A DNA stretch of 46,230 bases, taken from Thermoplasmata archaeon (GTDB taxonomy: Archaea; Thermoplasmatota; Thermoplasmata; Lutacidiplasmatales; SKW197). The stretch spans positions 1 to 46,230 of the forward strand of contig JAVZCK010000016.1 of the NCBI GenBank assembly GCA_038874435.1. Direction: 5' to 3'. The stretch's first letter is position 1. The number at the start of each line of letters is the position of its first letter. The notes under the pieces were generated by a model that saw only the letters and a program-made list of their open reading frames with translations, had not been told where the DNA came from and did no database searches. A program made the position numbers and the translations under genes. Shown piece by piece: positions 1 to 46,230 of the stretch.

Positions 1-141
1 CATACGAACCATTTAACAAATACATGAAAGTATGGTTTACTCCTCTGATTTCATTTTCTCTGTGGAAAATTGGTAAGGGACAGCGTAAAAGCTTGTGTGG
101 CTCATACCAACCTTCCGAAGTCATGAAGTTGGCGAAAAGCC

Positions 142-151
142 CAAATATTAT
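142..151 (+). promoter_or_regulatory. Putative TATA box of tRNA-Tyr
   Basis: An A/T-rich box (AAATATTAT) is centred about 25 nt before the first base of the tRNA, the usual spacing of an archaeal TATA element from its transcription start. No obvious BRE was examined beyond the purine/A-rich context. The same transcript could run on into the Nudix gene, which begins 26 nt after the tRNA. Confidence 0.5.
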
Positions 152-170
152 TTTGTATATGGCAAAAACA

Positions 171-283
171 CCCGGCTTAGCTCAGACTGGTGGAGCAGGG
201 GACTGTAGAAGTGCTGTTGGCACCCGCCAACTGCCCCTGCTGGCATCCCAAGGTCGCTGGTTCAAATCCGGCAGCCGGGACCA
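171..283 (+). tRNA. tRNA-Tyr (anticodon GUA) with intron, CCA encoded
   Basis: The acceptor stem pairs CCCGGCT (171-177) with AGCCGGG (273-279), with A280 as discriminator and CCA encoded at 281-283. The D stem is GCTC/GAGC, and the T arm has GCTGG, TTCAAAT, CCGGC. The anticodon GTA is at 205-207, and C1-G72 is the pair expected of archaeal tRNA-Tyr. The anticodon stem closes only if about 36 nt (roughly 209-244) are removed right after position 37, the canonical archaeal intron site for the bulge-helix-bulge endonuclease. The exact splice borders are inferred from folding by eye. One G-A mismatch remains at the outer end of the anticodon stem. Confidence 0.9.
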
Positions 284-308
284 ATTTCAAAAAAGAGATG
301 TAGAGACA

Positions 309-947
309 ATGAAAATTAGAGCTTATTTTTTAATTCCTCAACAGGTTGCAGGGACGATTACAAAGGACCCGAAAAGCCCTGGGATTCTAGCTTGTGAAAA
401 TTTTTCTACCGACGATGTTGAAACCGAGATTTTAGCTGTGATAACGAGGAGTTTCAGGGGTTGTGTTTGGAAAATACCCATTGCTATCACCAGACATGTC
501 GATTTACTAGAAGATGGAGATGCAGTGCAATTTGTTGAGGGAGGAATTGAAGTTTCTGGTATCGAGTGCAGACATGTGGTCTCTGCCTTTATCAGAAAGC
601 AAGGAAAACTCTTATTGCTAAAGCGAAGTGAAAAGGTTGGGTCCTTTCGTGGAAGGTGGGCGACGGTTTCTGGCTACATTGAGGAAGGAGATACACCATT
701 AAGCAGAGCAAGACTGGAAATTATGGAGGAAACTGGAATAAGGAAAGCTGTATTGTTGAAGAAAGGGGAAGTTGTACTAGCACGCAGCGGCAACAGAGTT
801 TTTGCAGTTCATCCTTTTTTATTTGAGACGAATGAAGAGGTAATACTTGATTGGGAACATAGTGAATATAGATGGATTCAGCCCATGGAAATAGACAGTT
901 ACAATACTGTGCCTAAACTCAAAGAGGCACTGAGAAAAGTATTGTAA
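309..947 (+). CDS. Nudix hydrolase family protein
   Basis: A 212-residue protein whose C-terminal half is a Nudix fold. The Nudix box lies at about residues 122-144 (GYIEEGD...LEIMEETGI). The metal-binding E-x2-EE part is kept, but the family's first Glu is Asp and the Arg before the first Glu of the helix is Leu. The reading frame is open further upstream, but that part runs through the tRNA-Tyr gene, so ATG at 309, 26 nt after the tRNA, is taken as the start. The N-terminal ~95 residues do not match a domain I recognise. Nudix enzymes hydrolyse nucleoside diphosphates linked to another moiety; the substrate cannot be read from sequence. Motif changes could mean altered specificity or loss of activity. 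Confidence 0.85.
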   Translation: MKIRAYFLIPQQVAGTITKDPKSPGILACENFSTDDVETEILAVITRSFRGCVWKIPIAITRHVDLLEDGDAVQFVEGGIEVSGIECRHVVSAFIRKQGKLLLLKRSEKVGSFRGRWATVSGYIEEGDTPLSRARLEIMEETGIRKAVLLKKGEVVLARSGNRVFAVHPFLFETNEEVILDWEHSEYRWIQPMEIDSYNTVPKLKEALRKVL

Positions 948-990
948 GACCTTTACATCCTTTGGTTTCCCATTCCATCTATGGTAATCA

Positions 991-1000
991 TTATATTTTT
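991..1000 (+). promoter_or_regulatory. Putative TATA box
   Basis: TTATATTTTT lies about 35 nt before the ATG at 1030, in the short gap after the Nudix gene. It is consistent with an independent promoter for the small membrane protein. Confidence 0.45.
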
Positions 1001-1029
1001 CTGTAGCTAACCCAATAAAGGTAATTGAT

Positions 1030-1455
1030 ATGGCGAAAAGATTGCAAAGCAAAATTGCTAGGGTATCCCTATTGAAAATTGGAATTGTGGTAGCTGTGTT
1101 GGTGGTGGCAGGATTCTGTGCCATTTTTGTATGGAGCCTGCTTGTAACTGATACAACAGAAAAGCGAGAACTTGACCATATAGACATAGAGGTGCGATAT
1201 ATAAAAACTGGCTGCACCTACGTGTTCAACATCACAGCTTATGATACTGTTCTTAACCCACTAGAAGGTGTTGAAATTCATTTAATAGGATGCGGTGTTG
1301 ATGAGACAAAAATTACTGCTAAGGATGGTAAGGCACAGTTTTCTATAACACCTTTACTGCCTCAAAATGTGAATTTTGATGAAATTCAGGTAACTGCGAA
1401 GTACATGGGCGCACACCCAAAAATTCTCAAGGGAGTCATTTTTGTCTATGATTGA
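1030..1455 (+). CDS. Hypothetical membrane-anchored protein with extracellular beta domain
   Basis: A 141-residue protein. The first ~17 residues are basic, then a hydrophobic segment at about 18-40 forms one signal-anchor helix, so the remaining ~100 residues are predicted outside the cell. That part looks like a small beta-sandwich of the carboxypeptidase-regulatory/Ig-like kind (VFNITAYDTVLNPLEGVEIHL, then a turn with KDGKAQFSIT). This is a resemblance in pattern, not a family assignment. It has its own likely promoter and converges on the activase gene, whose stop lies 6 nt beyond. I do not recognise a function. Confidence 0.7.
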   Translation: MAKRLQSKIARVSLLKIGIVVAVLVVAGFCAIFVWSLLVTDTTEKRELDHIDIEVRYIKTGCTYVFNITAYDTVLNPLEGVEIHLIGCGVDETKITAKDGKAQFSITPLLPQNVNFDEIQVTAKYMGAHPKILKGVIFVYD

Positions 1456-1460
1456 GACCT

Positions 1461-2174
1461 CTATTTTTCTTTACCTTCCTTCTCCCTCATGGCATACCTT
1501 GCAGCACCAACAGCGTTCACAATTTGCGGCTCTGGTGGCACAAACACATCCGCATTCACTGTCTCCCTAAATGCCCTCACAAACCCTTTGTTCTTTGCCA
1601 CACCACCAATCAACACAACTTTCGTTGCAGAAGGCACAATCTCTGCTACCTTCTTTGCAAAAGAGTAATTAAGTCCTGTTAGAACATCCTCTGTCCTTGC
1701 TCCATTCGCCAGATGAGAAAGAATTTCAGAGAGGGCAAAAACAGTGCAGGTATTGTTAAGGTAAATTATCTTTCCTTCACTCACATTTTCCAGCGTCTCA
1801 AAGTCAAGCCCTAAATAGGAAAGAATAAACTCAAAGAATGCACCTGTGCCAGCAGAGCATTTGTCGTTGATGTAGAACCTGTTTTCCCTTGAATCCACAA
1901 CCTTGATGTCCTGCCCGCCAATGTCCACAACCACCTCACAATCTGGAAAATAATACCTTGCTCCCAGCATCGCAGCAGTAATCTCTGTGATTGTGAACTC
2001 ACTTTTAATTTGCTTCCTGAAGTAGCCAGTGGTGCACAGATTGCTGTTTATGTCTGGAATCAGCCCCCTGTTTTTTGCTGTTCTGGCAATCTCTACCCTG
2101 ACAATCTCCGCCCCTTCCATTTCCACAAGCTTCGTGTATGTGCTTCCCAAGTCAAGTCCGATAAATTTCTCCAT
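1461..2174 (-). CDS. Acyl-CoA dehydratase activase-like ATPase (BadF/BadG/BcrA/BcrD family)
   Basis: A 237-residue ASKHA-fold ATPase. The N-terminal phosphate loop is FIGLDLGSTYTK, the second is VVDIGGQDIKVV, and NDKCSAGTGAFFEF carries the Cys that in the 2-hydroxyglutaryl-CoA dehydratase activator (HgdC) helps hold a [4Fe-4S] cluster between two subunits. A second Cys follows in NNTCTVFALSE. Family members use ATP to drive an electron onto a dehydratase or reductase. No dehydratase subunits are in this window, so the partner is unknown. It starts 2 nt after purH stops, so the two are almost surely one transcript, led by the radical SAM gene. Slightly shorter than the usual ~260 residues. Confidence 0.85.
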   Translation of the reverse strand: MEKFIGLDLGSTYTKLVEMEGAEIVRVEIARTAKNRGLIPDINSNLCTTGYFRKQIKSEFTITEITAAMLGARYYFPDCEVVVDIGGQDIKVVDSRENRFYINDKCSAGTGAFFEFILSYLGLDFETLENVSEGKIIYLNNTCTVFALSEILSHLANGARTEDVLTGLNYSFAKKVAEIVPSATKVVLIGGVAKNKGFVRAFRETVNADVFVPPEPQIVNAVGAARYAMREKEGKEK

Positions 2175-2176
2175 AA

Positions 2177-3709
2177 TCAGTGCCTGAAAACCCTCCAGCC
2201 AGTGAACACCATTGCCATTCCATACTCATTAACTGCATCTATTACCTCTCCATCCCTTATTGAGCCACCTGGCTGAATCACTGCAGTTATTCCAGCTTTT
2301 GCTGCAGCATCAATACCATCTCTGAATGGGAAGAAACCATCTGAGGCCATCACTGCACCCTTTGCTTTCTCACCTGCTTTCTCAGCTGCAATTTTAACAG
2401 CCATCACCCTGCTCGTTTGCCCTGGACCTATGCCAACTGTCTCATGCTCTCTTGCGAACACAATTCCATTGCTCACCACATGCTTCACGACCTTCCAGCC
2501 AAAGAGCATTGCTGCAATCTCCTCATTTGTGGGCAGACGCTTAGAAGCACATTTCAGTTCGTGTTCGTCCAGCGCCCGGGTATCCCTCTGTTGCACAAGC
2601 AGACCCCCACCCACCTTTTTCATCTCATAACCCTTCATCTCTCCACAACTGCCAGTTCTTAACACCATGCTTTTCTTCTTTGCAAGGACCTGAAGGGCTT
2701 TTTCTTCGTAGTCAGGTGCAATTATCGCATCCAGAAAATATTTCTTCATCTTCAGGGCACAATCCTCAGTTACAGTTGAATTGAAAGCCACAATGCCACC
2801 ATAGGCAGACAGTGGGTCACCTGCAATGCAACGCACAAATGCCACACTGGAGTCCTCACCATTCGCCACGCTGGAGGGATTGGTGTGTTTTACAATTGCA
2901 CAGGTTGGTTCTGAGAATTCGGTAACAATGTTCCACGCAGCATCAAGGTCAAGGATGTTGTTGTAAGAAAGCTCCTTTCCCTGGATTTTTTCAGCATTGG
3001 TGATGCAAGGGAAATCCACATTGGGTTCAGCATAGAATGCAGCTTTCTGGTGCGGATTTTCCCCATATCTTAAACCAAGCTTCTTTTCAAACACAGCGAT
3101 AAATGTATCCGGGAATTCCTCGCCAACAAACTTTTTCTGGAAATAGTTGTAAATGGTTGCGTCATACACTGCAGTGGTGCGAAACGCCTCAACTGCAAGC
3201 TTTTCAAGTGTGTTTTCACTTAAACCACCGTTTTTCCGCATCTCTTCCAGCACTGGCAAATACTGTTCCTTTCTTGTGACCACTGCCGTGTAACGGTAAT
3301 TTTTAGCAGCAGCCCTTATCAATGATGGCCCTCCAATATCAATGTTCTCAACTGCGTCCTCCAGCCTATGCTCACCCCTTATTGTTCTCTCAAATGGATA
3401 GAGGTTTACACACACCATCTCAATTCTCTGGATGCTATGGTTTTTCAGCTGGCCAAGATGCTCCTCCTTATTTTCAGCCAGTACACCACCAAAAATAGAG
3501 GGATGCAAGGTTTTCACACGGCCATCCAGAATTTCAGGAAAACCTGTGACGGAAGATACATCTCTCACAGCAATTCCCGCATTTCTGAGCAAATTTGCAG
3601 TTCCACCTGTGCTTATAATCTCCACGCCCATCTCTGCAAGTCCTTTCGCAAACTCAGTAACTCCTGTTTTGTCTGAGACGCTCAACAACGCACGATAAAT
3701 TTTCAGCAT
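2177..3709 (-). CDS. purH: Bifunctional AICAR formyltransferase / IMP cyclohydrolase
   Basis: A 510-residue PurH, the normal length. The N-terminal MGS-like cyclohydrolase domain (LLSVSDKTG, ISTGGTANLLR, GFPEILDGRVKTLHP) is followed by the formyltransferase domain with CAIVKHTNPSS around the catalytic Lys-His, and RYGENPHQKAAFY. It catalyses the last two steps of IMP synthesis, using 10-formyl-tetrahydrofolate, in the cytoplasm. Many archaea use PurP/PurO instead, so the bacterial-type bifunctional enzyme is worth noting for this lineage. Middle gene of three on the minus strand: 10 nt after the radical SAM gene and 2 nt before the activase-like gene. Confidence 0.96.
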   Translation of the reverse strand: MLKIYRALLSVSDKTGVTEFAKGLAEMGVEIISTGGTANLLRNAGIAVRDVSSVTGFPEILDGRVKTLHPSIFGGVLAENKEEHLGQLKNHSIQRIEMVCVNLYPFERTIRGEHRLEDAVENIDIGGPSLIRAAAKNYRYTAVVTRKEQYLPVLEEMRKNGGLSENTLEKLAVEAFRTTAVYDATIYNYFQKKFVGEEFPDTFIAVFEKKLGLRYGENPHQKAAFYAEPNVDFPCITNAEKIQGKELSYNNILDLDAAWNIVTEFSEPTCAIVKHTNPSSVANGEDSSVAFVRCIAGDPLSAYGGIVAFNSTVTEDCALKMKKYFLDAIIAPDYEEKALQVLAKKKSMVLRTGSCGEMKGYEMKKVGGGLLVQQRDTRALDEHELKCASKRLPTNEEIAAMLFGWKVVKHVVSNGIVFAREHETVGIGPGQTSRVMAVKIAAEKAGEKAKGAVMASDGFFPFRDGIDAAAKAGITAVIQPGGSIRDGEVIDAVNEYGMAMVFTGWRVFRH

Positions 3710-3719
3710 TTTTTCACCT

Positions 3720-5348
3720 TTACATCTTTTTTATGTTTTTTGGTGCTGGTGGCTGGCAGTACATTGGATTGCATTGGGTGGCGGGTTTCCGCATCAAATA
3801 ATTTTCCCAGCCAGAAAACTTCAGAATTGGCTTCAACGCTTTCTTCCCATGCACCCATCTGTAGTAGAGGAAGTAAGCAAAAACGCTTCCAAGCAACATG
3901 AATGGCTTTTTGTTTGGCTCAACCCAGCATTTCACATTGTGCTCCCAGCATTTTGCAATAAATTCCCACTGTAGTTCGTTCAGGTCGCTCAGGTCAGCAT
4001 GCTTCTCTCTGTGCAAAATGCAATCCTCCTCACTTGTGAACAGCAACGGCACATAGAAAATCTTCATGTCCTTCAGTTTATCCAGCAACTCAAGAGTTTT
4101 AATTGTATCTTCTGGGGTTTCTCCTGGCAATCCTGTGATTAGCGTACCAAGTGGATACATCTTATTGTCGTTCATTATTTTTATTGCCTGCACAACCACT
4201 TCCTGCCACTGTTCTGGCTTGTAAGGAAGCATCTTTCCACGCATGTATTTTTCCATAAGCCGCTCGCTCCCTGTCTCAATCCCCACTTCAACAGTGCAGT
4301 AAGGCGAACCGTTTACATCTTTCCACCTGGACTTCTCAACCAGTAGTGGACAGATTTCCTCCATCATTTTCGGGTCATAGACCACAGGAGCAAGAGACGC
4401 ATGAGCAATCTGGATTAACTCCACACCTGGAGTGTCGTGCACCGATTTTATCAACTTCACAATGGCTTCTCTATTCGGGATAAATCCGGGCTTGGCGTGG
4501 TAAAGGAACACATCGTCTGTTTGGAGCGAAATCATTTTTGTTCCGTTCTTGGCATTTAACTCCACTTCTTTCATTATGTGTTCAAGCGGAAATGAGTGGC
4601 GCTGTCGCATTGTGGGAGAGCAAAAGGCACACCCCCTACCACAACCTCGCATTATTTCCACGAAACCGTAAAGTGAGGGTCTTTTTATCAATGGAATGGT
4701 CTCTGGCTCTGGCTTTTTGCATGTAACCACTTTTGGCAGTTGCTCCCCATTCACTGCCTTCTTGAAAAGTGAGACAACCTCTGCTTCTGCCTCGCCCATC
4801 ACAATTGTGTCAAGCCCCAGTTTCTCCTGCAAACCAGCTTTCTGCACCTGCCAGGCACCACTACCACCCAGAATTTTTTTAACTGGATATCTTGAGAAAA
4901 CAGGGTTTGCAAGTAAGTCCTCAAACTCTGCTGCAGACATGGATTTGCCGCTAACTGCCACAAGCCCTGTGTAAGTGCGGCTCACGAACCCAATCCCGAG
5001 CGGGTCCATGGAAGTAATACCCACAACCTTGGTGTTCTTTCCAACAAAATGCTCAAGCATTGTGGGGTAAACAGTAACCACATTTTCTTCGCCAAATTCT
5101 TCAATAAGCAGTGATTCTACCTTCCTCAACCCATAAGGTGCAAATTTGGCTGTGCCATCTGGGTTAAATGGAGTTGGAGGATACCAGTACTTGCGAAGCA
5201 TGTCTTTTGGCACAATTTTTGAAGGAAAACCACCGGTAAAAGCAATGAAAGCATTGAGATTGAAATCACTCATTTCTATAGCAGATGCAGTTAGAACAAT
5301 TTTTTTTCCCTCGGTGCTGCCATGCCCGTTATTGTTTTTGCCAAACAT
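3720..5348 (-). CDS. B12-binding-domain radical SAM protein
   Basis: About 542 residues. An N-terminal cobalamin-binding-like Rossmann region begins at KKIVLTASAIEMSD. The radical SAM core has MRGCGRGCAFC (CX3CX2C instead of the common CX3CX2C spacing context of methylthiotransferases), SAM-binding glycines, and ITGLPGETPEDT typical of B12-dependent radical SAM proteins. The C-terminal ~130 residues are a family-specific tail. A GTG 48 nt upstream (5396) is in frame, but an AATTATATAT box lies between it and ATG 5348, about 37 nt before that ATG, so I place the start at 5348. Substrate unknown. It leads an apparent operon with purH and the activase-like ATPase. Confidence 0.85.
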   Translation of the reverse strand: MFGKNNNGHGSTEGKKIVLTASAIEMSDFNLNAFIAFTGGFPSKIVPKDMLRKYWYPPTPFNPDGTAKFAPYGLRKVESLLIEEFGEENVVTVYPTMLEHFVGKNTKVVGITSMDPLGIGFVSRTYTGLVAVSGKSMSAAEFEDLLANPVFSRYPVKKILGGSGAWQVQKAGLQEKLGLDTIVMGEAEAEVVSLFKKAVNGEQLPKVVTCKKPEPETIPLIKRPSLYGFVEIMRGCGRGCAFCSPTMRQRHSFPLEHIMKEVELNAKNGTKMISLQTDDVFLYHAKPGFIPNREAIVKLIKSVHDTPGVELIQIAHASLAPVVYDPKMMEEICPLLVEKSRWKDVNGSPYCTVEVGIETGSERLMEKYMRGKMLPYKPEQWQEVVVQAIKIMNDNKMYPLGTLITGLPGETPEDTIKTLELLDKLKDMKIFYVPLLFTSEEDCILHREKHADLSDLNELQWEFIAKCWEHNVKCWVEPNKKPFMLLGSVFAYFLYYRWVHGKKALKPILKFSGWENYLMRKPATQCNPMYCQPPAPKNIKKM

Positions 5349-5380
5349 GGTCTCGCCAAATCTCGGATTACCTCGGAGAA

Positions 5381-5390
5381 ATATATAATT
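5381..5390 (-). promoter_or_regulatory. Putative TATA box of the radical SAM-purH operon
   Basis: On the minus strand this reads AATTATATAT, about 37 nt upstream of the ATG at 5348. Its location inside the longer possible reading frame is the main argument for the shorter protein. Confidence 0.45.
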
Positions 5391-5437
5391 TTCCACGGTA
5401 ACTTTGACCTGTGGTTTCGGAACCTACCTCGCAACTT

Positions 5438-5448
5438 ATTTATATTAA
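5438..5448 (+). promoter_or_regulatory. Putative TATA box of the winged-helix gene
   Basis: TTTATATTAA is centred about 25 nt before ATG 5468, the spacing expected for a leaderless archaeal mRNA. It lies back to back with the minus-strand promoter at 5381-5390. Confidence 0.5.
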
Positions 5449-5467
5449 TTTGTTAATTATAGATTGA

Positions 5468-5926
5468 ATGGAGAACCAACAAATTAACCTCATCCTTGAA
5501 GACAAAATTCTCCTTCATCTACTGGATTTTACTAAGTATAGGGGTAAGTTTGAGAGCCCGAGTGGCGTGACAGTGGTAGGTATAAGCAGAGCATTGCGTG
5601 TCCACCCTAGAATTCTTCCACCCATCCTGGATAAACTCAAATCCGTAAATCTGGTATGCGAGGAATGGAACTGGGTTGTAGGGTGCAATGCCAAGAAAAA
5701 GGTGTATTTTTTGACACCTACAGGTATCACTGAGGCCAAAAGGATTCTTGAAAATCTGAAAAATCGGTCTGTGAGAATCCGTCATGGTAACAGAGAATTT
5801 GATGCAAAATTCTGCGATGTGAATTCAATTTTAGGCATGAACATGCGAACTGTAGAGATTCTATGCTGTATGAGTGATGATGGTTGCATAGACCTCAACA
5901 TGCGGAACCGAATGATAAGATTTTAA
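5468..5926 (+). CDS. Orphan winged-helix DNA-binding protein (possible remnant of an AAA/TPR regulator)
   Basis: A 152-residue protein. Residues ~10-105 form a winged helix: LEDKILLHLLDFTKYRGKFE, a recognition-helix region (GISRALRVHPRILPPILDKL) and a wing ending in KKVYFLTPTG. In my memory of Thermoplasmata-type proteins, this module is the N-terminal domain of large AAA-ATPase/TPR regulators and is followed by a short linker and the ATPase domain. Here the protein stops at about that border, and I see no ATPase sequence in the 140 nt that follow. It could be a functional stand-alone repressor or a decayed fragment. Its clear promoter favours expression. Confidence 0.7.
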   Translation: MENQQINLILEDKILLHLLDFTKYRGKFESPSGVTVVGISRALRVHPRILPPILDKLKSVNLVCEEWNWVVGCNAKKKVYFLTPTGITEAKRILENLKNRSVRIRHGNREFDAKFCDVNSILGMNMRTVEILCCMSDDGCIDLNMRNRMIRF

Positions 5927-6065
5927 GCCCCCATGCCCACTTTTGGCTTTTGTTATTCCAACGCGAGAGAGTGAGCAAATTATAAATCTAAACCTCTTTA
6001 CCCGCTTGATACCAGAAGAGCAAACCGATAAAAAATCCAAATTGGAAAATAAAAAAGGAAAGTTT

Positions 6066-7136
6066 TTACAATTTGGGAAGACCCAGGAACTCTGTTGCCA
6101 TTTCAAGGAACGTGTAGTCCCTTACCCTTGTGAGATGTTTCACGGAGTACAACACAGTGGTTGTGGTCTCAACCATCTTCGGATTTGCCTTTGCAATCAC
6201 ACCTAACCTCTTTCTGTGGCACTCAACATACTCTCCATAGGAGCGATGTGCTGACAGGTACACCCCATCCGTGTTGCTTGCCACTGCAAAGAATGCAGGT
6301 ATCTCTGTGAGTGCTTCGGCGAGAATACTGTTTTTCTTTTCCATCTCAATCCCTATGTTGAAGCGATCGTGGGTAAGAGCCACAACTTCCAATCCAAGTT
6401 TCTCAAGGGAAAGGTCCCTCGCTGGTAAAATCACTTTGTTTGCAAACCGCCTTCTCATTGATGCCACTGCCTGCCTTGAGAGCTTTGTTTTATCTGAAAC
6501 CACCACGTCTGTGCCTTCTGGCGCTGCAAGGAAACCTGCAACGCCCATCCTCTCTTTCTTTGTAAGCGAAATTACTTCCTTCACGCTAAAAAGAGGATGT
6601 GGCTCTAGTTTTCTCTCACTTGCTGGCACATCAAGGTCGAACATTGCACTGACCACTGGAGAGAAGTCAAATAAATTGAACACATAGGTACCTTCCGCTG
6701 GGAAAAACACTGTGTTCCAGTTTTCAAACGAGAGGCCTTTTGCCTGCATATTCGCCTTCAATTTCTCGTTTGTTTTTATGGCAGTAGTGTAGTTTTTCTC
6801 ATACCCAATTGCTATGTCTGCAATGCCATCAGTAAGCAGGTAAAAGGTGCTTTTTCCAACATCCTTGTAAAAATTCTCGCCCACACCTTTTCCGAGCCGA
6901 TTCAACGACCCATAGCTCACTGTCAGCAATTCTGCACCCATATTAGGTAAGAGAGCAATATTTACTCCCCTGTAAATCCCCATATTCCTCAATCTTCGTC
7001 TTATTGCCGTCACTGTAGAAAGCTTCAGTTTGGTCATTTTCGCAATGTCTTTGTCTGTTGAACTCGGATATTTCGCGATGTAATACAGAGCATATTTCTC
7101 CTTTGGTGTTAAGATGTCCTTTCTCCGCATGTGCAT
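6066..7136 (-). CDS. Transcriptional regulator with two tandem HTH-plus-sensor repeats
   Basis: A 356-residue protein made of two related halves. The first begins LTPKEKYALYYIAKYP with an HTH running to STVTAIRRRLRN. The second, near residue 190, begins LTKKERMGVAGFLAAP with an HTH running to QAVASMRRRFAN. Each HTH is followed by ~120 residues of alpha/beta sequence that also look alike, suggesting gene duplication and fusion into a pseudo-dimer. I cannot name the family. It is divergent from deoC across 161 nt that hold a TATA box for each gene plus small palindromes, so it may control the deoC operon and itself. Very close TATA spacing (about 23 nt) suggests a leaderless start at 7136; a second ATG at 7130 is possible. 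Confidence 0.75.
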   Translation of the reverse strand: MHMRRKDILTPKEKYALYYIAKYPSSTDKDIAKMTKLKLSTVTAIRRRLRNMGIYRGVNIALLPNMGAELLTVSYGSLNRLGKGVGENFYKDVGKSTFYLLTDGIADIAIGYEKNYTTAIKTNEKLKANMQAKGLSFENWNTVFFPAEGTYVFNLFDFSPVVSAMFDLDVPASERKLEPHPLFSVKEVISLTKKERMGVAGFLAAPEGTDVVVSDKTKLSRQAVASMRRRFANKVILPARDLSLEKLGLEVVALTHDRFNIGIEMEKKNSILAEALTEIPAFFAVASNTDGVYLSAHRSYGEYVECHRKRLGVIAKANPKMVETTTTVLYSVKHLTRVRDYTFLEMATEFLGLPKL

Positions 7137-7153
7137 AAGTATATCATAGAGAG

Positions 7154-7163
7154 ATATTAATTT
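7154..7163 (-). promoter_or_regulatory. Putative TATA box of the two-repeat regulator
   Basis: Minus strand AATTAATATC, centred about 23 nt from ATG 7136, consistent with a leaderless transcript. Confidence 0.4.
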
Positions 7164-7190
7164 TTTGGTTTTGACATGAGCCTCTATTAT

Positions 7191-7203
7191 TCTAAATTTT
7201 AGA
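7191..7203. promoter_or_regulatory. Candidate operator palindrome
   Basis: TCTAAATTTTAGA is a 6+1+6 palindrome in the middle of the divergent regulator/deoC region, between the two TATA boxes. In A/T-rich DNA such palindromes arise by chance, so this is only a candidate binding site for the regulator at 6066-7136. Confidence 0.25.
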
Positions 7204-7265
7204 TTTATTGCTATTTAGATTTGTTATTGAGTCTATTAGCACATTCCCTATCCCATCCCCAATAA

Positions 7266-7278
7266 CCTTTATTTATAC
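7266..7278 (+). promoter_or_regulatory. Putative TATA box of the deoC operon, followed by an inverted repeat at the start codon
   Basis: CTTTATTTATAC is centred about 26 nt before ATG 7298, implying a leaderless mRNA and deciding this start over an upstream in-frame ATG at 7208. Between the box and the ATG, AGTTA (7283-7287) and TAACT (7293-7297) form an inverted repeat over the expected transcription start, where a repressor could block initiation. Confidence 0.5.
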
Positions 7279-7297
7279 TCTCAGTTATCAGGTAACT

Positions 7298-8242
7298 ATG
7301 TACCTGCGAATTTCCAAATCTGAGCTGGCTAAAATCCCCTCAAAACTTACGAAAGAAAAGGTTGCGGGCTTGATAGACCACACGGAGCTCAAACCCCATG
7401 TTCTGACAAAGAAAATTCATTCCTTATGTGACGAGGCAGAAAGATATGGATTTGCATCCATTTGTGTGAATTCTGCACGTGTAAATGAGGCAGTGGAATA
7501 CATTAAGGCAAAGGAGTACGATGTGCTCGTGTGCTCAGTTGTGGGCTTCCCGCTTGGACAGATGAAAATTGAGGCAAAGGCATTTGAAACAAAGCTAGCA
7601 GTGGAAGATGGTGCTGAGGAAATTGATACTGTGATAAATGTAGGAAAACTGAGGGAGCTAAGCACTGCGAAAGGTGAGGAGAAAGAGAAGATACATGCCT
7701 ACCTTTTAAAGGATGTTGGAGAGGTTGTGAAAGCAGCGGATGGCAAAACTGTGAAGGTAATTTTAGAGACAGGTTTTCTCACAGACGAAGAGATTACCGA
7801 GGGCTGCAAGATAAGTGTTGAGGCGGGTGCCCATTTTGTGAAAACATCGACTGGCTTTGGGCCAATGGGCGCGCTTCCTGCACATCTGAAGTTGATGCGA
7901 GAGACAGTTGGTAGAAAGAAAGGAGTGAAGGCATCTGGAGGCGTTACAAATTTTCTTGATATGTTGCGATGCATCTATGCTTGTGCAAATGAGGATGAAC
8001 TTCTAAATCCAGTTTACTTTAGAGTAGGCACAAGCTCTGGCATTAACATCGTGAACACTGTTTCCTGGCTCAAATACACTGATAACTGGCTTATTGATGA
8101 GGTTCCATGCAGATACTGCCCGAGTAATTTTGTGTCAAAGTTGCCAGAGGAGATAAAAGAGTATTATGTGGCAAAGTGCAGGAATTGCCAAATTCTGACG
8201 CCAGTTGAAATTGAGGAAAGGAGGAAGCATCACAAACTGTAG
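7298..8242 (+). CDS. deoC: Deoxyribose-phosphate aldolase with C-terminal zinc-ribbon-like tail
   Basis: A 314-residue DeoC. Key features are LIDHTELKPH near the N terminus, VVGFPLGQMKIEAK, EIDTVINVGKL, and FVKTSTGFGP with the Schiff-base lysine. The enzyme cleaves 2-deoxyribose-5-phosphate to acetaldehyde and glyceraldehyde-3-phosphate. Typical archaeal DeoC is about 220-260 residues. This one carries ~45 extra residues with two CXXC pairs (PCRYCPSNF and KCRNCQIL), which look like a small zinc site. The next gene, an aldehyde:ferredoxin oxidoreductase, starts 12 nt downstream, so the acetaldehyde made here could be oxidised by its neighbour. Confidence 0.93.
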   Translation: MYLRISKSELAKIPSKLTKEKVAGLIDHTELKPHVLTKKIHSLCDEAERYGFASICVNSARVNEAVEYIKAKEYDVLVCSVVGFPLGQMKIEAKAFETKLAVEDGAEEIDTVINVGKLRELSTAKGEEKEKIHAYLLKDVGEVVKAADGKTVKVILETGFLTDEEITEGCKISVEAGAHFVKTSTGFGPMGALPAHLKLMRETVGRKKGVKASGGVTNFLDMLRCIYACANEDELLNPVYFRVGTSSGINIVNTVSWLKYTDNWLIDEVPCRYCPSNFVSKLPEEIKEYYVAKCRNCQILTPVEIEERRKHHKL

Positions 8243-8253
8243 GAGGCGAAAAA

Positions 8254-10020
8254 ATGAATGGATGGTGTGGAAAATTATTGAGAGTCAACCTTACTGAGAA
8301 AACTGCGAAAGTTGAGAAATTAGACGAAGAAATACTGCGAAATTTTATTGGTGGCAGGGGTTTAGGTGCAAAGCTTCTTTTTGATGAAGTGAAGCCGGAG
8401 ACAGAACCACTTTCACCTGAAAATAAGCTGATTTTCACAGTGGGACCACTCACAGCTACAGGTGCACCGACTGGTGGTAGATATTCAATAACAAGCAAAT
8501 CTCCGCTAACTGGGACAATCTTTGATTCGAATTCTGGGGGGCATTTTGGCCTGGAAATTAAAAAGGCGGGTTATGATGCAATTGTGATTGAGGGGAAAGC
8601 AGAAAAACTCACTTATCTCTTTCTTAACGATGAGAATGTACGATTTGAAGATGCTTCCAGCATGGCAGGATTGGATACACATTCAACCACGGAAAAAGTG
8701 CTCTCAGAAACAAACGAGAAGGCAAAGGTGGCTTGCATTGGTCCAGCTGGCGAAAAGCTAGCGTTGGTCAGTTGCATAATCAACGACAAACACAGGGCAG
8801 CAGGTAGAGGAGGACTGGGTGCAGTTATGGGTTCAAAGAAGCTGAAGGCAATTGCAGTGCTGGGCTCAGGGACACCTGTGATTACACATCCAGACAGATT
8901 TGAGGCAGCGAAAAAACTAGCTCTGGAGGCAATTGCGAAAAACCCAGTGACAAAAGATGCATTGCCAAATTATGGGACTGCTATTCTTGTGAATATCATC
9001 AACGAAATTGGGGCATTGCCCACAAGAAACTATCAGGAAGGAACTTTCAAGGATGCGGATGCAATCTCTGGTGAAACTCTACGTGAGCGAATTTTCGTGA
9101 GGCGAAGTGCGTGTGCACACTGTCCAATAGCGTGTGGGAGAGTAACAAAAGCAGGAGGCGAGGAAGGAGAGGGGCCAGAATATGAGACAGTTTGGGCTTT
9201 TGGTGCTGATTGTGGCATTAACGACATTGAGAAGATTGCTCTCGCCAACTACAAGTGCAATCGCTATGGGCTGGATACGATTTCAACCGGCGCTACAATC
9301 GCCTGTGCAATGGAGTTGAGCGAGAGAGGTGTGATTACTGACTACATAAGATTTGGAAATGCAGATACAGTGCTCCAGCTCATTGATAAGATTGCAAATT
9401 TGGAGGGAATTGGAGAAAAGCTAGCAAAGGGCTCGCTCAGATTTGCAAAGGAGTATGGCGCAGAGGAATACTCAATGAGTGTGAAGGGATTAGAATTGCC
9501 AGCGTATGACCCTAGAGGTGTGCAGGGTATGGGATTGTCCTACGCCACTTCCAATCGTGGTGGCTGTCATTTGAGGGGTTACATGACTGCACCAGAAGTG
9601 CTTGGTAATCCCTACATGACTGACAGATTGAAAACCGAGGGAAAGGCAGGGCTCACTGTGTTGCTCCAGAACATCTCTGCGGCTGTAGATTCACTCGTGC
9701 TTTGCAGATTCTCACAGTTTGGTTTAAATCCTGAACATTATGCAGAAATGCTTTCCGCTGCAACTGGCGTTGAATACACAGACACCGATTTGTTGCTTGT
9801 GGGTGAAAGAATTTACAATCTTGAACGGCTGTACAATGTGAGAGCTGGTGTTGTGAAAGACACGCTGCCAAAACGGTTACTCACGGAAAAGCTGAAGGAA
9901 GGCCATTCAAAAGGGTATGTCGTGGAGCTGGAAACCATGCTAAAGCAATATTATGAAATAAGGGGCTGGGATGAAAATGGTGTGCCAAAAGAAGAAACGG
10001 TAAAACGAGTTGGTTTGTAA
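8254..10020 (+). CDS. aor: Tungsten-type aldehyde:ferredoxin oxidoreductase
   Basis: A 588-residue member of the AOR family. The N terminus MNGWCGKLLRVNLTEK and FIGGRGLGAKLLFDE bind the bis-pterin cofactor. The [4Fe-4S] ligands are in SACAHCPIACG (CX2CX3C at about residues 286-293), with a fourth Cys in SLVLCRFSQF near residue 482. Family enzymes oxidise aldehydes to acids and reduce ferredoxin in the cytoplasm. Which aldehyde is used cannot be told from motifs, but the placement 12 nt after deoC makes acetaldehyde the obvious candidate. It is preceded by GGAGG (8243-8247), a good ribosome binding site, and followed after 9 nt by the PEPCK-like gene. Confidence 0.93.
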   Translation: MNGWCGKLLRVNLTEKTAKVEKLDEEILRNFIGGRGLGAKLLFDEVKPETEPLSPENKLIFTVGPLTATGAPTGGRYSITSKSPLTGTIFDSNSGGHFGLEIKKAGYDAIVIEGKAEKLTYLFLNDENVRFEDASSMAGLDTHSTTEKVLSETNEKAKVACIGPAGEKLALVSCIINDKHRAAGRGGLGAVMGSKKLKAIAVLGSGTPVITHPDRFEAAKKLALEAIAKNPVTKDALPNYGTAILVNIINEIGALPTRNYQEGTFKDADAISGETLRERIFVRRSACAHCPIACGRVTKAGGEEGEGPEYETVWAFGADCGINDIEKIALANYKCNRYGLDTISTGATIACAMELSERGVITDYIRFGNADTVLQLIDKIANLEGIGEKLAKGSLRFAKEYGAEEYSMSVKGLELPAYDPRGVQGMGLSYATSNRGGCHLRGYMTAPEVLGNPYMTDRLKTEGKAGLTVLLQNISAAVDSLVLCRFSQFGLNPEHYAEMLSAATGVEYTDTDLLLVGERIYNLERLYNVRAGVVKDTLPKRLLTEKLKEGHSKGYVVELETMLKQYYEIRGWDENGVPKEETVKRVGL

Positions 10021-10029
10021 GGTGAGAAC

Positions 10030-11799
10030 ATGCTCATAGAAATAGAAAAACTAACAATAGAGAGCTTTCTTGAAATTTTTGAGAAAATTCAGGAAATAAA
10101 GAGGAAAGCAGGGATAGAAGGTGTCTTGAACAATCCCCCAGACCTTCTTGAGCGTGCAAAGCTTTATGGAATACAGTATAAAAACGGGTCCTGGGGCTGG
10201 GCTTCCAATATCTGGAGCAGAAGTGCAGAAGGAAGTGTGGTGATAGAGAAAAACGAGGACTTGAAGCTAGAACACAAGGAATTGATGCGAACTGTGCTTG
10301 AGCAAATTCTCTGCAGGAAGCTCATCCGGGTAGATGCAACTCTTGGAATGCCTGGAACTCCTGTAGCAATGCATGCCCGACTTTATGAGGATGCCCAATT
10401 TCCAGACATTGCCTTCCGCTGGAAGGAACTGAATTTTCCAGCATCACCAGATGAGAAGCCAGATGCTATAATCTTCCACATTCCCCACTATCTGGAAAAT
10501 CCAAATGTGCCTGGGAAAAAAGAGATGTTAAAGGTACTTCGTTTTCCCAACCATAATTACACAATTATAACAGCCACTTCCTATCAGGGGGAGGTGAAAA
10601 AAGGTTTCTTGACTCACTGGATAAACTTTGTTTACCAGAAAGGGGGCACAGGTGAGCATGCCTCCCTCAAGGAATTTACAGTGAAGCGGGTGGATGGCAG
10701 CGAGAAGAGAATTGCAATGTGCGTCTGGGGATTAAGCGGGAGTGGTAAATCAACCCATGGGCTTTACATTCTCAACGAGCGCACCAACAAAATCTTCATT
10801 GAGAAATTCGGAATAGACATGGCAAAATATGTTTACAATCAGGTGATAAAGAACGATGACATCGTAGCAATCTTCCCAGACAGGGTTTATGGCTCAGAAA
10901 AGGGCTCATGGACGAAAACCGAGGATGTGGATGAGAATCAGGTTGCAATGTACACTGCAGGCATGTCACCAAGAGCACTCCATGAAAACACGGAGTTTGA
11001 CGAAAATGGAAATGTGAGCTTTGCTGGCAAGCTGTTCCAATACCATGGAAAACTCAACCGCAATGCAAGAAGTGTTTTCTATCTCGAAGATACTGGCTAC
11101 TACGATGGGAATGTTAATTCTAGTGTGCCCCTTAACATGGCGGTTTTTATTAGCCCGGGATACACATCTGACTATGCATGGGTGAAAATAAGCAACCCAG
11201 AATTTGCAGCGAAAGTTCTGGCAGATGGGAGGACCATTGGGCATCCAGCCCAGAGTAGGGTAGGTGTAGGGCAGGAGAAGTATGAGAGCAGGTATTGTCT
11301 GCCTTTCACGATGGGTGCAACCAATGCCCAGCATGTGACAAGATTCTACGAGTTTTTGGTAGCAAGGGAGAAAGAGCCAGTAGATGTTTATCTGATCAAT
11401 ACAACCGGTCGTATCGGCGCTGAATACGAATGGGTAGAAAGAGAGATTGGAGGCAGAAAGTTGCTTGTGCCCACTGCAAAATTCGTGGAAAAGGACGGAA
11501 AAAAGAAGCCTGTGGGAGGCACAGGCCCAAGCATTGAGGAGACCGAATTGTTTCTGTTCCAGGCAGCTAGAGGTGCTGTGAAGTATGCTCCACATCCAAT
11601 TTTCGGAGACAAAGTGCTGGTGCCAGTTCATGTGGAAGGTCTCACTGAAGAGAGATTGAAACAGTTTGACCCATTCACTTATCGTACAAGAGAAGAAATG
11701 CAAAAATTGCTGCGAGCTCAGATTGAGTTGAGCAAGTATTACCTCTCAATCCAGTGTCCAGGCCTACCTGAAAAAATACTGAATGCGATGGATTTCTGA
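10030..11799 (+). CDS. Divergent ATP-type phosphoenolpyruvate carboxykinase-like protein
   Basis: A 589-residue protein with the PEPCK architecture but weak conservation. TSYQGEVKKGFLTHWINF corresponds to the segment before the P-loop in ATP-dependent PEPCK, WGLSGSGKSTHG (about 233-244) is the kinase-1a loop (canonical GLSGTGKTT), and NDDIVAIF then EKGSWTK match the places of the metal-binding Asp pair and the EGGCYAK motif. Several catalytic residues are therefore altered, notably the EGGCYAK Cys. It may be a PEPCK paralogue with another substrate; I recall a DUF4914 family of this look but cannot confirm membership. Third gene of the deoC operon. RBS GGTGA lies just upstream. Whether it makes PEP or is a different kinase is open. 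Confidence 0.7.
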   Translation: MLIEIEKLTIESFLEIFEKIQEIKRKAGIEGVLNNPPDLLERAKLYGIQYKNGSWGWASNIWSRSAEGSVVIEKNEDLKLEHKELMRTVLEQILCRKLIRVDATLGMPGTPVAMHARLYEDAQFPDIAFRWKELNFPASPDEKPDAIIFHIPHYLENPNVPGKKEMLKVLRFPNHNYTIITATSYQGEVKKGFLTHWINFVYQKGGTGEHASLKEFTVKRVDGSEKRIAMCVWGLSGSGKSTHGLYILNERTNKIFIEKFGIDMAKYVYNQVIKNDDIVAIFPDRVYGSEKGSWTKTEDVDENQVAMYTAGMSPRALHENTEFDENGNVSFAGKLFQYHGKLNRNARSVFYLEDTGYYDGNVNSSVPLNMAVFISPGYTSDYAWVKISNPEFAAKVLADGRTIGHPAQSRVGVGQEKYESRYCLPFTMGATNAQHVTRFYEFLVAREKEPVDVYLINTTGRIGAEYEWVEREIGGRKLLVPTAKFVEKDGKKKPVGGTGPSIEETELFLFQAARGAVKYAPHPIFGDKVLVPVHVEGLTEERLKQFDPFTYRTREEMQKLLRAQIELSKYYLSIQCPGLPEKILNAMDF

Positions 11800-11809
11800 A
11801 GGCACCACT

Positions 11810-11820
11810 ACCTTTAATAT
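11810..11820 (+). promoter_or_regulatory. Putative TATA box of the MBF1 gene
   Basis: CCTTTAATAT is centred about 34 nt before ATG 11850, in the short gap after the PEPCK-like gene, so MBF1 can be expressed on its own. Confidence 0.4.
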
Positions 11821-11849
11821 TCCCTCTTCCTTCTCCCGTGTGTGAAAGC

Positions 11850-12335
11850 ATGCACTGTGAGATGTGTGGGATGGAAACCAAGGTTCTAAGAAAAGTGCTT
11901 GTTGAGGGCACTGTGCTATCACTTTGTCCCAAGTGTGCGAAATATGGTAAGGAGATATCGGAAGCACCCAAATCCGAAATTCCTGCACCTTTCAGGAAGC
12001 CCCAGGAAAGGCAAGAAGTAGACATCTATTCAAAAATGCCAGAAGAAGAGCTTGTTGAGGACTACAATGAACGCATCAGGAAGGCAAGAGAGGCAAGGGG
12101 CTGGAGTCAGGAAGAACTTGGAAAACGCATCAACGAAAAAAAATCCATAATTGCAAAGATTGAAACGAAGGAGTTTAGACCACCAGATGCACTTGCAAAA
12201 AAACTCGAGGCAACGCTCAACATAAAGCTTCTCGAAAAAGTTAATGAAAATGTGGCTCTAAAAACATCTGGAAGAGACAAAACACTCACACTGGGAGATA
12301 TGATTGTAATAAGGGAGGAGAAAAAGAAGAAATGA
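11850..12335 (+). CDS. mbf1: Multiprotein bridging factor type 1 (archaeal MBF1)
   Basis: A 161-residue protein with the archaeal MBF1 layout: an N-terminal zinc ribbon (HCEMCG ... SLCPKCAKYG), a basic/acidic linker, then a Cro/C1-type HTH at about residues 70-125 (IRKAREARGWSQEELGKRI, KKSIIAKIETKEFRP). It binds the transcription machinery and, in archaea studied, also ribosomal subunits. An in-frame GTG four codons earlier exists, but the ATG at 11850 fits the zinc-ribbon start. The stop codon is followed at once by the hairpin-repeat mosaic. Confidence 0.92.
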   Translation: MHCEMCGMETKVLRKVLVEGTVLSLCPKCAKYGKEISEAPKSEIPAPFRKPQERQEVDIYSKMPEEELVEDYNERIRKAREARGWSQEELGKRINEKKSIIAKIETKEFRPPDALAKKLEATLNIKLLEKVNENVALKTSGRDKTLTLGDMIVIREEKKKK

Positions 12336-12336
12336 A

Positions 12337-12680
12337 GGAAACCTTTTCAGGCTTCGCCCGAAAAGGTTTCATCCAAAAGATGGTAAGACCCAAAATGGAT
12401 AGGTTCGGGGAACCCTTTTGCTCGCTAACGCTCGCAAAAGCGTTCACGGAAAAAAATGGCAAAAGGGTAAGTTCGGAGATGCTGAAAGCATCCCCTTAGC
12501 ACAGGTACCATGGGGTGCCAACCCTTGGGGGTTACCGTAAGGGGCGCAGCCCCTCGTGGTACCGTAGGGTGCAACCCCGATCGTAAGACGGTCGTCCAAT
12601 CTAGAAAAAATTGTTTGCTTCGTTCGGGGATGCCAAAGGCATCCCCTTTACACAGGTACCGTAGGGCGGTTAGCCCCGTT
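12337..12680. repeat. Mosaic of hairpin-forming intergenic repeats, copy 1
   Basis: The whole space between the convergent MBF1 and GAPDH genes consists of short palindromic modules. Module A (12338-12370) is GAAACCTTTTC / GAAAAGGTTTC around a GGC-TTCG-CC loop. Module B (12409-12497) has arms CCCTTTTGC / GCAAAAGGG and ends in the hairpin GGATGC-tgaaa-GCATCC. Module C is a ~26-29 nt unit beginning GGTTACCGTA or GGTACCGTA and carrying a G-run/C-run hairpin: 12504, 12530, 12558 and 12655. The last unit touches the GAPDH stop codon. The same modules recur at 40578-40930. No protein is apparent here. Confidence 0.85.
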
Positions 12681-13713
12681 ACTTTATTATTTTCAGTGTC
12701 CTATTTGTCTTCTCAATGCTCTTGAACTTGTCTGTCTCCAGGTTCATCATTGCTCTAATTGCATCCACATTCTCTGGCACAACATCGCTTTCCTGATGCA
12801 CTGCCTGGGTGTAGTAGAGTTCCCTACCGACAACACTCACACCATCCTGCCAGACAGGAATCTCATAGAGGTCTCCTCTGGGCCTTCCGAGGTCCTTGGC
12901 ATACTCCATCAACTGGGCAGTAGATTCAAATCCATGTTTTGAGTTCACAAGAATCACTCTTGTGGATTTCTTCCAGATATTGATTACATCCTCGGTTTTC
13001 ACTTCCTTTTTCAATGTAACCATCACATTGTGCAGGTGCATGATTGTAGTGGGCACAACCACAGCCATGCTGCTGATGTTTATGCTCGGCACAACGCTCT
13101 GGACATCTGGACCATGATGCGAAGGAACTTTCACTTCTGGCTGAATTGCGTTTATTGGTCCCTTCTTTGAGTCATTTGGGTCTGTGGCTCTGCGCACTAG
13201 CACTACTTTCACATTCTCAATTCCAATCTCGTTGTGTATTGGCACAAGGGTTCTCAGTAAGCCAGTGGTATTGCATGAGACCACACGAACATACTTTGCC
13301 CCGATGCATTTCTCATAGTTTGCAAAGGCATTGAATGAAAGCCCTGTAAGTTTGTGTTTCTCTCCACCTTGGAATATTGCCGGCTTTCCCAGTTCCTCAT
13401 AAACCTTCTTGTAATCCTCACCAGTGGTGCCACCATCTTTCTTCTTGCCAGGTGTTGCATCTACGATGATGTCCGCTTCTTCGAATAAATCTCTAGCAAC
13501 CCCTGCCACCTCAAATCCTGCATCCTTGAATGCCTGGATTTTGTCCTCACTGGCTGCATAAATCTTGAAGCCCTTCTGCATTGCTGTTATGCACTCGTAT
13601 GTGGGCCTTGTTTTCACAACCCCGATAATCTTCATGTCGTCCTGCCAGCTCACTGCATCCGCCACTCTCTTTCCGATGGTTCCATATCCGTTTATTGCTA
13701 CCTTCACGACCAT
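12679..13713 (-). CDS. gap: Type II glyceraldehyde-3-phosphate dehydrogenase (archaeal)
   Basis: A 344-residue archaeal GAPDH. The N terminus VKVAINGYGTIGKRVADA is the dinucleotide-binding loop, and VVSCNTTGLLR holds the catalytic Cys. It interconverts glyceraldehyde-3-phosphate and 1,3-bisphosphoglycerate with NAD(P). In many archaea this form works mainly in gluconeogenesis. GGGGATT sits upstream of the ATG as a ribosome binding site, and a TTTAATTA box lies near 13750 on the minus strand. Glyceraldehyde-3-phosphate from DeoC would be a natural substrate. The gene converges on MBF1 with the repeat mosaic between. Confidence 0.96.
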   Translation of the reverse strand: MVVKVAINGYGTIGKRVADAVSWQDDMKIIGVVKTRPTYECITAMQKGFKIYAASEDKIQAFKDAGFEVAGVARDLFEEADIIVDATPGKKKDGGTTGEDYKKVYEELGKPAIFQGGEKHKLTGLSFNAFANYEKCIGAKYVRVVSCNTTGLLRTLVPIHNEIGIENVKVVLVRRATDPNDSKKGPINAIQPEVKVPSHHGPDVQSVVPSINISSMAVVVPTTIMHLHNVMVTLKKEVKTEDVINIWKKSTRVILVNSKHGFESTAQLMEYAKDLGRPRGDLYEIPVWQDGVSVVGRELYYTQAVHQESDVVPENVDAIRAMMNLETDKFKSIEKTNRTLKIIK

Positions 13714-13777
13714 GTTAATCCCCTTGAAACTGCAATACCAACGGGATAATTAAACTTTCTCCCATGCGTTAAGATTA

Positions 13778-13789
13778 GTTTTATATATC
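13778..13789 (+). promoter_or_regulatory. Putative TATA box of the GTPase operon
   Basis: GTTTTATATATC is centred about 33 nt before ATG 13817 and starts a run of three closely packed genes. A GTGAG ribosome-binding-like sequence lies just before the ATG. Confidence 0.55.
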
Positions 13790-13816
13790 ACAATTCAATG
13801 GTGGTTCAGTGAGAAC

Positions 13817-14374
13817 ATGCAGACCAAGAATGTGATAAAATCTGTGATAATGCTGGGCGATGCGGCTGTAGGAAAGACAAGCCTTGTCAGAAGGTTTGTT
13901 GTAGACCAGTTTGATGATACATACATCACAACACTGGGTGCCAAGCCAATGGAGAAGGATGTGAAAATTGTAGGTAAAGACGCAATTGTGGAATTGCGAA
14001 TGATAATCTGGGATATAATGGGACAGAAGGACTATGAAAGGGTTCATAAGGACATGTTCGAAGGTGTCAATGGTGGCATCCTTGTCTGCGATGTGACGAA
14101 GCCAGAGACACTGAAAAACCTTGGAGAATACTGGATTCCAAAATTTTTTGAGTATGCTGGAAAGGTTCCCCTAGTGTTGCTAGCTAATAAGGTCGACCTA
14201 AAAGACCAGATGAAAATTAATATAAAAGATATTCAGGCTCTCCTTGCTAGCTTCCAAATGAAAGATGGATGTTCACCACCTTTCTATCTGACATCGGCAA
14301 AGACAGGCGAAAATGTCCAGGTTGGATTTGAGAAACTTGGAGAACTTCTGATAAAGGACATGGGTCTTCTTTAG
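13817..14374 (+). CDS. Small Ras/Rab-like GTPase
   Basis: A 185-residue small GTPase with all five G motifs: G1 GDAAVGKTS (14-22), a switch I Thr in DTYITTLGA, G3 IWDIMGQ (the DxxGQ form of Ras/Rab proteins), G4 ANKVDLKD and G5 TSAKTGENV. It has no obvious lipidation motif or membrane helix, so it is probably cytoplasmic. Such Ras-superfamily GTPases occur in several archaeal groups, and their roles there are mostly unknown. It is followed after 6 nt by a small protein gene and then by an AAA/TPR protein carrying a possible longin/roadblock-like insert, the type of domain that binds small GTPases. A functional pair is inferred. Confidence 0.9.
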   Translation: MQTKNVIKSVIMLGDAAVGKTSLVRRFVVDQFDDTYITTLGAKPMEKDVKIVGKDAIVELRMIIWDIMGQKDYERVHKDMFEGVNGGILVCDVTKPETLKNLGEYWIPKFFEYAGKVPLVLLANKVDLKDQMKINIKDIQALLASFQMKDGCSPPFYLTSAKTGENVQVGFEKLGELLIKDMGLL

Positions 14375-14380
14375 AGCACA

Positions 14381-14674
14381 ATGAAAAAAATAACGGAACA
14401 TCCGCCTGAAACTCTCGTGGAATTGATGGATATCATTTTAAGTAGAGTGTGCAGTGGACTAAAAAGCTCAAGAAATTTGCTGGCTAATGCATGCACTGAA
14501 ATGGAAGGGTTCAGAATAGACCCTGATGCCCCAGAGCCAGAGAAAATTGAGATTTTAATCAATTATGTGGAAACGCTTAGGGATGAAAATGGAAATGTGA
14601 TTTTTTCCAGCGTAGAAATTGAGGAATACAGAGCCTTCCTCAAAAAATTGACAGAACAGGAGCAAATGAAGTGA
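14381..14674 (+). CDS. Small hypothetical helical protein of the GTPase operon
   Basis: A 97-residue, mainly helical acidic protein without Cys clusters or membrane segments. I do not recognise it. It starts 6 nt after the GTPase stop, and its TGA overlaps the ATG of the AAA/TPR gene as TGATG, so it is translationally linked to both neighbours. It could be an adaptor or a regulator of the GTPase, but there is no motif to say so. Confidence 0.7.
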   Translation: MKKITEHPPETLVELMDIILSRVCSGLKSSRNLLANACTEMEGFRIDPDAPEPEKIEILINYVETLRDENGNVIFSSVEIEEYRAFLKKLTEQEQMK

Positions 14675-17600
14675 TGCCTCCAGATATAGTTGTCCCGTTT
14701 GTAGATAGAAAGCAGGAGCTTAAAATTATTCAAGAACTGATTGAAGAGGCAATATCTGGTAGAACTGCTGCACTACTTATAAAAGGAGATGTGGGTATCG
14801 GAAAAACAAGATTGATGGAGCAAACTTTGGAAATCGCTAAAAATAAAAATTTCCAATATGGAGTTGGACACGGAGTAAAGGGTGTTAGGATTCCATTCGT
14901 AACCCTCACCGAATGCTTCTCAGAGCTAGGAATTGAGCATTTGCTTTCACCCCAGAAACCACCAAGAGTGGACTGTGTCTATCTATCTACAGATCGGGGA
15001 CTTCTAATTGCAAAAGTGGAGCGAGAAAATTTTCAAATTAAGCCAGAAATCTTTACGGCAATGCTTGCTTTAGTAAATCGCTTTGTCCAGGACTCAATGA
15101 AACTTATTGACCCAAGTGCAGGTGGTGGACTTGGACGGCTTGAATACGAAGGTTGGTGGATTGTAGTGGAACGCCTCGGCAACCTAAACCTTGTAGCCAT
15201 TCTTTCTGGCAGAGAAACGGAATTCCTAATTGAAGACATGCGAAATGCTCTTTTCAACATCCAAAGAAAGTATGGAAAGATTCTAAAAAATTGGAATGGA
15301 GATGCAGATGCAGTAACAGGCATAGAGGAAGAATTTCGTTATTTAATTACATCTGGCAAATACGATGGGATAGATTACGGAAAAGGGGACTTTGCTGCCC
15401 AGAGAACTACATTGTTTGAAAATGTGACAAGAGGGGTTTGCAGAATTGCCTCTGAAAAACCAATGCTAATTGTCATAGAAAATGTCCAGTGGGCTGACGA
15501 GTCCACTATTTCTATGGTTTCCTATCTTATCCAGAACATCCGAAACTCTAATCTGTTTGTGCTGCTCACCGCAAGAACCGACGAATTTGCTGGAAGTTTC
15601 GCAAATGATGTATTGGGAGACCTTGTGAATGCTGGAAAAATGCAGGAAATAGAGCTCGGAGAACTGTCAAAAGAAAGTGCAGTAGAAATCTTAGAGAGCA
15701 TTGCAAAGGGAATCGGGAAAAATGAGGAAGTTGTGTGTGAAATTCTTTCAGAAACTGGTGGAAACCCGTTATTTCTGATTGAAATTACAATGTACATGAT
15801 TGCAGAACGTGAGATAATCGAGGAAAATGGAAACTGGAAAATCGTGAAAAAGAAGGAACACCGCCTACCTAAAAAGGTGGAGGAGATTTTCAGACGAAAA
15901 CTTGCAGGGCTGGGAGAACTGCGAGAAATTGTAGAATGTGGTTCTGTGATTGGAGAGTCATTTAACCCAGAAATTGTAGCCACGGTGTTCGGAATTGACA
16001 GATTTCAGATGCTCAGAAAATTGCGGAACATAGAACATTCTGGGCTCATCACATTTGTAGGCAACGATTGCGCCTTTGCCCACACACTTGCGAGAGAAGT
16101 GACTTATCAGTCAATTCCACAGCCAATGAGGGCAATGTACCACGAAAAAGTCGCCGAAGCCCTTGAAAAAATTTACAAGGATAGAATTGAGAGCATTTTG
16201 AGCAGGATTGGCTATCACTATTACAAAGCAGGGAATTCTGGTAAAGCATTGCCTTACCTTCTGAAAGGCATCAAAAATGCAGAAACAAAATTTGCAAATG
16301 AAGAAGCCCTACAGTTAATTGGTTATGCAAAAGAACTTTCTGAGAATGATGAAAGTTTGAAGGAAGTATATGTTGGACTTCTTGAAAAAGAGGGAGACAT
16401 TTACCAGATCACTGGCAGATACAAAGAGGCATTACAGGTATATTCCACACTGCTCCAGTTCACCTCAGCTCCTGAGCGAATCTACAGAAAGATTGGGGAA
16501 TGTGCTCATGCCACTGGCAACTATGAGGAAGGGTTAGAGTATATAAAAAAAGGACTGGAAAATGTGGATAAGTCAAACAGGGAATATGGAAGATTGCGGC
16601 TGCTGGAGGGCACAATTCACTACAGGAAAGGAGAGATAGAGGAGGCACAACAAATTTATCTGGAAATACTTGCCGTGTTTGAGGAATTTGGGGCAGAGGA
16701 TCGAGATAGGGCTTTGTTGCTTAACAACCTCGGAAATGTGTATTTTGAAAAAAGAGAGTTGAAGAAAGCCCTGGATTACTACAGATTGAGTTTAGGAATA
16801 AGAGAGAAAATAAACGAGCATCTAACAATTGCTGGTTCCTACAACAACATAGGAATTGTTTACAGATACATGCACGAGTACAGCACAGCTCTTGCCTACT
16901 TCCAGAAGAGTTTGAAGCAAGCTGAAAAGTGTGGGCATCTCTGGGGCATGATTTTCCCATTGGATAACATGGCAGACCTCTACTTCGCAATTGGTGATTT
17001 GGATAATTGTATGCAAACCTACAAAACAGAAATCCAGTATCTTAAAAAGATTGAGAACCTGCACGCGTTAATCAATACTTATGGGAAACTCGCAAAGGCA
17101 TTTGCTAAGCATGAACGATTTAATGAGGCAATGGAATGTCTTGTTGAATCTGGAGGTTATGTGCTGAAAACAAACAATCCCTTGCTTCTTGCTGGACATT
17201 TTCTAGCACATGTGGCGGTTTACAGAGAACAGGAAAAATATGAGAGAGGACTGGAATTTGTGGATAAAGCATTGCTGGAACTGAAAAAGGTAAAGAACGA
17301 CGAACGAGGTAAAATACTACTTTTGAATGCCATTTCAGACAAGAGCGACTTGCTTTGCTCTCTGGGAAGAAAGGCAGAGGCAGAGAAAATTTGCACTACC
17401 ATTTTCAACAACTTTTCAGCAATGGATGTGGCAAAGGCAGCGGGTTATGCTTACATCACCTATGGTAAGATTCTAGCAGACCAAGGAAAAATTGGAGAGG
17501 CAAGAAGCAAGTTTTATCAGGGAGTGGAAGCGTTGATGCTTTATGGTGGAGAATACAGAACTGCATGTGGTTATCTTGCATGGGGAGAGGTAGAAAAAGG

Positions 17601-17712
17601 TGCTGGTAATCGAGAGGAGGCAGATAAACTCATAGACAAAGCGATCAAGATGTTTAGCATGATGAAAATCAAACGAAAAATAGAGGAGGCGAGAAAGCTT
17701 TTGGAAAGTTAG
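14674..17712 (+). CDS. AAA/STAND-type ATPase with sensor-like insert and TPR array
   Basis: A 1012-residue signal-transduction-like ATPase. Walker A is GDVGIGKTR near residue 38 and Walker B is LIVIENVQWADES near residue 267. Between them (about 99-209) is an extra domain starting DCVYLSTDRGLLIAKV and containing GRLEYEGWWIVVERLGNLNL and LVAILSGRE; its strand pattern suggests a longin/roadblock-like alpha-beta fold (inference). A winged-helix-like region near 400-500 and TPR repeats from ~510 to the end follow (for example ALLLNNLGNVYFEKRELKKA). There is no N-terminal DNA-binding domain. ATG 14674 (TGATG) is preferred over GTG 14671. The 3' end overlaps the convergent gene by 44 nt. Confidence 0.85.
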   Translation: MPPDIVVPFVDRKQELKIIQELIEEAISGRTAALLIKGDVGIGKTRLMEQTLEIAKNKNFQYGVGHGVKGVRIPFVTLTECFSELGIEHLLSPQKPPRVDCVYLSTDRGLLIAKVERENFQIKPEIFTAMLALVNRFVQDSMKLIDPSAGGGLGRLEYEGWWIVVERLGNLNLVAILSGRETEFLIEDMRNALFNIQRKYGKILKNWNGDADAVTGIEEEFRYLITSGKYDGIDYGKGDFAAQRTTLFENVTRGVCRIASEKPMLIVIENVQWADESTISMVSYLIQNIRNSNLFVLLTARTDEFAGSFANDVLGDLVNAGKMQEIELGELSKESAVEILESIAKGIGKNEEVVCEILSETGGNPLFLIEITMYMIAEREIIEENGNWKIVKKKEHRLPKKVEEIFRRKLAGLGELREIVECGSVIGESFNPEIVATVFGIDRFQMLRKLRNIEHSGLITFVGNDCAFAHTLAREVTYQSIPQPMRAMYHEKVAEALEKIYKDRIESILSRIGYHYYKAGNSGKALPYLLKGIKNAETKFANEEALQLIGYAKELSENDESLKEVYVGLLEKEGDIYQITGRYKEALQVYSTLLQFTSAPERIYRKIGECAHATGNYEEGLEYIKKGLENVDKSNREYGRLRLLEGTIHYRKGEIEEAQQIYLEILAVFEEFGAEDRDRALLLNNLGNVYFEKRELKKALDYYRLSLGIREKINEHLTIAGSYNNIGIVYRYMHEYSTALAYFQKSLKQAEKCGHLWGMIFPLDNMADLYFAIGDLDNCMQTYKTEIQYLKKIENLHALINTYGKLAKAFAKHERFNEAMECLVESGGYVLKTNNPLLLAGHFLAHVAVYREQEKYERGLEFVDKALLELKKVKNDERGKILLLNAISDKSDLLCSLGRKAEAEKICTTIFNNFSAMDVAKAAGYAYITYGKILADQGKIGEARSKFYQGVEALMLYGGEYRTACGYLAWGEVEKGAGNREEADKLIDKAIKMFSMMKIKRKIEEARKLLES

Positions 17713-20700
17713 CTTTCCTCTTTTTTCGAAGAATGAGAAGTGCAAAGTTGCAAATAACCAGCACAGAAACTTGGACTATGGATAGCTCACTAACTGGACT
17801 TCCTAGGGGATACCAATCACTTGCTCCAGCCCCACCATTAATTGGGTAGGCATTCGCAGTGCCGTTGCCATTGCCATCCCAGTTACTCCAGTAGTTTCCT
17901 TCCAGAGCTGTGTTGTCATACCAGTAGTTACTGCCGACATCGTCGTAGGCTTGGCAATTGCCAGAAACACCTTTGCCTGCACCGTTGTTGCCGATGAAGT
18001 TGTTGTGGTGAATTGTGTTGCTGGTAGAACCAGATGTGATATTCATGCCGTAGTAGGTATTGTTGCAAATCCAGTTGTTGGTTATGTTGTTGTTGCTTGA
18101 TGAATACAAGGAGATGCCATAATAGTTGTCCGAGGCATTGTTGTTTGTGATGTTGTTGTTGCTTGAGGAAGACAAGCGGATGCCATCTATGGAGTTGTCT
18201 GAGGCATTGTTATAGGTTATGATGTTTTTGATAGAGGCCCCCAAGAAGATGCCGAGGTCGTTGTTAGAAGCTGTGTTGTTGGTTATGGTGTTGCTGTCTG
18301 AAAGGTAATCCAAGACGATGCCGTATTTGGTGTTGCTTGAGGCAGTGTTGTTGATTATGGTGTTGTTGCTTGAGTAATACAAGTAGATTCCACTGTCGAA
18401 GTTACCAAAGGCAGTGTTGTCAGTTATGGTGTTATTGCTGGAGCACCACAAGTAGATGCCATTCCATGAGTTGCCCGAGGCAGTGGTGTTGGTTACGGTG
18501 TTGTTGCTAGAGGAACTCAAGAAGATGCCATTGATGTTGTCAGAGGCTGTGTTGTTTTCCAACACTCCGTTCTTTACATTATTTAGTGCAATGCCTGCAC
18601 CATTGGGTTGAGTGTCTGTACTTGTTGCATAATACACATTACAGTTTCTTATCACAAAATACACATCAGTGTTCTCTATCCAGATGCAATAAGTGCCTCC
18701 ATTCGCATCTATTTCCCATCCTTCTATGATGTATGGATCACTCTGAGTGCCAGAGCCACCAACAACACCATTATCTGGAGTAAATTGGCTATTTTCATTT
18801 ATGTGTATCGGTACATGCGGTGTGACCCTTGTTCCACCATTTGCCGCAGTATTTTCATGCCAGATTTTTCCTGCCCTGTAAGCAATCTCGCTTGCGTCCT
18901 TCTGTCCGAGCCAGTTACTCATCTCAAAGTAGAATTTGGAGTTTCCATCAATGCCTGGTAGTGTGTCAAGCCCAACACTGAGCTCAATTTTTCCATCGCT
19001 CAAACCATGAGCAATGTTTGGATTCTGGATTTCCTCTGCCTTAACACCATTCTCCCACTTCCATGCCTTTGCACTGATTACCTGCCCATTCCTCCCTTGT
19101 AACTCAATCAGATAACCATGGGAAATCATTGCTGGATTGAAGGTGTTGATTGTAGAGTTCATCAAATCAATGTAAACTCTTGCCACATCCATGCCCAGAT
19201 TTTCTTTTATCACCACTGGCATAGATGGTCCTGGCTGCACTGGTGGTCTGGCACCAAGCACAGGAATTTCGCAGCCAGCAAGCATTGTGCCATCTACTGC
19301 CATGTAGAAGTAGGCATTGTTTGTTATTGCACTTGCATACTCCAGCAAATCAATGTTTTTATCAGCATCACCAGGCACATCTACACCTTTCTGTACACCC
19401 TGCCAGTCACCAAATGCACCGTCTATAACAATGCCCGAAGGCAGAGAACCAAAGTATGCTTTGCCACCATTGCCCACAATTCTGTAAGGGACATTTGTGT
19501 CCATGCTGGAAACTGCAAACGCATACGCATTACCATCACTCAAGCTCTTCGCCTTGCATCTCACAGTAAGTTCTTCGTTCACTCCCAAATCTTTCTTCGG
19601 CAAATCCAGATTTGCATTCTCCACGCTCAAACTCTCCACATGCACCGCCTTGCCCTTTGCAACCAATCGCAACTCTAGCACATCCTCGTCTGCATTCACC
19701 ACATCACTGCCAATAAAATTCTGGTAAACCACCAAACTTCCTTCTGTTTTGCTCACTAGGGCCATGCCCCGTTTCTCTGCATAAGCACTGCTCTCATAAT
19801 GCCGCATCAGCACCAAACTCACTGGGTTCTTCAAGCCAGCAATTTTGGCATAGCCCTCAACAATGTTTGTGCTCTTTTCAACTCTTACCTCGCCAGCATT
19901 CTCCCAAGCACTGTAATTCAATTCTGGCTTCGAGGAAGCACTCTGCTCAATGAATCTTGAGGCAACGGCAGAGCGGATTTCACCCGCATAACCAGAAACT
20001 TCAATCTTCGCATCTGCACCCAGATTCTCTATTCTGTAGCCAGTGTTGGCATTTGCATCTGTATCTACAAAAATTATCAAAGCATCGTAGCCATTGTTAG
20101 CACCATTGAACAAACTGCCAGATACTTTAGCATAGAAGTAAACTCTATCGCTTTCATAGTAAACACTGTATTCGTTCAGGTTTATATCTGGATCTACAGC
20201 AACACTTGTATCTGCATAACTTGTTATTCCTTGCCAGTCATCAATTTTACCATCTACCTTTATTTTTGTCTGTGGCTGGAGTGCATACCAAACTATTAAT
20301 AAAGAGGCAATCAACAGAACAACACTAATGAAAACACCAACTATCATATTTTTTTTAGTTGTTTTCTCTTTTCTCTTTTGATATCTAACCCCATTGATAA
20401 AGCTCTCTTCTTTGTTTTTTGTTCTTCGCTGCTCTAACTTCGTTTCTTTGCCCTCAACTTTCTGGGGCTCTACACCTACTCTCTTTTGTTCCTTAGGTTC
20501 CTTTTCTACATCTTCTAAAATCTCCTTTATTATACTGTCAAGGGTTTCTACTTTATTGGGTTCGACATTATCTATTCTATTAGGAGTGAGAAATGCTCCA
20601 CAAGATGGACAAAAGGTCTGGCTCTCATCCACTCGCTTGCCGCATTTCGCACATCTTACAAAAACCTTCACCCCAACATGGGTATAATCCCCAATCTTCA

Positions 20701-21169
20701 TTAACTTCACATACTCTAATAACAAAGCTCTCTCTTTCTCCTTAAATATCTTCGGAGGAGCATAAATAAGAAATACTGAATCATGTAGAGATACAAAATC
20801 AGCCATTGCTTTCACAAATTCAAGGAGTTTATCAAAATCGTTCCTAGACATAAGAAGAGAGATAGCATCAACCACAACAACGGACTTCTTGTGATTTTTA
20901 ACAAACTCTAGAATTGTTTGAGTAACTTCAAATTCCAATCTCCTTGGATCCAGGGTTTTGTGTTTCTCAGTGGGAGATGTGGTGAGCCAGTATCCCTCTT
21001 CCTTCCTCAACCATGGAAACTCTTCAATCAACAGGTCTGGGTTCCGCTTTGTAATATAAATTAATTTAAAGCCCCTAGAAACTATCTTTTCTGCCACTAA
21101 ATAAACTGTACTCTCTGTCGTGCTCATGTATCCTTTACCAACGTCCACAGAGATTTCTTCAGGGGGCAA
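17669..21169 (-). CDS. Giant membrane protein: DUF835 - zinc ribbon - TM - CBM9-like domains - parallel beta-helix - TM
   Basis: A 1166-residue protein. In order: a DUF835-type domain (~5-165: GFKLIYITKRNPD, SVVVVDAISLL), a zinc ribbon (~171-195: RCAKCGKRV, FCPSCGAFL), a charged linker, one TM helix (~273-296), two related beta domains opening with DGKIDDWQG (~308) and DGAFGDWQG (~583) that resemble CBM9/DOMON-like modules, a NosD-like right-handed beta-helix (~780-1095) built from NNTITNNTASNN-type turns, and a final TM helix (~1130-1150) with RKKRK behind it. DUF835 would be cytoplasmic and the beta-helix outside. The start is TTG at 21169, supported by GGAGGT seven nt upstream and a strong TATA box. 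Possibly a surface receptor. Confidence 0.85.
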   Translation of the reverse strand: MPPEEISVDVGKGYMSTTESTVYLVAEKIVSRGFKLIYITKRNPDLLIEEFPWLRKEEGYWLTTSPTEKHKTLDPRRLEFEVTQTILEFVKNHKKSVVVVDAISLLMSRNDFDKLLEFVKAMADFVSLHDSVFLIYAPPKIFKEKERALLLEYVKLMKIGDYTHVGVKVFVRCAKCGKRVDESQTFCPSCGAFLTPNRIDNVEPNKVETLDSIIKEILEDVEKEPKEQKRVGVEPQKVEGKETKLEQRRTKNKEESFINGVRYQKRKEKTTKKNMIVGVFISVVLLIASLLIVWYALQPQTKIKVDGKIDDWQGITSYADTSVAVDPDINLNEYSVYYESDRVYFYAKVSGSLFNGANNGYDALIIFVDTDANANTGYRIENLGADAKIEVSGYAGEIRSAVASRFIEQSASSKPELNYSAWENAGEVRVEKSTNIVEGYAKIAGLKNPVSLVLMRHYESSAYAEKRGMALVSKTEGSLVVYQNFIGSDVVNADEDVLELRLVAKGKAVHVESLSVENANLDLPKKDLGVNEELTVRCKAKSLSDGNAYAFAVSSMDTNVPYRIVGNGGKAYFGSLPSGIVIDGAFGDWQGVQKGVDVPGDADKNIDLLEYASAITNNAYFYMAVDGTMLAGCEIPVLGARPPVQPGPSMPVVIKENLGMDVARVYIDLMNSTINTFNPAMISHGYLIELQGRNGQVISAKAWKWENGVKAEEIQNPNIAHGLSDGKIELSVGLDTLPGIDGNSKFYFEMSNWLGQKDASEIAYRAGKIWHENTAANGGTRVTPHVPIHINENSQFTPDNGVVGGSGTQSDPYIIEGWEIDANGGTYCIWIENTDVYFVIRNCNVYYATSTDTQPNGAGIALNNVKNGVLENNTASDNINGIFLSSSSNNTVTNTTASGNSWNGIYLWCSSNNTITDNTAFGNFDSGIYLYYSSNNTIINNTASSNTKYGIVLDYLSDSNTITNNTASNNDLGIFLGASIKNIITYNNASDNSIDGIRLSSSSNNNITNNNASDNYYGISLYSSSNNNITNNWICNNTYYGMNITSGSTSNTIHHNNFIGNNGAGKGVSGNCQAYDDVGSNYWYDNTALEGNYWSNWDGNGNGTANAYPINGGAGASDWYPLGSPVSELSIVQVSVLVICNFALLILRKKRKANFPKAFSPPLFFV
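17990..18560 (-). repeat. Coding tandem repeats of the beta-helix domain
   Basis: Imperfect ~66-72 nt direct repeats encode successive beta-helix turns of about 22-24 residues with the recurring core SSNNTITNNTAS. The regularity is due to protein structure. Such DNA can expand or contract by recombination, which would alter the length of the exposed domain. Confidence 0.7.
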
Positions 21170-21204
21170 TTTATTACCTCCTAGTCTTGTTTCGTCAGGT
21201 AAAA

Positions 21205-21216
21205 CTTATATATAAT
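21205..21216 (-). promoter_or_regulatory. Putative TATA box of the DUF835 surface protein
   Basis: Minus strand ATTATATATAAG lies about 40 nt upstream of the TTG start, followed by the ribosome binding site AGGAGGT at about 21177-21183. Both support the unusual start codon. Confidence 0.6.
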
Positions 21217-21271
21217 TCCTTCTTAATCGTCAAAAATTCGTACCTGGACTCGCCTATTTTTACTGGTTTTT

Positions 21272-21805
21272 CTAAACCTTCCTGTCAAAGTACGGGCTCT
21301 TCGCTGTTGCACTCACTGGAAAACCAATTATCATCGTCGCATCCAGCATTTTTTCCGCTTTTGCAACCGCTCCAACGGTGTACATTACCCTTGAATCCAG
21401 ACCAAAAATGGCAGCGTTCTTTGCCACGGAACCCAGCGCAATGCCCAGGTCAATCAACTTGAAAGCACAGTTTGGGCCCTCAAACTCACCACTTTTCCTT
21501 CCAAACTCGTCAAAGCCCTTGCAGCCGAGCCCGCAAGCCATACAATCAAAACCCATTGCTTTGTGCGGTTTTATCCCTATGAGAAGGACAGCATCCGATT
21601 GCTCTACATTTTTACCGTCTCTTTCATAACGCTTTTTTCCTGTTTTCTCAGCCATTGCAAACATTGCCCTTGCAAGCTTCCCTTTCTCCTCACCTGCTAG
21701 AACCTTCATCACGAGGGAATCCTCACCACGCCCTTTCGGTGCAGTCTGGGCAGTCACCATCAAATACTCAGCCAACCGTTTCACATACTCCTCGAGTTCA
21801 CTCAT
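21272..21805 (-). CDS. DUF2148 ferredoxin-domain protein
   Basis: A 177-residue protein matching what I know of DUF2148. It has an N-terminal helical part with TAPKGRGEDSL, a central DCMACGLGCKGF cluster-binding motif (CX2CX3C) with a further Cys in GPNCAFK, and a C-terminal nitroreductase-like pattern IGFPVSATAKSPYFDR. The function of the family is not established; the Cys motif suggests an iron-sulfur cluster. Its first 8 nt overlap the end of leuS, so the two are co-translated, but no functional tie to leucyl-tRNA formation is known to me. Confidence 0.88.
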   Translation of the reverse strand: MSELEEYVKRLAEYLMVTAQTAPKGRGEDSLVMKVLAGEEKGKLARAMFAMAEKTGKKRYERDGKNVEQSDAVLLIGIKPHKAMGFDCMACGLGCKGFDEFGRKSGEFEGPNCAFKLIDLGIALGSVAKNAAIFGLDSRVMYTVGAVAKAEKMLDATMIIGFPVSATAKSPYFDRKV

Positions 21806-24683
21806 TTTTCACCACCACCTGAATACCTGGTTTGAAAGGCATCGCCACCTGTGCCTTCTTTTCTGCTGGATGGGCATCAGCATTTTTTACCTCTACCTCT
21901 ACACCAAACTCCCCAGCAAGAAATTCCCTTGCCTCCTGCAGGAACTGATATTCATCAAAGAATATGTATTTCTCACCCTTCTTTTTTATCTCTTCCAAAA
22001 GTTTCGGCACTGTTTTCTGGATTTCTTTTGCATGCTGCTTTAATGTAGGTTTTTCCATCAATTCCTTCATTATCTGGCTCCTCTCCTTTGAGATGTTCAT
22101 TGCTATTTCCTTCGCAAGTTCCTGCTTCCATTTTGCAGCCACATAAAGCTCTATTTTTTCTGGCTTGCCCTTAACAAGTTTCAGAATGTTTCTTATGTCC
22201 TCCACCAAGGCCTGAAGAAACTCCTCCTTTCTTTCTGCTTCCTCGCTCTGTTTGTAGCTTTCTGGTGCGGGCAAGGGCTCCGAAGAGATTAAAGTGCTGT
22301 TCTCAAGATGCCAGATTTCCTCGCAGATGTTTGGCACAAAAGGTGCAAGGCATTTGAGATAATCCATGTAGATTTTTTGTGCCAGCTTGCTTTTTCCACC
22401 TCGCTTTATATACCATCGCAGGTCATTGTAAAACTCGAAGAAGAGCACATTCGCAGATTCTCGCAATGCAAATTTTTCCATGTATTGATGAGCTAAAACC
22501 AGCGTTTTTGCAAACCTGCTTTCTAACCAGGTCTCGAGATGCCCCTTGAGTTCACTCTCAAATTTTGCCAGTTCCTCATATTGCGCGTAAATTTTCTCCA
22601 CCCTGTTTTTGTAGGTGAGTACCGTTTCCTCATCCCATTCCAGGTCTGCATCTGGAGAGGCAGCATGTGCGTAGTAAAGGCGGAGGGCATCAACGCCAAA
22701 CTTCTCAGCAATTCTGGGAATTGCCACCATTCCACCCTTCGACTTTGAAATTTTCTCGCCGGATTTCATTGTGAGATGCCAGTTTACAAAAATCCCTCTG
22801 GGCCAGTGTTTCTCACTGAGAATTGCCACATGGTTCATCAGGAATACAGGGAAATGCACTGTCTTATGTTCTTTGCCACCCAGATTAATGTCAAGCGGAT
22901 ACCAGTATTCAAAGTCCTCTCTGATTTTTTCCTGGATTTCTTTAATTTCTGCGTTTCCTTCACCTTTGTCAAGGAAAACATAGTCAAAGAATGCAGAATT
23001 CATTTGCTCTGGCTTCAGCAACCCCTCGTTCACATACTTTGAAATTATGTAGAATGCGGGATAAAGCGTAGAATCTGAAATCGGCTCAATTATCCAGCCC
23101 GCTTTGTACGGGAATTCGGTGCCAAGCCATCTCCCCTTTCTGATGCATGCCCTGTCGCTGTACCAGTCAATCACTTTCTTTATTTCATCGTGATAAGTTT
23201 GAGGGTAGAGTGCCATTTTCTCAGAATGGCTCTTGGATTTTTCCTTGAGTTCTGGGTCGCTGTACTTTATGAACCATTGGTCTGGCACAACTGAGATTAT
23301 TACACGAGTGCCGCATCTGCACACAACCTCCTCAGAGAACTCATACATCTTGTCTGCCACGCCTTGTGCAACAAAATCTTCCTTAATCCTGTCCTTCACC
23401 TCGGAAATCTTTTTTCCTGCATAAGCACCGCAAATCTGCTTCAACCTGCCATTGTGAAACTCCTTTTTATAAACAATGGTTGTTGCCTCATCCAGCTTTG
23501 CTCTATCCTTTGTGTCCTTTATTCCGAGCTGGGTGCAAATATCCACTGCTGACATTCCTCTATCAGGAAAATGGTCAATTGCGGGCTTGACAGGGGCACG
23601 GGTTTCCATTGGATTATCCTCTTCCACAACTTCTATCAACGAAATTGGCTTGATTTTAGCAATCTCCTCCTTACTTAATCCGTATTTCTCTGCGTTCTCC
23701 TTCAGTTCGAGAAGGGCTGCCCAGTCATATGGTGCATGGGCAGGAACAGACATCACAACACCAGTTGCCACATTCCCATCGACAAATTCCCCAGGCAAGA
23801 TAGGAATTTCACGATTGACAACAGGAGCAATACATTGCTTTCCAAGCATTTCCTTTACATCTATCTCGCCCAGAATTTTCCCGTTTTTCTGGTGCAGAAG
23901 TTTCTTTGCTGCTTCCTCGCTGACGATGTATTTCTCGCCTCCTAATTCCAGAAGCACATACTTTATGTTCGGGTTGAGCCAGATATTCGTAACACCAAAA
24001 ATTGTTTCAGGGCGGAGTGTTGCAGCAGGGAGATAGTAATCACCGTATTTAAATTTGAGAAGCGTAAACTCCAGAATTTCTGCATTGCCACCTCTGGAAA
24101 TGTCTGTCTCAGATGGGTCAACAGCCACAGGACCACAATTTGGGCAGAGCGGTGCATGGTGTTCCTTCTTAACTAACAGTCCTTTTTCCATCAATTTTTC
24201 AAATTGCCAGGTTATGAATTTTTTGTATTCAGGGGAAATTGTGATGAGGGTTCTGCTCCAATCTATCAGAAATCCAAATTGCTTCCACATTGATATGTAG
24301 ATTTTCATTAATTCATAGGATGCGGTTTCTGGTTCTCTCATCCGCTCAATTGTTGCATCGTCCAAACCAAGTTCTTTCAATTGCGAGAGAGTAATCGGGT
24401 CATTGGTCTCAACTTTCTTTGCAAATGCAACTGCAGGAATGCCTGAGGCATGCACACCTGCTGGGAAAAGCACATCGTAGCCAAGCATTCTCTTCCATCT
24501 TGTAATTATGTCTGAATACGCAAATCCACGCATGTGCCCTGCATGGAGGATGCCTGATGAGCCAGGATAGGCAAAAATCAGGAAAAACTTCTTTCCATTT
24601 CTTTTTTCTGCCTTCCAGATACCTGATTCTTCCCATATCTTTGCCCATTTCTGTTCAACCTCAACATGGTTGTAAGCGGACAT
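21798..24683 (-). CDS. leuS: Leucyl-tRNA synthetase (archaeal/eukaryotic type)
   Basis: A 961-residue class I synthetase, the full archaeal length. HIGH-type motif HAGHMRGF is at 47-54 and the KMSKS-type loop KISKSKGG is near 648. The CP1 editing domain lies between them (TLRPETIFGVTNIW, GVVMSVPAHAPYDWAAL, the latter with the Asp that positions mischarged amino acid). The archaeal C-terminal extension is present. It charges tRNA-Leu in the cytoplasm. It heads a two-gene unit with the DUF2148 gene. No break or intein is seen. Confidence 0.97.
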   Translation of the reverse strand: MSAYNHVEVEQKWAKIWEESGIWKAEKRNGKKFFLIFAYPGSSGILHAGHMRGFAYSDIITRWKRMLGYDVLFPAGVHASGIPAVAFAKKVETNDPITLSQLKELGLDDATIERMREPETASYELMKIYISMWKQFGFLIDWSRTLITISPEYKKFITWQFEKLMEKGLLVKKEHHAPLCPNCGPVAVDPSETDISRGGNAEILEFTLLKFKYGDYYLPAATLRPETIFGVTNIWLNPNIKYVLLELGGEKYIVSEEAAKKLLHQKNGKILGEIDVKEMLGKQCIAPVVNREIPILPGEFVDGNVATGVVMSVPAHAPYDWAALLELKENAEKYGLSKEEIAKIKPISLIEVVEEDNPMETRAPVKPAIDHFPDRGMSAVDICTQLGIKDTKDRAKLDEATTIVYKKEFHNGRLKQICGAYAGKKISEVKDRIKEDFVAQGVADKMYEFSEEVVCRCGTRVIISVVPDQWFIKYSDPELKEKSKSHSEKMALYPQTYHDEIKKVIDWYSDRACIRKGRWLGTEFPYKAGWIIEPISDSTLYPAFYIISKYVNEGLLKPEQMNSAFFDYVFLDKGEGNAEIKEIQEKIREDFEYWYPLDINLGGKEHKTVHFPVFLMNHVAILSEKHWPRGIFVNWHLTMKSGEKISKSKGGMVAIPRIAEKFGVDALRLYYAHAASPDADLEWDEETVLTYKNRVEKIYAQYEELAKFESELKGHLETWLESRFAKTLVLAHQYMEKFALRESANVLFFEFYNDLRWYIKRGGKSKLAQKIYMDYLKCLAPFVPNICEEIWHLENSTLISSEPLPAPESYKQSEEAERKEEFLQALVEDIRNILKLVKGKPEKIELYVAAKWKQELAKEIAMNISKERSQIMKELMEKPTLKQHAKEIQKTVPKLLEEIKKKGEKYIFFDEYQFLQEAREFLAGEFGVEVEVKNADAHPAEKKAQVAMPFKPGIQVVVKNE

Positions 24684-24938
24684 GAAAGAGCCATATAGGA
24701 GGAGGTTATTGAGGATTTTGGTTGGGACTATTCCACCTTATAGCTACCAGCGTCAAAGGGCTGTTTATAATGCCCAGAGATTACAATGTTTTCTCTAATT
24801 CAGGGAACGCACCATACAACCTGCATTAAGGAAAACTTAGCAATGACTTCTATAACTCTCTTTTATGTAAGGGTTCTGTCTTTCGCAAGTCGTTTCCGTA
24901 AAGCTGCTATGCAGTGCAAACGTTCACCTATGCATAGG
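24684..24938. other. Intergenic region with a 14-bp perfect palindrome
   Basis: The gap between leuS and the beta-propeller gene holds no convincing gene. A CTATAAGG-like box near 24736-24745 (read on the minus strand) may serve leuS. At 24926-24939 the perfect palindrome ACCTATGCATAGGT abuts the stop codon of the beta-propeller gene; its role is unknown. Confidence 0.35.
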
Positions 24939-26540
24939 TTAAGCTTTAATTCTATGTGATAAAGGGAACATTAAAAAAACAGTAGTAAATAGAAGTATGC
25001 TAGTGCAAGTATTCGGAGTGTAAGGTTCCTCTTCATGGAGTGGAATATCTACTATCACCTCATTGTTGAATTGTATTGTATCATTAAAATTTATTGGAGT
25101 TACCTTACAATTAAATGTGTATGTTCCATTTGTAAGATTTAGATAGAATGAGACTATATTTAAACCATCTTCTGAGAGGTTAATAAAATCATTAAATACC
25201 AGAGATTTTCGGTTTTCATTTTTAATCCACACTACAACTTGAATTGTATAGTTAGTTATAGAATGGTTGAAATTCATGTTATGGATATATAGTTCAAGAG
25301 ATCTGGTTATATTTTGGTCTCCAAGAATCGTTGAACATTTCAGGTCACCTTTACAGATAAATACATCTTGCTTATCTGATGATGCTTGTTTTATCGACAA
25401 CACATACTCTGAACAAACTACAAAAGCGGAGGAAGCGTTCCATAGAATCGGATCTAGAACCAAGCCACCAGGTCGATATCTCCATACGAGCGTCCCGTCA
25501 TAATCAAATATATTGATATAATTACCACCAGAAATTACGTAATTTCCTAATAAGCCTATGTTTGGCATAGATGGACCTTCACCACAAAACGTGTCTATGG
25601 CAGAACTCCATGCAATGCTTCCATTTACCAAACTCACAGCAAAAACCGAACCTGAATAATCAACTACAAAAATTCTCTCTTTTCTAAGTATTGGTGACGA
25701 TGTTATCCGTGTTCCAGAAAGCATTGTCTTCCATCTAATCTCACCATTACTCTTATTGAGAAATAATACATGAGATTGATAGAACGGGTTGTCACCATAT
25801 GTGGATATGGTAAGAATAATCCCCTCATCTATAATTGTAGGGCATGAAATGTCACAAATGCGGTATGGGAGTTGTTTAAGCCAAATTAACCTACCGTCCT
25901 GCAGAGAAAAGGCACCGAAATACCATTTCGAATAACCATTTTCTGTGTCCTCCCTTGCTGAAATATACACAACACCCTCTTTTATCCCTGGCACCCCATA
26001 GCCATGATAATTGAGTTCCCAAACTGCCTTCCCATCAACTGCATTTAAACACACTATTTTTCCATCGTGAAAGTATGAAACAATAACTCTTTGCTCCCCT
26101 GATGCAATCTCAAACGGCATAGAATTTTTCCTCAAGTATTTCCAGACAATAGAATTAGTAGTTGGGTTAAAGCATACTATACTCCACTCATTTGTATCTA
26201 CTCCATAAATTAAGCCCTCTGAGAAGCTTATGCACCGAGAGAGAGCAATATTGAACGACTGAACTTCTCTATTATTTATGTCTAGAGCGTACAAATGTTC
26301 AGCTGGAATATATATCTTGTCATGCATCAAAAAAGGAAGGTGGCCCTTGTGATTCCAAAATCTTTCTACATACCACTCGATTGAAAAGTCAGTGGTATAT
26401 CTTGGAAAAAAACCAGAGGTAGTTGAAACATTGTATTCCCCCTTGACTTCTATTGGCTCACAAAAGATAGAAAGAATGATTAGAACAAATACTCCTACAC
26501 ATATACTTGAAAGAATTATTCTCATATATCTCTTATCCAT
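24939..26540 (-). CDS. Secreted or membrane-anchored PQQ-like beta-propeller protein
   Basis: About 533 residues. A signal peptide or anchor is at ~8-27 (IILSSICVGVFVLIILSIFC). The middle is an eight-bladed-type PQQ-like propeller with the usual W-containing blade ends (IVWKYLR, AVWELNYHG, LIWLKQLPY, IRWKTMLSG, IAWSSAID, LVWRYRPGG). Near residues 400-500 there is a CARDB/Ig-like beta domain (ITNYTIQVVVWIKNENRKS), then a C-terminal hydrophobic tail. No PQQ enzyme motif is evident, so it is more likely a binding or scaffold propeller than a dehydrogenase. ATG 26540 is chosen; a TTAAATACC box near 26555-26565 might instead favour ATG 26525. Confidence 0.8.
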   Translation of the reverse strand: MDKRYMRIILSSICVGVFVLIILSIFCEPIEVKGEYNVSTTSGFFPRYTTDFSIEWYVERFWNHKGHLPFLMHDKIYIPAEHLYALDINNREVQSFNIALSRCISFSEGLIYGVDTNEWSIVCFNPTTNSIVWKYLRKNSMPFEIASGEQRVIVSYFHDGKIVCLNAVDGKAVWELNYHGYGVPGIKEGVVYISAREDTENGYSKWYFGAFSLQDGRLIWLKQLPYRICDISCPTIIDEGIILTISTYGDNPFYQSHVLFLNKSNGEIRWKTMLSGTRITSSPILRKERIFVVDYSGSVFAVSLVNGSIAWSSAIDTFCGEGPSMPNIGLLGNYVISGGNYINIFDYDGTLVWRYRPGGLVLDPILWNASSAFVVCSEYVLSIKQASSDKQDVFICKGDLKCSTILGDQNITRSLELYIHNMNFNHSITNYTIQVVVWIKNENRKSLVFNDFINLSEDGLNIVSFYLNLTNGTYTFNCKVTPINFNDTIQFNNEVIVDIPLHEEEPYTPNTCTSILLFTTVFLMFPLSHRIKA

Positions 26541-26650
26541 CAAAATTTTTTCCTGGTATTTAAAAGTTACGAATTCTGTTGCATAAAGCTAGCATTCATT
26601 CGTATTTCCATGCTTTCTAATTTGTATCTCTTGCTTTATACAAGGGCAAA

Positions 26651-26661
26651 TCCATATTTAC
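26651..26661 (+). promoter_or_regulatory. Putative TATA box of hutH
   Basis: CCATATTTACC is centred about 26 nt before ATG 26682, consistent with a leaderless mRNA. No ribosome binding site is visible before that ATG. Confidence 0.5.
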
Positions 26662-26681
26662 CCCTCTGCTATCTCTGAATT

Positions 26682-28205
26682 ATGCAAGTCGTGGAGATAG
26701 ATGGCGAGAACCTTACCGTTGCGAAATTCATTGCAGTGAGCAGAGAGCATGCAAAGGTGAAACTTGCAAAAAAGGCAGAGAAGAGAATCGCTGACTCCAG
26801 AAAAGTGATTGAAAAAATTATTGCCAGCAGCGAGCTTGCATATGGAATAAAGACAGGTTTTGGAGAACTGTGCCAGGTTTCAATTCCACAGGAAGACATT
26901 CTCAGATTGCAGGAAAATCTTGTGCGAAGCCATGCCTGTGCTGTGGGAGCGCCATTGGCAGAGGAGGTTGTACGTGGCGTTATGCTTTTGCGTGCAAATA
27001 CATTTGCAAAAGGTTTTTCTGGGGTCAGATTAGAACTTGTCCAGCTGCTGATCGAAATGCTCAACCGCAACATCACACCAGTGGTTTATGAGCAGGGTTC
27101 TGTGGGTGCAAGTGGAGATCTGGCTCCACTGGCTATGGTTGCACTTGCGTTGATTGGCGAGGGCGAGGTGATTTACAAGGGCGAAAGAATGCGGGCTACC
27201 GAGGCATTTGCCAGGGAAAAGCTCAGACCTTTGAAGCTTGAGGCAAAGGAAGGGCTTGCCCTCATTAACGGCACGAGTGTGATGACTTCAATCGCTGGTT
27301 TTGCTGTGCATGAAAGTGAGCTTCTCTTGAAAACAGCTTTAATTGCTACAATGATGTCGCTGGAAGCACTGAAAGGGACGAATCAGGCGTTTAGGAAGGA
27401 GGTATCTGAAGTTAGAAAACACACTGGCCAGAAAAAATGTGCTGAAATTTTTATGAGAATGCTGGAAAAAAGTGAAATTCTTGAGTCACACAAGAACTGC
27501 AAGAAAGTGCAGGATGCCTACACATTGCGCTGTGCTCCGCAAGTGCTCGGTGCAGTATGGGATACACTGGATAATGTGAGAAAAATCGTGGAAACTGAGA
27601 TGAATTCTGTTACAGACAACCCACTAATCTTACCAGAGGGCAAATCTCTTTCCTGCGGAAATTTTCATGGGGAACCAGTTGCACTTGCAATGGATTTTCT
27701 GGCAATTGCCCTTGCAGTGATGGGAAATTTTTCGGAGCGGAGAACTGCAAGACTTGTGGACATGCACCTGAGCGGGCTGCCTCCTTTTCTGACTGAAAAG
27801 AGCGGGCTTAACTCTGGCTACATGATTCCCCAGTATGTGGCTGCTTCCCTTGCATCCGAGAATAAGATTCTAGCACATCCAGCAAGTGCAGACACAATTT
27901 CAACCTCTGCAAATCAGGAGGACCATGTGAGCATGGGTACAACAGCCGCCAGGAAATGTCTTCAGATTTGCGGGAATGTGAGACACATTTTAGCAATTGA
28001 GTTGCTTTGTGCGGCTCAAGGCCTTGATTTTCATAAACCATTAAAGCCAGGCATCGGGGTGCTGAAAGCATGGAAGTTGCTTAGGAGTCATGTGCCCCAT
28101 CTCGATGAGGACAGGGTGCTTTATCCAGAAATTCAGAAGATTGCGGATTTGATTGCAAAAGGAGAGTTTGTGCGGGTTGTGGAAAGGGAAATTGGGAAGA
28201 TGTAA
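26682..28205 (+). CDS. hutH: Histidine ammonia-lyase
   Basis: A 507-residue MIO enzyme of normal length. The cofactor-forming Ala-Ser-Gly is in GSVGASGDLAPLA (~142-145), the catalytic Tyr loop is AYGIKTGFGELC, LVRSHACAVGAPL carries the His typical of histidine-specific lyases, and NQEDHVSMGT carries the Gln-Glu pair of HAL rather than PAL/TAL. It converts histidine to urocanate and ammonia. No other hut genes (urocanase, imidazolonepropionase) are in this window, so the fate of urocanate is not shown. It appears to be transcribed alone. Confidence 0.93.
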   Translation: MQVVEIDGENLTVAKFIAVSREHAKVKLAKKAEKRIADSRKVIEKIIASSELAYGIKTGFGELCQVSIPQEDILRLQENLVRSHACAVGAPLAEEVVRGVMLLRANTFAKGFSGVRLELVQLLIEMLNRNITPVVYEQGSVGASGDLAPLAMVALALIGEGEVIYKGERMRATEAFAREKLRPLKLEAKEGLALINGTSVMTSIAGFAVHESELLLKTALIATMMSLEALKGTNQAFRKEVSEVRKHTGQKKCAEIFMRMLEKSEILESHKNCKKVQDAYTLRCAPQVLGAVWDTLDNVRKIVETEMNSVTDNPLILPEGKSLSCGNFHGEPVALAMDFLAIALAVMGNFSERRTARLVDMHLSGLPPFLTEKSGLNSGYMIPQYVAASLASENKILAHPASADTISTSANQEDHVSMGTTAARKCLQICGNVRHILAIELLCAAQGLDFHKPLKPGIGVLKAWKLLRSHVPHLDEDRVLYPEIQKIADLIAKGEFVRVVEREIGKM

Positions 28206-28230
28206 AACTGGTTAAGAGATAGAAAAACAA

Positions 28231-28241
28231 CCTTTATTATT
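28231..28241 (+). promoter_or_regulatory. Putative TATA box of tRNA-Arg/elp3
   Basis: CCTTTATTATT is centred about 34 nt before the tRNA. No separate box is obvious in the 30 nt between the tRNA and elp3, so one promoter may serve both. Confidence 0.45.
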
Positions 28242-28269
28242 CTCCTCTGCTTGGGTTTCTTCGGTCATT

Positions 28270-28378
28270 GCCCGTGTGGGGTAGTTTGGATATCCTAGAA
28301 GGCTGCGGTGGATTGCAGTGCAAATTGCCTGCAGGATGCAGCAACCTTCAGACCTGGGTTCAAATCCCAGCACGGGCG
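28270..28378 (+). tRNA. tRNA-Arg (anticodon GCG) with intron, CCA not encoded
   Basis: The acceptor stem pairs GCCCGTG (28270-28276) with CACGGGC (28371-28377), with G28378 as discriminator. The T arm is CTGGG, TTCAAAT, CCCAG. The anticodon stem GAAGG (28298-28302) pairs perfectly with CCTTC (28345-28349) once about 35 nt (roughly 28309-28343) are removed after position 37. The loop then begins C-T and has GCG at 34-36, which reads Arg codon CGC. The A after the GG of the D loop and C35 agree with Arg identity. Anticodon assignment depends on the inferred splice borders, so an automated intron-aware scan would be the check. Confidence 0.82.
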
Positions 28379-28408
28379 CTCCCATACTGTCTTGCCAAAG
28401 GGGTAAGA

Positions 28409-29980
28409 ATGGACATATTTTCGGAAATAATCGAGAAAATAAAATCTGGCAAAATAAGAGATGCCGAGGAACTGCACAAGGCAAAGATAAAGTTATCTGC
28501 TAAATACCGCCTTAGCAAGATTCCATCCAACACTGAGATTCTGGAAAACGCTGCACCAGAAGATGTAGAAAAGGTGAGGGAGATTCTGAAAATCAAGCCG
28601 ATGCGGACAATTTCAGGCGTAGCTGTGGTTGCAATAATGACTTCTCCAGCAAAATGTCCACACGGAAAATGCATCTACTGTCCTGGTGGAGAGGAGTTCC
28701 AGACACCGCAGAGTTATACAGGGAAGGAGCCAGCTGCAATGCGAGCAATCCAGAATAAATTTGATTCCTATAGCCAGACACTCGCCAGAATCCAGCAACT
28801 TGAACAGATTGGGCATGCTGCTGACAAAATTGACCTCATTGTTATGGGTGGCACATTCACCTGCAGGAGTAGGGAATACCAGAGCGGATTTATAAAAGGT
28901 GCATTTGATGCAATGAATGGAGAGGTTGCAGAGACGCTGGAAGATGCACATGCACGCAACGAGAAAGCGAGACATCGGTGCATAGGACTCACAATAGAAA
29001 CAAGACCTGACTGGTTCAGAAGAGAACATGCGGAGTTTGCTCTGGAGCTCGGGGCCACAAGAGTGGAACTCGGTGTTCAGATTGCTGACGATAAAGTGCT
29101 GGAGTTTGTGAAGAGGGGCCATGGAGTGGAAGATGTGGTTGCAGCTACGAAAGTTGCGAAGGATGCGGGGTTGAAGCTTGGTTACCACATAATGCCAGGG
29201 CTTCCTCTCTCAAACCCGGAAAATGACCTTGATTGCTTTAAACTCTTATTTGAGAGACCTGAGTTTCGCCCAGACATGCTGAAAATTTATCCTTGTCTAG
29301 TGCTTGAGAACACTGAGCTTTACAAGTTGTGGAAAGAGGGAAAATACAGGCCATACTCAACTGAGGAAGCAGCTGAAGTGATTGCAAGAATGAAGGAAGT
29401 GCTGCCGCGTTATGTGCGCATCCAGAGAATCCAGCGGGACATACCAGCTTACTTGATAGTTGATGGAGTGAAAAAGAGCAATCTTCGCCAGATTGTGTTA
29501 GAAAAGCTAGAAAGAGAAGGGAAAAAATGCAGTTGTATTCGTTGCAGAGAGATTGGGCATAACATGCTGAAGAAGAAGGTGAAAAGCCAGAAAATTGAGA
29601 CAAATGTGCAGGAGTATGTGGCAAGCAAGGGCAAGGAATTCTTCATAAGTTTGGATACAGAGGAGGATTTTCTTGTTGGTTATGCAAGATTGCGAATTCC
29701 TTCATCTGAGGCCTGGAGAAAGGAGATGGAGAAAGGAGTTGGCATCATCAGGGAACTCAAGGTTTTCGGGCAGTCGTTGAGCATTGGCAGAGCTCCCTCT
29801 TCTGATTTGCAACAGCAGCACCGTGGATTTGGAAAGAAATTGATTGAACAAGCAGAGGAAATTCTGCACAATCAAGGCATCAAAAAGCTCCTCGTGACAA
29901 GCGGTGTAGGTGCAAGAGATTACTACAGGAAACTGGGATTTGAAAGGGAGGGAGTGTATATGGGGAAGAAAACAGGATAA
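28409..29980 (+). CDS. elp3: Elp3-like tRNA uridine-34 modification enzyme (radical SAM/acetyltransferase)
   Basis: A 523-residue archaeal Elp3. The radical SAM domain has CPHGKCIYC (CX4CX2C, residues 83-91) with IETRPDWF and GVQIADDKVLEFVKRGH. A zinc-binding region has CSCIRCREIGH, and the C-terminal GNAT domain (~410-523) has QHRGFGKKLIEQAEEI and ARDYYRKLGFEREG. The enzyme makes the carboxymethyl side chain on U34 of certain tRNAs from acetyl-CoA. An open frame continues upstream through the tRNA gene; ATG 28409 with GGGGTAAG in front is the real start. It lies 30 nt after tRNA-Arg. It converges on the DUF499 gene with a 3-nt gap. Confidence 0.95.
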   Translation: MDIFSEIIEKIKSGKIRDAEELHKAKIKLSAKYRLSKIPSNTEILENAAPEDVEKVREILKIKPMRTISGVAVVAIMTSPAKCPHGKCIYCPGGEEFQTPQSYTGKEPAAMRAIQNKFDSYSQTLARIQQLEQIGHAADKIDLIVMGGTFTCRSREYQSGFIKGAFDAMNGEVAETLEDAHARNEKARHRCIGLTIETRPDWFRREHAEFALELGATRVELGVQIADDKVLEFVKRGHGVEDVVAATKVAKDAGLKLGYHIMPGLPLSNPENDLDCFKLLFERPEFRPDMLKIYPCLVLENTELYKLWKEGKYRPYSTEEAAEVIARMKEVLPRYVRIQRIQRDIPAYLIVDGVKKSNLRQIVLEKLEREGKKCSCIRCREIGHNMLKKKVKSQKIETNVQEYVASKGKEFFISLDTEEDFLVGYARLRIPSSEAWRKEMEKGVGIIRELKVFGQSLSIGRAPSSDLQQQHRGFGKKLIEQAEEILHNQGIKKLLVTSGVGARDYYRKLGFEREGVYMGKKTG

Positions 29981-29983
29981 TCT

Positions 29984-32557
29984 CTACATTTCTTCATAGT
30001 TAATTCCTATCTGATCAAGTGCCTCCTTGATTTTTTGCTCGTACTCTTGAGGAGTCATGGAGCCGTCAGTTGCCTTGAGTGTTATCTCTGCCTTTTTGAA
30101 TTTGCTTAAAATGAATCTCAACACATTCAATAAATCTGGGAGCGTTTGACTTGAGTCCAGTTCAACTCTTAATGACAGATGTTTAAGTGTTTTAGTATCT
30201 TCAGCTTGAGTCTGTTGCATGGTATAGTGTTTTTCATGCAGAGATTTTGCGGGCATTGATTGTGTTTTTTGGAAATCAGGTTTTGCACTCACCTCAGTAA
30301 TCTCGGCCATCTCGGATATTTTATCTTTGGATTCCTCCGATGCAATTAAAATCTCGTCAGATGTGAAACGAACTGAAATCCCTGACTTTTTGAAGTCTGT
30401 GCATCTTGGTTCATTGTTTTCATAGAAACCTAAACCAAAAATACCCTTTTCGACACCAGCTTGAATGCTTTTTATCAAAACCTCTCGGCTCCGTAACCTT
30501 GGTTCGCCAGGTGTTCTGTAACTTGCATGAAGAATCTGTTCTGTATGAACATACTTTTTATCTTTAAGGAATTTTTCCTTGATTGCCAATGGATCAATAC
30601 TTACCAGAATTTCATTTTCCTGAACGAGAGTTTCGTAGATGATGGCACCTAAATCTCTCTTTTCACCGTAAGTGGGAACACCCAAGTCAAGGATTTTGTG
30701 GTTATTTTTTTGGGGCAAGGCCACAATTCTATATGTCCTTCTTGTGAGATCTAAAATATCAGATTCTAATTCTTTAGTTTTTCTTCTTGCCTCCTCCTTT
30801 TGTTCATCGCTCAGCGAGAGATTTTTATCATTGATTATTGAAACATATGCAAGGTATTCTCTTATTTTTTGCTCGAGATTCACATTTTCGGTTTCAGATG
30901 GTAAAAGAAAGAAAACCGTGTTTGAGTTTATTCTATGACTTGTACCCTTATTTCTAATTATTGAATCAACTACATTCTTGTTTTCTTCCATTAATATTAC
31001 AAGCTTAAAATCCTCATTGTCAGGTATGTTGTTTGTATCTGTTTCTCCGATGTATATTCTAAACTCTCCACTTTTTACAATTCTTTCAAGGCATTTTTTT
31101 TCTTTTTCCAAAATTTCATCTTTTGAAATGTTTTCCATTCTATTAATTAGAATCTTATTGATGTTTGGGATATTGGAAAATCTGATTCTTTCATTTTGTC
31201 TTTGGATGTAAAAAAGTTCATTCTGAAGTTTCTCTACAGCTTCGGTAATAACCTTTAGTGGGTAGTCTATTATCAGGGCTTGGCGTGTGATCTCTTCTAT
31301 TTTAGCACCATTTTCAGGAGATGTTGAGAATGAGTAGAGAAAAATCGTAGTAGCAGCTCTTGTGGCAAACCTTAGCTTCTTATATGTTTGGCCAAGTGCG
31401 TTATCGCACACCTTTGCACCAGCATTCTTTCCCGTAATATCTTGAGATAATACGCTGTTGTACTCCTCGCCGACATACTTGATAAATTCAGCTCTAATAT
31501 CTGGATTTGAAAGGTCAAAATCCGCTAAACTTATGTAAGGGATTTTTTCTTTCTGAAGCGAGGAAATCACCAGAGCAAGAATTCTAAGGACTCCGCGCGT
31601 ACGCTGGAATTTGGGAAAACTTCCCCAGCGGTGGTAGAGCACATCAATTACTTCAGGCAGGAAGGGGTAAGATTCTAAAAAACGATCCCGGTATTCTGCT
31701 GGCTCCACCCCCTGAGGGAGAATTTCTTTTTCGGATGCATATTTAACAAATTTTTCAACAACACCTCTCGCTTCATCTTCGTCAACAGAGCTAAAAAGCC
31801 TGGTACGCACCACCTTGGCAATTTCGGAATCTGCTACAGGTGTAGATATTTTCTCAACTCTACCTGAAATTTTTTGAAGCTTAGAATAAAATTTCTCTGC
31901 AGAACTGTCATAATGTTCAGTTATGCTTGTGGGCATTGTCAAAACTAAACATGCATTTCCTAATGTGCACACAGTTTCAGTGAGTTCTTGCATAAATGCA
32001 ATCGTTTGCTCAGCAAGTGTGCTTTTACCAACTGCTACTCCTGCCGCCTTGGTAACATACTCCAGGACTTCATCCATGAGAATTAGAAGAGGTGTATGCT
32101 TTGAGAGGACCTCTCTTAACTTGTCCATGCCAGGGGCAATATTGCCTGAAAGAATCTCTGGCTCCTCTTTGTTCTCAAGTTGTTTCTCTATGAGTCCCCA
32201 AAGCGTATCCTCTTTTGCGTTAAGACTTGTTCCCACCACCACTACTGTCCTTACATTCCATTCTTTTGCTTTGTGATAGAGAGCAATGAGTGTGTGCGTT
32301 TTCCCACCACCAAAAGGCGTGGTCAACTGAATAACTGCATCACCACCTTTGCCCTCAACCCTTTTTCTTACTGCGTTTATTATTTCTTCCAGTCCATGTG
32401 TCATGTAGGTTTTTGAAAAAAACTTTGCTGCATCTTTATATTCATCGGGTCCACGACCGTTGTACACCTCCCACAAATTTGCCGCAAAAATTTCCATTGT
32501 GAGGTTGCCCTCCTGTATATCTTTGTGGGGTATCGCTATTTCTGAAAAAGATTTCAT
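29984..32557 (-). CDS. DUF499-family ATPase of a helicase-methylase-ATPase defence operon
   Basis: An 857-residue P-loop ATPase. Walker A is TPFGGGKTHT (80-89) and Walker B LLILMDEVLEYV (~157-168). Family-typical stretches include VVVVGTSLNAKEDTLWG and YHRWGSFPKFQRTRGVLRIL. The C-terminal ~120 residues look like an added adaptor domain (LRVELDSSQTLPDLLNVL). DUF499 proteins sit next to DUF1156 methylases and SNF2 helicases in bacterial and archaeal defence islands (called Hma in PADLOC, from memory). The precise activity is unknown. The ATG directly follows the TAA of the methylase C half (TAAATG), so it is the last gene of the five- or six-gene unit. Confidence 0.88.
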   Translation of the reverse strand: MKSFSEIAIPHKDIQEGNLTMEIFAANLWEVYNGRGPDEYKDAAKFFSKTYMTHGLEEIINAVRKRVEGKGGDAVIQLTTPFGGGKTHTLIALYHKAKEWNVRTVVVVGTSLNAKEDTLWGLIEKQLENKEEPEILSGNIAPGMDKLREVLSKHTPLLILMDEVLEYVTKAAGVAVGKSTLAEQTIAFMQELTETVCTLGNACLVLTMPTSITEHYDSSAEKFYSKLQKISGRVEKISTPVADSEIAKVVRTRLFSSVDEDEARGVVEKFVKYASEKEILPQGVEPAEYRDRFLESYPFLPEVIDVLYHRWGSFPKFQRTRGVLRILALVISSLQKEKIPYISLADFDLSNPDIRAEFIKYVGEEYNSVLSQDITGKNAGAKVCDNALGQTYKKLRFATRAATTIFLYSFSTSPENGAKIEEITRQALIIDYPLKVITEAVEKLQNELFYIQRQNERIRFSNIPNINKILINRMENISKDEILEKEKKCLERIVKSGEFRIYIGETDTNNIPDNEDFKLVILMEENKNVVDSIIRNKGTSHRINSNTVFFLLPSETENVNLEQKIREYLAYVSIINDKNLSLSDEQKEEARRKTKELESDILDLTRRTYRIVALPQKNNHKILDLGVPTYGEKRDLGAIIYETLVQENEILVSIDPLAIKEKFLKDKKYVHTEQILHASYRTPGEPRLRSREVLIKSIQAGVEKGIFGLGFYENNEPRCTDFKKSGISVRFTSDEILIASEESKDKISEMAEITEVSAKPDFQKTQSMPAKSLHEKHYTMQQTQAEDTKTLKHLSLRVELDSSQTLPDLLNVLRFILSKFKKAEITLKATDGSMTPQEYEQKIKEALDQIGINYEEM

Positions 32558-33784
32558 TTACTGTAACCTCCTTTGCTTTACTTTTTTGATTATTCTTTCT
32601 TTTGCCAATAGAAAGCCTTCTAATAACTTTTTCTCATGACTTTCATTTGGAAGCGTCTCAGAGATAGATTGGGCAACTCTCCATATAACATCACTATCAC
32701 CATACTGGGTTTTTTGAAGTAAAGTCACAATTTCCTCTTCCACATCCTTCTCCCAGTATATAAGACACAGGTGGAGCACATCAACCAATTCTGCAGGATT
32801 ATTTAGGTGCTCTATCTTGCGCTCATGCGGTCCTAACACATGCACAAATTCCTTCTCCTTTTTGATGCAAGTGTTTTTGTTCCAGTAATCCTCAAGGGTT
32901 ATACCCACGCTCATAGCCAGCTTTTTTGCTTCGTCGAATTCCACTTTTGCTTCACCGCATGTCCATCTATACAGAACATAGAATCTAGTGAGTGGAGTGA
33001 TATTACTGCCAAAACCATTTGAAAGAATTTTACTCACCGCGTACTCAGTTGCAATTGTGCGAATATCTGCAAGTATTTTATATGCCCTGATGATATTGCC
33101 AGCATAGTCCATAACTTTTTCATACTTACCGAACACCTCAATTCCTGCACCAATTGCTGCTATGAAAAAGTCGGTACCACTAATTCCTTCTTTCCAGAGG
33201 TCATCAAGTTTTTTGTTAAGATAGTTGCGAAGTTCCTCCTTCACTTCATTGTAAAAACCTACATCGTTTCTTTCCATCTTTCGAGCAACAATATAAACTG
33301 ACGAGGCAAGTGCTGCAGAGTCCTTGGCTCTAAGCCTTGCCTCCATCTCAGTGGATATGGGCCATGAGGCAGTAATTACGAGCCCAGAACTCAGCAAGGC
33401 GTTGATTATCGTTTCCCAGCCAGCAGTAGATTTATGTGCATAGACTATAATAGCAATTCCATTCGGCTTAAGAATGCGGTATATCTCTTTGAATGCTAAA
33501 GCTAGCCTCTCTTCAAAAAATTTTTTGCCTGCTTCCAGCCCTCCTTCTTTGTGTGTATAGGCAACAATTTCCTCGCTCTTTGGTGTGAGAGGTGTGACAA
33601 AAAGGTCTGGGTAAAGATGCCCGATTGTGCGTTTAAGCCACACATAGAAAAAGTCAGAGAGATAAGAATATGGCACATTGTCATAGTACGGAGGGTCCGT
33701 GAACACAGCATCAAAATAGTTATCTGGATAAGGGAGAGAGGTGGCGGATGCCTGTGTTATTTTGGGAACACTTTGTTTTTTCAT
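32558..33784 (-). CDS. DUF1156 DNA methylase, C-terminal half (catalytic DPPY part)
   Basis: A 408-residue protein that starts in the middle of a methylase. After only ~10 residues come ASATSLPYPDNYFDAVFTDP and the catalytic motif DPPYYDNVPY (D30-Y33), then SDFFYVWLKRTIG and a Rossmann end (ILKPNGIAIIVYAHKS). It lacks the SAM-binding DPFAGGG motif, which is in the separate gene at 34411-35988. The C-terminal ~200 residues are the usual DUF1156-protein tail (RFYVLYRWTCGEAKVEFDEA, LVDVLHLCLIYWEKD). Its ATG overlaps the HepT stop as ATGA. It probably must join its N half to methylate DNA at exocyclic amino groups; complementation is inferred. Confidence 0.88.
   Translation of the reverse strand: MKKQSVPKITQASATSLPYPDNYFDAVFTDPPYYDNVPYSYLSDFFYVWLKRTIGHLYPDLFVTPLTPKSEEIVAYTHKEGGLEAGKKFFEERLALAFKEIYRILKPNGIAIIVYAHKSTAGWETIINALLSSGLVITASWPISTEMEARLRAKDSAALASSVYIVARKMERNDVGFYNEVKEELRNYLNKKLDDLWKEGISGTDFFIAAIGAGIEVFGKYEKVMDYAGNIIRAYKILADIRTIATEYAVSKILSNGFGSNITPLTRFYVLYRWTCGEAKVEFDEAKKLAMSVGITLEDYWNKNTCIKKEKEFVHVLGPHERKIEHLNNPAELVDVLHLCLIYWEKDVEEEIVTLLQKTQYGDSDVIWRVAQSISETLPNESHEKKLLEGFLLAKERIIKKVKQRRLQ
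33734..33769 (-). repeat. Junction segment copy 2 (start of methylase C half)
   Basis: Encodes VPKITQASATSL, at residues 6-17 of the C half. It resembles VPTIPQSPDTSL near the end of the N half (34447-34482): V, P, I, Q, T, S, L align at 7 of 12 positions, and 8 nt (ACCTCTCT) are identical at one end. This may be a decayed duplication flanking the inserted toxin-antitoxin genes. Confidence 0.45.
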
Positions 33785-34125
33785 CTTTCCTCCTCCAGTA
33801 TCTTATTAATTTGGAGTTTAAGCTTTGGAAGTTCATTGGTAACGATCTCCCACACTATTCTATAATCCACTACAAAGTATCCATGGATTAAACGATTTCT
33901 TAACGCTATAATCTTACCCCATGGAATTTCTGGGTATTTACATCTTATTTCATCGGGTAATAGATTTGCTGACTCTCCAATAATCTCAAGATTTCTCACC
34001 ACTGCATCCTTGGTTTTCATGTCGTCAAGAAATTCTTCATAAGAGTAATTTTTTATGTATGATTCTATTTTTTCTATTGCCTCTATAATATCTCTTACAA
34101 GAAGTTCCCGGTTCCTCTTATACAT
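33781..34125 (-). CDS. hepT: HepT-like HEPN toxin (DUF86)
   Basis: A 114-residue all-helical HEPN protein. The active-site motif is intact: R76-N-R-L-I-H81-G-Y83, i.e. RX4HXY, followed by VVDYRIVWEIV. HepT proteins are RNases that cleave RNA or tRNA ends and are silenced by AMP groups put on the motif Tyr by the partner MntA. The partner is the preceding gene, with which it overlaps by 8 nt. Its stop overlaps the start of the methylase C half (ATGA). A complete, apparently active toxin lying inside a split methylase gene is unusual. Confidence 0.9.
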   Translation of the reverse strand: MYKRNRELLVRDIIEAIEKIESYIKNYSYEEFLDDMKTKDAVVRNLEIIGESANLLPDEIRCKYPEIPWGKIIALRNRLIHGYFVVDYRIVWEIVTNELPKLKLQINKILEEER

Positions 34126-34414
34126 GAACCAAATCCTCCTTTATACTATCCCAGAGTAATGATTTTTGCTTGACTGCAGTTGCAGTAAGAATGTCAACCT
34201 CGCAACCCAGTAGTTTCTCAAGTTCGTCCCACAACTCAAAGAATTTAAGCCCAATAGGTCTTTCAAGTTCAACCAAAATATCCACATCGCTTGTTTCCTT
34301 TGCTTCTCCCCTTGCACACGAACCAAATATGCCCAGAATTACAACTCCATACCTCTCCCTTATCTCCTCCTTATGCTCTACCAGTATTTTTTTTATTTCC
34401 TGAACCGTTTTCAT
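34118..34414 (-). CDS. mntA: MntA-like minimal nucleotidyltransferase antitoxin
   Basis: A 98-residue nucleotidyltransferase with GS(31-32), ten residues, then D43-V-D45 (GSX10DXD), and a third acidic residue in CEVDIL (D74). This is the MNT fold that transfers AMP to HepT Tyr residues. Its ATG overlaps the stop of the methylase N half by 4 nt (ATGA at 34411-34414), and its end overlaps HepT by 8 nt. Antitoxin before toxin is the normal order for MntA-HepT. Production is thus tied to translation of the methylase N half. Confidence 0.92.
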   Translation of the reverse strand: MKTVQEIKKILVEHKEEIRERYGVVILGIFGSCARGEAKETSDVDILVELERPIGLKFFELWDELEKLLGCEVDILTATAVKQKSLLWDSIKEDLVHV

Positions 34415-35988
34415 TCTTCATCGCCTCCATTTTCTTCCTCCTCTGACAGAGAGGTGTCTGGGGATTGAGGGATGGTAGGAACAAAGGAAGATGCATCAGA
34501 GATTTTTTCTAACACTAACAAAATAGTATCCAGAATGTTTTTAAAATTGTACCCCTTTTCCCCAACAACATTTGCTTCGATGTAATCCCAATTCATTGGA
34601 AGTGCTTGTCTTGCAAAGGTAGTGGCAGTTTTTTCCCAGCCACCATCCCAATGGCATATAACCGAGTTTGCGTCGGGGATACGGCTAACGACAAACCCCA
34701 AATAACATATCACTGCCTTCGCAAAGTCCTCTTCCATGCCCTCAGCCAGCATCTTCTCATGTGCTTGCCTCACCTTCTCCACAAAGGTAATCAGCGCCAG
34801 TTTCTGGCGTGAGTTGAAAAGGTCGCCCCATGTGTTCAGCCCATATTTCCGTACAGAAAAGGCTCTTTCTGCACCACTCCCCTTGCCTTCTGGTGTGGGT
34901 TCATCTGGTACAGGGTCAATTCCCCATTTGTCTTTGAGTTCCTGCCTTTTCTTCTCAAGATATTTCTCTGCCCCTTTAAACATCTCAAAATCTTTTTCTG
35001 TGGCTAATCTGTAGCCTTTTCCTCCCTCCTCAGCATCTGTAAATACTACAACAACCATTCTCTGCCCAGCCTTTCCTTCTATGAATAACCTTCTGGTAGT
35101 TTTGTCGTCAATGGTTGTGCCACATGCTGGACAACGCACTTTTGCCCTCGAAACCGTGCCATTCGCTGGTTCAAAATTCTCTGGCCATGGTTTATAACCC
35201 TGCACATCTTTTCCCACAATTTCAAACTCCACATCGTTCCCTGCACCTCTCACAACAGGATGGAGTGCAATCATTCTCTTTGGCTTTTTAGCAAGCCAGA
35301 ACTGTCTCATGAGTGGAATCATAATCCCACACGATGGATTCTGGCATGGAACTGTCCGGGCCCAGATATAACCTACTGGGATTTCATTCTCATGGATGCC
35401 CTTGTAAAATCCTCCAAGTTCTTTTTCCGCCTCTTCCTTAACCCAATTTCCCCATTTCTCAACAGCCTCAAGAAGTCTGTTTTTTGCCTTGCCCCCAGGA
35501 GTTTTCAAATCTCCCCAACTCTTTTCTTCACTTTCCGTGCTTCCAAACCTTTGTGGAAATTCCAATGTTGCTTTCTCGATAAGCACCGCAACTGGATTGT
35601 AGTCGTTTGCATAGGTTTCACAACCGAGTCGCAAGGCCTCCAGTGGAAAAGAACCCCCTCCTGCAAATGGGTCTATTACTCTGGGTGGCCTATTCCCATT
35701 CGCCTCTAAAATCTCTTTTCTTGCTTTCTCAATTAATCTGGCATTGTTTGAATTCTCCCATTTTGAAAGGTCCACAATAAATTTCATTTTATTATCCCAG
35801 TCCAATCTATCTCTGTAAGTAGGCACTAAGGCAGCATACACTGTGGCTCTGCTGGCGGCCAGTGGTCGCCTTGCCCACCAGATATGCAATGTGCTAATAT
35901 GACCATGTCTTATGTTTTTCTCATTTGCGGAAATTTCACTAACCGCCTTCACAGGAAATGAATCCTCGATAAATCTCCTTTTTTTCAT
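34411..35988 (-). CDS. DUF1156 DNA methylase, N-terminal half (SAM-binding part)
   Basis: A 525-residue protein with the DUF1156 start (FIEDSFPVKAVSEISANEKN, STLHIWWARRPLAASRATVY) and the SAM motif VIDPFAGGGSFPLEALRLG (DPFAGGG at 106-112). Residues ~190-430 look like a recognition region with zinc-like Cys pairs (PCQNPSCG; RCPACGTTID). It ends before the catalytic DPPY motif in an acidic tail (SLSEEEENGGDEE). In intact relatives, as I know them, these parts and the DPPY domain form one protein. GGAGGT precedes the ATG, which is 3 nt after the helicase stop. The 3' end overlaps mntA by 4 nt. Confidence 0.9.
   Translation of the reverse strand: MKKRRFIEDSFPVKAVSEISANEKNIRHGHISTLHIWWARRPLAASRATVYAALVPTYRDRLDWDNKMKFIVDLSKWENSNNARLIEKARKEILEANGNRPPRVIDPFAGGGSFPLEALRLGCETYANDYNPVAVLIEKATLEFPQRFGSTESEEKSWGDLKTPGGKAKNRLLEAVEKWGNWVKEEAEKELGGFYKGIHENEIPVGYIWARTVPCQNPSCGIMIPLMRQFWLAKKPKRMIALHPVVRGAGNDVEFEIVGKDVQGYKPWPENFEPANGTVSRAKVRCPACGTTIDDKTTRRLFIEGKAGQRMVVVVFTDAEEGGKGYRLATEKDFEMFKGAEKYLEKKRQELKDKWGIDPVPDEPTPEGKGSGAERAFSVRKYGLNTWGDLFNSRQKLALITFVEKVRQAHEKMLAEGMEEDFAKAVICYLGFVVSRIPDANSVICHWDGGWEKTATTFARQALPMNWDYIEANVVGEKGYNFKNILDTILLVLEKISDASSFVPTIPQSPDTSLSEEEENGGDEE
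34447..34482 (-). repeat. Junction segment copy 1 (end of methylase N half)
   Basis: Encodes VPTIPQSPDTSL, similar to VPKITQASATSL in the first residues of the C half. After this segment the N half runs into an acidic, low-complexity tail where an intact methylase would read on to PYPDN and DPPY. The two copies bracket the mntA-hepT pair. Confidence 0.45.
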
Positions 35989-35991
35989 TTT

Positions 35992-38900
35992 TTAACCTCC
36001 TTTTTTTATTATTTCATCTGGATGTATTACATACCTCACAACAGAAACCAATTCTACAGGTCTCAAATTTCTTGCAGGGTCTTGCAGGATGTATAACTCT
36101 GGCTTTGTTCCAGCATTATACACCACATACAAATAATAGTCACTCCCGAACCTCTTTGCCTTAAACCACTCGTTTCTTGTTAAAGCTACATCTCCATAAT
36201 CCACTCTGGCTTTCACCTCAATATATCGCACATTTCCGCTTGCATCAGTAGAACGAATATCGTAACCTAAATTCTGAGCAGAAACATCTTCGGGTATCCT
36301 TCCAGCGTTCTTTTCAAATTCCATGGCTTCTTTCATCCCTATACGCTCGATCTCTATATCTCTTTTCATCCCTTGCTCTTTTTTACCGAGAGGTTTCACT
36401 CTAATAACTCCAAGTGGTTGCAGCCCACACATCGTAAGGCTCTTTTCTCTTTCAATTAAATTCTTTAGCTCTTCCAAACTCCGTATATACTCCTTCCTAC
36501 GCTCTTGCTTCATTTTCAAAGCCAAATCTACATCCTCTCCTTCCTCACTCCTTTTCTCTAAGGAAAGAATGTCCCCTACCAACCTCTCTATCAAATCCTT
36601 CAATGAAGCTACACCGTACTTCTCTTTTATATTACACTGTCTCACTCTCTCCTTCTCCATCTCCTCCAAATAGGTTTTAAGTTCTCTTTCAGCTATATTC
36701 TGACCTCTCTCTAATAGTTGTTCCAAATCTACTTCCTCACTATCCGCTGGCTCGTTCTCTTCCTCCAAATCCCATAAAATAGACGGGTGGACAATTTCAT
36801 ACCCTGCATCATCCAGATAAACCGAAAAAATCCGTTTGCCTACTGTAGAGCCAGTACCATCCTTTATCTCTCCTTCGTAGAACAAGATGTATCCATCTAA
36901 TATTCCATCTGGGTCATAAAAAATCGCCCCACTATTCAAGCAATTCCTGAAATTTTTCTCCACCCATTCAAGCACACCGTCAAACAATGTGTGCCCGAAC
37001 GAGAGAAACTCACAATTGGGATAAGCAGTCATAGCATCTTTATCGAAGGTTACACATGGATATCTTCTCACTATCTGGGTATAGTTCTTTGAATTTACTA
37101 AATTTTCACAAATTTTTCTGATTTCACCGGGTATCTCCTCAATTGTATAGCAATGCTCATTAATTCTTTTTATTCTGCCCCCTGCTCTCTCAAACGCTTT
37201 TATAAAAAAGGTTTCAGTATACTCTGGGATAAGTCTCTGTTCTTTTGCCTTCTGAAAAACGCGTTTTATCGCTGTATGGTCAATAAATCTCGTTGCAAGG
37301 CTTTCACCAAGACAATCAAAAATCGTTTTTCTAGTTTTTTCATCAAACTCTAAATTAGGTCCTATTTCACTCCAGATTTCTTCTGGTGGACGCGCGTTCA
37401 CTGCTGCATCAATCATCGCCTGTGCAAACTTTTTGCTATCTATAATTTCTCCAATCACATCAAAAACTTTGTCCCCACCAAGGGCTTTCCGCATCTCCTC
37501 TAATTTCATGAGTAATTTGTGAAGTATTGAGCCCTCCCTTGTATCTGAAGCCACCAAGTTATGTACAAACACTTCTCTCTTTTGTCCATATCTATGAATT
37601 CTACCCATCCTCTGTTCAAGTCTAGTCGGATTCCAGGGGATGTCATAATTTATCATCAGGTTACAAAATTGAAGGTTGATGCCCTCACCTGCCGCTTCTG
37701 TAGCCACTAATACCTCTGTCTCATTTTTAAACACAACCTCTGCATCCACTCTATCTCTCAGCTTCATTCCACCATGAATAAAGTTCACTGCGTACTCCCA
37801 ACTCTTCAATTTTTCTACAAGATATTCTAAAGTGTCCCTTGACTCTGTAAAAATAATAATCTTCCTATTTTCTTTCTCTTGAACTTTTTCACGAAGCTCG
37901 TTCAACGATTCTTTCAGTTTAATTAACTTAATTTCCTTCTCCTCACTAATTATTTTTTCACACCTTTCTATAAGTGATTGCAATGTATCTATCTCTTCTT
38001 TTAGCTCCTCCCTTGTCTCCGATGCACTTAATACCTCCCAAGTTTCCTCATTTTTCCATCTTTCCTCCTCTGTCATATCTTCCACATCTTCTATGTCTTC
38101 TTCTCTAATCTCCTCTTCAATTCTAGTTGGATTTGCTAGCAACTCCTCCAATCTATGCTTTCTTCTCTCCAATGATTTCAGAAGTGCATATGTGCTTGAA
38201 GCAAATCTACGCTGAAGAATTACCAGCGCAAAAGCCACATTTCTCTTCTTATCTTTTTTCAGTGCCAGATTATACTGCGTTTCTACATACCTTGATAGCG
38301 CGTTGTATAATTCTTTTTCCTCAGGTGATTCTCTTCCCAAGTTGATTTCAACAGTTCTTACATATCTTGGAAGAAACAAAGGCCTACCATTAATGTCCTT
38401 CAAATCTTCCTTCATCCTCCTAATAAACAGAGGATTATCCCTGTCTTCCAAAGACTGCTCAATTAACTTCTCTGTTGCAAAGAAGCCAGGCTCAAGTAAA
38501 TCAAGGAAAAGCCTGAAATTTTCAGGGTCTCCCTTGTGTGGTGTCGCTGTGAGAAACACAAGATGTGTAGTGATTTGAGAAAGTACCTTCCCCAACTTAT
38601 ATCTCTCGGACATCTCCAGTTTTTCACCATACCTGTAGGCACTCATTTTATGAGCTTCGTCAACTATAATAAGATCAAAATGCACAGCTTTCAATGCAGG
38701 TAAAATCTCATCTCTTTTTGCAAAGTCCATTGAGGTAATAATTTGATTATGGGATTCCCAGGGGTTAAGGTTATAGACATTTTCAAATGTGTGTCTATCT
38801 ACAACTTGAAAATTTTCATCAAAATGTTCCTTTAACTCTCTCATCCATTGGTCTTTTAGATGACCTGGGCAAACTATCATTATTCGTTTTGCCAATCCCC

Positions 38901-39357
38901 TCAACTTTAATTCTTTGATTATAAGCCCAGCCATTATTGTTTTCCCTGCACCAGGGTCATCTGCTATGAGAAATCTTATCCTTGGCATCTTCAAAATATA
39001 TCCATATACTGCTTCAATCTGATGTGGTAGTGGATCGACTTTCGAAACATTAAGGGCAAGCAACGGGTCATAGAGCGATGCATACCTATATCTTATCGTT
39101 TCCATTGCTAGAAAAACCTTCCATGCAGGATTTTTAAATTTTCCTTCCTCAGAGATGTATTTCAATCTCTCAATTTGTTCCTTTGTAAGTATTACATCTA
39201 CATGATGACCACTGTACTGTTGCATGCCAATGATTTCTATACTCTCTCCTCTTTCTCGCACAGATTTTACTACCACTGGCTCTGGCCAATATGGTCCTGA
39301 AATCACCATGCCATTTTTCAATTTTTCTTTCACTACTTCACCTCTCCTAATTTCCAC
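35992..39357 (-). CDS. SNF2-family helicase with C-terminal DUF3883/PD-(D/E)XK-like domain
   Basis: A 1121-residue DNA translocase. Motif I is DDPGAGKTIMAG (133-144), motif II VDEAHKMS, motif III LTATPHKG, and motif VI RMGRIHRYGQ. A long helical region follows. Near residues 1040-1100, LGYDIRSTDASG and YIEVKARVDYG give a D...ExK pattern, then TRNEWFKAKRFG, typical of DUF3883, which may be a nuclease-type fold. First gene of the defence unit. The start is GTG with AGGAG six nt upstream; an ATG at residue 17 is an alternative. An ATTTTATTATT stretch (39368-39378) is a bit too close to serve the GTG start, so transcription may come from the gene upstream, 30 nt away. Confidence 0.9.
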   Translation of the reverse strand: MEIRRGEVVKEKLKNGMVISGPYWPEPVVVKSVRERGESIEIIGMQQYSGHHVDVILTKEQIERLKYISEEGKFKNPAWKVFLAMETIRYRYASLYDPLLALNVSKVDPLPHQIEAVYGYILKMPRIRFLIADDPGAGKTIMAGLIIKELKLRGLAKRIMIVCPGHLKDQWMRELKEHFDENFQVVDRHTFENVYNLNPWESHNQIITSMDFAKRDEILPALKAVHFDLIIVDEAHKMSAYRYGEKLEMSERYKLGKVLSQITTHLVFLTATPHKGDPENFRLFLDLLEPGFFATEKLIEQSLEDRDNPLFIRRMKEDLKDINGRPLFLPRYVRTVEINLGRESPEEKELYNALSRYVETQYNLALKKDKKRNVAFALVILQRRFASSTYALLKSLERRKHRLEELLANPTRIEEEIREEDIEDVEDMTEEERWKNEETWEVLSASETREELKEEIDTLQSLIERCEKIISEEKEIKLIKLKESLNELREKVQEKENRKIIIFTESRDTLEYLVEKLKSWEYAVNFIHGGMKLRDRVDAEVVFKNETEVLVATEAAGEGINLQFCNLMINYDIPWNPTRLEQRMGRIHRYGQKREVFVHNLVASDTREGSILHKLLMKLEEMRKALGGDKVFDVIGEIIDSKKFAQAMIDAAVNARPPEEIWSEIGPNLEFDEKTRKTIFDCLGESLATRFIDHTAIKRVFQKAKEQRLIPEYTETFFIKAFERAGGRIKRINEHCYTIEEIPGEIRKICENLVNSKNYTQIVRRYPCVTFDKDAMTAYPNCEFLSFGHTLFDGVLEWVEKNFRNCLNSGAIFYDPDGILDGYILFYEGEIKDGTGSTVGKRIFSVYLDDAGYEIVHPSILWDLEEENEPADSEEVDLEQLLERGQNIAERELKTYLEEMEKERVRQCNIKEKYGVASLKDLIERLVGDILSLEKRSEEGEDVDLALKMKQERRKEYIRSLEELKNLIEREKSLTMCGLQPLGVIRVKPLGKKEQGMKRDIEIERIGMKEAMEFEKNAGRIPEDVSAQNLGYDIRSTDASGNVRYIEVKARVDYGDVALTRNEWFKAKRFGSDYYLYVVYNAGTKPELYILQDPARNLRPVELVSVVRYVIHPDEIIKKGG

Positions 39358-39387
39358 TGCTCTCCTGAATAATAAAATTAGGATTGC

Positions 39388-40533
39388 TCACTTTCTCAGC
39401 TTGCTTCCGCAACTTCCGCAGAACATATCATCAGGCTCTGCTTTAGTGCCGCATTTCGTGCAGTAAACTTCAACCTGGATTTTCGTCCCGCACTTCCTGC
39501 AGAATTTATCCCCTGGCTTTATCGTATTCCCACAGTTGAGACAGAGGTCTTTTCCACTCTCCACTGTGACCTCAATCACCTGCTCCTCTTCCTTTGCTAC
39601 CACTTCCACAACTTCCGTCTTTTCCTCGAGCGGAATATGCTCCTCCTGACCAACTCCAAGTGCCTTCTTGGATTTCACAGCAGAGCCTAGGGCTTCCGTG
39701 TATCTGCCTGCCTCAAAATGAGCTTTTGCATCCGCAAGATGCCTCTTTGCCATATCTGTATTTTTCCCACTTTTCTCTGCATCCTTTATTTTAGTTTCTG
39801 CAACCCCGATTTCAAACTTTGCAGGAAGATAGTCCTTCGGCATCTTCTTTTTTATGAGGGCTTCTGTGGACATTTCCTCCTCAGGTATCTCTATTGACTC
39901 CAATTCCTTCTTTATCTGCTCTCTCTTCTTCTGCAGCATTTCCTCATCCATTTCTTCTTCCTCTGGCATTTTTTCCGCCTCCTCAACAACTTCTTCAGCT
40001 TCCTTTACTTCCAGCTCTTCTTCCTGCTGTTCCTTCACCCCTTCTACTCTCTCCTCTTTCTTCTCTTCAGCTTTTTTGACTTCTTCAACTTCTACAAGCT
40101 TCTTTTCGACTGCAACCTTTTTCTCTTCCTTCTTTTCCTCGGTTTTTTTCTCCTTTGGCGTCGCCTCAGCTACGACCTCTTTCTTTACTTTTTTCACCTT
40201 TGGTTTCTGGGCTGCCTCCAGAGAAACCTTTGCTGCCTCAAGTGAGCTCATGCAAGATGTGAAACGATTTTTGGCAAACAAGTCCTTAGCATCGTTCAGC
40301 CATTCAACTGCCTCAGTTACATCATGGCCCTCGCTCTTTTTCTTTGCAATCATTATCTCTACTGCCTCAATCGCTGCCTCTGCCTCAATTCTCCGCTCGT
40401 CAGAGACACCAGATGTGGAGGGTTGCCTCTTTCTTAAAAGTATGAGAACCAGTCGAAGTGCAGTGAGCACAATAATTATTCCCAGCACCACAAGTGCAGC
40501 GTATGCTACCGTTATCGTGGAATCATCAGGCAT
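39388..40533 (-). CDS. Membrane-anchored protein with charged coiled coil and C-terminal double zinc ribbon
   Basis: A 381-residue protein. One TM helix at ~10-33 is near the N terminus, followed by RKR (likely cytoplasmic side after it). Two helical-pair segments (~45-110 and ~235-295) resemble each other (VEWLNDAKDLFAKNRFTSCM and KRHLADAKAHFEAGRYTEAL). Between them is a Lys/Glu-rich low-complexity stretch (~112-205). At the end are two zinc ribbons (CLNCGNTI...FCRKCGTKI; YCTKCGTKA...FCGSCGSKL). This layout is common for archaeal membrane adaptors of unknown role. Its own TATA box lies just inside the end of the repeat mosaic. I infer no defence role merely from adjacency. Confidence 0.8.
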   Translation of the reverse strand: MPDDSTITVAYAALVVLGIIIVLTALRLVLILLRKRQPSTSGVSDERRIEAEAAIEAVEIMIAKKKSEGHDVTEAVEWLNDAKDLFAKNRFTSCMSSLEAAKVSLEAAQKPKVKKVKKEVVAEATPKEKKTEEKKEEKKVAVEKKLVEVEEVKKAEEKKEERVEGVKEQQEEELEVKEAEEVVEEAEKMPEEEEMDEEMLQKKREQIKKELESIEIPEEEMSTEALIKKKMPKDYLPAKFEIGVAETKIKDAEKSGKNTDMAKRHLADAKAHFEAGRYTEALGSAVKSKKALGVGQEEHIPLEEKTEVVEVVAKEEEQVIEVTVESGKDLCLNCGNTIKPGDKFCRKCGTKIQVEVYCTKCGTKAEPDDMFCGSCGSKLRK

Positions 40534-40559
40534 TCATCTCACATTTCTGAAATTGCAAG

Positions 40560-40570
40560 GTATGATTTAA
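40560..40570 (-). promoter_or_regulatory. Putative TATA box of the zinc-ribbon membrane protein
   Basis: Minus strand TTAAATCATA is centred about 33 nt upstream of ATG 40533, directly next to module A of the repeat mosaic. Confidence 0.4.
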
Positions 40571-40577
40571 TGCTATC

Positions 40578-40930
40578 GGAAACCTTTTCAGGCTTCGCCC
40601 GAAAAGGTTTCATCCAAAATGGGGGTAGGTTCGGAGATGCTGAAAGCATCTCCTTGAGGCTGGTTACCGTAAGGGGTGCAACCCCTCGGGGGTTACCGTA
40701 AGGGGGTGTAGCCCCCTCGCCCGAAAAGGTTTCATGGAACCCTTTTGCTCGCTGAGGCTCGCAAAAGCGTTCACGGAAAAAAATGGCAAAAGGGTAAGTT
40801 CGGGGATGCTGAAAGCATCCCCTTGACGCGGGTTAGCGTAAGGGTGCCAACCCTCGGGGGTTACCGTAAGGGGGCGTAGCCCCCTCGTGGTACCGTAGGG
40901 TGCATACCCCGACCGTAGGACATTAGCCCT
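40578..40930. repeat. Mosaic of hairpin-forming intergenic repeats, copy 2
   Basis: Fills the gap between nrdJ and the zinc-ribbon gene. Module A is at 40579-40611, and a half copy (CGCCCGAAAAGGTTTCAT) at 40718-40735. Module B (40736-40824) differs from its partner at 12409-12497 at three of 89 positions by eye. Module C units lie at 40662, 40691, 40831, 40859 and 40889, each with the frame GGTTACCGTAAGG and a variable G/C hairpin (for example GGGGTGCAACCCC, GGGGGTGTAGCCCCC). A hairpin GGAGATGC-tgaaa-GCATCTCC is at about 40632-40653. Stem changes are compensated in both arms. No protein is apparent. Confidence 0.85.
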
Positions 40931-40933
40931 GCA

Positions 40934-43153
40934 TTACTGACATTTTGAATATCCACAGTTCTTGCACTGGACACAGCCCTCTGCATAAATCAGAGAATTA
41001 CCACAATCAGGACAGATACCAACCACATTACCTGACTCTAAGTAATCATCAAGTCTCGGCGCGACTTTTGCAAGTGTGAATTCTAACTTTTTCGGCTCTT
41101 TTCCAAACTTGATGTATTCCTCAAGTGCATGGGCAATTCCATCAGCACAGGAAAGCACCACAGCACCGTCTTTACCCATTTTCGGAGATGGACATCTTAT
41201 CCCCTTCAGTTGTTTGATTATTGAATCAATGTCAAGTCCAGCTCTCAGACCAATTGAAATCAACCTTGAGATTCCCTCAATCTGAGACATCGCACAACCG
41301 CCTGACTTTCCCATTGTGGCAAACACTTCACATAGCCCCTGCTCATCCTCATTTATCGTCACATAGAGATAACCACATCCAGTTTCCACTCTTATTGTTT
41401 TTCCAGTGGTCGCAATTGGTCTTGGCCTCGGCACAATCTTCCGCTCTTTCTTCACGCTCAGCACCTGGACTTCCCTGCTTCTGTTTCTATAGACCGTAAT
41501 TCCCTTGCACTTTAATTCATACGCTAGCATGAATGCTTTTTCCACATCTTCCACCTTTGCATTCTCTGGTAGATTTATGGTCTTGCTGACTGCATTATCA
41601 ACAAATTTCTGGAACTCTGCTTGCATTCTCACATGCCACTCCGGAGCAATCTCAAGAGCAGTTACGAAAACCCTCTTTAAATTCTCTAGAATGTTGAGTT
41701 TTCCTGCGGTTCCGTCAGAAACAACAAGTTTAATCGTCTCTTCGTTCCAGTAACCTTCCTCTTTCATCACATCCTCAAATGATTTCGCTACTTCGTGAAA
41801 GTCCGTGTCTTCCAGCACTGTTTTGGTATAGGCAAGTGCAAACAAGGGTTCAATTCCAGAGGAACAACCAGCAATCATACTCAATGTGCCAGTGGGTGCA
41901 ATTGTCGTGACAGCAGCATTTCTCATGAACTTGTATCTCTTTGCCCAGATGCTTTTTTCGAAATTCGGGAAATTGCCCTTCTCTTTTCCAAGTGCCTCAG
42001 AGGTCTTTCTTCCGATTTCAGCAATAAAGCTCATCACCTGATTTGCAAGTTTCAGCGCTTCGTCAGAATCATATGGGATTCTAAGATAAATGAGCATGTC
42101 TGCAAATCCCATCACACCCAGCCCTATCTTCCTGTTTGCCTTCGTCATCTTTTCAATTTCTGGTAGTGGATAACGGTTCACATCAATCACATCATCAAGA
42201 AAACGCACGGCATTTTTCACACAATGCTCTAACCTTTCCCAGTCAACCTCATAGCCCTTGTTTGTCTTTCTCAGCATTTTCGCAAGGTTGATTGAGCCCA
42301 GATTACAGGATTCGTAAGGCAGAAGAGGTTGTTCCCCACACGGATTTGTCGCTTCAATTTTCCCTATCTCTGGCGTCGGATTATGCCTGTTAATCTCGTC
42401 GATGAAAATGAGACCGGGCTCTCCAGACCTCCATGCATTTTCTGCAATTTTTCTGAACAAATCTCTTGCCTTTATTTTTTTCACAATTGCATTGTTTCTT
42501 GGATTCAGTAACGCAAATTCTTTATCTGCTTTCACCGCTTCCATAAACTCATCTGTTACAGCAACTGAGATGTTGAAGTTAGCAAGCTTTCCTTCCTGAA
42601 GTTTTGCATCCACAAATTCCTCAATGTCCGGATGTGAGACATGAAGCACACCCATGTTAGCCCCTCTCCTCGTACCTCCCTGCTTTATTGCTTCGGTTGC
42701 TGCATTATACACTTCCATAAATGAAACAGGCCCGCTGGAAACCCCTGAGGTAGATTTCACAACATCTTTGGAAGGTCTAAGACGAGAAAAAGAGAATCCA
42801 GTCCCACCACCACTTTTATGAATCAATGCGGCATGCTTCAATGTTTCAAAGATTGACTGGATTGAATCATCCACTGGTAGTACAAAGCATGCAGAGAGCT
42901 GTCCCAATTCTCTGCCTGCGTTCATCAGAGTTGGACTGTTGGGCAGAAATTCAAGTTCTACCATCATTCTGTAAAATTCTTCTTCCAGTTCCCTTATTTC
43001 TGCATCACTCATCCCATAGTTTCTCTCTGCACTAGCAATGGCTTTTGCAACCCTCCTGAATAGTTGCTCGGGTGTCTCTGTGATTTGTCCATTTTCATCT
43101 TTAGCCAGATATCGTTTCTCAAGTACAGAAATTGCAGTGGGAGTTAACTTCAT
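40934..43153 (-). CDS. nrdJ: Adenosylcobalamin-dependent (class II) ribonucleotide reductase
   Basis: A 739-residue class II reductase. SACFVLPVDDSIQSIFETL, HKSGGGTGFSFSRLRP, the thiyl-radical region NPCGEQPLLPYESCNLGS and TTIAPTGTLSMIAGCSSGIEP are all present. After the core come the family's C-terminal thin region with conserved Cys (GKSGGCAMSQIEGISRL) and a final zinc ribbon (ICPDCGNSL, CVQCKNCGYSKC). It makes deoxyribonucleotides with B12 and needs no oxygen. ATG 43153 with GAGGGG just upstream is preferred over an in-frame TTG at 43165. No intein is seen. Confidence 0.96.
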   Translation of the reverse strand: MKLTPTAISVLEKRYLAKDENGQITETPEQLFRRVAKAIASAERNYGMSDAEIRELEEEFYRMMVELEFLPNSPTLMNAGRELGQLSACFVLPVDDSIQSIFETLKHAALIHKSGGGTGFSFSRLRPSKDVVKSTSGVSSGPVSFMEVYNAATEAIKQGGTRRGANMGVLHVSHPDIEEFVDAKLQEGKLANFNISVAVTDEFMEAVKADKEFALLNPRNNAIVKKIKARDLFRKIAENAWRSGEPGLIFIDEINRHNPTPEIGKIEATNPCGEQPLLPYESCNLGSINLAKMLRKTNKGYEVDWERLEHCVKNAVRFLDDVIDVNRYPLPEIEKMTKANRKIGLGVMGFADMLIYLRIPYDSDEALKLANQVMSFIAEIGRKTSEALGKEKGNFPNFEKSIWAKRYKFMRNAAVTTIAPTGTLSMIAGCSSGIEPLFALAYTKTVLEDTDFHEVAKSFEDVMKEEGYWNEETIKLVVSDGTAGKLNILENLKRVFVTALEIAPEWHVRMQAEFQKFVDNAVSKTINLPENAKVEDVEKAFMLAYELKCKGITVYRNRSREVQVLSVKKERKIVPRPRPIATTGKTIRVETGCGYLYVTINEDEQGLCEVFATMGKSGGCAMSQIEGISRLISIGLRAGLDIDSIIKQLKGIRCPSPKMGKDGAVVLSCADGIAHALEEYIKFGKEPKKLEFTLAKVAPRLDDYLESGNVVGICPDCGNSLIYAEGCVQCKNCGYSKCQ

Positions 43154-43217
43154 TTTTCCCCTCAATTCGGCACAAACAAAGGGGTGTAAAGAGATTTTCG
43201 TTTCTCATGCTTATCGC

Positions 43218-45971
43218 TCATTCTAGATTTTTCAGTACCTTATTGGCTCTCTCAATCCATGTTGTGTTCCCAATTTTCTCAAAAAACGCAACTGCCTTTC
43301 TTAACAAATCCTTATTTCGCTCAATCTTTCCAAGCTCAAACAAGGCCATGTAATACTCAATGTCCTGCAATTTAATTTTTTCATACATTTCTATTGCACT
43401 TCTTAGAAACTTCTTGCTTTCCTCGGTTCTTCCCTCTGCTCCCAAAAGTTTTCCCTCCACAAAATTGGAGTAGGCAATCAATCTTTTATCAGAAAGCTCT
43501 CCAAGATGTTTCTTTCCCTCTTTCAGATGTTCTCTTGCAAGCCCAATCTCGGATTTATCTATGTATGTGTCACAAATATACAAACATTCCGTGGCAATCA
43601 TGTCCTCATTCCGAATTTGTCTATATAATTTAAGAGATTCTTGAAAATACTTCAATGCCAGGTCATACTCCTCTTTCTCCTTGTAAATTATAGCGATTTC
43701 AGAGTATGTTCTAGCGATACCCATAACATCACCTATTTTTTTTGAAATGGCAAGGCTTTTTTCAAGGTAGTCCATCGCTTTTTTATAGTCCCCGCTCCTT
43801 CCATAAATTGTACCTATGTTTGTGGATATCAAAGCAATGCCCCACAGATCTCCAACATTCTCGCAAATTGCAAGGCCTTTTTCATAATACTCCAAGCTAA
43901 CCAAATAATTTCCCATACTCGAGTGTATTAGCCCTATGTTGTTGTAGAAAATGCCAAGACCATAAGTATCTCCAATCTTCTTGCAAATAGCAAGACCTTT
44001 TTCATAGTAGTCAACGGCTTTTTCATAATCTCCTGCATTGTAGTAGCTTAACCCAATGTTGTTGTATGAGATTGAAATACCCCAGACATCACCAATCTTT
44101 TCGCAAATGGCAAGGCTTTTTTCATAGTAATTAAATGCCCTCTTGTAATCTCCTTTTGCATCGTATATCAGTCCTATGTTGTTGTAGCACATTGCCATGC
44201 CCCGCAAATCACCTATTTTTTCACGAATTGCTAGAGATTTTTGATACTGTTCAAGAGATTTTTCATAATCCCCTAAACACCAGAGACAAAGTCCAATTTT
44301 GTTGAGTGCATTTCCAACATCTTTTTCTGCTTTTATTTTCTCAAACACTTGCAGAGCCCTGTTCTGCCACTCTATCCCCTTTAAATATTCCCCTTTTCGC
44401 TCATAAACAACCCCTCTCACGCTCCAGGCCCTAGCAAGCTCTAATTCCTCCTCTGGAAGTCCGATGAGAAACTCTTCTGCTTTTTCGCACTCTCCTAACG
44501 CGTCATCGTAATCACCTTTGTAAATGAAAATTTCCGCTTTCTTTCTATGGCTCTTTCCTGCTTCAACTGGATTGCTTATAGCGGTGCAGCTGATTCTCTT
44601 GTCAAGAATTCCCAGTGCTTCCTCATATCGCCCATCCAAATCCAGCACCTCAGCAAGTTCCCACATCACTCCAATCTTCTGTTTAAGTTCCTCTGGTGTT
44701 TCACCCAGAACCTCCAGAGCACCTTTAAAATGTTCAATAGCTTCAGCATTCGCAAATCTCCTTGCGGCACTCCGCCCCGCTCTCAATGCATACTCTAAAA
44801 ATTTGGTTTTGTCCCCACTTTCCTTGTAATGCCAAGCTAGTGAACTCCAGAACTGTTCATCACTTCCATGAAATTGCTCAATTACCTCTGCCGCCCTCTG
44901 ATGCATCAATTTTCTTCGCATGCCGATTATATCACTGTATAAAACCTCACATGTAGTATTACTCACAAATTTATAACCTTCCTCAAATTCTTCCGTCGAC
45001 ATCAGAAAATTCTGGGATATAAGTTCATCCAGGGCATCAAGTAATTCTTCCTCATTTAACCCAACAAGCTCTTTCAACACAGCATACTCAAACACTCTGC
45101 CAAGGACTGAAGCTGTAGCAAGTACTTTCTTTGTTTTTTCTGAGAGGGTAGACACACGAAATCTCACAATGTCTTTGACATTTTTTGGAAGTGACATTTT
45201 TTTAATTGCTTCAAGATCTTTCAACCCTGCGTTCTGGATTGCAGATAAGAACTCAATTATGAATAACGGATTCCCAGATGTTCTTTCATAAACATATTTT
45301 ACGAATTCTTTCGAATCTGGGAATCCCATTTGAGCAACAAACAACTGAACTTCTCTTTCATTAAAGTTCTCAATTTTAAGCATAGTACACAACCGTTCAA
45401 TATTCAGGTTTCTGATTGTCTCCGCAAATGTAGATGTAGAGCGGGCGAACTCCTCAACAAAAGTAGCCACTAAAATAATGCTTTCATTAAAGACATTTCT
45501 TGCCATATAATGGAAAAATGCAAGTGTTGCAGAATCCGCGAGATGCATGTCATCAATCACAAAAATTACGGGTTTCTGTTTTGAAATGCCTGTGAACTGA
45601 TAATGCAGATGTTCCAGCATTCTAGTTCGTTCTTTTACAATCTCCTTTGGATTTGATCTCTCGATTTCTAAACTCTGAAAACCTGCAAGTCCTATTGGTA
45701 CATACATCTCAGGATGCTCACAAACCTTCTTCGCATAATTTTGAAGCGCCATAGTTACAGGAAGAAATGCTGGCTGGTTATTTCCAACACAAATTGAAGA
45801 AAGAACAACAAAACCTTCTCTCTGACACATCTCCATAAATTCCTCTGCGAGCCTTGTTTTACCGATACCAATATCTCCTGTGATAAGAACTGTAGCACCC
45901 CTACCATTTTTTGTATTATCCATTATCTTTTTTATAATGGCAAGTTCCCGTTCTCTGTCAACCAGATTCAT
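43218..45971 (-). CDS. AAA/STAND-type ATPase with long TPR array
   Basis: A 917-residue protein related in layout to the one at 14674-17712 but without the insert between its Walker motifs. Walker A is GDIGIGKTRLAEEF near residue 30, Walker B VIFVIDDMHLADSA near 138, a winged-helix-like region lies at ~260-350, then at least twelve TPR units to the C terminus. The central six are nearly uniform (for example YNNIGLIYDAKGDYKRAFNY, YEKSLAICEKIGD). It has no DNA-binding or membrane segment, so it is probably a cytoplasmic signal or scaffold ATPase of the MalT/NB-ARC-like class. ATG 45971 fits a TATA box at 46009-46018; the longer frame would need TTG at 46001. Confidence 0.87.
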   Translation of the reverse strand: MNLVDRERELAIIKKIMDNTKNGRGATVLITGDIGIGKTRLAEEFMEMCQREGFVVLSSICVGNNQPAFLPVTMALQNYAKKVCEHPEMYVPIGLAGFQSLEIERSNPKEIVKERTRMLEHLHYQFTGISKQKPVIFVIDDMHLADSATLAFFHYMARNVFNESIILVATFVEEFARSTSTFAETIRNLNIERLCTMLKIENFNEREVQLFVAQMGFPDSKEFVKYVYERTSGNPLFIIEFLSAIQNAGLKDLEAIKKMSLPKNVKDIVRFRVSTLSEKTKKVLATASVLGRVFEYAVLKELVGLNEEELLDALDELISQNFLMSTEEFEEGYKFVSNTTCEVLYSDIIGMRRKLMHQRAAEVIEQFHGSDEQFWSSLAWHYKESGDKTKFLEYALRAGRSAARRFANAEAIEHFKGALEVLGETPEELKQKIGVMWELAEVLDLDGRYEEALGILDKRISCTAISNPVEAGKSHRKKAEIFIYKGDYDDALGECEKAEEFLIGLPEEELELARAWSVRGVVYERKGEYLKGIEWQNRALQVFEKIKAEKDVGNALNKIGLCLWCLGDYEKSLEQYQKSLAIREKIGDLRGMAMCYNNIGLIYDAKGDYKRAFNYYEKSLAICEKIGDVWGISISYNNIGLSYYNAGDYEKAVDYYEKGLAICKKIGDTYGLGIFYNNIGLIHSSMGNYLVSLEYYEKGLAICENVGDLWGIALISTNIGTIYGRSGDYKKAMDYLEKSLAISKKIGDVMGIARTYSEIAIIYKEKEEYDLALKYFQESLKLYRQIRNEDMIATECLYICDTYIDKSEIGLAREHLKEGKKHLGELSDKRLIAYSNFVEGKLLGAEGRTEESKKFLRSAIEMYEKIKLQDIEYYMALFELGKIERNKDLLRKAVAFFEKIGNTTWIERANKVLKNLE
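43690..44290 (-). repeat. 120-nt tandem repeats encoding TPR units
   Basis: About five imperfect 120-nt direct repeats encode 40-residue TPR units with the shared core YNNIGL...GDYEKA...YYEKSLAICEKIGD. The uniformity suggests recent expansion of this segment relative to the more divergent outer repeats. Confidence 0.7.
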
Positions 45972-46008
45972 AGTAAACCTGTGGTCAAAAGGACTGAACA
46001 AACACGGA

Positions 46009-46018
46009 TATTTAAGTA
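46009..46018 (-). promoter_or_regulatory. Putative TATA box of the AAA/TPR gene
   Basis: Minus strand ACTTAAATAT, centred about 42 nt before ATG 45971. It sits upstream of, and so argues against, the longer TTG-started form only weakly; the spacing is acceptable for a short leader. Confidence 0.4.
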
Positions 46019-46147
46019 TTGTTTGGGCTAATAGAATGTTTGCTTTCTACACATCATACGTGCACATTGTTGGAGATAAGCATTCACGAATGAAGTCAAT
46101 GACAGGGTCATAAAGAATAGCCATTACAAATCTTTATTTGGGAGAGG

Positions 46148-46230
46148 CATATAAAAACCTCCTTGGGTAGAAAGGAAGCATTCGCGGTGTGTCCCATTTG
46201 GAGCAAGATGGGACACCCTCTCTTTTCTAA
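46148..46230 (+). ncRNA. Possible start of a structured RNA (cut by window end)
   Basis: A TATA-like CATATAAAAA (46149-46158) is followed about 30 nt later by a strong stem: GTGTCCCAT (46189-46197) pairs with ATGGGACAC (46208-46216) around a 10-nt loop, then a pyrimidine-rich TCTCTTTTCT. It could be a small RNA, the leader of the next gene or a terminator. I cannot assign a family, and the window ends here. Confidence 0.3.

Follow-up and report, generated by a model that had tools for sequence, protein, structure and literature searches.

A deoxyribose-5-phosphate aldolase (DeoC) carrying a C-terminal tail with four cysteines is encoded next to an aldehyde:ferredoxin oxidoreductase (AOR) in several groups of archaea. 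The adjacency of the two genes is beyond chance; they recur in archaea as a unit that features a distinctive tailed form of DeoC. It was studied in a window of 46,230 nucleotides from a Thermoplasmata archaeon, in which a third gene, encoding a PEPCK-like protein, follows in the same direction. In our preferred reading, to which we assign a probability of about 0.62, deoC and the AOR gene form a dedicated two-gene module for conversion of acetaldehyde to acetate and reduced ferredoxin, the tail aids the pairing of the two enzymes, and the PEPCK-like gene was acquired separately.

Organization of the locus

The genome containing the window comprises 43 contigs (2.16 Mb; G000), and a sister genome (G001) was available for comparison. 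Open reading frames (ORFs) and family profiles located three genes on the + strand in a single direction: deoC (7298 to 8242), the AOR gene (8254 to 10020), and the PEPCK-superfamily gene (10030 to 11799). This is the order and strand given in the original prediction, which placed 12 and 9 nucleotides between the genes; the second gap is indeed 9 nucleotides, but the first is 11. The deoC gene extends from the ATG at 7298 to a stop codon ending at 8242 and encodes 314 amino acids. A mechanical list of ORFs offers an alternative TTG start at 7208. The ATG is preferred because the sister homologue begins at the equivalent ATG and because both genomes have kept a TTTATTTATA stretch, located 20 to 30 nucleotides 5' of the ATG in the divergent intergenic region (7137 to 7297).

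On the other side of this region, a gene on the - strand (6066 to 7136) encodes a 356-residue protein, a homologue of which also adjoins deoC in the sister genome. Its weak winged-helix match (HTH_24, 20.5 bits, below the cut-off of 21.9) makes a role as local regulator possible. The scan for promoters and terminators, based on bacterial-type models, returned counts at the level of shuffled sequence and was uninformative. A Pfam scan of 17 neighboring ORFs, a portion of those in the window, detected no nucleoside phosphorylase, phosphopentomutase, or deoxyribokinase. A GAPDH gene had been reported close by. The enzyme is of the type II archaeal form (TIGR01546, 493.8 bits) and its gene is at 12682 to 13713, but on the - strand and behind another gene; since it lies on the opposite strand, its nearness is weak evidence for a functional link.

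DeoC and its four-cysteine tail

The window DeoC scored 205.7 bits against TIGR00126, above the curated cut-off of 117.3 bits, with a match covering the full-length core; a tailed DeoC from an Asgard archaeon scores 295.1 bits against the same profile. Residues D110, K182, and K211, the counterparts of E. coli D102, K167 (the Schiff-base lysine), and K201 (the proton-relay lysine), are present. D110 and K182 are kept in 46 of the 46 readable tailed sequences, and K211 in 47 of 47. By sequence, the deoC product is a class I deoxyribose-5-phosphate aldolase. It resembles the DeoC family (TIGR00126/PF01791) in its full-length core and in the catalytic Asp/Lys/Lys set, and differs by a tail containing two CxxC pairs beyond the 211 positions of the profile.

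The tail (8054 to 8239) contains the motifs PCRYCP and CRNC, hence four cysteines in the pattern PCxxCP...CxxC. The two pairs are separated by 19 residues in the window protein and by 21 residues in all 44 four-cysteine Asgard tails and in the tailed DeoC of G292, a genome of a second Thermoplasmatota class, relative to which the window DeoC also has two loop insertions. Sequence and profile searches of the tail against Pfam and the PDB returned no significant or convincing match; weak zinc-ribbon-like matches, such as ribosomal protein L33 at an E-value of 1.1, were not significant. The structure model of the window DeoC was unusable (pLDDT of 46.8). The cysteine tail was not remarked upon in the original prediction and is the most informative feature of the locus.

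The aldehyde:ferredoxin oxidoreductase

The 588-residue product of the second gene (P0002) matched AFOR_N (PF02730) with 279.1 bits and AFOR_C (PF01314) with 502.9 bits. It was closest to AOR-type chains (661.6 and 628.2 bits, the latter score of 628 bits being to 1aor), versus 379.5 bits for formaldehyde oxidoreductase, and is of the tungsten type. The match extends over the whole length of the AOR chains (1aor, 9mqx, 9g7j), and the window enzyme shares their cluster cysteines and active-site glutamate and histidine; these chains have 604 to 607 residues and the window AOR is encoded directly behind a tailed deoC. The cluster cysteines (C287, C290, C294, C484) and active-site residues (E309, H439), assigned by correspondence with P. 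furiosus AOR, are kept in 26 of 26 aligned sequences. Assignment as a GAPOR was rejected on score (NF040818, 48.4 bits versus a cut-off of 1300). The window genome encodes eight AFOR paralogues including this enzyme, and another of them, C5, has no deoC beside it.

Recurrence of the deoC-AOR pair

The sister genome keeps the pair. In G292, a four-cysteine-tailed DeoC is followed by an AOR gene whose start codon overlaps the deoC stop codon and within which the contig ends. DeoC was detected in 74 of 379 genomes of the Thermoplasmatota sample, and flanks were read for the loci of 30 of these genomes. These Thermoplasmatota loci and those of 28 of the 40 searched genomes that bear the PEPCK-like gene made up a set of 61 DeoC loci, in which the four tail cysteines and an adjoining AOR were both limited to the same three (window, sister, and G292). 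In the class of G292, DeoC was present in two of 80 genomes, and was tailed and accompanied by AOR in G292 only. The Thermoproteota search detected DeoC in 177 of 398 genomes; among the matches listed, none devoid of an internal stop extended beyond position 265 of 314, and L202, a second locus of G292, was the only one of the 30 loci checked that had an AOR beside DeoC.

The pair also recurs in many Asgard archaea, sampled as 227 genomes of the phylum of G461 (locus L103, Asgard group archaeon), 118 of which had a DeoC match. Many of these matches extend through the tail. The first 30 loci all combined a tailed DeoC with an AOR beside it on the same strand, 48 to 57% identical to the window AOR. 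Further loci were added, untailed ones serving as controls, to reach 97 entries, which represent 96 of the 118 matching genomes (G858 was entered twice and 22 genomes were left out). AOR was encoded directly downstream from four-cysteine-tailed DeoC in 42 of 44 cases, on the same strand and at distances of -9 to +38 nucleotides, versus none of the 22 DeoCs with a cysteine-less tail and none of the 31 classed as untailed. In the two exceptions (G847 and G848), the four-cysteine tail is present but about 8 kb of downstream sequence contains no AOR. Since the Asgard sequences are related, 42 of 44 does not amount to 42 independent events. The genes beyond AOR vary between Asgard subgroups.

Five of the 31 entries classed as untailed proved to be misfiled or unreadable: G863 has a cysteine-less tail, G1059 was read in the wrong frame, and the end of a contig truncates G998, G858, and G899, one CxxC pair being visible before the cut in G998. 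The corrected classes comprise 26 untailed and 23 cysteine-less entries (including G863), and the outcome is unchanged as all five of the entries concerned are without AOR. The downstream sequence is short in two of the controls, with 148 nucleotides in G898 (untailed) and 2 nucleotides in G869 (cysteine-less).

Phylogeny of DeoC and AOR

A tree of 112 DeoC cores was built by a quick method with midpoint rooting, and many of its forks are open; it included eight of the 22 cysteine-less sequences, and one short core was dropped. One side of a branch labelled 95* holds 46 four-cysteine, eight cysteine-less, and two tailless sequences. The cysteine-less sequences form one group (99*) and have no AOR neighbor. 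The two tailless sequences (G1036 and G1037), which also have no AOR neighbor, are placed with 38 four-cysteine Asgard sequences (99*). The simplest reading of these placements would be that the tail cysteines and the AOR neighbor were lost together at least twice, the tree leaving the order of events unproved. The window DeoC shares approximately 44 to 52% identity with the Asgard and G292 forms to which it was compared. The Thermoplasmatota sequences lie among the Asgard sequences, which fits transfer of the pair. In a tree of 54 AORs, including 37 of 40 Asgard sequences (three short ones were dropped), the deoC-linked enzymes lie near one another, and the window AOR is not separated from the unlinked C5 paralogue.

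The PEPCK-like gene

The third gene encodes a 589-residue protein (P0003) that scored 59.8 bits against PF01293, above the gathering cut-off of 26.5, and fell below both NCBIfam PEPCK cut-offs (156.1 versus 369 bits and 25.5 versus 636 bits). A phmmer search of PDB sequences gave no match at an E-value of 0.001. A model built from 37 family members (pLDDT of 88.0, pTM of 0.89) matched ATP-PEPCK structures, the best being 1xkv (E-value of 1.4e-25; TM-score of 0.68 by query and 0.77 by target). The protein resembles ATP-dependent PEPCKs in fold and catalytic motif residues, and differs in being approximately 18% identical to the solved enzymes, in its scores, and in the replacement of the late WTR arginine, opposite which a glutamate is aligned in 75 of 80 sequences. 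The P-loop and equivalents of Y207, K212, K213, H232, D268, D269, K288, and R333, in E. coli numbering, are present in 80 of 80 sequences; locus L140 gave no readable sequence. The first glycine of the P-loop is kept in 79 of 80, and the threonine following the P-loop lysine is a serine in all 80. R64 is invariant in the 79 readable sequences, and the automatic alignment places another residue opposite the canonical Arg65. Motif residues and modeled fold together suggest that this diverged member of the superfamily is probably a true PEPCK.

Relatives were collected by scanning named genomes, and the best 80 of 104 were kept. They are 55 to 67% identical to the window protein, except for the sister protein (91%), and come from Thermoproteota, Nitrososphaerota, Bathyarchaeota, Hadarchaeota, Njordarchaeota, Armatimonadota-type, and Omnitrophota bins. 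The PEPCK tree places the proteins of the window and the sister genome with Omnitrophota and Armatimonadota-type sequences (99*), which suggests lateral arrival, although some bins may hold foreign contigs. A search of viral contigs with the window protein gave no match.

The original prediction had made the PEPCK-like gene a member of the operon, a claim that the distribution of the gene does not support. Within an order-level sample of 61 genomes, the gene was detected in the window genome and its sister, and in none of the 59 others. No match was listed for G292, whose membership of the sample searched is presumed. Neither AOR nor deoC was present near the PEPCK-like gene in 79 of the best 80 loci, for which flanks of up to 7 kb, often shorter, were read. 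The sister locus was the only one that also held both genes, and there 2142 nucleotides containing two ORFs separate AOR from the PEPCK-like gene; the 9-nucleotide adjacency was observed in the window genome only. The neighborhoods show no widely common neighbor, the commonest family occurring in seven of the 73 loci read. The PEPCK-like gene was consequently rejected as a conserved member of a pathway. Its distribution, its neighborhoods, and the gap in the sister genome point to a separate enzyme that joined late, and we judge it to be a local addition outside the conserved unit.

Discussion

The observation of the three adjoining genes was confirmed, and its interpretation, as a route from deoxyribose carbon to acetate, is partly supported. 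The logic of the deoC-AOR step has support from the genomes, since the pair recurs in Asgard archaea and G292 with intact catalytic residues, whereas the three-gene pathway is not supported: no trio was found outside the genus. DeoC yields glyceraldehyde-3-phosphate and acetaldehyde, the aldol equilibrium favors the sugar phosphate, and AOR converts acetaldehyde to acetate with ferredoxin. In the proposed scheme, DeoC would split 2-deoxyribose-5-phosphate and the adjoining AOR would oxidize the acetaldehyde, thereby reducing ferredoxin. Because the product of DeoC is toxic and the equilibrium is unfavorable to cleavage, a dedicated AOR would pull the DeoC reaction, remove the reactive product, and conserve its electrons. 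Intact catalytic residues and recurrent adjacency are what would be predicted for an AOR that uses the acetaldehyde produced by DeoC. The four-cysteine tail may bind a metal, either zinc or an Fe-S cluster, and aid the pairing, for example by docking DeoC on AOR; its association with the AOR neighbor makes docking or an electron-related pairing plausible. The PEPCK-like gene would have been acquired separately in the genus and would lie behind the pair, either as a passenger or to be co-expressed with it as an enzyme of central carbon metabolism. A more specific proposal is that the tail binds metal and keeps DeoC attached to a dedicated tungsten AOR, acetaldehyde being channeled from one to the other, and that this system is widespread among Asgard archaea and was transferred to two or more Thermoplasmatota lineages. 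This proposal is tentative and somewhat more likely to be wrong than right.

AORs are broad-specificity enzymes, and this one, among eight paralogues, could be a general aldehyde scavenger placed near deoC by co-regulation, with no physical pairing and with the tail acting as a structural zinc knot, as the weak zinc-ribbon-like matches might suggest. Detoxification only would leave the link between the four-cysteine tail and the AOR neighbor (42/44 versus 0/22 and 0/31) unexplained, and we consider it rather unlikely. The same link could be a product of inheritance only, if one ancestral tailed DeoC had chanced to lie beside AOR and related Asgard genomes had kept both; the grouping of the tailed sequences in the DeoC tree and the relatedness of the Asgard entries are in keeping with this. 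Against it, the pair is also present in two Thermoplasmatota classes, with a DeoC identity of approximately 44 to 52% to the forms compared, the outer genes change around it, and the branches without the cysteine tail are also without the AOR neighbor, making such an origin unlikely.

The two other alternatives retain the pair and alter the pathway. PEPCK might be a functional member of the same operon, serving the glyceraldehyde-3-phosphate or oxaloacetate branch, as its short distance from AOR on the same strand and its fully conserved motif residues would allow. This is improbable given that AOR and deoC accompany the gene at a single other locus of 80, at a distance of 2142 nucleotides, and that it has no widely common neighbor. 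The pair might also run in the reducing direction, AOR reducing acetate to acetaldehyde and DeoC condensing the latter with glyceraldehyde-3-phosphate to form deoxyribose-5-phosphate. The genes and their adjacency would be the same, the aldol equilibrium favors synthesis, and AOR is reversible; nonetheless, reducing acetate is energetically demanding when ferredoxin is at its ordinary potentials, ribonucleotide reductase is the usual source of deoxynucleotides, and we consider this direction improbable.

The classical bacterial deo operon is deoCABD. The window has deoC in common with it, and the 17 ORFs scanned include no gene resembling deoA, deoB, or deoD, acetaldehyde being presumably handled by a ferredoxin enzyme instead. 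In Thermococcales, DeoC and an A-domain encapsulin (PF08967) are described as a two-gene operon (PMC8346489). As far as the parts consulted of that study go, both systems are archaeal two-gene DeoC operons with a second conserved component, which is the PF08967 protein in one case and AOR in the other, no PF08967 protein being listed among the window ORFs scanned. The portions consulted of a metabolic reconstruction of MSBL1 place DeoC-based deoxyribose use and AOR enzymes in one lineage, and in them the genes are not linked nor is AOR proposed to take the acetaldehyde of DeoC (PMC4725937). In the open-access literature covered, no report of a DeoC-AOR link was found.

If the preferred reading of a dedicated two-gene module is correct, the PEPCK gene of the reported trio should stay out of the pathway, and one of many AOR paralogues would gain a likely natural substrate, which is a standing problem for the AOR family. 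A tail-docked pair would be a compartment-free answer to acetaldehyde toxicity that links the breakdown of deoxyribose to the reduction of ferredoxin. In Asgard archaea and some Thermoplasmatota, deoxyribose would have its own dedicated path to acetate and reduced ferredoxin, deoxynucleosides or DNA would be a direct energy source, and physical pairing would control the toxic aldehyde.

Relatives of the PEPCK-like protein and of its gene neighbors

Sequence comparison places the PEPCK-like protein encoded downstream from deoC and the AOR gene (positions 10030–11799; 589 residues) in a highly conserved branch of PEPCKs, represented by 80 loci of relatives (L061–L140, the best 80 of 104). Approximately 135 of the 589 positions of the protein are near-invariant in this set. 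The branch, common to archaea and some bacterial bins, seems to have been little described.

In the sister genome, G001, the AOR and PEPCK-like genes of locus L013 are separated by approximately 2.1 kb (10569–12710), a stretch that is absent from the window. This interval contains two ORFs, of 519 and 143 aa, for which searches against Pfam returned no convincing family match. The genome of the window and G001 each encode eight paralogues of the AFOR family, every one of which pairs in the tree with a paralogue from the other genome.

Among the Asgard loci, L275 (genome G848) and L280 (G847) encode a DeoC with the four-cysteine C-terminal tail, yet no AOR is found within approximately 8 kb downstream. 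Loci L276, L277, L279, and L281, encoding a DeoC with a cysteine-less tail, have a gene order in common, deoC adjoining two long ORFs that resemble MutS and MutL, a likeness judged by eye.

Other genes of the window

An aromatic amino acid lyase gene is located at 26682–28205 (PF00221, 657.5 bits). A gene for a small Ras-family GTPase (13817–14374), here in an archaeal host, adjoins a gene encoding an AAA/TPR protein. Genes for a DUF499 ATPase and a DUF1156 methyltransferase, located near each other on the minus strand (29984–39357), resemble a DNA modification or defense cluster.
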